The notes beneath the pieces are model-generated. The model saw only the letters and a list, made by a program, of their open reading frames with translations, had not been told where the DNA came from and ran no database searches. 64,000 bases of DNA from positions 1,488,001 through 1,552,000 of the forward strand of contig OY744466.1 of assembly GCA_963556145.1 (NCBI GenBank). The letters are read 5' to 3'. Source of the stretch: Hygrocybe punicea. Taxonomy: Eukaryota > Basidiomycota > Agaricomycetes > Agaricales > Hygrophoraceae. Position numbers and translations under genes: made by a program. Positions within the stretch are counted from its first letter, which is position 1, and every line of letters starts with the position of its first letter. Positions 1-64,000 of the stretch are shown in pieces.

Positions 1-432
1 TTTTTATACTACAAATTTGTGTACCTAGATTCGGACGAGAGTCCTCGGCCGATGAGAGGAGACAAAGGAGAATAAAAATGGGGAAGTAGGAAGAGCGTTG
101 CGAGGCGACGATGACAGGGAAAATGGGTGGAAGATATAAAAAACCGTAAAAGATGCAATATACTTTACTATATCCCCATAAGGGAGACGCTAGGCGTGAA
201 TAAGGCAAGTCCGATGTCGGGATCCCAGTCCGATGAGATCTATCTATGATATTTGAAGTTCCGTGAGTTTAGGAGATAGACCGTCCAGGTACGTGAGCGG
301 CCGTGCTAGTCGGTATGCATCGGGTTGCGTCGGGTTGCATCGGGTTCGAACGTAGATTGCTAGAGACGTCGGGTTCGAGCGGATTTGCTAGATATCGATG
401 TTACGGCCTCAGAGGGTCGAGGACCCTCTACA
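1..432 (-). repeat. 3' LTR of the Ty3 element (left end truncated by window)
   Basis: It matches 9070-9501 with four substitutions. The first ~21 bp are missing, judging from the right LTR. On the plus strand it ends in CTCTACA, the conventional TG...CA end. It carries a hairpin-forming AGAGGGTC...GACCCTCT just inside this end and a TATA-like GATATAAAA near 132-140 on the plus strand, which faces the antisense gene. Confidence 0.93.
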
Positions 433-606
433 TCTCCTTGGGTCTTCTAATAGAGACCATCCGTGGTCGAGAATATGGGGTCTCCGAATGCGGGTCGCGA
501 ATGTGGCCAATCACATGAGCGGCCAAACAACGGCAAAGTAAAAATAAAAAATAAAAAAATTCTCGTTGTTGATCCGACCTTTCCTCTACACCATCACACG
601 TTCACA

Positions 607-2003
607 ATGTCCCAAGTCTACGACAACTTCCTCGCTTTCGTCGAAAGCATCGAACCCGATGTCCGGGCGGACTACGAAGAGGCCGTCAATGCGGTCACCG
701 TGTTTCATAGCGACGACCTCGTAACAATGGTGGACGGCAACGAGGGGATGGCCCAACAATGGTTGAGTGGCCGCAAGAAGGCGCTGGTGAGTTTCCTTAT
801 TGACTACGCGTGTCCTAAGATAGCTCATGTCGTCCCGCCAGCGTGCTTATAATGGAATCGTCGCGGAACTCCGAGCTGGTGGTACGAGGCCAGTAACGCC
901 ACCGTTATGGGCCGACCGCCAATCGTACGCCAACGATGTCGAAGAGTGGCTGAAAGAAGCGGCGGACTGGGAGAGGCAGGAACAGGAAGAAGCCAGACGG
1001 CGGGCGGATGAAGAAGTGGCTACGCGGGAAGAGGAGGCCAGATGGATGGCAGAGGCAAATGCACGAGCGGAGGCGGAGAAAAGGCGAAAGGCGGCAGAGG
1101 AAAGGCGGGAGCGGCTTAGAATAGAACAACACGAGCAGCACTGGAATCAAGAAGCGGACCGGGTTGAAAGGGATGGAGCCGCGTATCGGCGGCGGCTCAG
1201 CGAAGAACGGCGAGCTGAAGCAAACGCATCGGTCGCGGGTGAACCAAGGACTGAGTTGATTCCGGAGGGTGAAGCCGCAGTTGAGCCAGAGGAAGGCCCC
1301 GTCGACCCGGCACCAGAGACACCGGCCGATGTAGAAGACGTAGATACGCCGGGCGTAGAGACCGGAGACTTGGCTGGTACGACGGTGAGTTCTTGTGTCG
1401 GTTCATATGTTCTTTAGTTACTGATCCTGGTAACAGTTCACCGGGCCGTTTCCCCTACAACCCTGCACCAACTGCGTCAAGGCGCAAGAGGCGTGTCGAG
1501 GCATCACGGGCTACGTGTGCGAACGATGCCGGAGGCTGAAGAAGAGATGTACTAACGCTACACACCGGACGGGCGGGGGTCGGCGCAAGGTGGATACCAG
1601 AAAGGGCAAAGAGGTCGCGGTCGGCACGAGGAAGCCGTTGTCATTCACGACAAAGCCCATCTGCAGTAGGCCTGCCCGGGCCTCAACGAGCAAACCGCGG
1701 GTCGAGGAGGTGGAGTCGGTCGAGGACGATGACGAAGACGAGGAGGAGTCGGAGGAAGAGCGGCCGACGAAAAGGCTTAGGACGGCCTCGGCAGCGAACC
1801 CGTTCGTTTTGACGATGGAGAATTACGAGCAAGTGTCGGCGCGGCTAGCGGTCCTTACGGAGGAGCTGGGAGCCCTGGGCACCAACGTCAACCGTCACCT
1901 CGTCCACTTCGGTCAAGAGTTCCAGCGGCTTCGCGTCGATCTCGAACGGTCGACCTCAAGGTTGGCGATGTTGAAGCGGGATTACGAGACCGGCCGCCTG
2001 TAA
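607..2003 (+). CDS. Antisense accessory gene inside the Ty3 element, Zn2Cys6-type cysteine motif
   Basis: Three exons on the strand opposite gag-pol: 607-786, 842-1384 and 1437-2003. The introns are GTGAGT...CAG (55 and 52 nt) and phase 0. The predicted protein is about 429 aa. Exon 1 is a short acidic helical region. Exon 2 has a long Glu/Arg/Ala-rich coiled coil (roughly residues 85-170). Exon 3 opens with six cysteines spaced C-x2-C-x6-C-x7-C-x2-C-x6-C, followed by a basic run: the spacing of the fungal Zn2Cys6 zinc cluster. An acidic linker and a C-terminal helical segment follow. The cysteine motif forms only after splicing at 1384/1437, which supports the intron. A shorter first intron (787-823) is also in frame. 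The start lies 175 bp past the LTR, so the LTR may drive it. Function unknown; DNA binding is inferred from the motif only. Confidence 0.72.
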
Positions 2004-2209
2004 AATATATATATAAAATAACGAGCCCATTGTATATATAAAAAATATATCGTGTACATAAAAGACGTGTCAGCTTGTTCACCCAGCTAAGGAAAGCCGA
2101 TCGGCTCCCGAAGACATAGGACTATTCGCATCATTCGTCATATCGTTGGAAAACTAAGAGGAACTAAATAAAATGGGGGTATAACGTGGACAGAATATAA
2201 ATGAAATGC
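2004..2209. other. AT-rich spacer between convergent antisense gene and pol
   Basis: This 206-bp stretch separates the 3' ends of the plus-strand gene and minus-strand pol. It holds runs such as TATATATATAAAA and AAATATATCG but no open frame. It probably serves as 3' UTR for both converging transcripts. Confidence 0.5.
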
Positions 2210-5200
2210 TTAATCGTCATCGGGTGAGGAGTCTATAGAGGGCGGGTACGTCGGATCATCAAGATCGTTTGAATCGGTATCGTCGGCATCGGGGTATTGT
2301 AAGAAGTCGTCCAACGGTATCGATATTTTTGAGCGGGCGTGGTAGGGTACGACTCGGAAAGCGGCAAATCGAGATTTAGAAACCGCACCGTCGAGTTCGG
2401 CGAGTATGTAGGATCCGCCTTCTGTTTTCCTGACGACAACCATGGGTCCAAAGTACCGCGGTTTTGCTTTACGATCGAGAGACATTTCGATACGTGAATT
2501 TCGGACGAGAACGAGGTTACCGGGTTCGAAGTCGTAAACTTTGATCGTGTTGGCGTATTTCTGCTCGAATTGCCGGGCGGACGCGAGCCGAGATTTGGTA
2601 AGCTTTTCTTTGACCCGATCGAGGTCGGCTTCTCGTTTACGAAGTTGTCGGGTGCGGATGACTATAAGGTCGGTCGTAGACATTGTATCTTGCGTCGGAA
2701 CCATGTACGTAGCTTCGGCAAAATCGAATGGAAAAAGCGGTTCTACTCCGTGTGCGATGTAGTAGGATGAGTATCCGAGGCTTTTGTGTGTCGTGTCCCG
2801 TTCGGCCCAAAATACGGAGTGGGTTACGGTGTGCCATTTCTTTTCATCTCCGTCACAACTTTTCATAATGGCCTCCTGGACATCTAGGTGGCGACGCTCA
2901 ACGGGTCCGTTCGCTTGTGAGTTATAGGGCGAAATGCGGATGTGGCGGATACCATAGCGGGAGGCAAGATAGTCGAGCGCTTCTACGAACGGCTTGCCGT
3001 TGTCGGTAACGATTTCTTCGAGAGCGCCCCAACGGCATAAGATGTCTTCGAACAAGAACGTGCCGATGGTGGAGCCGGTCTCGCGGCGTAACATGCGGAA
3101 CTCAGGGTAGGCGGACAGGGAGCAACGGGCTTGGACGATGTATTGATAGCCGCCGGATCGTGGCATAAACATTGTGTTGACATACGCTTTACGAAATAGT
3201 GAGGCCGGTGTAGCGACGGTGGGCGGAATGTGATGATAACGCATTTGCCGTACTTGGCACTGATGGCAAGACTGGACGTACCATTTAACGTCGTGGTCGA
3301 GGTGCGGCCACCAGAAACGATCGAGTAGCCGAGCGCAGACGGAGAATATACCTTTATGGCCGAGAGAGTCGTGAGCGTCTTTGAGTAACTGAAGCCGGCG
3401 GTCGGGCGGTATGACGAGTTTGTGTTTTCCGTGACGGTCTTTGCGCCAAAGCTTGTTATCAGTGACGAAGAATTCAAGGGCGTATCGTAGGAACAGACGG
3501 TATTCTTCGTCCGTGAAGTTCGCGGGTCGGGTTAGATCTCGTAACCAAGTCTCGACGAGGGCAAGACGAGCGTCGGCCGCGCGGGCTTTATCGGATCGCG
3601 GTATGTCAGATACGGCTTCCTGATTTGTGTAGACGAGGACGGCGGGTAATTCTTGGAGTCGGTCAGCTGTGGCACGGCAGCGGCCGCATACGGCAATCGG
3701 CTTAGACGGTATGGGGACGGGTCGGTAGTTGACGACTTCCATAAAGAAACCGTAGGAGTGGTCGAGCCAATCGTCGGAATCGTTGATCTCCTCGGGGTCT
3801 TCTGCAGCGCGGGGACGTCGGGAGAGTCCGTCGGGTGCACCGTGTGCGGAAGCGGGTACGTGAACGAGTCTAAAGTCAAATAAAAGCACGCCGGCTATCC
3901 ATCGGTTGATCGTTGCATTGGGCTGAATGTCGGGGTTGTTGAGCATCCCTTTTATGTACTTCGCGTCGACTTCAATGGTGAGGTTGCGGACGCCGATAAT
4001 GAAAATCCGATAGGCGCGGAGGGCCCTGAAGAGGCCGTAGAGTTCGAGCTTGGACTGGGAGTATCGGGCTTCGCGTTCGTTCCACGATATTGAACCAAAG
4101 CGATTCGGATAGCGCTTTCCGTCGGCGCGGATTTGCATAAGAACGAAGCCGACTCCAAGAACGGATGAATCGACGGCGAGAATCACTTCCCATTCACGCG
4201 TGTAGTCGATAGCGCGCAGCGCTGGCGACGTAATGACGGCGTTTTTGAGGTAGTCGACGGCGGTCTCTTCTTCTTCACCAAATTCAAAGGGTATACCTTT
4301 GCGGGTAAGATGGACGAGGGGTCGGGAGTGGAGCGAGAAGTCCTTGATAAAAATACGCAAGACGCCGCAGATACCGAGAAAGGCGCGAACTTCGGTGAGG
4401 TTGTTCGGCAGTGGCCAATCGCGAATCTTCTGTACTTTGGAGTCGTCGGCTACTCTTCCTTCGTATGTGCGTCGGTGGCCAACAACGATGACTGAGGGTT
4501 GACACAACTCGAGTTTTTTGCCGTTGAAGGTACCGCTGACATAGCGGAAACGCTGGATGACACGGTTGACACCTTGGAAGTGTTCCCAAATGAAATGTCG
4601 GATTGCCGGGTTCTCGGGTATAGTCTCGTAGGTACCGTCGGGTTGCTCGTAGCGGGTTGGAGGCCCTTTGACGGGAATATCGTCCATATACGGAACGGCA
4701 AGATGAGGGATTTCGTCACGGAGGATGTACGTAGAGTCACCGTGTAGGATCTGCGGGGAATTTGTGTATCCCATAGCAATCCGCGTAAGTCGAAGCGTTC
4801 CGAGTGGAGACTGAAAAGTCATATAGTCCCGAGACGAGGGGTGGACGAGGCGTTGGTTGAAAGAGACGAAGAGGTCGAAGGAAGCGTAGCAAGAGTGGCC
4901 GCCAAAGGCCTCGGCCAAGTGCTCGGTCATGGGCGGTACGGCGGGATCGCGGATAGTGACGGCGTTAAGCGGCTGTAGATCGTGGACGATTCGAAGAGAC
5001 TTCCCGTCCTTTTTCAAAACGCAAAACCAGCGGGAGCGATATGACGAATTCGAGGGTTCATAGGTACCGGCATTAATTTTGTCTTTGATGATGCCGATGA
5101 CTTCGTTAAGGATGCCGGGTGGGATTGGGATATTGCGATGGACCCACGGGTCGTGCGGTACGGTGGGAATGTGGATCGGCGGGAAGTAGTCCGTATTGAA

Positions 5201-5758
5201 CTGGCCTTTCTCGGATTCGTTCCAGGCGAAGGCGGCTTCTTGCGTTTTGATGATATGGTGGCCGAGTTTTTCTTCCTCAGGCCAAAGGAATCCATCCGGG
5301 TTCATCGGCATCGCGTCGTGTCGTTCCTGGGTATAGCGGGTGCCGGGTGTAAAGTCGGGCGGGTGAGTCGGGAGCGTGGGTAAATCGGCTAGCAGGTCGC
5401 CGGTGATCTCGCGTATGATGCGGTATTCGTCGGGGAGAGTGGTAGAAATTGGGCGGATACGATCGGCTACCTTCTTATACTTTTTCTTGGTAACGACTCC
5501 TTTTAGGTCCCTGGTAGGGGGGGTGGTATACGAGATATAAGTAGCGTGTTCAGTAGAGGCTTTGTTACAAATATTCGAAGAGGAAATATGTGACGCAGGA
5601 GCGGAGACGGAACAAGACGAAGGAAGGGTATCGGTAGTATGTAGCTGATTTTGTACATCGGTCAACAATGAAATGTACTGGGCGGCAGTCTGAGGCTGAG
5701 ACGAAGAGAAATCTAAATCGATAGAAAAACATAAGTCCTCTTCTAGGGGAAACGGCAA
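2210..5758 (-). CDS. pol: Pol polyprotein: reverse transcriptase, RNase H, integrase
   Basis: About 1180 aa. The reverse transcriptase is at residues ~200-400, with SFDLF for the first catalytic Asp and YMDD-like PYMDDIP for the other two. RNase H follows, with LAVDSS, KLELYG and EVDAK holding its acidic residues. A HHCC integrase zinc finger (H..H, CHQC) precedes the integrase core with VTDNG and an ANGPVERRH glutamate. The first Asp of the D,D-E triad, expected in a DTM-type motif, reads VNTM (codon at 3176-3178), so the integrase may be dead. No ATG is evident at the 5' end: the frame stays open upstream past 5880 and overlaps the end of gag-pro in the -1 frame, so translation by -1 frameshifting is likely. 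The protease is encoded in gag. Confidence 0.93.
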   Translation of the reverse strand: MPFPLEEDLCFSIDLDFSSSQPQTAAQYISLLTDVQNQLHTTDTLPSSCSVSAPASHISSSNICNKASTEHATYISYTTPPTRDLKGVVTKKKYKKVADRIRPISTTLPDEYRIIREITGDLLADLPTLPTHPPDFTPGTRYTQERHDAMPMNPDGFLWPEEEKLGHHIIKTQEAAFAWNESEKGQFNTDYFPPIHIPTVPHDPWVHRNIPIPPGILNEVIGIIKDKINAGTYEPSNSSYRSRWFCVLKKDGKSLRIVHDLQPLNAVTIRDPAVPPMTEHLAEAFGGHSCYASFDLFVSFNQRLVHPSSRDYMTFQSPLGTLRLTRIAMGYTNSPQILHGDSTYILRDEIPHLAVPYMDDIPVKGPPTRYEQPDGTYETIPENPAIRHFIWEHFQGVNRVIQRFRYVSGTFNGKKLELCQPSVIVVGHRRTYEGRVADDSKVQKIRDWPLPNNLTEVRAFLGICGVLRIFIKDFSLHSRPLVHLTRKGIPFEFGEEEETAVDYLKNAVITSPALRAIDYTREWEVILAVDSSVLGVGFVLMQIRADGKRYPNRFGSISWNEREARYSQSKLELYGLFRALRAYRIFIIGVRNLTIEVDAKYIKGMLNNPDIQPNATINRWIAGVLLFDFRLVHVPASAHGAPDGLSRRPRAAEDPEEINDSDDWLDHSYGFFMEVVNYRPVPIPSKPIAVCGRCRATADRLQELPAVLVYTNQEAVSDIPRSDKARAADARLALVETWLRDLTRPANFTDEEYRLFLRYALEFFVTDNKLWRKDRHGKHKLVIPPDRRLQLLKDAHDSLGHKGIFSVCARLLDRFWWPHLDHDVKWYVQSCHQCQVRQMRYHHIPPTVATPASLFRKAYVNTMFMPRSGGYQYIVQARCSLSAYPEFRMLRRETGSTIGTFLFEDILCRWGALEEIVTDNGKPFVEALDYLASRYGIRHIRISPYNSQANGPVERRHLDVQEAIMKSCDGDEKKWHTVTHSVFWAERDTTHKSLGYSSYYIAHGVEPLFPFDFAEATYMVPTQDTMSTTDLIVIRTRQLRKREADLDRVKEKLTKSRLASARQFEQKYANTIKVYDFEPGNLVLVRNSRIEMSLDRKAKPRYFGPMVVVRKTEGGSYILAELDGAVSKSRFAAFRVVPYHARSKISIPLDDFLQYPDADDTDSNDLDDPTYPPSIDSSPDDD

Positions 5759-5859
5759 AAGGGAAGCATAGTTCGTGGTATAGGTGTGGTCGCTTTCGAG
5801 TGGCGGCTTCTCATCTCCCGGTGCGTCCTTTCTGAGAGGTATCTCCGGGTCCTCGACTT

Positions 5860-8115
5860 CTAAAAATCCGGCTTTCCGGTGTCGGACCGCTCTCGTCGGT
5901 TCTTTTGGTTGTGCTCGATGGTGGGCAAGGTGACGACGGCGCCGGTGTTTGGATCCGTGATCGTGACTTGTTGTTCTCCGTTTTTATAATCCTTCGTAAG
6001 GGCTTCGGATAGCGTGAAGAACGGGCGGCCGATGAGGATTTCGTAGGGGGCGTCGTCGACGACTTGGACTTGGAGGAAAAGATCGACGTCGCCAAAAGTG
6101 AATTTTAGGTTGGCGATCCGGCCGAGGGTGTCGTTGTCGCTTTTATTTGCCGACTGCATCCGCATCTTCATATTTTGGAGGCCGTAACCGAGTTTCTCCC
6201 AAATATCGTGCCGCATGCCGATGATCATGGAACCGTTGTCGAGGACGCACTCGAATACGAATTTGCCGTTGATGAGCGGGTAGACCGCACGGAGAGGGAC
6301 TGAGTCGCGGCCGACGACGAGCGGGACGTTTTCCTGACAGTGTTGACAGGCGCGAGTGGGGATTTCGGGTGCGTGAAAATGGAAGACCTCGACGTTGTTA
6401 CTCTCGGCGGTGACCTTTTTCGACGTAGTGAGGTCCTTCATGTGACGGCGGGCGTCGGACGACATGGCTAAAAGTTCTCGCTGCGAAATGCAGACTTGAG
6501 AATCGAGCGCGCGGTCGATGACGGATTTGGCGATACCGGGATCTTCGATGGGGGCTTGGTAGCGGTATTGGGGGTGCGATGCGGGAAGGTTCTGGGGAGT
6601 GCGCGGTACAAGGGCGGTCGGCTCGGTCGGCCGCGTGTTCGAAGGGGGGACTATGGTGATCGGCTGCTCGTTGATAGGTCTGGCCGTTTTCTCGGCGGGT
6701 TTCGCGGCGGGGACAGACGTGGAAGTGGTGGGCAGATTGGGAAACGTTTCTCTAGACTTGCCTTTCGCCTTAGATGGGATCTCTACACCGTCGAATCTAA
6801 CCCGTTTACGAAGCCGCTGCACTTTGGCTTCCAGAACCTTAATCTGTTCGTTGTCGTCGTCGATGTCGGACGTCGTGGACTGAAAGATGTCGGCGTACTC
6901 GGTAGTGGCCTCTGGTTCATAGGTGGTTACTTTGACAGCGGAGACGAAGTTAGCTTTGACATGAGGCGGCGGGTCGCGTTGGAACGGTTCTGTGGGGTTG
7001 CGGGCAGGGGGAGCGCGGTTGCCGGGGTTCTGTGCGTGCCACGCGTCGAAGCGTTCCCTCATATTTTTGCCGACGATAGCCTTTGGAAGATACATTCCGT
7101 TAGGCAATACGATGCGGCCGTGCTTGTTCTTGCGGCATATCCCGTCTCGAGTGTACTGCTCGCAAATAGGACAATCGCGTATACGATGGAACGGGTCGTC
7201 GCAAAAGAGGCAGTTGAAATTGGTGAAACCCTGTCCTGTGGTGGTCGGCTCAGCCCTATTTGCACACGGCTTTGGGGGGTTGTTGCGTTCGGTGAGGGCT
7301 TGCGTGAGGACAGCGAGTTGTTGCGAAATGAGACGAAATAGGTCGGATACGTTAGGTTCGACCGGTTCCGCTTTAGGAATGACCGGGTCATAGCGAGCGG
7401 GTGGCGGGTAGCGGGTGGCGGGTTCCATTGGAGTCGAGTACCGGATGGCGGCAGGCGACGTTGACGATAGACGAGAGACGGTGGACGGTTCGGCCGCGGT
7501 TCCGGCCAGCAAGAAGTGGGCGCAATTGTGGAAATCCTGGAAGTCGTAAGGGTCGCTATGGAAATGGTTCGGCTTTTGGTACTGCAGACGGGTTTTGATG
7601 TCCTTTTTAAGCTCGACATGGAAGCCGTTCTCGTACCCGATGTTGCGTTCTCAGGGAGAGATTCGACCCTTGTCTAAGAGGAATCCCGAGATCCGGATGA
7701 ACTCGCGGTAATATTCGCCAAGTTCAGCGCGGGTACGGATACCGTAAGCGGTTTGGGTGTGCGTAAGACGGTCGAGATCCGCCATAGTGTACCGGTGATC
7801 GTCTTCCGTACCCGGGTATAGCACGAGTACGCTCTTCTTGAATGCGGCATAATCGACGCCGGTCGCGCTAGGTAAACTTGCCCAAAGCTCGTAGTCGCTA
7901 AGCGACGCGTAGCGCAGACTATGCTTGATGCGTCCTGCGTCGTCGAGAGTGGCATCGGCAGCAAGTATCTCGACTTCTTCAAAGAAGCGGTTTAAATTGA
8001 GCGGGTTCCCGTCGAAGGTTGGGGCCGTGGAGTGACCGCGAGCGGGCATTTGTCGTGGAGTAACATGGGGAGCGGTAACGTGGGGAGCGGTCGAAGATCC
8101 AGAGGTCGAAGTCAT
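5860..8115 (-). pseudogene. gag: Gag-protease, interrupted by one in-frame TGA
   Basis: Minus-strand frame starting at ATG 8115. The N-terminal gag part has the RFFEEVEIL capsid-like region. A single TGA at 7651-7653 interrupts it, after which the same frame stays open to 5860. At the middle is a CCHC zinc knuckle (C-x2-C-x4-H-x4-C, FNCLFC...RDC). Near the C terminus is a retroviral-type aspartic protease with VLDNGS as the active-site loop and ILIGRPFF as the flap-end motif. DNGS in place of DTGS occurs in related fungal elements. Reading through the stop would give about 750 aa. The lesion looks like a single point change, since no frameshift is needed. The frame overlaps the 5' end of pol. 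Confidence 0.88.
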
Positions 8116-9048
8116 TGTGGGTGGAAGAAGCTGAAATGTCGATGAAGCGGTTGTCGGGTGTACGATGAGCGGGTTGGGTAACGTGGGCGATGACGGCGTG
8201 GATGAAGACGAAGACGGGGACGATGTCGATGACGGAGTTTTCGATGTCGAGAGCGAAGACGGAGACGATGACGATGACGGAGTTTTCGATGTCGAGAGCG
8301 AAGACGGAGACGATGACGATGACGGAGTTTTCGATGTTGAGAGCGAAGACGTGGATGGGGGTTCTAGCGAGGTCGAAGTCGGGGACGTAGGCGATGCGGG
8401 TGTCGAACTGAGATCGGATGAGTCGGGTGTAATGGTAATTATCGGTATATCGACCGATTCGAGACTGTCGGATGAAAGATATAGGGGGGTGTTTGACCCT
8501 GAGACGAGCGGGAGATTGTTATGTCGAGCGAGGTGGTCGGGTACTAGCTGGAAGAAGTCGTCGTCGATTGTCGGGTCGAAGGCGGCTAAAGATAGTTCTT
8601 GTTGAAGAGTTCTTCGAGGAAGTTCTCGAAGACGACGGTCAGAGGGAGGGATACGGGAAGAGGAAGCTATGGTGGTGCTAGACTATTCCTCGCGGTGGGC
8701 TCCAGATGTAAAGGCGAGGTCGGGGTGGCTGCGGAATAATAATCCTAAGCCTGTGGGGTCAGCGTAGAAGTGACTAGGAATAGTCTAACAAGCTTCAGTA
8801 AGATAATAGGATATAAAGAGTAAGAAGCCGCCGAGTAAACTACTGAAATCTATCGAGACCGATCGAAGCCGACGAAGCCGACGATGTCGGGTACGGCGGG
8901 TCAGGTGTCGGGTGACGAGAAACGTAGAGATAAAGGCGGTAGAACGACGGGGAGGGCGTCGAGGAATCCGACGAGCAATGTGTGCGATGGAATTTACTGA
9001 GAGACTTAATTCTCAGAGAGAGGAAATGGGGGAACTGGTTTCTTATTC
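8116..9048 (-). other. 5' leader of the Ty3 element
   Basis: This is 930 bp between the 5' LTR and the gag start, with no convincing protein. It holds a three-copy 45-bp tandem repeat (8231-8365). A related leader adjoins a Ty3 LTR at 29589-30020; shared stretches include GTCAGCGTAGAAGTGACT and GATGTCGGGTACGGCGGGTC. I could not recognise a primer-binding site next to the LTR. Confidence 0.6.
8231..8365. repeat. Three-copy 45-bp minisatellite in the Ty3 leader
   Basis: The motif GACGGAGTTTTCGATG recurs at 8231, 8276 and 8321, an exact 45-bp period. The units differ by a few bases. Because the period is divisible by three, a plus-strand frame reads through it as an acidic repeat, but no coding role is implied. 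Confidence 0.85.
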
Positions 9049-9501
9049 TGAGACGGCGCTTGGGCACCGTTTTTATACTACAAATTTGTGTACCTAGATT
9101 CGGACGAGAGTCCTCGGCCGATGAGAGGAGACAAAGGAGAATAAAAATGGGGAAGTAGGAAGAGCGTTGCGAGGCGACGATGACAGGGAAAATGGGTGGA
9201 AGATATAAAAAACCGTAAAAGATGCAATATACTTTACTATATCCCCATAAGGGAGACGCTAGGCGTGAATAAGGCAAGTCCGATGTCGGGATCCCAGTCC
9301 GATGAGATCTATCTATGATATTTGAAGTTCCGCGAGTTTAGGAGATAGACCGACCAGGTACGTGAGCGGCCGTGCTAGTCGGTATGCATCGGGTTGCGTC
9401 GGGTTGCGTCGGGTTCGAACGTAGATTGCTAGAGACGTCGGGTTCGAGCGGATTCGCTAGATATCGATGTTACGGCCTCAGAGGGTCGAGGACCCTCTAC
9501 A
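9049..9501 (-). repeat. 5' LTR of the Ty3 element
   Basis: A 453-bp LTR. On the plus strand it starts TGAGACGGCG and ends CCCTCTACA. The left boundary was set by comparison with the related LTR at 30021-30507. The flank is GCGAA on the right; the matching copy would lie outside the window. Confidence 0.9.
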
Positions 9502-9949
9502 GCGAAAAGTCGTAAGGATGGTCGCAGGGCGTGTAGCAGGATGCGGACGAAGCGCTTGGGCATTCGGAGACTGTTTTTGGTAGGGTTTTGCATGGGTTTG
9601 CTGCGTGGAATCGCGCGGGTGGGCTCTTGGGGTGTTCTCTGTGCTCAAAGATGTGTTGCTCTGTACTGAAAATCAATATATGAGTGGAATGGGGTGGTCT
9701 CGTCTAGCTGCGTGGGTCAAATCGCGCTCTCATCACCACGATGGAGTGGTCCCGAGGGACCTCTCGGGATCGGGGACGGAATCGCACGGAATGGCTGAGG
9801 TGGATGGGATAGAAGTCTGTCTACTACATCCGGAACTGGCTACTGACTAAGGTCCAGGTCACGTGACATGACAGGCACCACTACTACACTGGATGGTTGG
9901 GACAGTATCTGATATAGTGTAGCCCATGTTTCTTTTCGCCGACCCCCAG
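9502..9949. repeat. Fragment of an unclassified interspersed repeat
   Basis: The reverse complement of 9502-9625 matches 36231-36350 at many positions, e.g. both share CATGCAAAACCCTAC. The reverse complement of about 9800-9905 matches 37835-37905 around GTGACCTG...CCTTAGTCAGTAGC. The Ty3 element is inserted at its edge. I see no credible gene; a plus-strand frame at 9605-9850 has no recognisable domain. Confidence 0.55.
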
Positions 9950-10103
9950 GTAACCCGTTACAGGTACAGATTTAGTGTGACCCGAGGGTGTAAAACTATG
10001 CACCCGCTGAAAAACCCATACCCGTGGGAGAGGTGCGGGTACTTGTGAGGTGTGGGTATGGGTATCCTAAAAAAAACCCAAGAGTTACCCGTGAAGTTCA
10101 CTA
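9950..10103. mobile_element. Terminus of a hAT element (3' end), ACCCG subterminal repeats
   Basis: Dense ACCCG/CGGGT repeats end in ...TTACCCGTGAAGTTCACTA, followed by the octamer GGTATGAT (10104-10111). Read inward, the end is TAGTGAACTTCACGGGT, which pairs with TAGTATATTTCACGGGT at 24470. The TAG...CTA ends, subterminal repeats and 8-bp flank are hAT traits. The left limit of this fragment is uncertain. Confidence 0.7.
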
Positions 10104-10104
10104 G

Positions 10105-10494
10105 GTATGATCTATCTTGCACCCTACCATAAATAACTGACTTTGTCAACAGGTGGAACGTGCATTTACTTTATGGGCATCCAGCCACACTATTCTCGTC
10201 ATTGAGGAAGAGGGAGGTCTAAGGGTAGCAAAGACGAACTTCAAGGCATTTAACCACGTAACTGGCAAGGAGTCGAGCAAGGCTGCGGCATTTGGTGACA
10301 CAAATTGGGGTCCGACTACCCGGGAATATCTGGAAGGGCTCAAGAAATTCCGTGAAAGCTCAATTGACAAGATCCTCGAGAAGGTGCAGAAGTTAGTCAA
10401 GAGCACTGGGACTAGCAGTGGCTCTGGGTCTGGTGTTATTGAGAGTGAGCACAGCATTGGTAAAAAATGTCAGATGAAGACGAGTGTACTCTAA
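10105..10494 (+). pseudogene. 3' part of a split multi-exon gene (rest at 24479-26309)
   Basis: The segment opens with most of an intron (to CAACAG at 10152), then an exon at 10153-10494 starting VERAFTLW and ending in a Ser/Gly-rich tail with a TAA stop. A further splice near 10490 towards an acceptor at 10542 is possible. The family is one of the recurrent agaricomycete hypothetical proteins often found near transposons; I cannot name it surely. It begins exactly at the octamer that follows the hAT end. The 5' exons, in the same family and ending at the same octamer, lie on the minus strand from 26309 down to 24479, so the gene is physically broken. Confidence 0.65.
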
Positions 10495-12017
10495 CTACCT
10501 TCTCCGTTGTGTACATGAAGCTAACAAAACCCCTACTAACAGGACTTGATAGACTCCCGGAATTCACTCAAATGCGTCTCCTGAAAGGCGCCATTTTATC
10601 AGTCTCTTGGGCTGTTTCGTCACTATTCAACTTATGATCTTGTTCTGCTGCCCATCATCTTACCGTCCTGAATTTGTCTTAGCCGTCTTTTTTTTCTGTC
10701 TTGACCATCTTATTTTCATCCAAAAACCCCCCCTGCTCCGAAATATTTTCTGTGCTTGATTTTGAATTTTGAATCTTAGTCAACTTTTTGTCTTGATCTT
10801 GCTTGGATTAAGAAAAAAAGTGTCACACCCTTCTGGATTCAAGGAGGCCCTGTCTTGATGGGAACCTTCTTGATTTCGACTTAAGGAAGGATTAAGATGA
10901 ATTAAGATTGATTAAGATGAATTAAGTAATATTGAGTTTTCCTGATGCATATTCACCCCCATTTTACCAGCTGTTCATGTCAATGCCCTTGACATCATCC
11001 CCAGAAGTGACCCATGACATGGCCCTACCAGGTATGCCCATGGCATCACCAGAAAGCTGCTGATACACTTTTGAGGACTGAGTGTGCATGCAAGGTCATG
11101 GGTCTCCAAAGCCACTCAAGAGAAGCTCTAACTTGAACTCGTGGTGCAAGGGGAAAAGAATTCTTGTTTGTCTCTATTTACTACAGTACCTTAAATACTG
11201 AAGTAAGTAAAAGAAAAGAGAATGATAAAAATCAAAGATAAATGAAATCAGACCTGGCTGCTGAAATTCTGACTGTCCCCAGTCAGATACACAGGGAAAC
11301 AAAAGTGAAGTAAGAAAGGGGGAAGGTGAAGAAAAACAATGAGAATATAAGCAAGGGTGATCATCAATGAGCATGAGCATAGGATGATAGGTAACAGAAG
11401 ATGAGGGCAACAAAAATGACAAGATATGACGAGGGTGCAATGAGGGCTATGAGATAAGATGGGGGCCCAACGAGGGCTATGAAACACAATAGGGTGTCCA
11501 ATGAGGGCTACAATGAGGGTGGTGGTCCCACTGGCTCACCAAAAAAAAAAGAAATCTTTTTTAAAAAAAGGCAGGGGTCTGAAATAGGATGGACATGGAT
11601 GGTGTTGACATTGGCATTGATAGGGACAAGGTTGGTGGCATCTTGATGTGGTCATGCTGTGAAAACACATGGGGAGGTGATAATAACAAGGTGGAGGTGA
11701 CATTCAGGGGGACAGTGTGGGTGGTGGGTTGGAACTTGCTACTTGAAATGAAGCAGAGGGTGTAGATGAAGAAATCAAGGGTAGAATGGGGGTGGAACAG
11801 AGGCAAAGGTGGTGGGAGGGGACAAAGGCAGTGGGTGTGATGGTGATGTTTTGGGGGAACAGCATGGGCACCAACTTGGAAACATTACCTGCTCCAAGAT
11901 CTATCTGAAAATGATGAAGTTCCTCAATTTGTGGAATTGGTGAGCTGTTTGCCTTTCATGCTCTCCTCAAAATTAACTGATTCTTGGCATAGAAAAATCT
12001 TCCCCCACACCTACAGG
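10495..12017. repeat. Non-coding, repeat-like, CpG-poor DNA
   Basis: No convincing gene. Degenerate TCTTGATC/GATTAAG words crowd 10650-10920. The 28 bp at 10920-10947 recur identically at 34705-34732. The stretch from about 11160 to 11990 is strongly purine-biased on the plus strand and CpG-poor. Confidence 0.5.
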
Positions 12018-13457
12018 TAGTGTTGCTGCGGCTAAGCTAGCCGCAAGCCGGTGATATGCACTCAACCATCCTGAGCTCCGATTCCATATATTTTGCGATT
12101 CCTCGCGACTTGATGCAACTTACCACTCTTTGACCTTCCGATCACATCGTGACTATTGCGATCTTCTGCGACTTCAGAGATATTTAGTTATCACACTCCG
12201 AAGTATTTCCTTTGTTCTCTTTGTTCTCTATATTCATTTATCATTCTCCCTACCTATCCTTTCTTCTATATGCCCTTTATCTCACATATCTCCTTTTAGT
12301 ATCATCCTTTCATCTCTCTTCCTTTGTCCTGACAGCTTATATACCTGCCTGTATGAGCCACTAGACAGAGAACCCCCAGAGAATCGAGACAGACCGTCAT
12401 TCCCCCTTCGTCTCAGAGCTTCCCCTTCATCCAAGTTCCCTTCTCTTTACATTCCATCACATTCTCTCACCGTCCGACCCTTCAATCTCACTGCGACTTT
12501 TGATTTTATCGCAACTCTTCGATTTTGATCGCACCACTCCAGTTTTGATCGCAGCACTTCTCTTGAGTTTCTCATCCACTTCTATTCATTCTCCTTTATT
12601 TCCTATACTAGTGTAGGCTTTCTGAAGCTTCCTTGCACCTTTTCACCTTTAGTAGTTGTAGGATTTCCATTCTTATAGCTACATATAGCGTATCACCGGC
12701 TAAGGTTAGCCGAGGCTAAGGCTAAGCTAAATTGAGAAATTCAATCAGCCAGAGCCGTTAGTCATATCTAGCCAGCTAACATGGCTATAGGCTATAGCTG
12801 ATACTCATGCACATCATGCCTGGGGGTACATAGTTTTAATACTAGTACATGACATCTAATATATCATGTAAGAGGGTGGGGACACTGTGTTGCCACTGCC
12901 GCATTGTTGCTGCCATTGTTGTCGTCGCGTCGCGGCTGCTGCTGCTGCTGCTACAGCTGCTGGTATTGCTGCTTGCCACTGCTGCCCTCACTGTCACCCC
13001 CATTGTCCTCGCTGTTACCACTGCTGTTGCATCTTCATTGCTGTTGATGTTGCCATTGTGGTGGGTGTCCTGGTGCTGGATTTTGTCATCCAGCAGTCCT
13101 AGATAGTATAGTGTTAGTAAAAGATAATGAAAGATTAAAATAAAAACTCACCTGGAGCATGATGGCTCTCAACGAGCCATTGTGCTCATGTTTGATTCAA
13201 CGTGATGAGTGTGACCCACCATGTCACAAATGTTACATACACAGGAACCTTCATTTTTGTTGCATTTTAACTAACAAATTCTAGGAAAATAATTAGTATA
13301 CTACTTAGATGACTGTATAGTAATTAGCTGCAACTTAGCTGCCAGCTATGGTGAAAATTTTGAGGCAGCTGTAGCTGGTAGCTGGACCCCAGCTAAGCTA
13401 AATTCAGCTAGGCTAACGGCTACTAGCTGACCACTAGCCTTGGCCGTGGCAACACTA
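12018..13457. mobile_element. Non-autonomous hAT-type element with GGCTAAGC subterminal repeats
   Basis: The ends are TAGTGTTGCTGCGGCTAAG and, read inward from the right, TAGTGTTGCCACGGCCAAG, a 19-bp inverted repeat with three mismatches. Many AGCT/GGCTAAG words lie inside both ends, and a second cluster lies at 12690-12805. The flanking octamers (CCTACAGG and GTGTGGGT) do not match, so one flank may have been lost or rearranged. Internally there is a CTG/GCT trinucleotide tract (about 12930-12965). No transposase is visible. Confidence 0.68.
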
Positions 13458-14449
13458 GTGTGGGTTATTGATCCAAGTCAAGTAAACCACTGAAAGGTAC
13501 CTCAGCACTTTCGGATAAGTCATTGCCTACATTGATAATCCCTCTCATATCATCCAAGAATCTGTTAGAAGACCCACCTGCAACATCTGAGAATCTGACA
13601 GTGCCGGATGTGCAGGAAATTGAAGGCACATGCAAGTTACTTGTGGATTGCCTTTAACTACCATGTCCTCCACCAGAGCCACTTCCAAAGCTAAATAGCT
13701 ATGCACAAGTTTGTGTCCTCAATCTTTTGTGAGTAATGTAATCAAACTGTCAGCATATATTACACTGAAATGTTTGTATCTATGCAGTGCATCAACCCAA
13801 GTCATACTCAATACCGGAATCAATCAAGACACTTTGAATGCCACTGCGACAAGTAAGGGAAAAGGAAAAGCAAATGTTGCCATCAAAAAAAATCTCTTGC
13901 ACATTCCTACGAAGGCTGCAACCCTGAGGTAATTGTACAGGCATCGTTTTTAATGTAAACTGACCTAGTTCCACTACAGAAACCTGTTTGCCATTGACCA
14001 CTGCACCAAGAATATTGTTCTCAAGACTGAATTTGAAGCTATCTGGCAAGGGCTTGATGAGGCAATGAGAAAGGCATGTAGAATTGTATTTCTCCATGGA
14101 TATCCGAACTAAATCACTTCGAAAAGCAGTGCTATGTCAACAAGAGCATACCACTCAAGAGTTCGATCAAGGAGGCAAAGGCGGTAGTGGCAGCAAAGGC
14201 GGTGGTTGGGATGACCTAGGTGCGAACATCCAGCATAGACAGCAGGGGGTAGTGGAGTAGGGGATGGGGCAGGGGATGGGGCAGGGGGAGCACTGGATCA
14301 GGTACCAGAATGAGCAGCAGAATGGGCATTGGATCAGATCAGACAGTGGAGCAAAATGGCGTAGAACAACCAGACTGTATATTACTGGATCGGGATGTTT
14401 TTTATTTGCAATCGCAATGTTTTTTAAACAATGTTACTGGAGAAACTTC
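13458..14449 (+). other. Unassigned region with exon-like fragments
   Basis: Short plus-strand frames at about 13787-13930 and 13981-14110 could be joined by a GTAATT...CAG intron, giving a Lys/Gly-rich then helical peptide. I do not recognise it and it lacks start and stop context. A short GGGGATGGGGCA tandem repeat lies at 14258-14290. Otherwise I see nothing. Confidence 0.3.
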
Positions 14450-14496
14450 CAGCTGTTTTAAAAACGATAGCGCGTTTTCACCGCGAGTAAAAGTTC
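14450..14496 (+). repeat. Left terminal inverted repeat of Tc1/mariner copy 1
   Basis: 47 bp, identical to the reverse complement of 17409-17455. It contains the palindromic-looking words GATAGCGCG and TTTTCACCGCG. Confidence 0.92.
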
Positions 14497-14678
14497 AGGC
14501 TGTACCTTTCCCACACAGAATTTTGCACTGCATTGCATCGGCTTGACCAAAGTTGGGCAAAGAGCAGGGCATGATGAAACATTCTGCGCCGCAGTTTATT
14601 ACTAACTCAAGATGACATCCTGTACTGGTATAAGAGAAGCTCAGAGAGCACATAGACAACCAATTGAACACCCCAGAC

Positions 14679-16063
14679 ATGTACAGCGAAGACAATTTCG
14701 TACCAACAGCTCGATGCAGCAAAACTGCTTATCTTCTCGGGCTAAGTGCGATGCCACCTCCTACACCTCAGGATCTTGCTGTCGCTACTTTCTATGCCCA
14801 ATTGGATAATCTGGGAGCAGTCAATATGTTGCAGCACAATGACACTGGTACAAAATGTAAGTATCCTTGTCATAGGAATATCCGAATATGCAGTATGCTC
14901 ACCTGAATGCAAGCTCGTGTTGAAGTCCAGATTCCCATCAAGCCCAAAACAGCAGGGGGTGCTGTTTCAACACGTTTGGTCTCCTTCGATGAGGACATTA
15001 GTTCCGAGGACTTTCTCAGCCGAGTTTGTGCCTACATGGACCTTCCGCTGGATGAAGCCCAACTTGGGTATAAGTGGAACTTCGAGCATCATGGAGACCC
15101 ACCCCATCGACTATTGACAAGTGAAGATATTACAGAGGCCTTCGACAAGGCAATTCAGTTGTCCAGTTCAAAGCGACAAAAGAAGGAAGTCATAATGGAG
15201 ATTGTTGATCTTGTAAGTTGTATTGCATTGTCCTTGACATTTATCTTGACGCCCAAGTTCCTAGAACCCCCCTACTTCCTCCAAGAACTCGAAGTCAAAG
15301 AAGCGTAAACATGAAACTGAAAAATCAACCGACATACCTGCCAGTATTGAGTTCAAGGAACTCAAGGAGCGCCTCAAATGTCATGAGCACAGCCGTGGGA
15401 AGAACGACCGCTGGTGCTATGTCAGTGCCATGAATCCTGGCGAACATGTTGCTCTCACCATTGAGCAGCTGACGCTCTGGGGTAGGAAAATAGTGAGCAA
15501 TATATCCTAGTTTTATTACTTCAATTTACTCATCTCAGTGATAGCACGATGACAAAGCTGACTATGTCACTCCCCCCAACTGCCTGAATCTTGATCATCT
15601 TCGCAAGAAACCTCATAAACTTCGTGCATCCACTTCCTCTTCTATCAGCATGCCTCCCATCCACATCCACCTTTCTAATAAGTCCCCTCTCCGACCTCTT
15701 ACCAATTCCAAGGTCTATGAAAGTGATAGCAGCGGAGACACAGAACCCTGCAGCGATTACGAATATGAACTCACAGTTGCAGAAGTTCTTCATGCACTTC
15801 ACCAAGACTATCCGAGGCTAAACATGCCGCAATATGAGGCTGACTTGACCGTTCAAGGCATCATTTACGCTTGCAGCGTCAAAGATTTTGACCAGAAGTT
15901 TTACGTGGAAATTGTGAAGATGGCTCTGGGTGCAGTGGGGTTTTTCATTCGCAAAGCAAAAACCATGATAGAACAGAGGAAGTCGAAAGCAAGGGGAAAG
16001 GGGAAAGGAAAAGCAACAGTGCATACCCATGAGAGTGGTGACGAGAATGTATTTACTGAATAG
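14679..16063 (+). CDS. Accessory protein of Tc1/mariner copy 1, convergent to transposase
   Basis: Four exons: 14679-14856, 14914-15212, 15265-15492 and 15545-16063, with introns of 57, 52 and 52 nt (GTAAGT/GTGAGC...AG). They give an uninterrupted 407-aa frame. By eye the protein has (i) an N-terminal region of about 100 aa alternating strands and helices, with EDFL, TSEDITEAFDKA and EVIMEIVDL, resembling a beta-grasp/PB1-like fold; (ii) a 26-residue motif beginning WCYV, with G, LT, W and I at fixed spacing; (iii) a Ser-rich linker; (iv) a helical C-terminal region (about residues 320-390) that could be SAM-like, then a basic KGKGKA tail. The same order and motif occur in the protein at 43552-45142. 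I know of no named family; the fold calls are inference. A role in transposition or its control is suggested by conserved position only. Confidence 0.75.
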
Positions 16064-16138
16064 GCTGGATGGAGCATTGGAGGCCATGTACGAAATGTCA
16101 TATAGCAACTGCGACGAGATTATCTGTACAAACATTTA

Positions 16139-17323
16139 TTATACATAACCGGAATCATGATACCACCCTCTAATATTGTCTGCAGTCATTGTGTCGAAGA
16201 CGGCTTCCCACAGCATGCTGTATGCATCGCACGTTTCCTGACCTGTCAGCTCACCAAGTACGTATTCCTTATTTCTTCGAATCCATGCCTTCATTGCTGA
16301 AAAACCCTCCTCAATAGGATTAAAATCGGGGGAGTATGGGGGAAGATAGAGAAGGCGCATGCCCCTAGAAATTATTTGAGTAATATGTATTTTTGACTTG
16401 CTTAGTGTGGCTTACCGTGCTTCAATCATTTCTCGGGCTCCTTCAAAGTGATGCTGGGATGCATTGTCCATGACAATGACTGAGTTTTGTTGTGGATACG
16501 GATTCATATTGTCAAGAAGGATACTAATAAATTGGCTAAATGCCTCAGATGTCCATGAACGAGTCAGAATGTCAAGGTGTAACACACCACAGAGAGAAAT
16601 GGCAGGGAGGATGGAATACCTGCATGAGTCTGAGCTAGAAGTCTGGTACTGGCTGAATTCAATGCTTACCTGGTACCTCGAACGAAGTAGTCATGCCGGC
16701 GAGCGCATGACCCAACAGGAGCCCAAGCCATCTTGCGCTTGGCAGTGTGGCAGTTGCATGCAGACTCATCGACAAAAACAAGCGTTTCAGGAAGAAAATT
16801 TTCACCAATAGTAAGTTGATATTCGGTGCGATGATCCTTGTCACGCTCTAGCCCAGCACGCGAGACCTGACAGTAACACTCCGTAAAAATGACGTGTAGG
16901 CTCCTATGACAATAGCTTACACATTTTCGAGTGAACCCCCGTCGCCGTAAGCTGTTAGCAATGGTGGCATTGCACACACAAATTCCGCAAGCCGAGATAA
17001 GGTGTTCCTGCATCTCCCACAAGTAGATGTCTGGAGAGCGCTCAATAAGTCCTTCCAAGTACTAACGCCAATATCAGTGTGTGATGTTTCGCTGGCAGAA
17101 TGATAATACATACCACGATGTCAAGGGATGACAACTCCCATGGCCTTCCACCTAGTAGGGGTGTCCGAATGGTCACTCCAGTTGCCTGCCAAAGCTTCAA
17201 GATTTGTTGGATAGCAGAAACACTAATACCAGTAACTTTATGAATAGCAAGTGGTTTGAGATGAATGGCCATGCGAACGATGAGATCCTTTTGCTCTTTG
17301 GGGATATAGCGGCGATTTCCCAT
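16139..17323 (-). CDS. Tc1/mariner-type (DDE_3) transposase, intact, five exons
   Basis: Exons from the 5' end: 17114-17323, 16921-17061, 16866-16670, 16619-16416 and 16364-16139. The introns are 52, 54, 50 and 51 nt with GTATGT or GTAAGC donors. The spliced frame is 325 aa without stops. An N-terminal helix-turn-helix region (residues 1-70) begins MGNRRYIPKEQKD. The catalytic motifs are LVFVDES (first Asp), VIVMDNASQHH (second Asp) and LPPYSPDFNPIEE (third acidic residue). These are the hallmarks of DDE transposases of the IS630-Tc1-mariner group. All three catalytic positions are kept and the TIRs are identical, so the element may still be active. The start lies about 85 bp inside the right TIR. 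Confidence 0.9.
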
Positions 17324-17408
17324 CCTGCTCTTTGGGTGATGCAGGATGCGGTTGACTCAGGAAACCAGTGCAGGCAAGCGCGGGAAAATGATGGCCTTAC
17401 CACATTGG

Positions 17409-17455
17409 GAACTTTTACTCGCGGTGAAAACGCGCTATCGTTTTTAAAACAGCTG
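17409..17455 (-). repeat. Right terminal inverted repeat of Tc1/mariner copy 1
   Basis: A perfect 47-bp inverted partner of 14450-14496. Confidence 0.92.
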
Positions 17456-18489
17456 TCAGCAGGAGACCAAATTTTCATTTAAATATTTCAGGTGTATTTA
17501 AAAATATTTTACATGCTCCAAAATTTTCTAAATGAACAGGATTCTCACTGGGGTTCAGGGTTCATAACCTATTGGAATATATAGTGCAGTGGTTGTTGAC
17601 CACTAAGGTATTTATGTGGAATTAATTATATTTGCCTCTCTCTGAGAGGGTTTTTATACTACTTTCTAAATCTACTAGAAGTTTCTTGTGTTGAGTAGAA
17701 TAACTGCTGCGCTTCAGGGACAGCCTGAGGTGTGTTTGAGTTCCAGGGTCACATGATATGGATTACTAATCCTTTCTGTGACCACTACTAAGATTGGCCT
17801 CATTCATATACGACAAACATCATGTGAAAATGCGTGACAACATCGAGAAAATTGTTATGCAAATGGTACAATGTATTAAAGGCTAAACAAAAACTATGGA
17901 TATTTTTTATTTTTTATTCAAAAAATAATGATCATTTTAAAATTTTGCATCAACTTGAATTGAGCGAGTGAATGACAAATTCGTATTTTGAATTTGTCTA
18001 TCACATGTCCAAACGCAGATGGAATCCCATGTCTTGGGGCTACAAAAAAGTGTAAACGGAATGCTGTTACAGAGGATAAAGAGAATGTGAGTGTCTGCGT
18101 GTTCTCTGAGTGAAAAAATTGACCTGCTTGACTTGATTTTATGATGCTCTACAGCATGGGTCTTAATAGAAAGCTTGCTGCATGGGCTTCCAAAAAGTCC
18201 AGGAGTCATCGAGTTCTCACAGAAAGTATACTTCAAGAAATTGAGATTACAAAACTGACTATCTTCTGATAGATTTTTGCTCCTTTCTTTTTTTTTTTTT
18301 TTTCAATTTTATTGTCCCGCAGGGTCGTACCCTATGTCAGACGTTACATGTGAGTGAAAAGTATTTTTAAGGAATAAAATTGGGATCCATCCCAATTCCT
18401 GCGCCTCTGGTTTATGAATGTAATCACGACGGAATAAGTCCCCCATGACCCCAGCATCTCCAATGCTGTTTTAGATGCCTGGCCTGGCT
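17456..18489. other. AT-rich intergenic or repeat debris, no gene seen
   Basis: AT-rich sequence with only short random frames. About 17650-17790 vaguely resembles the repeat fragments near 9800 and 37850 (GGGTCACATGA). An 18-nt T run lies around 18286-18303. Nothing else is recognisable. Confidence 0.4.
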
Positions 18490-18965
18490 GTGAGGGTTAG
18501 GGTTTGAAAGTCCGGTCCGGTCCGGTTTTTTGACAAATTTTCAAAAGACCGCAACCGGAACCGGTTGCCATAACACCACAAGATGGCACAACCTAGACTC
18601 AACCGCTCAGAACCGGTCTCTTGCGGTTCAGTTGCTGTCTTCTAACCTGATTTAACTGGTCCTTCCATTAACCGGTTGCTAAACCAGTTGAAACCGGTCA
18701 GAACCGAAGTAAATACAATAAATAACAACTAATGTATTAACAATAAATAACAACTAATGTATTAAATTTTAATAAATAAAGTTGGCGGCCACGATTATGA
18801 GCACGTCGGTGATCGCGTTGGGCGCACGGGTAGGCGCAGACGCATTGGCTGCTCTGTTGGGTGCGTGGGTGGTTGTGGACGCGTTGGCGTGTTGGCGGCG
18901 TGTTGGCGGCCCTGTTGCTGGTGTTGTGGTGGGTGCCCAACACGGCCATCCTCCGAGTCCCAGTT

Positions 18966-19020
18966 ACCTCGCAGTTGCAGCGCCAACGTCGATTGACGTG
19001 GCGGTGCACATCCGCGAGGT
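18966..19020. repeat. Imperfect palindrome, copy 1 (element A)
   Basis: ACCTCGC...GCGAGGT arms enclose a core CGTCGATTGACG. The same arms and core type occur at 21525, 28666 and 28768. Confidence 0.85.
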
Positions 19021-19274
19021 ATGTTGGGGGTTGGTGGTGGGATGGCCATGGCCGTCGTCATGGTCGTGGTCGTGGTTGTCGTTGTCGTTGCGGTCGTGGT
19101 GGTCGTGGTTGTGACGGTCATTGTCTGCGTTGTGGTGGTGATGGTGGTGGTGGTGGTGATGTTCGTGGTTGATGTTGTTATTGTCGTCGTCCCATTTGGA
19201 GGGCCGTGGGTGTTGTTGTTGTTGTCGGGGTGGTGGTGGTGGTGGCCGTCATTGTCATCCTTGTCCTCGCTGCC

Positions 19275-19474
19275 NNNNNNNNNNNNNNNNNNNNNNNNNN
19301 NNNNNNNNNNNNNNNNNNNNNNNNNNNNNNNNNNNNNNNNNNNNNNNNNNNNNNNNNNNNNNNNNNNNNNNNNNNNNNNNNNNNNNNNNNNNNNNNNNNN
19401 NNNNNNNNNNNNNNNNNNNNNNNNNNNNNNNNNNNNNNNNNNNNNNNNNNNNNNNNNNNNNNNNNNNNNNNNNN
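19275..19474. other. Assembly gap of 200 N
   Basis: Exactly 200 unknown bases inside hAT element A, next to a low-complexity GTN tract. The sequence there is unresolved and the gap length may be nominal. Confidence 0.99.
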
Positions 19475-19677
19475 TGTTGAAAAAATCCAGTTGTAACCGG
19501 TTACAACCGGTTACAACTCGGTTGCGTAAGCTTCGTCCACATCGGGAAACCGCAACCGGCAACCTCCCAAAAGTGGCCCAACCGCAACCGGCGGTCCGGT
19601 TTTTTTGCGGTTGGGTCCGGTCCAGTTCCGGTTTTTTTCCGGTCCTATGGACTGGACTTTAAAACACTAGTGAGGGT

Positions 19678-20029
19678 GCCTGGTGGTACTAGTGAGGGGT
19701 GCTTTGTAGGGGGGTCTAGACCATATAAGTGCTTGGCCACCGGAGCAGGCATGCACGAGGAAGATGGGGCCACAGGGTGGAGAAGGTATGGTGAGAGGGT
19801 GATCGTCTGTTGGTGTTGGGTCGGGTCGAACGGTGTGGTTGACGATAAAGCTGGGTGGGCATGGGGCGGCATAAATCTTGACATGTATGGGGGTGGGGGT
19901 GGGGGGTTGCTAGTGATGGTGGTGGTGGTGCTGTCGAACAATAGAATAGATCGGGTTGTGAATGTCACCAAGGGAATCTTTCAGTCTGCCTGTGCAGCGC
20001 ACATATTTTATTAGCTCTGATATGCCTTT
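19678..20029. other. No gene recognised
   Basis: G-rich on the plus strand with GGGTGGGGGTGGGGGG near 19889. Probably 3' flank or UTR-like sequence next to the LINE fragment. Nothing else is supportable. Confidence 0.35.
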
Positions 20030-21332
20030 TTTGTTATTGAGGAGGTAGGTGAGGGATCAGGCTTGTGTCCTGAGTGTGTTGGTCAATGAGTGACGTGCAT
20101 TTCGGTAGAGTGGACAGTCGAAGAGGAAATGGTGTACTGTTTCCTTCGCTTGGGTGCATTTGGGGCAGATTTTGGTGTTGGTCTTCTTGATTTTGTGTAG
20201 GTAGGCATTGAGCAGGAGGTGTCCAGTGCGGATTTGTGTGATTAAGCTGGTCTTGGGGCGAGTTAAGTTAGATGTGGTTTTAAGGAACTTGTTAAGGGGA
20301 AAGTCAGGATCGATAGGGGTGAATCGTGTGTATCGTGGCGAGCGCTGCCAGGTGTCCCTCCATTGTATATTTAGTTGTTTTTTGAATGATTGTTTGAGAG
20401 CAGAGGCATTGGATTGCAGGGGTTCGAGTCGAAGGGCGTGGGGCAGGGTGTGTCATGGGCTGGTGATTCCTCTCGCTGCTGATTTAGCCTCTGTGTCGGC
20501 TCGTTCGTTCCCGGCGACGCCACTGTGGCTTGATATCCATTTGATAGTAATGGTGAGGAGGTGGTTGGTATCGGTAAGGTGTCGGGCTGCTTTGTGGAAA
20601 ATGTCTAGGGTATGTTGACCGGATTTAGGGTTTGTTCTGGTGGAGGTTAGTGCACGTATTGTAGGTTGGCAATCAATATAAATGGAAACGTCACATAGGA
20701 GTGTTTCACGGCTTAGTAAGTGTATGGTGAGGGTGCCTGCTATGTTTTCTGCCTCGACATTGTGGTGGGAGTCACTGGATCCTAAGTGATATCGGAGTGT
20801 TCTGACTTGTGTGCGTCTGTTGTGATATAGGACTGCCACTGTGCCTACTTCTCCTTTGAGTGTGGAGCTGTCCAAGTATATTTTTATGTCTGCTTTTTTG
20901 TTGTTGTGTTGCTCGATGGATTTGTCTCTGGCATCGGGTATGGTAGTGTGGAAAGGGGGGGAGGTGGTGTGTGGGTGCATTGGACGTATGGGTTCTACAT
21001 TATCTGGGTCGATATGGAAAAGGTGGGTGAGTGTGTGAAGGGGGGATCTGTGTCTGGCGACGAGGTGTTTCATGCAGTGCCATATAGGAATGTATAATGG
21101 GTGTGAGACGGGGAGGGATGCCATTCTGATGATTGATCTATGACAAATTTTGTGCATTAGTAGGTCGATGGGTAAGATGCCAGCGTGGAGATCGAGTAGG
21201 TCATTTGGTGTTGTTCTGAGGGCTCCAGTGATGGGTATAGATGCCAAACGTTGGGTTTTTGTGAGTTTGTGCATCGCTCTGACTGATCCTTTCCTATGGG
21301 TGCTGTCTGTTGTCTTGTGGACTGGTGTGTAC
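20030..21332 (-). pseudogene. Non-LTR retrotransposon (LINE) fragment: RNase H and zinc-knuckle end
   Basis: On the minus strand from about 21274 the frame holds the tail of a reverse-transcriptase ORF, then a LINE-type RNase H: IYLDSS (Asp), NVEAENIAG (Glu), IYIDCQ (Asp) and SSHSGVAGNERAD (His/Asp). This frame ends at 20453. Downstream, out of frame, is a typical RVT zinc-binding end, CPKC...ETVHHFLFDCPLY (about 20095-20190). The catalytic RT core is absent: the fragment is cut off at 21332, where hAT-type element B begins. It is a 5'-truncated and frameshifted copy. Confidence 0.8.
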
Positions 21333-21524
21333 TAGTGTTGGGGAAGTTCGGTTTGGTCCGGTTTGGGGCCTTTTTGCCCAAACCGGAAACTGAATGGTCC
21401 GGTTTTCCACCCGAAATCCCCAAACCAGACCGGAACCGATGCAAACCGTTTGCATCGGTTCTGTTTCGGTCCAAACGTGGTCTAGACCACGAACCATATG
21501 GGCTGGGGGCCCTCACTCCCATCT

Positions 21525-21579
21525 GACCTCGCAAGAGTGCCGCACACGTCAATCGACGTGGCCGGCCTCATTACGAGGT
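21525..21579. repeat. Imperfect palindrome, copy 2 (element B)
   Basis: GACCTCGC...CGAGGT arms around CGTCAATCGACG; this core is the reverse complement of the core in element A. Confidence 0.82.
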
Positions 21580-21621
21580 GGGTTTGGGGGTTTGGTGGGC
21601 TGCCCAGCCCTGTCCTAGCGA

Positions 21622-22060
21622 AACACACACGTCGAACGCGTGTGTTCGGCCCTGGCTGTTGTCGTTTGGGTGTTGTGGTGGTGGTGGTGGTGGTGACCCG
21701 ACACGTCACACGCGTTGTTCGCGCGAAGGCGGGTTGGACCCGCGATTGCCGTGTTGGCCAGTTTGGGTAGGCGCGTGGTGGTGATGGTGGTGGTGGTGGT
21801 GGTGGTGGTGGTGCCCTATGCGTCATACGCGTTGTGCACGTGACGATGGCCGGGTTGCACCCGCTTTGGTTGTTTTCGGCGGACGCGTGGTGGTGGTGGC
21901 ATAGGAGCCTCTTCGCGTGGGTGTCCAGGCGCGTCATACGCGTTGTACATGCGACGACGGCTGGGTTGACCCCGCGTTTTGGCGTTCCTCGGCGGTGTTG
22001 GTGTTGCGTGGTGGTGATGGTGGTAGTGGTGGTGTTGCGTGGTGGTGGTGGTGGTATGGT
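21622..22060. repeat. Degenerate ~110-bp tandem repeat with GTGGTG tracts
   Basis: Each unit carries a variant of CGTCATACGCGTTGT, then a GGGTTG...CCCGC word, then a GTGGTGGTG run. Starts are near 21622, 21703, 21817 and 21930. Spacing and identity are irregular. Confidence 0.65.
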
Positions 22061-22722
22061 GCCACGTTCTGTGATATACAAATAAAATCAGTGAAAAAGT
22101 CAATAAAAATACATACCACGAAGGAGCGGGGGTGGATGCACCATCCCCCGCTGCTTGATGACTACCATTCCACTCTGTTCACGTTCGTTTGCGTGCGTGC
22201 GCATTGGAGGAGTTGGCGTGTCCGGTGCGGCGTTGATCGCTGCTGTCATGGTCGTGGCCGTCGTGGTGGCCGGAGCCGTCGTCGCCGTCGTGGTGGTGGT
22301 GGTGGTGATGGTGGTGACGGTGGTGTTGGTGGTGGTGCGTCAACCTGTAATGTGTTAATGCGTTAGTTAAAGTTCAAATAAATAAAAATAAAAAACATAC
22401 ACGGGCGGCAGGGAGTACCCCGCCGCCCGTTTTGTCGACCTCGGGTGCTCCATCGTCCTCGTTTGGCATACATCGGGGGTGTTGCTGGTGGGCGTTGGTG
22501 ACTTTGGGTGACTTTCGAAGTCAGCCAAGGAGCCGACTTTGGACTGTCGGTTTGCAGTTCAAACCGAGTTTGAAACCATTTCGGCCCGCAGCCAAATCCC
22601 CAAACCGGAGATCGAACGGTTCGGTCTCCGCTGGAAATTCCCAAACCGAAACTGAGACCAGCGGTTTCGGTTCGGTCTAAACCGGGTTTGGATCGGTCTG
22701 AGACCGAACTTCCCCAACACTA

Positions 22723-24285
22723 CAACATACCTTGACAAGCAACATCCTCGCGGGCCTCAGGCTCTCGTTCAATGCTTCACGATCAGTAACAGACATCTCA
22801 TTTGTGTTATCTGTCCAGTTGGCAACGTCATCATCATCTTCATCCTCAAAACTATCCTGCTCCTTCTGTGCAATGGATTCCTTGATATCGTTGTCCTTTG
22901 CAAGTTCTCTCAGCTCCCTTTCAGCCTTGTTCACTGTGTCTGTGTCATCCCCTTTGGGAACATTGAACTGCCGTACGACTCTGATGGCCACCAATGCAAT
23001 GGTGTGATTGGATTCTCCAGGAAAATCTTGAACGAGCTTTGCAAGCTCATCAATCATCATGTCGTTGCAGCTTGCGTTATCGCATGTTATACTTAGCACC
23101 TGCCCAACAATGGTGAGCACCTCATTGATGCAAAGACTCACTGCAAGACTAACCTTATCAGATATGCTGAAATCATCAAGTATCTTCACAAACGCAGCAG
23201 CCAGGTTCAACCCCGAATGTGACATGGCGACCTCCACCAAATCTAGCAGCATGGATGCCGGGCTACCGTTGACCTCAAAATGGACAGTTGCGGCTACAAA
23301 AGCCTTGTGGTTTAGTGACGTCCATGAATCAGTGGCGAAATTCAGGTTGCCGTCATGCCCTTGGAGCATCGTAGCTATTCATTTACGGGTGTTCACGAAG
23401 ACGTTTTTGACATTGCGAGACACTGTTACCGGCAAAGGTATGTAATATTCAGGACGTCCCGTTTTCATCAGGCACTGGAACCCACGATCGCTAACGATAT
23501 TAAAAGGCCTTTTATTCTCACAGACCCATCGAACAATCTCAGCCCTACCAAAATGGATATTCAATTGCTTGCATATGATAATGCTTGCATACCTTGATTC
23601 CGCTGATGTGTGTTGGCGGTGGGAATATGTAACTTTCCCTTTCTCTTTCTGATTGAATGCTACCTAAATTGATTGTGGATCTAGAAATCCCTTGATTGTA
23701 GTTGTGCGTCACACTTCATTTGCATTGTCGGCCTTATCTGCAGATGCAACTATATCATCTCCCCAGCATTTTTTTGCGTGCTTTCGCATATTGCTTGTAG
23801 ACTTCACATCACCCTTGTCAAGGAACCTGTGGACTCCCTGGGATTTGTGCTTGCACTCAGGTGCTGCACAGACAAAAGTGTGATAACGACGGCTGCTTTC
23901 AGTCCCGACAGTCAGGCGGGGCTTGAAGAATGCATATACTGGTGCAGTCCACTCCTTTGCAAGTCGTTCTGTTGGCGTAAACTTCATTAATGGCTCATCT
24001 GTCATAGTAACTGGATTAATTATGCAGCTCCGCCTCTTCGTCATCACTGTCAACTATCTCAACGGAACTGGGACTGTTCATGGCTGGAGTAGACTCCACC
24101 TCCTCCATGACTATATCACCTTGTCCCTCCAGTATTTCACCTTTGTAAGTGAGTTCGTCGTCTTCAACTTCTTCAAGTGTGACTGATGGCCTCCTCATTG
24201 AAGTCGAATGACTCTTAGGGACTGCTTGCTTGGCAGCTGCTGAGGCTTTCTTGACAGCTTTATTACTTTTAGTTTTGCCTTTCAT
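22723..24285 (-). pseudogene. hAT transposase, 5' half, decayed
   Basis: On the minus strand from ATG 24285 there is an acidic N-terminal region. Then comes a BED-type zinc finger (VCAAPEC...MRKHAKKC, about 23760-23900). Then the hAT RNase-H-like start: RGFQCLMKTGRPEYYIP, SWTSLNHKAFVA, and ITCDNASCNDMMIDEL with the second Asp. A TGA at 23379-23381 sits where relatives have Arg (R-K-stop-I-A), a CGA-to-TGA change. A frame break lies near 24030. The frame reaches a splice donor at 22730, where element B is inserted; the C-terminal half with the hATC dimerisation domain is not present. It belongs to the element that ends at 24470. Confidence 0.82.
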
Positions 24286-24354
24286 TTTCTCGTGTGTGGT
24301 AGGAGTGATTGAGAGTTGTCCCAGCTATGAACTGTACAGTACCAAACCGAATGA

Positions 24355-24470
24355 GTCTTGTATGGTGGGTACGGGTTTAGCCCGGGTCAAAAATTGAGTA
24401 CCCAGACCCAGACTCAGGCCTGTACCCGTTCCATTACACGCGGGTTTACCTGAACCCGTGAAATATACTA
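24355..24470. mobile_element. Terminus of the hAT element (5' end, transposase side)
   Basis: ACCCG/CGGGT words cluster here and the end is ...AACCCGTGAAATATACTA, followed by ATCATACC (24471-24478). Read inward it is TAGTATATTTCACGGGT, matching the end at 10103 at TAGT..A.TTCACGGGT. The flanking octamer is the reverse complement of the one at 10104-10111. Confidence 0.75.
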
Positions 24471-24478
24471 ATCATACC

Positions 24479-26309
24479 ACAGCCGCAGAAAGGGCAATCG
24501 GAACTAGCATCTGAGGCTTCACTTTCTTTGTAGTCAATTTCAGAACATTGATGGCACCACAAATGGCATTGAAATGGGTAGCAAGAGTTTGCGAGACAAA
24601 AAAGGATAAGAAGGCACCACGATAATCCTGGAGCCATTTCAGTAGAATCCAAAACATTAAAATAGACATACCCCGGGATCATCACTCTCTGTATTAGTGT
24701 ACAAAAATTTCTGGTCTTCAAGCTGCTCCTCGGCGAACTCCTTGCAGTCGTCAGTAGAGTCCAACTCCATCGTGCTTTCAAAAAAATTGTTGACAATGGC
24801 AAGGGCGGCGGAGCCGAAGGCTGCATGCCACTCATAGACCCGTTGCTTGGCCTGGAAGTAAATATAGTCTAGTGGATACATTTAGCATTAGAAAACTCAC
24901 GATGCAAAATACAGCTTGTTGTGCTTCAATCTGGTGAGCAATCTTTGGTTGCTCATAGACCTTGTCCCAAATGGCTTGCATGGCACGAACAGCGTCGGGA
25001 TCAACGACAGACCAAGGGTTGCTGCAACCAGCGACAAATCGAATATATGTGGGGATGAAAATGCGGCGCCAGCGATTAGCGTCCTGACATCCGCTAGACA
25101 AATGAGAGTTCTTGAACTTGACGATAGCGCGGCAGCCATTTTCAGCCTTGATTTTCTTCACTGGTTGATTGGCCTGCTCAAGTTTGACCGGCTGCTCAAG
25201 TTTGATGAGTCCCTGAATAAGAGAAAACAGTTAACTCGGGGAGAAAATGTAGAAAAGAACATACTGTGCTTGTGAGTCGTTTACCAGGTGCTTTGATGGG
25301 GCTGGAGATAGCAATTTCCTGCTCGCAGCTTTCGTCCTCATCAGATAACCCTCCTACCTCATTAACAACGACTGTCTTGGGAGGTTCTGGTGCAGACAAA
25401 GTTCTGACGCTTTCACTTGATGTGGTCTTTGATTTCACACTGACAGTGGCGCTAGAAACGTGTGAAGAACTGATGGTGCTTGCATGCGAGTTCGACTTCA
25501 GCTTGGTTGGCCCAGGGACACCAGTGGTGATATTAGTCACCCAACCTTTGATCAACCCAGACTTCTTGTGAGCGGCAGACTCAGACACCCTTCGGTTGAA
25601 AAAGAAGAGAGTGGTTTTGTCAAGAAGGAGCATATAAAAAGGTTAATCCCTTACCTGGGTTTAACCGGCATCACGTTGATGGAAAGAACCTTATCACGGG
25701 ACTATTAATCATATTAAACAATTACAATCGCGTCGCGACTCACACGCCCATCAACATGCTCATCAACACACGTTCCATCACGAGACTGAAAGTGAGGCAC
25801 GTATATAAGTTGGCACTCCACACACGTATGTCAGAGTCACTTACCTCTTCTCTCCCACTGGCAGGCCCCTTGCATGCTGCATTGATTTCCTCTCTCACTG
25901 AGACCTTGGCCTCCTTTTTCTTCTTTTTCGGCTTTGGTGTATCCTCGCGCTCAGTGAGCTCCGACCCGGATTTGTCCTGCTCGGTGGTGGGCTCAGCTAT
26001 GCCCTCAGCATTGGGGGCGTGACCGGCATGACTAAGGTCAAGGTGCGTGGAGGTACGACGGAGAGCCTGAGTGCGTCTGATAGGAATCTTAGCTATTTCG
26101 TCCTCCTCCGCCATTTCATTTTCCAATGTCGCAATCCTGTTGATCTTATTATTGCGTTCCTGTTTTTTCCACTCCTTTTCCTCTGCTTTCTTCATCTTGT
26201 CGGCCTCCATCTCAGCCGCGGTATGTCGCTTTTGTTTAATTCCAGCTCCAGGATGCTTATCAGCATTGGCAGCGCGAGTAGTTATACGAGTTGCATTGGT
26301 GCCTGCCAT
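24479..26309 (-). pseudogene. 5' part of the split multi-exon gene (rest at 10105-10494)
   Basis: Minus strand from ATG 26309. Exon 1 (26309-25845, 155 aa) is Lys/Glu-rich with NNKINRIATLENEM and ends at GTAAGT. Later exons include a short one near 25690-25650, a Ser-rich one starting GGTGTCTGAG near 25590, one with WRRIFIPTYIRFVAG and NPWSV (about 25160-24905), one with YEWHAAFGSAA (about 24860-24675), and one ending at ...IALSAAV. That last exon stops at a GTATGAT donor that coincides with the hAT junction. The family recurs in agaricomycete genomes but I cannot name it. The missing last exons are at 10153-10494 in opposite orientation. Without them the gene cannot make a full product. Confidence 0.65.
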
Positions 26310-26498
26310 GTTCAAGTTGTGAGAAAAGAGGTTTGAACGGTTCAGTCCCCGCCTGTCAAATTTATGACTGATGTAATAAATGAGTCTCCGCCGCGTTCCA
26401 CTTTTGTGGGACCACTTTGCCGGCTATCATGGCCTCTGTTTGACTTGCTATTTTGCACACCAAGGGCTTACTCAAAGGCTTCACCATCATACATTTAA
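26310..26498. promoter_or_regulatory. Head-to-head spacer between split gene and Plavaka gene
   Basis: 189 bp separate two divergent start codons. I see no clear TATA box. It may have been a shared promoter region, or simply the outer edge of the Plavaka element, whose terminal repeats I could not identify. Confidence 0.3.
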
Positions 26499-28665
26499 AT
26501 GGGGAAACAAGCGAAGCCCCACAATCCTTTCTGCCTGCCTTGTATTTGGGTCGGTTGTAGGCGGTGGTTCAGGAATCAGGCTGGCCTTACCAACCACATT
26601 CGTAGTATGGGACACTCCCAACAGCAACCTGAGCCAGCCTCTACTTCCACGCATCAACCGCGCACATCTCGAACCCCTGAGTCAGAAAGTGATGTTGAAG
26701 ACGACCATCGTCTGGATGTGGATCCTCCAGAGCCTGAGCGCGATGCGGCTGCTGAAGACCACATGAGTGATGGTACAATGCCTCTCATGGATGATATCGA
26801 AGACCCATACTTTGATGCCTCTGTTCCTTCTGAAAACGACACTCCACAAGCTATGAAAGACTACCACCCATCTATCAACGGTGCGTTACTTCTATATTTT
26901 GATATCCTGACTCAAAATTTGCATCAGGTCGTCCCTGTGATGAACAGGGCCACAATCTCCCCCCTGGTGCCCCTCCCCCTCCATGCCGGTTGCAACATGA
27001 TCCAGACGATTGGACCCCGTTCTCTGATCGAACCAACTTTGAAACTGCCGAGTTTCTTTACACCCGTGTCCAGATGTCCACAGGCGGAATCAATGAACTG
27101 CTTGACCTTTGGGCCGCTACACTGTTCAAACATGATGACCAGCCCCCATTTCGAAGCAGTAGTGATTTGTATGATACAATTGATGCAACGCCGTTAGGTG
27201 ACGTTCCCTGGGAATCGTTTTCTGTGAGATACAATGGGGCGATCCCTGATGCCAATGTTCCTACATGGATGACAGACCAATACAATGTTTGGTTTCGGGA
27301 TCCTCACACTGTCGTCCACAATATGCTTGGAAATCCAGACTTTGACGGTGAATTTGACCATGCGCCATTCCGCGATTATGAGCCCAATGGTGACCGGAAA
27401 TACCAAGATTTTATGTCTGGGAATTGGGCATGGAAACAAGTGGTACGCTAGCTGTTCTCTTAATGAACGTCGTGACCTTGATGTCTTTTTTCAAGAATAT
27501 TATTGATGATGATGACAGCATTGACTCCAACGGCACAATGTTCATGCCTATCATTCTAGGGAGTGACAAGACTACCGTTTCTGTCACCACCGGGAATAAT
27601 GAATATTACCCTCTTTATATGTCCATCGGAAACATCCACAATAGTGTATGTCGTGCACACCGCAATGGTCTTGTTTTGATAGGATTTCTAGCCATTCCGA
27701 AATGTTGAGTTGTCAAGATTGCAGTTGATGACCTTACTAAATTACACCTAGCTGATAAGCAGTACACGAATGATGTGAAATTTCGCAAATTCCGCCGACA
27801 ACTCTTTCATTCTTCTCTGTCTGGAATTCTCCAGTCACTCAAGCCTGGCATGATGACGCCAGAAGTTATGCGCTGCCCTGATGGCCACTTTCGACACGTG
27901 GTCTTTGGCCTTGGTCCCTATATAGCTGATTATCCCGAGCAGGCGCTCCTTGCTTGCATTGTCCAAGGCTGGTGCCCCCGGTATGTCACCTCTGATAAAT
28001 GTAGTAAAGCTTGTGTCCTGACTTTTAGATCTAGGTGTAGAGCCCACCGTGTGAATTTAGACAGTGTGCCTGATGGTGGACGCCGGTCCCGTGCACATAC
28101 AGATTTAATGGTCGAGTCATTAGAACTTGGTGAATTGTGGACTGAGTTCGGGATTGTTGGCGACATTGTTGTCAGTAACCACTATACTACTATGGCTGGC
28201 ACCTATCTGACTTCGGGAAAAAAGCCTTTTACTAACAATTTTCCATGAGCTGACATACACGAGCTCATTGCACCCGACTTGCTCCACCAGGTTATTAAGG
28301 GTACATTCAAAGATCATCTCATCTCCTGGGTCGAGGACTATCTGGTTCATACCCATGGCAAAGCACAGGCCCAAGTAATACTTGATGATATTGATTATCA
28401 GTGCATTTCATCTCTTCCCTGTTCAACCTAACCTTTCTGATCCTGGTACTTAGCATTGCGGCTGCCCCATCATTCCCTGGCCTGAGACGTTTCCCACAAG
28501 GCTGGGGATTCAAACAATGGACCGGGGATGACTAAGGTTGACCATGGGTGTGGGACGGGTTGGGTTTGTCAATACCGCACCCGCACCCGTGAATACCGTA
28601 CCCGTGACGGGTAGCACCCGTACGACCCGCGGGTGCTACGCGGGTATCCTTGCCACCCACTTGCA

Positions 28666-28719
28666 ACCTCGCGAATGCGGCGCCATGTCAATTGACATGG
28701 CAAACGCGGTTTGCGAGGT
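28666..28719. repeat. Imperfect palindrome, copy 3 (element C)
   Basis: ACCTCGC...GCGAGGT arms enclose the perfect 20-bp palindrome GCCATGTCAATTGACATGGC. Confidence 0.9.
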
Positions 28720-28767
28720 GGTATCACGGTGGTAGGGGCTCGTCGCCCCTCTGTCCTAGTCATTGTC

Positions 28768-28823
28768 GACCTCGCAAACGCATCGCCATGTCAATTGACA
28801 TGGCTGACGCGGTTCGCGAGGTC
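28768..28823. repeat. Imperfect palindrome, copy 4 (element C)
   Basis: GACCTCGC...GCGAGGTC arms enclose the same 20-bp core GCCATGTCAATTGACATGGC. It lies 102 bp after copy 3, in the same orientation. Confidence 0.9.
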
Positions 28824-29588
28824 ATTTAAGGGGGGCCTTCTTTATCTCCTGGCCCATTCTTCTCCCACCTCGTCCTCGTCCTCGCCTTTCGGGTTGTGCG
28901 GTACTTGATTGTTCAGTGAGGGCGAGCGAATGATTAAGGAGGGGACTCACCTTGGCCAAATCTACCCCTCCTCGTCGTTGCCGACCTTGTCACCGTTGGC
29001 CAATCGGCTGGCGTCGTCATGGCCATCATCATCGTGTCCGTTGTCGTTGTGGCTATCATTGTCATGGCCATCGTTGTCGTGGCCATCATCGTCGTGGCCA
29101 TGTATCTTAGTCCTGGTCGTCCACGTCGCCATCATCCACGTTGCATCCCAGCTTCATCACTGTCTGCGTCGGCCTCATCACCATCGTCGTCCTCGCTATG
29201 GGTTTCCACGTCGTCTGCGTAGCCATCCTCCCCATTCTTCACATACACATCGGCTCGCGTTTTGATGCCATTAGGCCACAGCTTGCACTTCTTTGAGTTG
29301 GTGTTGGTGCCGATTGGCTGGGCGTTGGTGCCGGCGTTGTGGGATCATGGTCTGGGACGTGTTTAGACGCGTCCTCTTGCACAGGCGTGGGGTTTTGGAT
29401 TAGCGTAGTATTGTTATTCAATATTATCTAAGAAAATATAGTCAGTTTAATGTTAAATACCAACGAAACATACCTGAGGGCATGTAGCCCTGTTGGCGTC
29501 ACCAACCCGTCGACAACCGCGGTGTCGCGGGTGTGGGTTGCGGTTTGTTTGCGGGTGCCAAATTTGGCAACCGTACCCGTACCCGCGC

Positions 29589-30507
29589 TGTAGATGCGGG
29601 TTCTTGGTGGCTTCGGAACTATATAAAGAAATAATGATCCTAACCAGAGGGTGTCAGCGTAGAAGTGACTGGATAATTCAGTGTCGGGGATAATAAGTGA
29701 AGTGAAAGTGAAATAAAAGTAAAGCCGCCGCATAAACTCGACTAGTAACGACAAATCCAGCGATGAACGGAGTGAAAACGGACTAATAACGATGAACCCG
29801 ATGGTGAACGGACTGAAAACGAATGAACCCGACGATGCCGACGATGTCGGGTACGGCGGGTCAGGTCGGGTTGGGTCGGAAACGATGAACAAATATACGG
29901 GAACAATGATAAAGTCGACGAAGTGAACTATAAAAAGCTAAGGAACTACGTGGACGAGCATTTGAAGGGATTAAAACAATTCTGACTATGAGAGAAACGG
30001 GGACTAATGGTATGTTATTTTGTACGGTCGTCGGTGACCGTTTTTATAGTACATGAGTGTGTAGCTACTTTCGGACATGTCTACTTCGGCCGATAGAAAC
30101 TACAAAGAAACACTGGAATGGGGAAGTGGAAAGGGGGGTTGCAAAGCAACGAAGACAGGAAAGTGGAGGGGAAAACGAATATCCATGAAAAAGATTGGAA
30201 AAGTCCTACATATCTCCGAAAGGACGAGGGGATGCATAAATAAGGTAAATCCGAAGTCGGGGATTGAGTCCGAAGAGATCCATCTCCTGGAATTGGAACT
30301 CCGAGGCGTTTGAGGCTGACGGATTTAGCCCAAAAGCGGCCGTCACAAAGCGGCATGTGTCGGGTTACATCGGTCACGTCGGGTCACGTCACGTCGGGTT
30401 ATGTCGGGTTACGTCGGGTTCGAATGCAAGTCGAATGGCGGCATCGGGTTGGTCCGGATTCGTGATATATCGATGATACGGACTCAGAGGGACGTCGACC
30501 CTCTACA
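29589..30507 (-). mobile_element. Truncated Ty3/gypsy element: 5' LTR and leader only
   Basis: 30021-30507 is a 487-bp LTR related to the LTRs at 1-432 and 9049-9501, starting TGTACGGTCG and ending CCCTCTACA. Next to it, 29589-30020 resembles the leader of the first element (shared GTCAGCGTAGAAGTGACT and GATGTCGGGTACGGCGGGTC). Gag, pol and the second LTR are missing. GCGC flanks both sides, which could be a short target duplication inside element C. Confidence 0.75.
30021..30507 (-). repeat. Ty3-family LTR (diverged copy)
   Basis: TG...CA ends with the same terminal hairpin words AGAGGG...CCCTCT as the first element's LTR, and repeats of CGTCGGGTTA near 30360-30420. It was used to place the start of the 9049 LTR. 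Confidence 0.82.
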
Positions 30508-32060
30508 GCGCCACCCGTGACCTAAAACCCGCGGGTAAACCCATACCCGTGGTCAACCTTAGGGATGACTCCAAGGCTCTGATGAAGGTTTGTGAACATC
30601 CTTCCTGGTTTTATTGAACTAATTTTGCCAATTTCCAGGTTTACCTGCCTGCTATCAAAAACCATGTCCCTCCAGAAATGGTTCGCACTTTTAGTGCCTT
30701 TTTAGATTTCTGCTACATTGCCCGGCGCAATGTCCACACCGAAGAAACCCTTCGCAAGTTGGATGACACCATTCAACGCTTCCATCAGTACCGCACCATC
30801 TTCTCGAGTACTGGCGTTCGTGCTGAAGAATTCTCCCTGCCTCGACAACATTCTCTTGTCCATTACCGTGAACTTATTCAGATGTTCGGTGCACCAAATG
30901 GCCTATGTTCGTCAATTACAGAATCTAAGCACATCAAAGCTGTGAAGGAGCCATGGCGCCGGTCAAGTCGCTACGAAGCTCTCAGCCAGATGCTACTCAC
31001 CAATCAGTGACTCAATAAACTTGCCGCAGCTCGCATTGATTTTAAAAGCCGAGGGATGCTTGAAGGCACCTGTCTGTCTGCGGCAATCCTCGCAGTCGGT
31101 AAGCACTCTTTCATTTCCATGAATGTTTTGCTCAACCCCATCCAGAACAGAACCGTATAAATGGAGGTGATGGCAACAACAACAGAGATCATGGAGACGA
31201 CAGGGAAGAGGACATCAATGTCAATGTTGATGACAATGACAACAACAACAATGACAACAACAACAACAAAGATGACGGCGCTGTCCCTGGACCAACTGGT
31301 CTAAACCATGTGGAACTCGCTAGAACTGTCCATAAACGATATCAAGTGGAGCAACTTGCAGCAGAAATTGACGTACCCAAGCTGCACACACTCATTCGAA
31401 AGTTCCTTTATGATCAACTCCATCTCACCGGCCCCCTTACCTCATCTGATGTACCCCTTTCTGCCTGCCCATTCTTCAATGAGAAAGTCTCTGTTTATCT
31501 TTCAGCTGTCACCACTTTTTATGCACCCAGTGATAGCAGTGGGATTGGTGGGATGCGGCGTGAACGCTTGCGTGCAACCCCTTCATGGTGCCGGGGGCCA
31601 CCTCGAAATGATTGCATTCTTGTCAATTCTGACCATGAACTTCCAGGGATGCGTGGGCTTGAGGTTGTGCGTGTTTTAAGATTCCTTTCCTTCAACTTTG
31701 GTGGCACTACTTATCCGTGTGCTTTAATCTGCTGGTACTCGCGCATCGGTGACAGACCCGATGCAGACTTAGGCATGTGGATGGTGCAACAAATACTGGA
31801 TGACTCGGATGATCAAACTCTTGCCATTATCCATCTCGACTGCATTGTTCGTGCTGCTCATCTCATCCCAGTGTATGGCGTTGAATATTTGCCACCTCGC
31901 TTCCCCTTTTCATCCTCCCTCGACTCCTTCCTTGCGTACTATATCAACAAGTATGCTGACCACCAAATGTTCGAAATGGTCTTTTAGTTTTGTTCTAGCT
32001 TCGAGTTCTAATATTTACATTTTCGTGCACTCCTGCTTGGTTATTCTTTCTCTTCTGATC

Positions 32061-34430
32061 AGCCAACCCCGGGCAGTTTGTATTGAGCCATACCAGGAGA
32101 TGGTGGATCAGCATGTAACAGAGTGGTGCCAGAAATTCAGCCAATTGCAAGGTGGCAAGGAGATTGTGAGTCTGACCGGAGAGACCAGTGTGGATTTGCG
32201 ACTGCTCGAGAAAGGTGATGTGATTGTTTGTACACCAGCACAGGTCAGTTATTCACAATGATTATGAGTTCCCTTTTGACTTATGTACAGTGGGATGTCC
32301 TTTCGAGACAGTGGCGCCAATGGAAGAATGTTCAAAACATTGGCTTACTCATTGCAGATGAGGTTCAACTTGTTGGTGGTGAGGTTGGTCCAACATATGA
32401 GGTGGTCATCTCTCGGACGCGGTATGTATCTGCCCAGACCGAGATAAAGACCTGAATAGTTGCCTGTAGTGTTTCACTCGCTAATGTGCAGGATCTTGGT
32501 GAATGGATGGGTGCACCATTGGAGAACGGATCTCCGGACCTCAGGGGAAGAGCTCAGAGGGAGCCGCGGCTGGGAGGGGAAAGCTAAGGAAAACCCTGGA
32601 TAGATGACTAAGCTACTAACAGGAAAGGGAAAGACTATCTAAGGGTCCTTGGGGTCCTAGGGCTAGCAGCACCTGCTGCACTGTCTCATGCTATCTTCAA
32701 CTTCTCTCCAAGGTGAGGATGGTCTGATGAAATTTTACGTCATTCAGCCACTGACTGAATCTCACAGTGCTTGCCCTCTTGATATGGACATTCATTTGCA
32801 GAGTTTCACGATCCCACATTTCCCGTCTCTCATGATTTCCATGTCAAAGCTGGTGTATCTCGCTATCGTCGAGTATTCCCCAATGAAGCCTGTAATCATT
32901 TTTGTACCTTCTCAAAGGCAATGTCGGCTTACCGTGGACAATATTCTTATGCACTGTGCTGCTGACGACAAGCCAAACCGGTTCTTGAATATCGAGGAGG
33001 AGGACTTGCGGCCTCACCTTGAGTATATCAGCGAGAAAAGCCTTGCAGAGACCCTACAGCATGGTATTGGGTATTACCACGAGGCTCTGGGTAAACAGGA
33101 CAAACGAATTGTCGAGCGTTTATTCCAGTCCGGAGCTATACATGTGTTGATTGCGTCCAAGGTATGCCAAGATCATTTCCGTGCAAAGACTACAAGTCTC
33201 ATCTTTCAATTACAGGATACAGCTTGGAGTCTTCCCGTCTTGAGCTATATGGTTATTATCATGGGAGTGCAGTATTACGAAGGCAAGGAACATCGATACG
33301 TGGATTACCCAGTCATGGATGTGCTCCAGATTATGGGCCGAGCATGTCAACCCATAGAAGATGAACACAGTCAATGCATCTTAATGTGTCAGCAGACCCG
33401 GAAAGAGTTTTACAAGTTCCTTGCTGAAGGTCTACCAATCGAGTCACACCTTCCTACACATCTACTACACGACTACTTCCTCGCTGAAATCATGGTTAAA
33501 ACTGTTGAGAACAAGCAAGATGCCATGGTAATTGACTCTCATTCATGATGTCTGACTCTCCCTGATTTTGACTTGTAGGATATCTTGACCTGGACATATT
33601 TCTATCGACGGATGACTCAAAACCCAAATTACTACAACCTCCATAATGTCAGCCACCAGCACCTATCCAATCATCTCTCCGAGCTTGTCGAGAACACCCT
33701 GACTGACCTAGTCAACTCAAAATGCATAGCAATCGGCAAGTATCCCTACATTGCTTAAGCTTACTAAGTACTTATGTTATTTCAGAGGATGAGATGAATA
33801 TTTTGGCCCTTAACCTTGGCATGATAGCAGCATATTACAATATCTCATGTGAGTTGAGAACTCTACCGTAGTCTTCTAATACTCACATTAAGCAAAGATG
33901 TCATGGTGGAGGTCTATACGTTGTCCCTGAAAGAGTGTACCAAGCTCAAGGGGCTACTTGAAGTTGTATCATCTTCCACAGAATTTGAAACTATCCCCAT
34001 CCACCGCCATGAAGATGCTTTACTCCGCCGTATCTATGATCGTGTATCCATGAAACTAGACCATGTTGACTTCGAGGCTCCTCACTTCAAAATGTTCCTT
34101 TTGCTCCAGGTACATTTCTCTCATTTACAATTACCGCCCAATTTGGCTGCCGATCAAGCCCTTGTGCTGGAAAAAGTCCTCAACTTGCTCTCTGCTTGCG
34201 TAGATGTGATGTCGTCCAATGCATGGCTGAATGCCTTGGGCGCAATGGACTTATCTCAAATGTGTGTCCAGGCAACATGGCGATGTGGGAATCAGACTCG
34301 CCCTTGAGGCAGTTTCCACATTTTGAACCTGATGTTTCCTTCCTTTTCTTTGTTATTGTTATTAAACGCTGCAAAGATGCAGGTATCTAGTCTGATATCG
34401 TGGAAATGGGAGACGATAATACTAGCATGC
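32061..34430 (+). pseudogene. BRR2: Fragment of a Brr2-like spliceosomal helicase (C-terminal cassette)
   Basis: Spliced frames give the C-terminal helicase cassette of Brr2 (U5 snRNP 200-kDa helicase): [112 protein letters not shown], then the first part of a Sec63 domain (LNLGMIAAYYNISY, RHEDALLRR). Introns are conserved in form, e.g. GTATGC...TACAG at 33161. Breaks: a ~145-bp insertion after WMGAP (about 32515-32665), a frameshift near 34270-34280 and an in-frame TAG near 34388. The N-terminal cassette and Walker A region are absent. The fragment starts within about 75 bp of the Plavaka stop, so it is a pseudogene, perhaps carried or truncated by transposition. Confidence 0.85.
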
Positions 34431-35640
34431 CTATGCACTGAACCATACTGGTAGTGCCAGTGAGTAAATTATTTCAATTCGTCTTTATTGATGTCTTAGT
34501 ATCTTAAACTCAGATTCCAAGTACTTGGAGCTGATCAATGTTTATCTCGCCATCTTAATCTTCTGCCGCTTGCTTAGTATCTTGATCCTAGTCTTGATTT
34601 TTATATATGTTCTTGATCTAAGAGCAAGTCAAGCTGAGGGTGTCGTCTTAGTGGTCTTAGTGGTCTTAAAGTAACGATCAAGATGACTAAGATCATTTAA
34701 GACAAATTAAGTAATATTGAGTTTTCCTGATGTGGTGGCACTGGTCAGAAATGAGGTCTGCTGCACACTGGTGTGGTTTTCTGGAAATTGTGGGTTCATA
34801 TGCTGGGGCTTGTATCTGGGGACAACCATGAGTCCAGATGTGAAAGGCTGACCAAACAGGGGTGTGCTGGGATGCATTGAAAATGCAATGTGGACATGTT
34901 TTCCTGCTCAGCAACTGCAGAACCAGCAAAGATGGGTGTACCTGGGGGTGCACATGCAACAGCTGTTGCATTGCATGCATTTTCCATCTGCTTCATGGCT
35001 CCATTCTTTCTTGTGTCATGAGTGATGTGTGAGTGGTGTTCCCTGTTGGGCATGGTCATTGGGGCCATTTTGGGGCTTTCCAGGTGTGGATTTTTGACCA
35101 GAATCAGCAGGGCATTGTAGAGGCTCCAGATGGTCTAGATCCATATCCTCTTCACCATTCCCATCTGTTTCCACTCTGTTATGATTGATTCTGCTTGATT
35201 CCACTCTCTTCCACCAATTCTGCTTTGGATTCTGACTCTGGAATTGTTCCCATTGACAATGTGATGTTCCTAATGACCCAGAATCAGTATGTATATACTT
35301 GTGTATCATATATCTGTGTTTCCCATCTGTACATAGCACCCCTCTCCTATCCCCTCTCCACTCAACCCCCATCAATTACAGCCTTTGCTTGTAGTATACA
35401 GCACAGGACTCTTCCTAGTAGTATAAAAAGATGTACTCTTGCACTACAAAATACAACTTATACAGGTTATTAGTAACTTATTACTGCACCTCACATCTTG
35501 TTATTGCACTTCAGCTCTATAGTTTAGTCCTCTCTTCATATCTTCTATACTCCTCTTTGTTCTATGCCTACACTTTCCCTCTGTGCTGGAACCCCCGGAT
35601 CTGGGTCAGATTGATTACGACAGTTCTATACAAAACCTGA
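34431..35640. repeat. Repeat-like, non-coding DNA with a promoter-like stretch
   Basis: 34480-34700 is full of TCTTGATC/CTTAGT/TTAAG words. 34705-34732 equals 10920-10947. 35000-35640 reads like an LTR or promoter (TAGTATAAAAAG near 35420 followed by pyrimidine-rich sequence). No protein is recognisable and I could not find a matching second LTR. Confidence 0.45.
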
Positions 35641-37038
35641 TAGCTCCTCAGATCACTTTCTAGCTGATCACCCTTATTATAGATTCCATTCTGGATCTAC
35701 ACTGACACTCACTGTTGTAAAGATTGATATATCTCTGGGCACATATTCCCTCATTTCACTATATTTCCCATATGTTCTACCATTTTTATGTAGTGGCTTT
35801 TGTAAACAGTCACAAATAAGAAGAGTTTTAGGCAACACTATTTCTACCCCAACAACACCAGACTTGCACAAACCGAATCCATGCCTACCCAGGGCTGCAT
35901 TCACCACACCATCACAGCATGGAATTCCAACTGCATTTGGGTTGTAAAATGAGTGTGTGGGGGATGTGCCAGCAACATAAAGCAGAGGTGGGTGGTGTTG
36001 AACCCCATGTGACTTGGGTATGACAGCATGACAAAATGACAATGCTGTTGAGTTATGCAGCCCTGGAGGAGCAACTGGTAGTAGACAATAAAACTGGTGG
36101 AAGACATTGGGGAGGACCTGGGCAATAGCTGAGAAGTGGAAAATGGCTGAGAATGTGGCTGAAAGCTGGTGCAACAGGCTGAGCTGCTCAGGAAAAGTGG
36201 CCAAAGAGCTGGAAAAGCCCCTGAGACCCCACCTGTGTGATTCCACATCACACCCCCATGCAAAACCCTACAAAAAACAGTCTCCAGATGCCCCAGCATC
36301 TTGTTCATATCCTGTTACATGCCCTGCAACCACCCTCACAACTTTTTGTCCTTCCTCACAATTCCACACAGCCACTTAGCACAGCCACATCACCAGCTTC
36401 GCCCACCAAAAATCTGACCAATGACGTGCAACCACAGCACCCCACACTCCTTAGAAGACCCCCACAAGGCTGCTGAGCAGGATGATGTGTCCAACAATGC
36501 TGTCACATGGCAAGACGTGCCCTCAACATTGTTGTCCCCATCTTTGACCTCCCATTTTATATTTGGACCCCCACAGTTACAATACTGAACACACAAACCT
36601 TCACAGCACCCCCACATCCATACTGCAACCCCAGCAGCCCTGTATTCACCTGTGCCACCCTCACCAACACCATTGTCATGCCTACCCACCCCTTGCCCCA
36701 TTGCCCAACTGCCACGTCACCAAGTCAACTGTCACTCACGCTGGCACTTTCTTCCTCGATCCCATGGGCTCAGCACAACATGCCCACGTCGATTCCCTCA
36801 TGCACACTGTCATCCCGTCAACCCAACAGCCCATACCCATGTGAAGGACACATCCAAGCCCACCCAACAAAAGGCAATGATGGACCATCCACGTGAGAAG
36901 CCACAAGCCCCATGTCAACTTGTTTCACAGCCCCACACACCTGTTTCCAGTGCCATCAACCACCCCCACACATCCACAGGCCATCCCAATGCGAGCGGCA
37001 CACCCTGCCCCACCATACGCCATCTACACACATGCGAC
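35641..37038. repeat. CpG-depleted interspersed repeat
   Basis: A pyrimidine-rich plus strand with many CCACCCCC/CACCCCCA words and very few CG dinucleotides. 36231-36350 is a decayed homologue of the reverse complement of 9502-9625. Open frames here (e.g. 36507-36896) have Pro/His/Thr bias from base composition and are not credible genes. Confidence 0.6.
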
Positions 37039-37357
37039 TAGAGAAATGCACAGGTACGGGTGAACCCGCGGGTTCTTCCACGGGTATAGCCACAAATACG
37101 GGTACGGGTACAGATTTCTGGATCCGCCAGCTTTATTTTAAGCCCTGGATCATCCAAAACGGTCAAGTATTGAGCTAGATATGCTCAAAATACTAGAATA
37201 AAGTATTTTGAGCATATCTAGCTCAATACTTGACTGTTTTGGACGATCCGGGGCTTAAAATGACGGGTAAAACCCGTGGGTTTTGTACCTGTGGGTACAA
37301 TGGGTGTGGGTATGGGTACAGCCAAAATTACCCATGGGTTACCCACGCTATTCACTA
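37039..37357. mobile_element. hAT-type MITE (element F) with internal 59-bp hairpin, TSD CATGCGAC
   Basis: 319 bp flanked by perfect CATGCGAC at 37031-37038 and 37358-37365. The ends are TAGAGAAATGCACAGG and, inward from the right, TAGTGAATAGCGTGGG. ACCCG/CGGGT words lie near both ends. The centre is a near-perfect inverted repeat (about 37136-37194 against 37202-37260) with a ~7-nt loop, built around GAGCTAGATATGCTC. Confidence 0.9.
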
Positions 37358-37365
37358 CATGCGAC

Positions 37366-38047
37366 CCCATGTCCAACACCTGTACACATTCATGCACCAC
37401 TGTGAGGACCCAACCATGCGATATGGCCACCCACATCTATGTACTGAGCCCATTCACAACACCCCCATGGCCATGAACCCCACAACCCCATCCACACAAT
37501 GGCCATACCCCAAGCAAATGTTCTTGCCACCCCACCCACTCATTGTATGGCAACCCCACATCCCCTTGCATCCCCCTACAGCCAACCATCCACTCACTGA
37601 CTCTGTGCCATCTCATCCTACCCCCTTTTCCACATTCCAAGACCATTTCTCCATCTTTTTTTCACCATGACCCACCATTGTTAGATCCATCTGGAGTAGA
37701 CTAGTCCACTTTTTATGCTTTTCTCATGCTCTCCCTGTTCTCCTTGTGCTTTCTTCTTTTCCTTAGGTTTGTTTTTGTTCTTTTTGTTCCTTTTGTCTCT
37801 TGTTAGCAACAAGGGCATCGCTACAGAGAGGGGGGGCACTTGGAGTAGTTGTGCCTGGCATGTCATGTGACCTGTTCCTTAGTCAGTAGCAGTTCCTGAT
37901 GTGGTAGTTCATCATTCCATCCATCAAGACCTTTCCAACTGATTGCCCACCCAATTCCATGAGCTCCCTCAGACCCACTCCAATGTAGAGGTAGGAGCAG
38001 ATAAACACATTCAAAGTTCAGAATTTATATCAGGCAGTGTTATATTA
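37366..38047. repeat. Continuation of CpG-poor repeat; LTR-like fragment
   Basis: It continues the sequence interrupted by element F. From about 37679 (TGTTAGATCC) it looks like the start of an LTR, and 37835-37905 matches the reverse complement of about 9800-9905 around GTGACCTG...CCTTAGTCAGTAGC. The foldback element interrupts it at 38048. No gene. Confidence 0.5.
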
Positions 38048-38850
38048 CAGCTGTTTGCATAAATGATGGCACTTTTTGAAATTTTTTGAATCAATAGAAT
38101 AATATGGACTTAGACAAATTTTCTGTGCTCAATCCTGTATCTCATGAAATACTGCACAGATTGACATGGTTACAGAGGGAAAGTTGTACTATTTTCTAAG
38201 GGCTATCAGCTCCAGTAATTACATTTGGACTATATTTAGTATATGATGAGTGGTGGATGAAATAAACAGGTAATGTAGTATTTTTGACACCAAATATGAT
38301 ATTGTCAAATTATGGCATCAAATGAGCTCCTATGAACAAGATTGTAGGGAGAAAATTGTTCAGTTTTTCAAGGGCTAGAAGCTCATATACCGTATTTTTC
38401 TTCATTTTTGTCCTTTCAGCCAATAATTATGAGTCTTATACTATTTCAAGCCCAATATGAATGAACATGGTAAAAATGTAAAATTGGCTGAAAGGACAAA
38501 AATGAAGAAAAATACGGTATATGAGCTTCTAGCCCTTGAAAAACTGAACAATTTTCTCCCTACAATCTTGTTCATAGGAGCTCATTTGATGCCATAATTT
38601 GACAATATCAATTTGGATGTCAAAAAACACCAGTTTACCTTCTATTTCACCCACAACTCACCATACACTAAATATTGTCCAAATGTAATTACAGGAGTAG
38701 ATAGCCCTTAAGAAATGGTACAACTTTCCCTCTATAACCATCTTAATCCATGTAGTACTTCATGAGATACACAACAGAGCACTCAAAATTCTTCTAAGTC
38801 CACTTTTTTCAATTGATGCAATTTACTGCCATATTCAATGCAAACGGCTG
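38048..38850. mobile_element. 803-bp foldback element with Tc1/mariner-like ends and TA duplication
   Basis: TA flanks both ends (38046-38047, 38851-38852). The ends are CAGCTGTTTGCAT and, inward from the right, CAGCCGTTTGCAT. Almost the whole element is an inverted repeat: arms of about 370 bp around a ~60-bp spacer (about 38424-38484). The inner ~140 bp of the arms look identical (GGCATCAAATGAGCTCC to CCTTTCAGCCAAT), whereas the outer parts differ by many substitutions and small indels. No transposase; mobilisation in trans is likely. Confidence 0.88.
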
Positions 38851-38852
38851 TA

Positions 38853-39940
38853 AATAATATGGCAAGAAATTTAGCCCTATATGGGTCAGCCTGAGCCCCT
38901 GGCTCCGGCTTTCCGAAGTTTTTGGCTGGGCCAAAGCCATCATTGGGCCAGCACCTTTGGCCCTGCGTAGCCCAGCCTATTTTGACCAGGCACATCACTA
39001 TGTTCAAAGGAGCCATTGAACACTGTAGTACTTTATACAGGCAAATGATGAGTTGGTCACTTGTACATTGTACGGGTCACCTGAAAATTTTCCTTTTTTG
39101 GACGGTTAGCCGCGGCCACAACGGTCCGGTCCGGCTAACAACCCATATATGGGTTAACCGTTGCCCTAGCCGAGCCGAGCCGGACCGTGCCGTAGCAACT
39201 ACCGCTGAAGCATTTTCCACAAATATCCTCGACGAGGATTCGGGTTCTCATTCCACCCAGCTCCACGGCGGCTCCTTCCCCTCGGAAACGCAAATATTAC
39301 CGTGTTGACCCAATGGAGAATGAGGGGTCCCATCTTCAAGCTTCCAAGGCGAAACACTAATAATTATATTGGAGTGTGTAAATAATTTGTACAGAAGTTC
39401 ATTCATTGTACTTTCCTTCTTAGAACTTATTAATAGTACCTGACAGTAAGCCGTGCAAGGTTGTCGCCGACACAGTCGGCGCTTCCCTTCTTTTTAAGAC
39501 AGTTAAAGAAGGATTAAGTTTTGCCTCGTATTTGATGCCGGTTTGGCATAGAATCTTTCAGTTTAGTATCCAGCATTGACAGGAAGATTGTGGGCCTTGT
39601 TCTTATCGTAAGTGAACAATCTTCCTGTCACTATTGACCAGGCCAAATGACCCAGGCAAATATAGCATGGCCGACAACGCGGAGCGCGGTGGCGATGGCC
39701 TTGAGTAATCTTCATATGGACATGCACGGCGCTGCATTCGTGAGGTAGCAAGAGGGAGACGGTGCCAAATGAGTACTACTCCTTTCTTCACGCGTACACG
39801 CACGCCAAACACGCTAGTTGGCGATTCATATCTCTCCATCAGCTGCTAAGATCAAGGTGCAAGTCGACTCAAATCCACTACCCCGAACTTGAGTGTTGGT
39901 GAGCCAATGGTAAGCAATTGATGCCTTAGTAGTGACTTCC
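38853..39940. other. Unassigned region
   Basis: GGCCC-rich words (38880-38985) and a CCGGTCCGGCTAAC cluster (39100-39190) look like ends of hAT-type elements, but I could not pair them. A short plus-strand frame near 39185-39305 (TAEAFSTNILDEDSGSH) may be an exon remnant. Nothing else is supported. Confidence 0.3.
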
Positions 39941-40152
39941 TCGTTGGGCTGCTTCTCCTTTTACCACTGTCTCTAGAAACATTCTTCGTGTCCTCGTTGG
40001 GCTGCTTCTCCTTTTACCACCGTCTCCAGTAACATTCTTCGTGTCCTCGTTGGGCTGCTTCTCCCTTTACCACCGTCTCCAGTAACATTCTTCATGTCCT
40101 CGTTGGGCTGCTTCTCCTTTTACCACTGTCTCTAGTAACATTCTTCGTGTCT
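39941..40152. repeat. Four-copy 53-bp minisatellite
   Basis: TCGTTGGGCTGCTTCTCC recurs at 39941, 39994, 40047 and 40100, an exact 53-bp period. Units differ at about one to three positions. It lies about 400 bp upstream of the small secreted-protein gene at 40551. Confidence 0.93.
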
Positions 40153-40463
40153 TCCAGAACGACTTTTTAGGACTAGGCCGGACCGAAGTTCAATTTTCAA
40201 TTGCGGTGGTGTGTATTTTCCAGCGTACTTGTACAAAAGCAGCTAACACTGGCAAAGCTGATGTTCTCGCACACTAGTGCTACTGTAATTGCACAGGTTC
40301 GCAATCGGTTCATTCTGGCTGTCCTCGCCGCAGCTTGCTTCTTGGTTCCGTGAATCCTGTCATTGAGCCCCATGACCTTTCCGGGACCATTTTAGCCGCC
40401 AGTCGGAAGAGAATATCTCCACTTGGATTCATTTCCTTATTTACGGGAGCGATTCGACCAAGG

Positions 40464-40470
40464 TATAAAA
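40464..40470 (+). promoter_or_regulatory. TATA box of the 40551 gene
   Basis: TATAAAA lies 81 bp before the start codon at 40551, a normal distance for a fungal core promoter. Confidence 0.6.
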
Positions 40471-40550
40471 ACCCTCAACTATCGTGGTCAATTCTTCCAT
40501 CACACCCACCACCACCTAATCAACTGTAACCTGTCTACGCGTCCTCTATT

Positions 40551-40948
40551 ATGCATTTCTTTAAAACTTCCATTCTCGTTGTTTTAACTATGGCCACTCT
40601 CACCCCAGCGGCTGTCATTATGTGCGAGGAAAAGCCGTCTGCACTCGCTGTCGAAAATTTCTGCCGGAAGGACGGCGAGCGTTGCAAGTTGAACGCCAGT
40701 TGCTGCTCTGGTTACTGCAGCTGGAGTGTAAGTCGGCTTTTTTTAATGTCTTGACCGCAACTTCACGCCAATTTTACAGGGGGGTTACGTCTGTAAAAAG
40801 AGGCTCACACTCGGTGGTGCGCTTATCTTGGTCTCTTGTGATGGGCATTCAAGTAACTAGCCTCTGACCATTTGCATCCTTTGCAGAGACGCTCGAAGAG
40901 ATTGATATGTCTGTCCTCGAAGATTACATCCGAGTGCGAGCCGAGTAG
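40551..40948 (+). CDS. Small secreted cysteine-rich protein, cystine-knot-like
   Basis: Exon 1 (40551-40727) encodes a signal peptide (MHFFKTSILVVLTMATLTPA) and most of a cysteine-rich domain. An intron (GTAAGT...TACAG, 40728-40779) leads to exon 2, which supplies GGYVCKK. Six cysteines are spaced C-x6-C-x5-C-C-x3-C-x7-C, the inhibitor-cystine-knot (knottin) spacing. The 3' end is uncertain: a second intron to about 40886 is likely and the stop at 40946-40948 is one option; another reading frame of the last exon adds two more cysteines. A TATA box and a clean start context support the gene. Small secreted proteins of this type are common in mushroom genomes; the role here is unknown. Confidence 0.68.
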
Positions 40949-41705
40949 ATTCCTACCGGAATCTATGAAAAGGCGCAGTGTTTAAAGATGTCTTGCAAAG
41001 TGTTCCATTGACCCCAATTTCCTTGTACGATATGTTGGTCGTAGCGTAGTCGATTGTGAATCTGAAAGGTTTTCGCACCAAGTCCGCTTTTTCGTCACAG
41101 TTGAATACCGCTTGTACAGGTTAGAAACGATCAATTGTTACAAGTGTGCTAGTGAGCGGGCGAGCAGGGAATCCGTCCTGCAACCCGTGGCAGACGGAGT
41201 GGACTAACAATACCATGCTATAGAAGAGCTTATAGAGAATCACCAAATCATGGTACATTTATTTTGCAAATACCTGCGCGCTCGAGGTCAAGGTCTTGGA
41301 TTAGGCCTTTCGGGAACGAGCATCATCAACGACAAATTTGTCAACTTGAAGACTCATCACCACCTCCTCAAGAGGCTAAACCGCTTTGTTGGTCATTTAA
41401 CGAGTATCCTTACGGACAACGTCTCAAAGGCGGTCCAAGAGTAAATTGCCCATCTCTGTCAACAGATTCAACACGGAATAGGGGATGTATACCCAAATTA
41501 TTCAGTGACTTACAGGATCTATCATCGTTTTATGACTATTTTATCGGACTCCTCAGCGCGTCTTGCACTCCTGCGCATGCCAACGACGACATTTCAGCAG
41601 GTAAGATTTCGTTCACGTTCAAGGTATGTCTTGTAACAAAATATTTAATACATGCGAACAAGTCATTTTCGAATACTAGAAACCTTCAGCCTCCCAAACA
41701 TATGT
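40949..41705. other. Intergenic, no gene recognised
   Basis: Plus-strand frames at 41250-41830 are not supported by splice signals or recognisable motifs. Probably intergenic or the 3' region of the minus-strand gene that follows. Confidence 0.4.
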
Positions 41706-42192
41706 TTAGTGGCCGATCAACCTCACCAACACAGCTACCAGGATCCCGAAGCAGGAACCCATCACTAACCCATCTACACGTGGTCTCACTATGGCTGCTC
41801 CGGTCGTCGAAGTGCTGGGTGCAGTCGTGTTAGGTGTAGTACTGCCCGGGGAAGAAGTGCTGGGGGTAATACTGAGTGCAGTGGTACGGCGAGTCGAAGT
41901 GCCGGTCCCCGCAGCACTACTGGAGACGGCGGGGCTCGATAAACGTGAAGTTGAGGTCACCGTACCACTCTGCGTGGTCGATAATGTGGGTATGGTTGCA
42001 GGATTGGTCGTTAGGATACTAATGGTTGAAAAGTTCAGCGTGAAACTGATACTCTGAAGCCTGCGGCAGAAAACCATGTTAACGCGACATACTTAATAAT
42101 AACAAATTGTTGTCCACATACCCGGCAACAACCGGGGTGCTCGCGATGGAAGCAGCAACCGCAATAATGGCAGCGAAGGGCTTGAACTTCAT
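41706..42192 (-). CDS. Ser/Thr-rich secreted protein with GPI-anchor-like tail
   Basis: Minus-strand exons 42192-42122 and 42060-41706 joined by a GTATGT...CGCAG intron (phase 2) give 141 aa. The first exon is a signal peptide (MKFKPFAAIIAVAASIASTP). The middle is almost entirely Ser/Thr/Pro-rich, as in O-glycosylated wall proteins. The C terminus is hydrophobic (VMGSCFGILVAVLV) after a small-residue region, typical of a GPI-attachment signal. The 5' flank (42193-42456) has no other gene. Likely cell-wall or surface protein; the exact family is not recognisable. Confidence 0.7.
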
Positions 42193-42599
42193 GGTTTCAA
42201 GAAGGTTGTTTTTTTACCACGATTCGGGTACTGGCAACCCAGGACCTGTGACCCTGGATCCACTTGGTAGCGTATAGAAACTGTCTATTGCCCTAGGTGG
42301 ATCAGAGCGGCTGGACTCTGACAATACCTGTGATTTGGGCCACATATATTGTCCCAGTGGCCAGTTCACCACCCAGGATGGTCCATGGTCCAAGACATCA
42401 ACAATCCTAGATCATAGTAGATGGTCGAGGATGGGTGACGAGTGGCGTGATCAATACAGTCCTTTCGGAAATTCATGTCTCACGTGTTCAAGCATGGTTG
42501 AAAATCCTGGAAAAGAAAAAAAATCATTAAATCTATTCTCACATATGCAGGGCTTGGGCAAGCTCAATTACACTCGTTATTACATCTTATAATGCCCGA

Positions 42600-43330
42600 C
42601 ATACACTCCGAGGAAGAGCTTTTCTTCCCTACCTCTGACAGCGACTCAGAGAGCAAATCATCCAACTCCTGCTCGGACGACAAAAATGACAGTCGAGATA
42701 GCGGAAAAGATGAGATAAAGGTTGTCAACAGGTATGGAGTGCTAGGGCAGGGAGAGTACAAGTCAGAGAGCGAGAAGTTATCGACAATAATCACACTATG
42801 CTGGGCAGGATATGGGTTCATATTCGGAAGCTGGCCTCTCTGCAAGGGAATTTGTGACAAGAGACTCACAACATTGAGAAAGAATTCTGCACCGTTTACG
42901 GAGCCTTCAACAACTCGGACAGCCATATAACCGTCCAAAGTTAGTGCAGGGAGGATGCTGTGCCGCACTCCTCGATCGAAAAGTACTTGCGTGTCAATCC
43001 AAGCTCCTGCAAGTTGTCGTGGAGGGTTGTTATTGACATGGGCTTGTCGTGGTAGATCGTTAGCCGCATTCCACTGGCCCAGGGTTTCGTCAAGGTAAAG
43101 TGTTGGTGTCTCATTAATCAGGTCTCGGATATCCTCGATAGCATCAACATTCAAGGTGCGCGGGCGGCCTCGCAACACTCCTGGTGGATCTACATGCCCG
43201 TAGGTTTCATACTTTTCAACCCGTGCTCTTTGCTGGGACTCCAAGTGACAATACCTTCCATCTCCCAGCCTTGGTCCAGAAGCTGCAGGGCCCGTTGTTT
43301 CATGTCTGGGCTAATACGCCGATAGCCCAT
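42600..43330 (-). pseudogene. Tc1/mariner-type transposase remnant of the outer element
   Basis: From ATG 43330 it reads MGYRRISPDMKQRALQLL, then after a likely intron or frame break ETYGHVDPPGVLRGRPR and IRDLINETPTLYLDE. A deletion removes the first catalytic motif. SILPALTLDGYMAVRVVEGS and HSVIIVDNFS (second Asp) follow, then the frame runs into a Ser/Glu-rich tail and the SPDFNPIE motif is absent. It is a different family from both other Tc1/mariner transposases in the window. Confidence 0.82.
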
Positions 43331-43398
43331 GGTCGTTTAGATACAATTGGGAGTGTGTCTGTGAGGTTAAGAGGGCGGAATAGATTTTCGATGATTTA

Positions 43399-43502
43399 CA
43401 GCCGTTTTCAGCGAGTATTGGAATCACGATTTTTGAATGGTGGCTGTGTCTCTCTAAATAAGGAAGCTGCCGAGAACCCGAACACACATTCGTAGTCCGA
43501 TA
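43399..43502 (+). repeat. Left TIR of Tc1/mariner copy 2
   Basis: 104 bp, one mismatch to its inverted partner at 46325-46428. It carries an inward CTAAATAAGG at about 43454. Confidence 0.95.
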
Positions 43503-43551
43503 GTATGCAGTAAACTTAGTTTATTTTCCGCTGTACTAGTTGTCGCCGACT

Positions 43552-45142
43552 ATGGAAGAAGAGGATGCAGCATCAAATGCGACCTCTGAAGCAGACGAAA
43601 ATCCGCCAGCACAACGGCCTCCTCAAGAGTTCTCACTCCAACTTGTCTACTATATACCGACTAAAGGGAAACGGGGAAACAAGGGGGCAAAGAAGGAGAT
43701 TCGAGGCAAGGATCTTCACTTCGCGTGTACCGGCATGAATTATCTCGACTTCCTGAAAGCTCTCCTCAAGCGCTATGGAGAGTCAAAATACAAAATCACC
43801 ACAACACAACGTTTTGCGTTCAAGCTCTACCACCCGGGGAGATCGTGCGTCTTTTTTTTTACACACTCATCAGTACTAATCTTGTAATCAGGAAAACCGA
43901 TGCGCTGGATATCGATTGTGAGAGCGAATATCGTGAGATGGTCAAGAAGCTGCATACCTTCAAATGGAAGAAGGTCAACATCATCTTCGACATGGAAGAG
44001 ATCAAAAAGCGGTGCCTTGCTAGTGCAGTGGTAGGTATTTGCCCTCAATCCCTGCTTTCTACTGATCATTTTTCTAGGATGAGAATGGGTCAGAGGATGA
44101 AAACAACGACGCCGAGGCATCAGGACTTACAGCGGAACTATCTGAATTAGATCGGAATCTTGCACGAATCCGGGTCCTACTCGAAAACAAGTACATCAAT
44201 GACCATGACAATTGTTACACATATGTGTGCGCAGATGGATCCAAACTTCGACTCACTCCATTTATGATGCGCGAGTGGGCACTTGCGATCGTGAGTTCAA
44301 TGTTTACGAATTTGGTGCAAGGCTGATATCCATCTCAGCATGAGGGAAAGGCAACGGTTCTTGAGCCACCCGGCACACAAACGTTTGATCAAGCCTACCG
44401 GGGCACTCCTCGCAATCGGATCACAAAGGATTTAGTCAAACCGATGGACAGTCCAAGTCCCACCAAGCCAACCTCAGATCTCGCTGCAGTAGCGCAAATT
44501 ATTTCATCCCTCACACAAGCCATACGACCTGGCCCCTCTTCCCAAGACACCCCAGTAAAAGCCGTGTTGCAAACGACAAAGCCATCATCTCCACCACTCA
44601 CACACAGCCCTTCTGATATCCGCCGCTTTCTCAACTACGCAGAGGAGAGATTAGGTGTCGAGGGTGCCTCAAATTACGCTATACCTCTACAGCTCAAGCG
44701 CTATGGCCCAGATATACTACCCGACGTTGCGCTCAGTGATCTTACAGCTGCAGATGTTGGGATACCCCCTGGTGACGCACTTCGGCTCAAACGAGGCAGC
44801 AGTGACTGGTGGAACCACATGGCAAAACGTCAGCGAGAGGCAGAGAAATCTACCGGCCAGTCTGGCCCAGATGCGACCAATTCTTGGGACAGTCCGCAAC
44901 CAGCAAAACGGCACCACAGCAGATCGGGGATAAACGCCGAGGAACCTGTTAGGTATGAGATGCGATGGCCTGACGGGGGCGGTCAGCGTTTTTATGGTCC
45001 ACGTATGGTGCGAGGAAATAGGTCAGCTCATGAAGATCTTGTTTGGTACTTCTGCGAGGCTCGTAATGATTGGTATCCAATTCCCCCCGGCTTCGTTGCA
45101 CCTCATCCAAGTGGTCAAATTGATGATGATCCGTTTGCGTAG
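43552..45142 (+). CDS. Accessory protein of Tc1/mariner copy 2, convergent to transposase
   Basis: Four exons: 43552-43844, 43892-44030, 44078-44290 and 44339-45142, with 47-48-nt introns (GTGCGT, GTAGGT, GTGAGT donors). The frame is 482 aa and uninterrupted. Order of regions: an acidic N terminus; a strand/helix region (about residues 25-150) with MNYLDFLKALLKRYG, YREMVKKL and KVNIIFDMEEI, resembling a PB1/beta-grasp fold; a 26-residue motif beginning CYTY, with G, LT, W and I at the same spacing as in the 14679 gene; a Ser/Pro linker; a helical SAM-like region with RRFLNYAEERLGV and LTAADVGIPPGDALRLKRGS; then a C-terminal RYEMRWPDGGG...WYPIPPGF region absent from the other protein. The start at 43552 is the first ATG after the TIR. 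Fold names are inference; function unknown. Confidence 0.8.
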
Positions 45143-45231
45143 TTATACTCATTAGATAGTGGTTTTTTTATGCTCAAATATATCCAGTTTTGTCACCGTC
45201 ATAAATTGGAAAGCAAAAGTACAAAACAACG

Positions 45232-46291
45232 CTAGATATAACCACTATTGCGGAACCACCCTGCAGCCATGGAAGAAGTTATTGTATTACATGCCTCTAC
45301 TATATTGTACAGCCCTTCAGTTCCATCATGAGACCGATGGCGGCGGAGCCAGGATTTGATCGAGGAGAACGTATGTTCAATTGGGTTGAAGTCTGGCGAA
45401 TACGGCGGAAGGAAGACAAGTTTACATACTAGATAATAGAAAAATGTTAGCATAACAACGAAGAGCGTAGTGGAGGTACCTACATGCTTGATCTTCAACA
45501 AGTTCCCGAATTTCTTCTGCGTGGTGTGTGTTACAGTTGTCGAGTACAAGTACACTTCGAGGGCCAGGAAAAGGATTGGTGAGAGGGATCTAACATTCAT
45601 CAGTCTCAAAATAATCCATAAAATCTCAGGGACTTACCACGAATTCGGTCAGGAATTGCATGAAGCGAGCTGAGGTCACAGAGCCTTGTATGATGTCGTA
45701 TGTGATGATACCACCCAGCGTGAGGACAGGGAGTATGGTATATCGTTTGCCACGGACAAACTGTTGGCGCTGCACACATCGACTTCCCGCCTTTGCCCAA
45801 CCTGAACGGCGAGCAATCGTCCGCCTATCCACCGCTGATTCGTCTGTAAACATCAACATATCTGGGTTGGTGATGATTTGGCCGATGTAGTTCATGTATG
45901 CAGCACGACGAACGCGATCCCGTTCGATAGCTACTCGGGAGACCTTCTTGTTGGTATAGTCAATACGGCGTAGTGTGCGTGTGAGGGTTGGCAGGGATAC
46001 TGATATCTTCCTTTGACGATAAAGATGGTCTTGGATCTCGTCTAGGAACAGTGTTGGGTGTTGGTGAAGTAGGGAGACAATGAATTTGACATCAGGAATT
46101 GTGAGTTTGCGTCGGCGTTGAACGCGATGAGGATTGAAGCAAAGGCCGTATTTTTGATGGAATTGGAGAGCATGGTAAGCAGTGGACTTCCGGAGACCAA
46201 GAACTTTGCAGATTACATTGAGAGACATGCCCTGCTGGTGGTACAGGATGGGGACACGGTCCTTGAGGGCTTGGGGGACATGCTTGGGCAT
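45232..46291 (-). CDS. Tc1/mariner-type (DDE_3) transposase, intact, three exons
   Basis: Exons 46291-45638, 45589-45484 and 45428-45232, with introns of 48 nt (GTAAGT) and 55 nt (GTAGGT, branch GCTAAC). The spliced frame is 318 aa. The N terminus is a helix-turn-helix (ICKVLGLRKSTAYHALQ). Catalytic motifs: LMFTDESAVDRR (first Asp), VLVLDNCNTHH (second Asp) and LPPYSPDFNPIEHTFSSIKSWL (third acidic residue). All are intact. It differs clearly from the transposase at 16139-17323, so the two elements are separate families sharing one gene layout. The stop at 45232 faces the accessory gene's stop at 45142. Confidence 0.92.
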
Positions 46292-46324
46292 GGCAAGCGA
46301 CGAGCGATAAAGTTTGTTATTCCG

Positions 46325-46428
46325 TATCGGACTACGAATGTGTGTTCGGGTTCTCGGCAGCTTCCTTATTTAGAGAGACACAGCCACCATTCAAAAATTG
46401 TGATTCCAATACTCGCTGAAAACGGCTG
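46325..46428 (-). repeat. Right TIR of Tc1/mariner copy 2
   Basis: Inverted partner of 43399-43502, one mismatch. Confidence 0.95.
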
Positions 46429-46568
46429 TAATGATTTTTTTTCTTTTCCAGGATTTTCAACCACGCTTGAACACGTGAGACATGAATTTCCGAAAGGACT
46501 GTAAGGACAGTAGGTCTGAAATTTGAAATTTCTGAAACTTTATTTCGAATGAACGAACGAACATAAGA

Positions 46569-47697
46569 ATGAAGAAGAGACGCAACCAGTCTCCTGTGCT
46601 GCTACAAGCAGAATCAAGCGAATCTCGTGGTGATATGTCCATGAACGAAGACTTGGAATTAACGGGTCACGGTGATTAGTTTTTATTCAGATCATCGGAA
46701 GTTTGAAGTACTGACCGTGGCGTACTACTGGCGTTGCAGAACGGCGACCTGCAAAACGTGCAAAACGTATCCTCTCAGGGTCTTTCACAAACGGCAAGGG
46801 TAGAAATCACGACTCGAATCTTATTAGCCCTTTCCTTTCCACACCGATAGAAATTCTCTTTGAGGTAGTACAGGACTTTCGCATCGCGTCACACATACGG
46901 TTCTCATTTCTCATGGTTCACTTCTCACACTGCAGGTATTCGGGTACGTCACGCCAGGGGACCTGCTTAGGCTCGTGCGCACCTGCTGGAAACTGCGCCG
47001 CCTGCTCTTGTCGCCCAATAATGCGTCCATCTGGAAGTGCGCACGCCAAAGGCTCGGGTCCGTGCCTTCATGCCCCGAAGACATGTCAGAGCCACGATGG
47101 GCAAGCCTTTTCTTCTGTGGAACCACATGTCAGGTTTGGACATTTTCGTGCTTCTGTTTTTCATCATCTTGACCAGCGAGGTTGCGTTGACATTAGGAAT
47201 GTGGTGCGGAGGGTTGTAAGAGGATTGATTTTGGCTTGCGCAAGCGCGTCTGCAGGGACTGCCTGAGGAAAAAGTAGGGCGGAATCTTGTGCTTGCTAAC
47301 GCTATCGCTGCTTATCAAGCTCGCTATAGCCTGGTATATGCGCCGAGGTTCAAGAAGAAGTTTCCTGGACTGGATGTCGCGACATTGGATCTCGTACCGT
47401 ACACTAATAGTGCGTATCACACAAACATATACCCGTTCCATTGTGTGTGATTTTCAATTAATTTTTATCTCTCTCTCAGTTGGCGCGTGGACCCGAGAGT
47501 ACACCGCAAGTTCGAGGTTTTACTGGAAGTCTGATATCCTTGATGTGGTGAAAACGTTGGACAGGTTTATGGAGGATGTCCGTATAGGGAAGCCTGACGC
47601 CCAAAAAGCGTTGGATGAGTTCAGGACATCCAGGGCAGAGCTGGTGACAAAAATATTCGAGGCCAGGCCTTTTTTTCATTACGGCTCACTAGGATGA
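46569..47697 (+). pseudogene. F-box protein gene, probably frame-broken
   Basis: Exons 46569-46671, 46740-46864 and 46936-47133 join cleanly and give a basic nuclear-type region (RRPAKRAKR) followed by a typical agaricomycete F-box: FLSTPIEILFEVFGYVTPGDLLRLVRTCWKLRRLL, then SCPEDMSEPRWASLFF. Downstream the expected Cys-rich continuation is split between two frames: CRGCVDIRNVVRRVV and, offset, DFGLRKRVCRDC near 47222-47270. A later helical part (FYWKSDILDVVKTLDRF) ends at 47697. F-box proteins recruit substrates to SCF ubiquitin ligases. The frame change suggests a pseudogene, but a mis-read intron cannot be excluded. It starts only 68 bp after the outer mariner element. Confidence 0.62.
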
Positions 47698-48203
47698 GAC
47701 AGCCTTGACGTATTTGCCATTTATTCAGCATGCCGACCGTTACCGGGACTGGAACGTAACCGTACCTATAAGGCGCCGGTGTGTCGACTTTCCCACCTTT
47801 AAAACAGATTGCTAATGGTGTTGCCATTAGGATGAAGCAGTCTTGTTGTCGCCGACGTTAAGGGTGTCACCAGAACGAAGCAGACTTACAGTCACGTCCC
47901 ATCTTGGTTAATATTTTTTGATTTACGTTTGGCACCCTTCATTGTTTGAAGGCTCTGCCTTTTGGAATATCTATACAGCCCTCAGTGGTACCGTCTATTC
48001 TTCCAGTGAGCTGCTGCAATTTTGCAAACCTTGTTGGTAAATGTTACTTCTGAGGCAGCAGGACTTAACACCAGCAAAATGTATTAATGTCAGGCTGCTT
48101 CTTCAGGGCCATCTCGAGTGTAACAAGGAGGTAACAAGGATCCCTTGGTCCTTTGGAATTTCGTCTCAATTCGAAAAAACAAAAAGTAATTCGCCACGGA
48201 AGT
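47698..48203. other. Intergenic, no gene recognised
   Basis: Short frames only. Probably the 3' flanks of the F-box gene and of the minus-strand ABC transporter. Confidence 0.45.
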
Positions 48204-51200
48204 CTATCTTCGCTGATCTCGTTCTGCTTTCGCGATTGCGGCGGCCTCAAGTTCAGTAAAGGTACCACTCTTCAGGCACATATCCCTGAAGATTCCACCA
48301 TCCTTGTTGATCAATCGTAATGGAGTGTCAAACTCGATTATCTACCATATGATCAATGAGTAAGCCTCGGAAGGAAGTAAATTGTCCTACCTGGCCCTTG
48401 TCGAGTACGATCAGGCGGTCGTAATCAATCACCGTCCGAAGCCGATGAGCAACTGTTATTTGTATTACATTTGGCCCACATTTGGCAGCAGAATCTTGTT
48501 CTGTCACTCACCTGTTAGCAACAAAGAGTTGTCGAACTCTACTCGGATGGTATTTTGGATTTTGGCATCGGTAGCAAAGTCGATGCTACTCGTCGCCTCA
48601 TCGAGAATAATGATAGAACTACGACGAAGGAGAGCGCGAGCCATGGCGATCAGTTGCCTTTGACCTTGCGAGAAGTTTGTTCCACCCGCTGAAACTTGTG
48701 AATCCAGCGAGACGATTATCTTGGAATCGGTCTCGGTCATGGCAGTGGAGATGGATGCTGCTGTGTCTTCCCTCTCAACACCATGGATAGACGACGCTCG
48801 GGATGGGCCCCGAGACGTGTGTTGAGATGCATGAGCACTTTCACTCAGCATTTGGACACGGTAAAGAACATCCAAGCATTCGTTGTCATCGTGTTCATCT
48901 GATATGTTGAAAGGCTCATTATCGATATTCAAGAACCAGAATGACTCACTGAATGGATCTAAATTATCCCGCAAGGTGCCCGAAAAGAGCGTTGCATCCT
49001 GTTTCAATAATCAAGTCACAATTCACAAGCCCCGTCATCAGATAAGGCAGCTGAACTAACTTGCGGAATGAAGGTCTAAACAAGAGATATTATGAATATT
49101 GTAGAGCGAGTCGAGGGATTGCGGACAAACCAATCGAGATCGCAGGTCGTGGACTCCAATAGTCGAGATATCAATACCATCGATTAAAATACGGCCGCTC
49201 ACAGGATCGACCTGCATGCATCAGTAGGAAACCTGAATTATACAATCAATGAACTTGGCTTACGAATCGCATAATACTCATAGCTAGCGTAGACTTCCCG
49301 CTTCCTGTCTGAAGATGTAGCTGGATTGGGACATTGTTTCAGAAATATGCACACCTGTGCGGCCAAGAAGACCAACACGTTCCCCCCCCTTGAGTGTGAA
49401 GGAGACTCCATGAAGCACAGGAGGTAGCTCCGGAGCATATTTGATGACAAGATCTTCCACAGAAATCAAGTTATCCTGGTTGGAACTAGAAGGCCAGTAC
49501 GCTGGGGGACGATTTGATTCGATGACGGCTGGAGGTTCTTGAGGTAAGTCCAGGTATTCTACGATTCGCTCCACGGAACTTGGATAGAAAATTCAGGGAG
49601 GAGCTGAGTGTGATTATCGAAGATACAAACTTCAAATCAAGTTCAAGGGCCGTCCAAAAGCGACAAGCCCAGTACACTGAGCTGGTAAAAGCCATTGCGG
49701 ATGTGATCTACATGTATCGTTAGTGAACAAATTCAACACAGCGTCGAGTAATACCTGAACATACACAAAGACCAGCCAGACCAGCCGACACAAATCCCGA
49801 CAAAGCGAACAAAGTGGTTACCAATACGGCCAAAGCTCCAAGGGCATCAAAATTGAGCAGAAGCCATCTGTTCGTCATCCAAAACGAGTACCACATCTGA
49901 GGTAAGGATCAGCTAACTGACAACGGTACACACAATTCATGAGAAAAAACCTTGGTGGTAATGTCAATTTTTGCATGCAGGTTGTCAAGGAAGCGTTTCT
50001 CGGCCGAGAACGCTCGAACCGTCACTATAAATAATAAGAATTGAGGCTCTGTCCACATATTTACATTGGTTTAGATACCGATTCCTTCCAGCAATTCCGT
50101 GAATCCAGAGAAGATTGGAGATCGAGTGTTAGACTCCATTCGACGGAGATCGCGACCTGTGTTGAGATACCCAACGGCCAGTAACCAATAGAGATACCCA
50201 ATAACAAAAGCAGGGAACAGAAACATTGGGAAAACCACTCTGTGGTTGTCATTAGCGAGGAAGATTAACGACACAATACGAGCACCTACGCAACAGTGAG
50301 GATAGCGGCAAAGAAGGTTGCCAATGACGAGTTGACAGCTTGCAACGAGCCTGCCAAAGTGGAATCTATAGTCTCAATATCCTTTCCAAAGCGATTGAGC
50401 ATGCGACCTGAATTATTGAATTAGCAGCATAAAATGGTCGGAGTTCGTCCGGGGATCAATCAACCTTGGGGAGTTGTATCATGCCAGCGCATTGTCGCAT
50501 GCACCACACCGACGAGAAGTTTCTTAAAGAGTAGACGAGATGCCCTCAAAGCTCCAGAGTACTGCACGTATACGGTCGTGACATTTGCAAGGGCAGCCGT
50601 GAGTGCAATTGCCGCGTAGATGCTGATGTAGAAGAGAGGATCCTCATAGGCGCTCGGCCACTGCATTCCGAAGAGGCTTCGAGAGGAGAAGATTGGATGC
50701 AGATTGTTCGGGTAGAGATGAGAAGACAACGGTCCATCCATGACCACTTCGTGTTCAGCGGTCGCGAATGACCTGAAAGTGGACAAAGCCGGAATGGTTT
50801 CGTTATGCGTGTAGGCTTCACCCCAGGTCTGCAAAAAGCATCAGAGCTGCATCAACGACTGGGGAGAATGTGAACACCTTGATCCATAATTTTTCCGTCA
50901 CGCCCAGAAGCTGTAAGCTGACGTCACAAACTCGTCTTCCAAATGAATGCAATTGCCATACCTGATTCATGACAATGATGACAGCAAGGACAATCCACGT
51001 CCAATATGAGCTAGAAAAAGCGGAGGATGGGAAGCGCAACACGAAAGGGAAAGACCAACGTACGATGCATTGAGATAAGTTTTGTAAATATTCCACTTTA
51101 CTCCGCCACTCTCTCTGTGTTCATCTTTGACAAGCTGCCTGGGCTTCTTACCCTCTTCCATGGGCTTCATTGTGCCATCTACATCGGTCTCGGCAGATAC

Positions 51201-54200
51201 AGCCGATTCAACAACTTTCTCTTTTGCATCTAATTGTGATGTCGAGTCATGAGCGATGTCATCGAGTACGCCTTGCGTTCGCAATTCTTTCACAGTTCCC
51301 TGAGTGTCAATCCGTCCATCCAACATACGCACCAAGTAGTAGGTTCCCGGCAAAACTAGCTCGATGTGATGAGTGACCAAAATCTGTCAAGATAACCGAA
51401 TGGTGAAGGTGACAAACATGCGAATAGAAAAAGACAAGCATACAACGGTACGATTGGCTAATAACGGTCCGGTAAACAGACGGTCAAAGAGGAAACGAGA
51501 CGTGTGACTGTCCTGTTACAAGCACCAATGATTCAGTCAGAGAAAGGTCTGTCATGCCATCCTTGGAGACACACACCACGGCGCTAAGAGGATCATCCAA
51601 GAGGACATATTTTGTAGGAGCATATACAGCCCGAGCTAAGGCAATCCTAAATAATTATGAGTTTGTCACCATCAAGACTATAGAATGAACACATACCTGG
51701 CCTTTTGACCACCTGAGAGATTTACTCCCCTGTCCTCGACGTCATGAAACAGGTCAGTTGGATGCGTCAGAAATAGGGCACTCGCCTGGCGCCAATTTCC
51801 GTGGCATCTCCGTCTTCAAGTATTTCTAGATCGATTTTCAACGCGCAGTTCTCAATAACGGCGTTGTACCTCTCCTCATCCAAAGGGTACCCGAATAGAA
51901 TGTTGTCCTTGATGGATTGGTGGCGAAGCCACGGCAGTTGTGCAGCATACGAAATAGAATGCATAAGACCGTTTTCGTCAATTTTGGACGGATCCTTGGA
52001 CAAGATAATCTGTCCTCCGGGAAGAAGCGTCATCTCGCCGAGGAGGGCCATCTAAATAATAATCGAATCAACATTCCCGTGCATCATATTTGGAAGCATA
52101 CCAGGAGTGCAGTCTTTCCACTGGCGGTCGGGCCTGTTATCACAGACAACTTCCCCTCTGGGAACATCACTGAAATATCTTTCAACTCAAACTTGTGTTC
52201 AGTCAACTCAGCCAAAGACCCCTCTACGATCGTGTTCGACTCGTCCAATCTGGTGGTCGATGCTGGAGGTTGAATGTTACCATTACCGTCTGTCGTCGCT
52301 TCTTCCACTTCATTCCACTTGAACGAGCCATTCTCGATACCGAGGCCGCCGTCTTCGGTGGGTGGTGGTCCGGGTCTCGTTTTCTTGAGGGATGAAACTT
52401 GGCTCGACACTTCATCCTCGCCAAGGTATGTCTCAATGCGCTTGAGGGCTACTCCAGTCTGGCAACGAGACCTAGTCAAATCAAACAGAGACTGGGGTGA
52501 CGACAGAACGCACTTGTAGGATCGACACGATCCAAGCAGGGATAACGTTCAAAGGAGCTCTGTGGGTGACCATCAGGGTGAATGTTAAACCAACGACACA
52601 ATGGACACACCGAATCATACCAAAAAGAGCAATTGCCTGGAGTGACTCAATAAACATGCTTCCAAGAAACGTACGAAATAAACGTACAGTAAACGCAACG
52701 CTGACAGTCAGTTCGTTTCCTTGAATAACAAATACAAAGAAAGAAATAATGGAAACGAGGATGGGTGCGAGAGTCCAAAGCGACGCAAACATAACACTAT
52801 TGATGCGAGCTGCATAAATCACACTGTTGGAGTTGAAACATTGCCAAATAAGATGAAATCCATACCTTTGAGAAGCCATTCCATCTCGATATCCCGCGCG
52901 TCGAGACTACGTCGGATCCAGCGACTCTCCCATGCAAAGAACTTGATAAATTTCACCTATGGACCGAATGCAAGTATGGGTGAGCACACCGTATTTTCAT
53001 CAAAGACGAATTCATTTCTTACTGCTCCAATGAGCTCACTGATTACGCTCATGCGCTTATCCCTCGCTGCCAATAATCCCTTGTGGATTCTGATGCTGCG
53101 ACTTGCGAGGTGAGTATTCAGCGGCCATCCAATAATCAGGATAAAAAATCCTGCAAATGCAGAAATTCCGAGTAATCTACGGAATACGGTAAGCCTGATC
53201 AAACATTAAAATAGGCTTAAGATACACACTGATATAAGAAGATCCCCGCGATGATAAGTTCTAATGGGGCTATTGACAAAAATTACTTGGGTATGGTCGG
53301 CTAATGGAAACTCAAGATATCATACCTCCATATAAAAAGTATAATCCGGACACCATCATCGAAATCTACAATAAGAATCGTATCGCGTCCATCATTGAAG
53401 AAGGTCATGGACTCACCCTGTTTGCGTCGCCGGCCATCAAATTGACGATTTTCCCCACATCGGCACCGGCTCTCGGATTGTCTTTATCAGCTTCTTTCTC
53501 TTTTGCTTTGCTCTTGTCTTGTAATATTGAAGTGGGTTGGCTTGGAAGCATGGGTTACCGGGAAGAACAACCCACCAGTTACTGTAGAAGAGCCAGATGA
53601 AGCTGCCGCTTTATTTTCAGTAGCCTCTTGTTGTTTCTCCTTGTCTATAATCCCAGAAAAGTCCTTCCTTTTCAACGCCTTGTCGTATATCGCCGCCATC
53701 AACTCCGAACGAATCCTGGTTGTTGCACGTCTACCAAACCAGAGATGTTGGACGTCGGCTTGGGTCTGGGTGGCACAATAAGCAGTGATAGAGTATCATG
53801 GAAATGAACATGCTTTGAATAAACTGCACAAACACGCCAAGGAAGCATAGATATATGCTCTAGACCGACTTTCGGGGGTAGGATTGTCAGAGTCGATTGA
53901 GTCTAGTATGCGTCTAAGATGGATTTGTATGGTAAAATTTTCAAATGTAGGTGGAATGGATCCTACTGACTTGAGGAAAAACGGGCCTGCGTAATTAAAA
54001 ACCACGCTGACAAAAGTGAGCAAAAAATCGACCCTATCTCATTTTTATTTAGGGGCATATACACAAGGCAACAACATTGGCACCAACAGAATATCGAGGG
54101 AGTTGGCTGCCCAAAGTCTGCGAAGGAGCGATGAACGCCTGTATAAATGGTGTGAATAATACACTTTTTTGACATAGCAATCAGAGGATACCGACTGTAT

Positions 54201-55171
54201 CGTGATGAACTTGATGAAGATTGGTCGAGATTGCATTGTCGGACTGAGATCCCAAACATCTCCTTCGTTCAAGGTGGTGTTAGTGCCCTGTTGGGCACTA
54301 TCGTTAGGTTCTTGACAGCTGAAGATGTGAGGGAAACGGACAAGTTTAATCAGCGGGTACACCCAGTGAAACGTTATCCATCCAAACAATGTGGTGTATT
54401 CCTCGGGAGAAACCGACAAACCCTGAATGATTTACCATGTCAGTAGCCTCGGGTGGAACCAGAGCAAATCAAACTTAAAATATCCTCGGTTCTGACTCGT
54501 TTGCTCGGAATTGCCAAGGGCATGTTAAGGACCACACCCAATAAAACCAACACCGCGATCAAATTGAGCGTCAAGGTTACAATGACGAGTGGGTGAGGTA
54601 ACGGCAAGCTGGAAATGTTGTGATCATATATTATGCCCCCAAGCAAAAGGATTCCAGTGGCGAGATGGAGGCAGTATATCCAAAACAGATCCATGGGCGG
54701 GGTCGCCATTGGGCTGAAAATTGGACGCGTCGTTGCGTAAAGCCATGTACAGGCGATGAGAATTGGGCACAGCGCATTCCACACGTCAGAAGGTTCGGCC
54801 ACCAAGAGATAAGAGCCAACACCGAGCCAGACCAGAGTCTGGACGAGAGCCATCCAGGACAAAACGAGTGTACGCCAGAGCGGTATCGATGACACAGCAT
54901 TATCATCACTTGAAGAGACACCCTCGTCCCCACCAAGTTTATCATCCTCCGCCGCACTCGCATTTAATGCTTCGGCTTCGGGCAGCGTCATGTATGTCTT
55001 GAACGGCCCGTATACAACATCCAACAGTTTTTGGGCTGGTTCGGGTATCGGGATGAAGGAGAAGAAGAGCAGAAAAACGAAGATTGCTGGCAGGACCGCG
55101 CTCCATGACGCCCGGACACACGCATCGCGGAAGTCAAAGAGACCGGAGTCGTTGCACAGATTTAAGCCCAT
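48204..55171 (-). CDS. ABCC-type (MRP-like) full ABC transporter, many short introns
   Basis: Minus strand from ATG 55171 ([10 protein letters not shown]) to the stop at 48204, an estimated 1400 aa or more over roughly 20 exons. Layout: a TMD0-like set of hydrophobic helices (55171-54440), the [12 protein letters not shown] linker, the first membrane domain (54420-52480), NBD1 with [11 protein letters not shown] (Walker A, about 52110-52140), NLSGGQKA (signature, about 51700-51725) and [10 protein letters not shown] (Walker B, about 51580-51615), the second membrane domain (51380-49700), and NBD2 with GRTG/SGKST split by an intron (Walker A, about 49285-49380), FSQGQRQL (signature) and [12 protein letters not shown] (Walker B, about 48570-48690). 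The C terminus reads [22 protein letters not shown]. These are the features of ABCC exporters of conjugates and drugs at vacuole or plasma membrane. No break was seen; exact exon borders need transcripts. Confidence 0.88.
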
Positions 55172-55955
55172 TGCTGAGTAGTACTGAGCATACGGCGATG
55201 GATTTTCTCGGCCGTTGCCGAGGACTTGAACACGGAACAGAACGCGGAAGCAGAGCAAGCAGATTAAGAAATGGAAATACAACTAACTCAGTGTAGAGCA
55301 GCAGATTAAGAAATGGAATTACGGGGTACATTAAATAAACACGGGGCAGATCTACTAGAACAAGAGTTGTCATCACCACACAGTGTAATGCAAGGCGGTC
55401 CAGGTGGGCTCGCTCCTGGATACCAGCCGGCAGCCTTTGGAAATATGCCCTAACCTGGCCGACAAAGGTCCCACTGAAAAGCCGTGACGCCAGAATCAGT
55501 GAGGCCTTCGTCTCGACCCGTCGTAATTGTCTCGACGAGCTGGTTGTTCTCACTCACGATTTTTTCCCACCAAAGTTATAGCGCTGAGAGCGGCTCCTGG
55601 ACAGAATATGCCCGATGCCTTTTTCAGAATTGTGTCGACGATTACCAGTCGACGATTGTGTGCCTAAGCACGCACGCAGCATGAATCCGGGATCCGGTGA
55701 AGCTGGATAGAGCCATGGCAAGAGGAAATTGTCTATCGGAATTGAGCTTGGCAGATACCACAGAACCGTCGCCGCGAATATTCCAGCCAATGGTTTGGTC
55801 AGAAGCAAAAATAAAGAACTGAAGCGTTGGCCATGGACTCGAAAAGATTCTCCAAGGCTCATCACGAAAATGCTAGGCATGTCACGAGTAACGTATTTAC
55901 GTAATCTCGACACCCTCAAGTCGCTGTCACGTTTACGGCTTTGAATCAGAACAAG
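55172..55955. promoter_or_regulatory. Divergent promoter region between ABCC gene and the 55956 gene
   Basis: 784 bp separate two divergent starts. Minus-strand frames here (55134-55919) include hydrophobic stretches but lack a consistent gene model; they might be an upstream exon or small membrane protein. I see no clear TATA box. Confidence 0.4.
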
Positions 55956-57203
55956 ATGGAGTCCCTCAACCTGAACACCCTGGCCAGCTCCCTCCCAACG
56001 GCAAACTTGCAGAACGCAGAGAAAGACCTAATGAACAACTTCAAAGGTATTCTCTTTTCGTCATCACTCAGATATTCAGCGCCCACTAAAGGCCGATGTC
56101 CAACAGCTGCCGCGTTGAGCATCACAACTCTCTATCGTTCATCCCGACACACCTCCAAACGAGCGTACAATGCTGGCTACGGAGCTGCTTGCCATGAACT
56201 GCTCATGATGATCCAGCATGGCGTTTCAGTTAGCGGCATTGGTGATCCCTCCTCGAGTTCTCACGATCCAGAAGGTGGCTCCATGACGATTGGGAAAGTC
56301 ATGGATTGGATAGAGGCCAGGCTGGAAGCAATAAAGTCAAGGGAAGAGGAAGAAGACGAGGACGAGGAGAAGGAGAAGGAAAGAGATCGAAAGAGGACCA
56401 CGGGGCGCCCCGCCACAACTGGTCTCGCCAAATCTAACAGTGATGTCGTGAAACCTTCCATGACTGCCAACGCGCCTGCAGCCTCGAACTCTGTACCAAG
56501 GCGCAAAGATCAGGTAAGTCACATTACAAAGTCTACTTTCTTTTTTTTTATCTGATCGGCTATCGTATTACAGGCTGTACCAAGTCTCCCTACTCCAAAT
56601 TCTCCACACTCGCAACCTAATCCCCAAGGAGCCTCTCAACCATCCTCCCCATCTCCACCACCACTCATCGCTCTCCGGCCCATTTACCCCCCCAATCCAC
56701 AGCGCTCCAAATCACGCCTGGGTCCCACCGACCCCAAACATCTTCCCGAACGACCCCATTCACATCCCCCCGCCAACTCCACCGTCACGACTTCCATCCT
56801 CTCGCCCCTTCGCAACGATTTTACCTTCACCCCTGGTACCATTCCATTGATCCCACCACCAAACTCGAACTCCTCAACACAGTTCCCGATAGCAGATCTG
56901 ACTGCGGGCGCTAAACGCAGACACGCCATGATGATGATGCTGGATTATACGTCACCGCCGTTGTCCATCGCAGGTTCATCCCCGGGCGGGACATCTCGCT
57001 CACACTCTCCACTCCCCCCTATTGGGAATATCTCTTCCGTACATATGACTGGGGCTGGCGGCAGTCGTCGGAGAACCAGAAGCTCGAGGAATCTGCATCA
57101 AGGTCAGCATCATCAAAGCCTGAGCACGAGTCAATCTACAGAAGCAATGGATGTGGAGGACGATGGCTGTGGTCGGGAGAGGAAGCGTGTTACCCGGCGA
57201 TAA
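55956..57203 (+). CDS. HAPSTR1/DUF4588-like nuclear protein (tentative)
   Basis: Exon 1 from ATG 55956 (MESLNLNTLASSLP...NNFK) to 56046; exon 2 from 56107 (or 56092) to 56513; exon 3 from 56574 to 57203. The region AAALSITTLYRSSRHTSK, then AYNAGYGAACHELLMMIQHG, is the most conserved-looking part and resembles the helical domain of the C16orf72/HAPSTR1 stress-response family. An acidic-basic stretch (REEEEDEDEEKEKERDRKR), a long Pro/Ser-rich disordered tail and a basic C terminus (RERKRVTRR) follow. The first acceptor is ambiguous; 56107 gives the better conserved FKAAALS joint. The family call rests on pattern memory and is moderate. Confidence 0.6.
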
Positions 57204-57741
57204 CGATCTTTCCACAATTTTCTACTTCCTTTGACGACCAATTAGATCTTGAATTGTGTTTTACCTTCCACTCCTTGCTTGCCAGCTGTATCACGTTCAC
57301 TTTCATGCCGTTCCGTTAACGTTAACGTTATCATGGTGACTCTCCCCCTACCCGGCACTTTCCTTCACATACCCTTTCCTCACTCAACGAGTTTGAGTTG
57401 TCTAATACGTAGCATTGGCATGAGTTCTGACCCGTATAATACATTTCCCCGCAATGTATCGTTATTCTGGCCCCCATGGCTTGTATCCACCGAAAGCAGT
57501 CATGATCAACATGATCAACTTTCTGCCATGGTAAACGTCAAGCGGGTCGATCTCCTCAAGAGCGTTGAAACATCAATTTGATATCAGCAATCTAGAAGAT
57601 CTTTCATAACGTTTTTCAATCCAGAGTACCAAAGAACAACGTTACAGTACCAAGGCCACACTGTGGTAGCGAGCACTTCCCAAACAATCAAGCAAAATCT
57701 GGCATAATCATGATCTACACTGTCTAAAGGAAGGCGAAACC
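57204..57741. other. Intergenic between convergent genes
   Basis: This spacer lies between two convergent stops. No credible frame; it includes GTTAACGTTAACGTTA near 57316. Confidence 0.5.
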
Positions 57742-59098
57742 TCATTCTGCGATAATATCAGCATCGCTCTGCGTATTCTTGTCCAGGACGAGATACCCAG
57801 TGGCAGTCTTCTGCATGTTGAGGGTCTCTTTCCCCAGCCCATAGTTTGTGAACACCAAGTAGAACGTCTGTCGATCGTCATCACCCAACGGAATAGACCT
57901 GTCGAGAACGAAATCCCTCCAACCAAGAACGAAACACATCAAGATACTAGCCGCCAAGAATGCACCAAGAGGTCTATTCAACCACCCCAGAATCGCGATA
58001 AAGGCAAAGAATATCGCCACATGTTGCATTGCGCAGTCGGCCCAGTATGCAAAACGATAGATCCCCTTGAGAGAAGACTGGTATCCGGCAGTGAAGGCGA
58101 ACAGTTCCATGTGACTTGGGCTGAGTACGATCGCCCCTCCGACAGCGATGCACCAAGGAATAAAGCAGACAACCCTCGCGATGAGGACCAGGACGCTGCG
58201 CAGCGTGACTTCCGGAAATTCCAACGAAAATTCATCAATGCTGGAGGTTTCAGCAGGTAAGGCAATTTCGCATTGGCCGACATCGGGAGTGGGAAGGGTG
58301 CCAGATCGTAGTTTCGTAGATATGTTTTCCATTGTCGCAATCGCAGGTAGTTCCAGTTCCTGGTCTACGCACTGCCAGTTCACAATAACAGTGGTTAGGC
58401 ACAACCTTGATAAACATATAAGAATCACAGACTTCGGCGGTGATATCTTCAACAGAGCCTCTTTCTATCCCCGAATTCGGTATGCTGAAGAGCATCTGTA
58501 CAAAGTCAAGTAAAATAACCTGCCGCTTGATTTAAGAAGACAAGACAACGCTTACCGCTCCTCCGTTGACATCTGGAACATCGTTCGCCTGCGTAATGAC
58601 GCTGGGATATTCCATGGGTAGATTGTAAAACATGTCATACGACCTGATAGAACCAGGGGTTGGCAGAACTAGGGAAGCCTTATTCGTCCTCTTAAACCGA
58701 TCAATCAGCTGTAGATTATTTTGGATTGCGGGAGGAAACCTACTTTCGCTTTATTCGATCTCGTTAAAGTCTGGGCGAATCGTTTGGCTTTCGTGACCGC
58801 CCTGGACAATGACCGCACCTTCGGAGCGGTCACATCGCGCTGTTTAAGAGGTTCTGGGACAGGCGGCCTGGGAGTTTTAGGATCGTCGTAGTCTTCTTGG
58901 GCAATGACCAGGTCGAACGGATGAAGCATTTCCTCATCGGCAGGGGTGGTAAGACCAGACGACACGGACGACTCATAACTTGAAGTCTCGCTAGAATCAT
59001 GGCGCAGGAAATGGTCTCTCTGTGTAGAACAATTGTTTAGGACGCAACAGAACAGAGTATTAGGCATGTCTTACCGTCGGGAGAACAAGCGAGGACAT
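57742..59098 (-). CDS. Membrane protein of unknown function
   Basis: Minus strand. A tiny first exon (59098-59075, MSSLVLPT) joins exon 2 at 59019 (RDHFLRHDSSETSS...). Further exons carry VRSLSRAVTKAKRFAQ, then NLPMEYPSVITQAND, then the last long exon ending DADIIAE at 57742. The N-terminal half is disordered and Ser/Pro-rich. The C-terminal half has about four hydrophobic segments (SVLVLIARVVCFIPWC, LFAFTAGYQ..., HVAIFFAFIAILGWL, LAASILMCFVLGW). The estimated length is about 390 aa. I do not recognise the family. It lies head to head with neither neighbour and reads in the same direction as the TFIIIC gene upstream. Confidence 0.62.
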
Positions 59099-59251
59099 CT
59101 ATCAAAGGCAGTCGAAACGACTGGCTAGAGGGGGGAAACGAAAGAGCTGCCAGCCCGCCAGGATGGTAAATATTTATACGTTAAAGAAGCAGTCCGAACT
59201 TCAATAAGTGTCAGCCGCAATAATAATACAATACAACTTTAATGATATAGT

Positions 59252-62200
59252 TCAGAGCGAGAGCCACCGTCGGTAGAGAGCCTCAGCTAACGGAGTCGCT
59301 CCAGTCATCACATATATAAGAGACAAGTTGTAAGCAGCTTCTCGAGTAACATCACCGTCCTAAAGATATGTTTCAAGTCAAATTAACCAGAAAGCAATAT
59401 TGTATTTGAAGAAACTCACATCTAGAGTTTTCCCCTCTGCAAATTTCAGGACACGTTCATAATGACGAACTGCGTACGTATGCAATCCTTGGGTATAATA
59501 ATTCTGTTAGATGATGTAAAATAATAACCCGGATTCTTCACCTAATTGTTGAAAGGCTCGCCCAAAATTGTATTCCACTTCAGCTAGGCCTTGCGAAGTT
59601 GACCCTCGAAGAATTCGATACCGTGTTAAAAATGCCAATGCCTATCGCAAAAGGTTCAAGTACGAAAACAAAGGAGTGTTATATTGCACACACTTGCGTG
59701 ATTAGATGCTGTCTGTTATCTGCTTGCCGTTGCATTGCTCGACCGAGGGAAGCTATAGCCAGGCACAAGCATACCATAGGATCGTTTGGACAGTAATCAT
59801 AGGCATGGAGAAGATAGACTGCATAAGGCGTGATCTTCGGTGCCACAACAATTTGGCGAACAATGAACGTACATATGGCGCTTTGATAGCTCTTGGCCGC
59901 AATGCAGATCTGTCCGTATACTGCAACATTGATTGGATTGTTCTTGGTTGGTGTTTCCGGCAGACTCGCTTTGTCACCGACGGATTCTTCCTGAACATCT
60001 TCTTCCATGTCATCGCCAACCGCGTCGTCACCGTCTGCCGCCTTCGCTGTCACTGGGGCATATCGTTTATTGAGAGGGTTCCATCTGAGCGAATCCTTAT
60101 TCGTCACTGCAGCATCAGCCACCCTGATTTCTCGTGACAGATGTTTCTGCAATGTGGAGGCAATAAATGAATCTGTTGGGCGCAGACCACTAGCGAGCGC
60201 GGCTAGTAGTATGCGCTGCGGCTCATTCTTGAATTGATGGGCGCCGATCAATTTACGGCATTGCTCAATGACAACCGAGTACTGATTGGTAGCTATAGCA
60301 CATGCTGAACGGAAAACGACCATCAGCATCTCGAACAGATATGTCGACGGCGACAACCTACTGATCAAGGCGAGTCGAATTGTGTCTTGGAGTCGGCGAG
60401 TCTGATATGCATTGGATAAGAGAATATGCCGAAGGACCTCTTCTGCGACGTCGAAACGGTTGTGTTTTGTTTGTAGAAATGCATGCTAAAATGATTAGTA
60501 TTTAAACCAAGCTCGACGCAGATGAAATAAAACTACAAAACCTGCATGAAAACTCTCAACCAATCCTCAAATTGAACGCCACGGAATATGTCAACCCTTA
60601 CATCCTTGCCTTTTGACTTTCGCCCAATGCTATCGTGTTCTAAAATGCGGAAATTTTGAGAATCCTGCCACGATGACAAGATGGTAAGGCGGACCCAGAT
60701 CAAGGTGAAGACGAGACACCATACGATCTTCATATGCTTCACTACTGGCCTTGGCTGGGCGGATTCTCGGAAACATGCCACGAAAAGGATTGCTCTAAAA
60801 AATTGGATGAGCGGGTTCATAAGCAGCGGGCAATGAGATCATACTCGTGTTGTCAAAAACAAGCCTCGAGTTTCCCTAAACGTGTCAACCAGCCTGTCGG
60901 CTTCAAATAACCACTCCCTCTCAGCTTCCTCTTGCCCTTCTTCCTCGCTCAGTATGCGAGGCCACAAGTCCGTCACCCTCCGATAACCCCTTAACACTTC
61001 ACGCTCCTTCTGCGCTTCGAGTTCGCGCAGTTGAGCAGGATTAAGCCTGTGTTGTGATTTGTTCGTAAGCGCCTTCCCTTTCCCTTTCCCTTTCCCTTTC
61101 GATTTCTCTTCGAATAACGACGCGTTTTGGGGGCCTGATGCTGATTGCTCCCCCCTCGGTGCCGGACGTTTTTTGCGGGAATCGATTACTAAAGACACGA
61201 GAAACATATTTCCATACGTGAAATACATGGGCAGGGGCCGCAGTACCTTCATAGACCAGTTCTAGTGCCTTTCGAGGTTCATTGAGGATCTCGTAAATTT
61301 CAGCCAACTTCATTTTTGCGTCATTGTGGCTTGGGTCTGCGTTGTTTACTGCGGCAGAGCATGAGCACGACCTCGACGGGCGATGTTATCTGTGAATTTG
61401 AATCACCGTGTTCGTACACCTCTGCCGCTTCTCGCAACTCTCCAAGCATGCGAAGGCAGGCGGCTGTCTGAAGGAGAATGTAAAGACTACTCGTCTATTT
61501 ATGCCATTTCAATTAGATTTATGGGTGGATGAATCACGACAAAACTTACCCCAGCATCCGTCCCAAGAAGCTCGTATATGGGCCGAGCCTCGGCATACAG
61601 TTCACGCTCAAAATAGGCATCCGCGATCTCAACAAATAATGGCGCGTAGTCAAGAACATCTTGCGAGAGAACAATGTTGGCATGCCTCTGTGAATACTCG
61701 ATGAGTTCAGAAACACCCATCTCGTGCGGACGCACCTTCCCCTCTTCCATCTCTCCCATTTTGATCCGAGCAATTGCTAATCTGTGCCTTGCATTAATGT
61801 CCAAAGGGAACATCCCCGGCTGTACCTCGCCATCTTTTCCGGAAGCATCCCTCCCATCCGGCGTCACGTCGTACTCTCTGTCGTCATCACATACGTCCCA
61901 GTATCTCTGCTCCGAGCGGCCTTGCAGCCACCTACACCCTCGACGAATCGTGACAATAGCACGATCATATTCTTCTAGTGTGTTGTATAAGTCGGTCAGG
62001 ACGAGGATCTCCATCAATCCGAAACCGCCCCCAGGTATTTCAACCATAGTTTCAGTATCTACGTTGCAGCCTTGGGGATATATGGCTTGATAGTGCTCGA
62101 AGGCACCTTGGAAGAGAGACGAGCAAGTAGACAAGTCCGATAACTCTATGAGCACGTGACGTAATTCGTTCAGGACTGTAAGGTCATGGGGGAATCGTTT

Positions 62201-63192
62201 GAGAATGGCGGTGAGAGAATGACGGGCCTGATCAGCAGATAAGGTGTAAGCACGAATTTTGGGTGTCGAAGAGAAGGTTTACCGTTCGTAGGTCTCCGGA
62301 TTCCTTTGCAAGTGAGGCTCGATCCCATAGTGCGTCGACATTAGTGGGGTCCAAACTGTAAAGCTTACGATAGCAATATAAGGCTTGTTGTGTAAACCCA
62401 AGTTCCCTATTAGTGGTAATTAGTGATGTCGTATCGTAGATTGCTGCACGAACTTGGACTGTCCCGCCAGTCGATCCCATTCTTCCGCATCATGGCTCAG
62501 GTGTGCTGCCATAACGCGCAACTGGAGGGCTTTCTGTGGCTCACGCAGGTCTTCGTAACATTGAGCGAGAACCGACCACGCAGAGGCAGCACGCGGTTCT
62601 ATTCGAATAACTTCTTGCATGATGCGGATCGTTTCGGGGACGTTGTTATCGACATATGCTGCATTGCCATCGCCAATGAGATTGCGAACTTCCAATGATA
62701 ATACGGGACCTGCACGACGAATTCCCTGAACAATCCAGAGATGTTGGGTTCCAATAACCTCGACAATGGGGATACGAACCTTTCTTCTTGTACGACCGAT
62801 GCCAGATGCGGCACGCAAGTCATCGCGGAATTGGGCTTCCTTTTCTTCAATGTTCAAGTCCCAGACTTTGCTCAATACACCAGGATGAGTCGTGCTGTCA
62901 CTGTCAGTACCGCGAATATTCTCGACGAGACGACTGAGAACAGAAGATTAATCTGCTATAGAATGTTAAAAATCCATTCGTACTCAAAATCCCCTTCAAT
63001 TTCCATCTCAGCACTCGTCTCCTGGGGAGTTTTGGACTTGTCTGCATCGCTTTCGAATTCCTCATCGGAGTGGTGATCCTCGTCGTCTCCGGAATCAGTG
63101 CTTTCGATATCGTCAGAATAATCGGTGTCCTGTTCTTTAAGAAACTCAAAAGGTGACAATATTAGACTCAAATCAGTCTCACCTTCCTCCAT
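59252..63192 (-). CDS. TFC4: TFIIIC subunit Tfc4/Sfc4 (tau131), TPR protein
   Basis: Minus strand from ATG 63192 (MEEGETDLSLIL) to TGA at 59252. The acidic N terminus (DDIESTDSGDDEDHHSDEE) is followed by a region rich in tetratricopeptide-like helices: NLIGDGNAAYVDNNVPETIRIMQEVIRIEP, ALYCYRKLYSLDPTNVDALWDRASL, ETMVEIPGGGFGLMEILVLTDLY, DINARHRLAIARIKMGE and DYAPLFVEIADAYFE. The C-terminal end is REAAYNLSLIYVMTGATPLAEALYRRWLSL. This order fits the largest TPR subunit of TFIIIC, which binds tRNA-gene promoters and recruits TFIIIB for RNA polymerase III. A basic KGKGKGK stretch lies near 61090. Several 50-60-nt introns are present. No lesion was seen. Confidence 0.85.
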
Positions 63193-64000
63193 AGCAGAAT
63201 GTTCAAGACTTTAGATCACTGGCACGTGGTACTCTACTTATTGACGGTGCAGTTTGCCTTTCTGCTACTGTACTACCACATCGAGAGACTGTGGCAAAGC
63301 TTCGCAAAATCTTCCTTCTTGTCGGCCACAGTCATGGCCTCCACCTGGAGCAGAGCGTGTTAGGAAAATCCGACTTTTCGTGTTTGGTAACGTCAACCCC
63401 GATGTGTTTGGCTTGCTTCGAACTCGCAAAAATCGGCGAGGCAGCATTGTGTTCACGACATGGGAGACTTTGCGAAAGCTGTGGCCAAAGCACCAGGACA
63501 ACAGCACGAGGCCTTTGAGCTTGGGCTTCCCGATCTTCAGGATGCAGCAAAGCTGCTCCTTAAAGAAGTTGACGCAAGCAACGCATTGGCTTCAAAAACA
63601 AAGCCGAGAGCCTGGTTATAATAAATGCGTTGGGTGTCTGCCTCTTGCTGTTGCACAAGAACCTGGACGATCTGCGAAGTCTGTATGAGAGTGAGCATAA
63701 AATCTAGGTACGTTTGAATCTTATATCTTTTTGTACATTCTCATTTGGTTGTGCACAATTAACTGGCCGAATAATCTATCCGGCTATGAAGATAGATCTG
63801 TCGCATCCCAGTCTACGTTCTCGCAACTTGACGACCTGGAGTGTAAGATCCCAGATCCTCTCAGTTTTCGATCCAGAAAGTCACTATGGATAAATGGTCA
63901 GGCCAAAACGTACCTAAATCCAAACCGGACCCTCACAGTTCGAGTCATTGATTCCATCACCGGTAGCACTGCACAGTGCCATTCAATAGTTCCATCACCA
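63193..64000 (+). other. Unrecognised divergent gene, partial or mis-spliced
   Basis: Plus-strand frames may belong to one gene divergent from TFC4: a Cys-containing stretch (63291-63518), a helical one from ATG 63460 (MGDFAKAVAKAPGQQ...LLLKEVD), and in another frame INALGVCLLLLHKNLDDLRSLYESEHKI ending with TAG near 63706. I could not join them with convincing splice sites and do not recognise the product. From 63710 to the window end I see nothing. Confidence 0.3.

Follow-up and report, generated by a model that had tools for sequence, protein, structure and literature searches.

In the fungus Hygrocybe punicea, a stretch of 64,000 nucleotides (the window, on contig C8) holds the two halves of a DUF6532-like gene, 14.4 kb apart and on opposite strands, within a Plavaka transposon, the carrier, that is itself in two parts (Table 1). 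Each half is joined, at one copy of the octamer GGTATGAT, to a hAT-type terminus: upstream of the first copy the sequence reads ...ACCCGTGAAGTTCACTA, and on the reverse strand the second copy, GGTATGAT, is followed by TAGTATATTTCACGGGT. The carrier has a Plavaka transposase and CATCAGG..CCTGATG termini, and thus the features by which PlavakaB transposons (termini CATCA..TGATG, duplications of 2 or 3 bp) are defined in the portion of PMC12730594 drawn on here; a possible TG duplication is also present. It departs from the elements described there in holding the DUF6532-like gene, perhaps with a helicase-like piece, and in being split by a second element, called H.

Table 1. Features of the locus. 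Positions are those of the window unless prefixed by C8.
Feature	Position	Strand	Remarks
K (short LTR element), 3' part	9502-9888	+	Q 9502-9741; 147-bp LTR 9742-9888
K, other LTR and part P'	C8:1476957-1478292
E1, LTR retrotransposon copy	1-9501; left end C8:1487646	+	3' LTR 8707-9501
E2, partner of E1	C8:1464660-1476956 as scaffolded		inverted; read except C8:1468501-1472000 (3.5 kb)
X, 3' end of H (H 5348-5560 of C1 reference)	9891-10103	+	91.5% to C1:6447677-6453236
H middle (H 2667-5347)	C8:1478293-1479598		same contig, ~10 kb left of window
Y, 5' part of same H (H 5-2674)	22723-24470	-	by comparison with C1 copy
Octamer GGTATGAT, H target duplication on 3' side	10104-10111	+	start of 48-nt intron; direct reading
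Octamer GGTATGAT, H target duplication on 5' side	24471-24478	-	direct reading
DUF6532-like gene, 3' half, and left end of Plavaka carrier	10104-10947	+	terminus CATCAGG (inward) at 10947
5' half of split gene	24471 to ~26340	-	within Plavaka carrier
Remaining Plavaka carrier	24471-34732	-	right terminus ...CCTGATG at 34732
Plavaka transposase	26903-27451, 27709-28248	+	PF18759, E 2e-32 and 2.8e-35
Run of 200 N	19275-19474		between gene halves; probably a scaffold join
LINE, RNase H half	20453-21332	-	ancestral GTGTGTAC site of second R1
LINE, endonuclease and reverse transcriptase half	from C8:1481077		right of R1b
R1a, second hAT-type repeat, 1390 bp	21333-22722; C8:1509333-1510722	+	flanks GTGTGTAC left, CAACATAC right
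R1b, partner of R1a, 1478 bp	C8:1479599-1481076		flanks CAACATAC left, GTGTGTAC right

A search of the same genome revealed a second copy of the gene on contig C41, in the form of two matches (3490079-3490408 and 3489624-3490086) whose overlap, C41:3490079-3490086, is exactly the octamer, present there once. The order is exon-GTATGAT...AACTGAC...CAACAG-exon, with an uninterrupted intron of 48 nt; it is the same intron that an earlier note on this DNA had rebuilt by joining the two halves at the octamer. Direct reading and the C41 copy both uphold that note's view of one gene and one octamer target with hAT-type termini on both sides, and the octamer arrangement is not a product of chance. Insertions in the window copy aside, C41:3489229-3497713 matches window positions 10104-10947 and 24471-34699 at 95.3-95.8% in five blocks. 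The C41 copy was considered as another haplotype of the locus; in the 60 kb of C41 that were read, the close match is limited to the Plavaka element, and the copy is therefore taken as a separate insertion, silent on how the region around the split gene was once arranged. With the rejoined gene as query, a protein search yielded 1329 candidates, none of which reached E <= 0.001.

Two gaps affect how the locus is read. The run of 200 N in Table 1 falls within the 14.4-kb interval, so that the relative orientation of the gene halves does not come from unbroken sequence, while a second 200-N gap, at C8:1465130-1465329, lies inside the far LTR of E2, so that the far flank of E depends on a scaffold join. 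The block between the gaps is of ~42 kb. The exchanges described below, seen at R1 and proposed at E, are both located in repeats, where assemblers can swap flanks.

A hAT-type element in three pieces

The termini that adjoin the gene halves belong to X and Y, which were compared with a copy of H on contig C1. The H middle adjoins Y at H 2667-2674 and X at H 5347/5348, and each of the three pieces is at 89-94% to the C1 copy. The target duplication of H is of 8 bp, being GGTATGAT at the split gene and TATGTGGT/CATGTGGT, with 7 of 8 positions matching, at C1. When H was compared with hAT domains, the only match was to the Hermes DNA-binding domain, below threshold (E 0.032). The genome has at least 161 PF05699 matches, and of those listed not one falls within the C1 copy or any piece of H. 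Sequence comparison identifies X, the middle and Y as one H, which inserted in the normal manner; since X and Y are its two ends and its middle is on the same contig, the octamer is an ordinary H target duplication.

The earlier note had proposed reversed-ends transposition, in which the 3' and 5' ends of two hAT elements enter GGTATGAT jointly and the segment between them is inverted. Opposite hAT-type ends do occur at both breakpoints, and the 8-bp duplication is inverted at both junctions, as in the inversions by reversed Ac ends in maize (PMC8225341, in the part of that account used here). In maize, however, two elements act together, whereas here one split element is found along with its middle. 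The mechanism requires two separate elements and leads one to expect breakpoints at the octamer, neither of which is seen: X and Y complement each other as parts of a single H, the middle on the same contig stops where X and Y begin, and, in terms of block labels, undoing the breaks within H leaves the octamer arrangement that a plain insertion yields. Because the H middle lies on the same contig, reversed-ends transposition by H is rejected as extremely improbable. The inversion itself stands as assembled, but its breakpoints fall within H rather than at the octamer, at the R1 and E repeats nested there, with flanks exchanged at R1 and probably at E.

Flanks of the nested repeats

The 8-bp duplications that flank R1a and R1b are exactly swapped (8+8 bp), and lie in sequence free of N; matching 8-bp flanks were found in six of the seven other R1 copies read. 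When the LINE flanks are joined, 38 of 40 scored matches (75 candidates) cross the join, the other two being the C8 halves themselves. Exchanged target duplications between inverted copies are a signature of ectopic recombination, as described for Galileo in the sections of PMC2775673 drawn on here. As in 2z3 and other Galileo inversions of Drosophila buzzatii, the breakpoints hold oppositely oriented transposon copies that have swapped duplications, which points to ectopic recombination. The locus differs from those inversions in belonging to a fungus, in spanning a few tens of kb, and in the two successive nested inversions, by R1 and an LTR element, that it would have undergone; among nine aligned copies, R1 is nearly star-like, and R1a and R1b are without visible chimerism.

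The same exchanged-duplication pattern would be expected (PMC2775673, Figure S1 legend) if R1, which is hAT-like with 8-bp duplications, had undergone aberrant transposition with ends taken from two sister chromatids, from GTGTGTAC into CAACATAC in H, followed by recombination between the E copies. The two R1 copies should then be clear nearest relatives, a point addressed with nine aligned copies of the 39 listed (the best 40 of 381 candidates), seven of which were picked as best matches to R1a and are thereby made to appear near it. Over the whole length, 3.2% of aligned sites differ between R1a and R1b, making R1a the nearest to R1b (others 3.7-4.7%), but L044 is equally near to R1a at 3.2%. 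In the right part they differ by 2.7%, each being the second nearest of the other, and the right-hand 423 bp of R1a has R1b as its best match by a single bit (710 vs 709 bits, among the best 40 of 381 candidates); in the left 308 bp, however, the difference is 4.9%, above that between R1a and each of the seven other copies (3.2-4.7%). This course of events is considered unlikely, and it is likewise improbable that the R1 step represents a natural alternative transposition by a fungal hAT, setting the sole orientation in which the E copies could recombine to give the second inversion, so that the transposon nest would have enabled its own rearrangements.

The other junction, at H 5347/5348, holds the element K, whose duplication in H is imperfect and whose two LTRs show a single difference over 147 sites. 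K is in turn interrupted by E, with flanks P'...GCGA at E2 and GCGA...Q at E1, the near flanks being free of N; a K paralogue in the window is contiguous across the E insertion place. The segment 9739-9888 was also considered as a 150-bp inverted duplication from a staggered-break inversion, and turned out to be the LTR of K, of which the paralogue is in the window.

By a prediction made beforehand, the far E flank should be the remaining half of the LTR that is interrupted at the left end of E1. A putative counterpart was found, 2.4 kb beyond the predicted place; it ends in CCGT, and its end point in the LTR is that of the E1 break. The far E site would lie beyond the second gap. Relative to the left LTR of E1, the far half at the CCGT site differs at 1 of 356 sites and the near half at 13 of 435, and the far half is part of a further E-type copy, so that the two may not be one LTR. 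Among 469 shared LTR columns, four are split two against two, three of which fit an exchange, none the present elements and one a third grouping; at the three exchange-fitting columns, the same letters stand in the LTR piece on the gap's near side. Against an exchange, the far LTR piece v2b differs from k1 at 5 of 755 sites, and k2 is equally near to k1 (5 of 794).

As both exchanges are in repeats and 200-N gaps flank the ~42-kb block, an assembly error has to be weighed, whereby the R1 and E repeats had their flanks swapped in silico, or scaffolding turned round the block that the gaps enclose, with no inversion having occurred. Two independent errors would be required. Moreover, R1 is only 1.4 kb, its copies differ by 3.2% and in length (1390 vs 1478 bp), the R1 flanks and near E flanks are without N, and a turned block would, by reasoning rather than computation, not allow rejoining by recombination inversions. 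Such an error is very unlikely.

A proposed history of the locus

The reading that we prefer, with a probability of about 0.8, is that the gene halves were parted by two successive recombination inversions nested in H, the first between R1 copies and the second between E copies. H would have inserted ordinarily in the intron of the Plavaka-carried DUF6532-like gene, with target duplication GGTATGAT. R1 would then have entered H at H 2667-2674, with duplication CAACATAC, and K, the short LTR element, would have entered it at H 5347/5348, to be invaded in turn by the long LTR element E. A second R1 would have been present, inverted, in the LINE (duplication GTGTGTAC), and a second E would have occupied an E-type LTR, with CCGT as its duplication. 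Homologous recombination between the inverted R1 copies would have inverted the segment holding the 3' half of the gene, flipping the E in K (unless E entered K later, so oriented), so that the two E copies came to lie in opposite orientation. These would then have recombined in their turn and inverted a second segment, leaving H in three pieces.

In a symbolic test with block labels, an R1xR1 inversion followed by an ExE inversion increased the number of restored sites from 0 of 4 to 4 of 4, together with the gene; three states could be reached, and a single path led to full restoration. The E copies are inverted today, and the same block-label reconstruction would place the copies in opposite orientation before the events. 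If both steps were recombination inversions, orientation forces the order R1 then E.

A limited literature search met no account of inversions of this sort in fungi, which does not exclude their existence. The rearrangement is of a known kind, and what stands out is the nested two-step record, preserved in unusual detail. It also provides a warning: an inverted octamer at hAT ends does not, alone, count as evidence for reversed-ends transposition, and the missing middle of the element should be sought first. This one fungal locus is a readable record of how nested repeats turn a single insertion into a scattered gene.

A transposon-borne gene and the element in its intron

The octamer, the hAT-type ends, the two gene halves and the 48-nt intron described in the earlier note are all found when the sequence is read directly. 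A second copy of the carrier, the transposon that holds the split gene, lies at C41:3489229-3497713 (C1, C7, C39 and C41 are other contigs of the assembly, C8 being that of the window), and here the gene is uninterrupted and the octamer occurs once; both halves in the window therefore derive from one gene, with GGTATGAT as the target duplication. The gene is transposon-borne, and no ordinary host gene: a domain search places a Plavaka transposase domain in the carrier, a DNA transposon, and this transposase and the carrier's CATCAGG...CCTGATG termini are features of PlavakaB, whose termini are given as CATCA..TGATG (PMC12730594). The protein of the split gene matches DUF6532 at E 0.0019 and 18.6 bits, under the curated cut-off of 24. 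The Plavaka and DUF6532 matches, together with the short intron, suggest a basidiomycete-like fungus as host. The carrier also includes an open frame at 32667-33548, perhaps a captured helicase piece, that weakly matches the SNRNP200 winged helix and Helicase_C, both under curated cut-offs. Two further features were observed: a repeat of about 650 bp between the gene halves (12049-12710), with at least 39 further copies at 93-96% identity (best 40 of 236 candidates), and 38041-38853, which matches two places in C41 on both strands at 80-82%, as a long inverted-repeat element would likewise do.

For the numbering of H, the element in the intron, and for the comparison of its pieces, a full-length relative on the minus strand (C1:6447677-6453232; 8-bp flanks TATGTGGT and CATGTGGT) served as reference. 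Where the pieces lack H 1275-2159 and 3721-4985, the C1 copy carries insertions bounded by short direct repeats, and all remaining H matches in the window are weak or low-complexity and fall inside the second of these. The middle of H, trimmed of its overlaps with neighbouring repeats (R1b and an LTR of K), occupies C8:1478293-1479598 at 93% identity and completes both ends in the window, indicating that both hAT ends are those of a single H copy, now in three pieces. The reversed-ends transposition of the maize Ac/Ds type, by which the earlier note had the halves inverted, fails on this account. H appears to be a hAT on the basis of its 8-bp duplications and termini; Pfam comparison gave a sub-threshold Hermes DNA-binding match and nothing else, and none of the matches listed in a genome search for PF05699 falls in H. 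A second, broken H copy (L032, C7:3647001-3657000) contains an E-type solo LTR, with further sequence inside, and an R1-related element with non-matching flanks adjoins its H 2667, near the place where the window copy carries R1.

Coordinates of the features (bare numbers are window positions)
Feature	Position	Remarks
Carrier termini CATCAGG...CCTGATG	10947 and 34732	sequence read
H 5348-5560	9891-10103	left-hand hAT end; against C1 copy
H 5-2674	24470 down to 22723	right-hand hAT end; against C1 copy
H 2664-3720 and 4986-5353 (middle)	L028 1599 down to 290	BLAST
R1a	21333-22722	at H 2667-2674; flanks GTGTGTAC (left), CAACATAC (right)
R1b	C8:1479599-1481076	flanks CAACATAC (left), GTGTGTAC (right)
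K LTRs, 147 bp each	9742-9888 and C8:1478146-1478292	differ at 1 site
200 N	19275-19474
200 N	L053 630-829 (C8:1465130-1465329)	between overlapping pieces of one LTR
100 N	L022 9096-9195 (C41)

Target sites at the two breaks

The first break involves R1a and R1b, copies of a second hAT-type repeat. Identical 8-bp flanks border six of the seven other R1 copies read; the exception (L050, C39, around 1992919-1993344), flanked by ACCTGTGA and GTCATGCC, is possibly a further R1-linked rearrangement. In the C1 copy, H is unbroken across CAACATAC. The other octamer, GTGTGTAC, sits in a LINE, with endonuclease and reverse transcriptase domains right of R1b and an RNase H domain left of R1a; when these flanks were joined at a single octamer and searched against the genome, 38 of 40 scored matches (best 40 of 75 candidates) crossed the join, the remaining two being the C8 halves themselves. 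The same duplication pattern is expected from transposition of R1 between sister chromatids (PMC2775673). Such an origin would agree with R1a being the nearest of nine copies to R1b over the whole length, with the two being second nearest to each other in the right part, and with R1b being the top genome match, by one bit, to the right-hand 423 bp of R1a. It is nevertheless disfavoured, as over the left 308 bp the two differ by 4.9%, beyond the distance of R1a to any of the seven other copies, which were its best matches and are thus a biased sample.

The second break involves K, a short LTR element standing at H 5347/5348, whose LTRs adjoin 5-bp flanks that match the H site imperfectly. With 9505-9890 as query, at least 40 full-length places were found in the genome, its own included (best 40 of 742 candidates). 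A K paralogue elsewhere in the window, 71-78% alike (37982 down to 36224), has the order LTR-P'-Q without interruption; at the split locus P' and Q are apart, P' stopping where E2 has its right end and Q beginning at the right end of E1, with GCGA beside the E terminus at both junctions. E1 (C8:1487646 to window 9501) and E2 (C8:1464660-1476956 as scaffolded) are inverted copies of one long LTR element, 98.1% identical over 4969 aligned bases, 3.5 kb of the E2 interior (C8:1468501-1472000) lying outside the sequence read. According to the model's prediction, the LTR broken at the left end of E1 should have its missing half at the far-left end of E2, near C8:1467103. This flank was found at C8:1464660, 2.4 kb beyond the expected place, as an E-type LTR ending in CCGT beside the E terminus; on its left, E1 is bordered by the complementary ACGG, located at the corresponding position in the LTR. 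Over 469 shared columns, the four LTRs present four two-versus-two columns, three of which fit an exchange, none the present element and one neither.

The far E2 LTR contains a gap of 200 N, and the far flank lies past it. On the two sides of this gap the LTR pieces are identical at 431 sites, which supports the scaffold join, and the gap is probably an unmerged overlap. The two halves of the LTR supposed to be broken seem to differ in age, which counts against the E step: compared with the left LTR of E1, the far half shows 1/356 differences, with 9 gap columns, and the near half 13/435; compared with the LTR at 8707-9501, the values are 3/364 and 8/434. In addition, the far half serves as 3' LTR to another E-type copy, whose inner sequence runs on leftward. 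This copy (L054/L053, C8:1464001-1464659), oriented opposite to E2, terminates in the LTR adjoining the far end of E2, and E elements are therefore stacked there. If the halves were not one LTR, the CCGT site would be unrestored and it would be uncertain which copy was the partner in the second inversion; even so, the exchange of GCGA within K holds.

Probable order of the inversions and known systems

The reconstruction used block labels only, under the rule that recombination inverts solely between opposite copies. The present order restores none of the four target sites; working backward, a single inversion between the E copies restores two, and an additional one between the R1 copies restores all four, with H and the gene rejoined by the pieces described. 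Three states are reachable under the rule, by one path, so that the R1 inversion would have come first and the E inversion second. In the restored order the E copies are direct, making inversion between them impossible there; alternatively, E may have inserted into K once the first inversion had taken place. Since 19275-19474 is a run of 200 N, it is scaffolding that sets how the block between the gaps is oriented; its present orientation is supported by the rejoining of broken sites in two inversions, which, by our reasoning, a turned block would prevent.

For the Galileo inversions, the published hallmark of ectopic recombination is a pair of copies in opposite orientation whose target duplications have been exchanged (PMC2775673), and the present locus fits it. 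It fails the pattern of maize reversed-ends inversions, characterized by one 8-bp repeat at both junctions, where the ends of two cooperating elements stand (PMC8225341). The locus thus belongs to a known kind of event. Inversion by ectopic recombination is already known; what is unusual here is that two different repeat families seem to have acted successively in a single nest.
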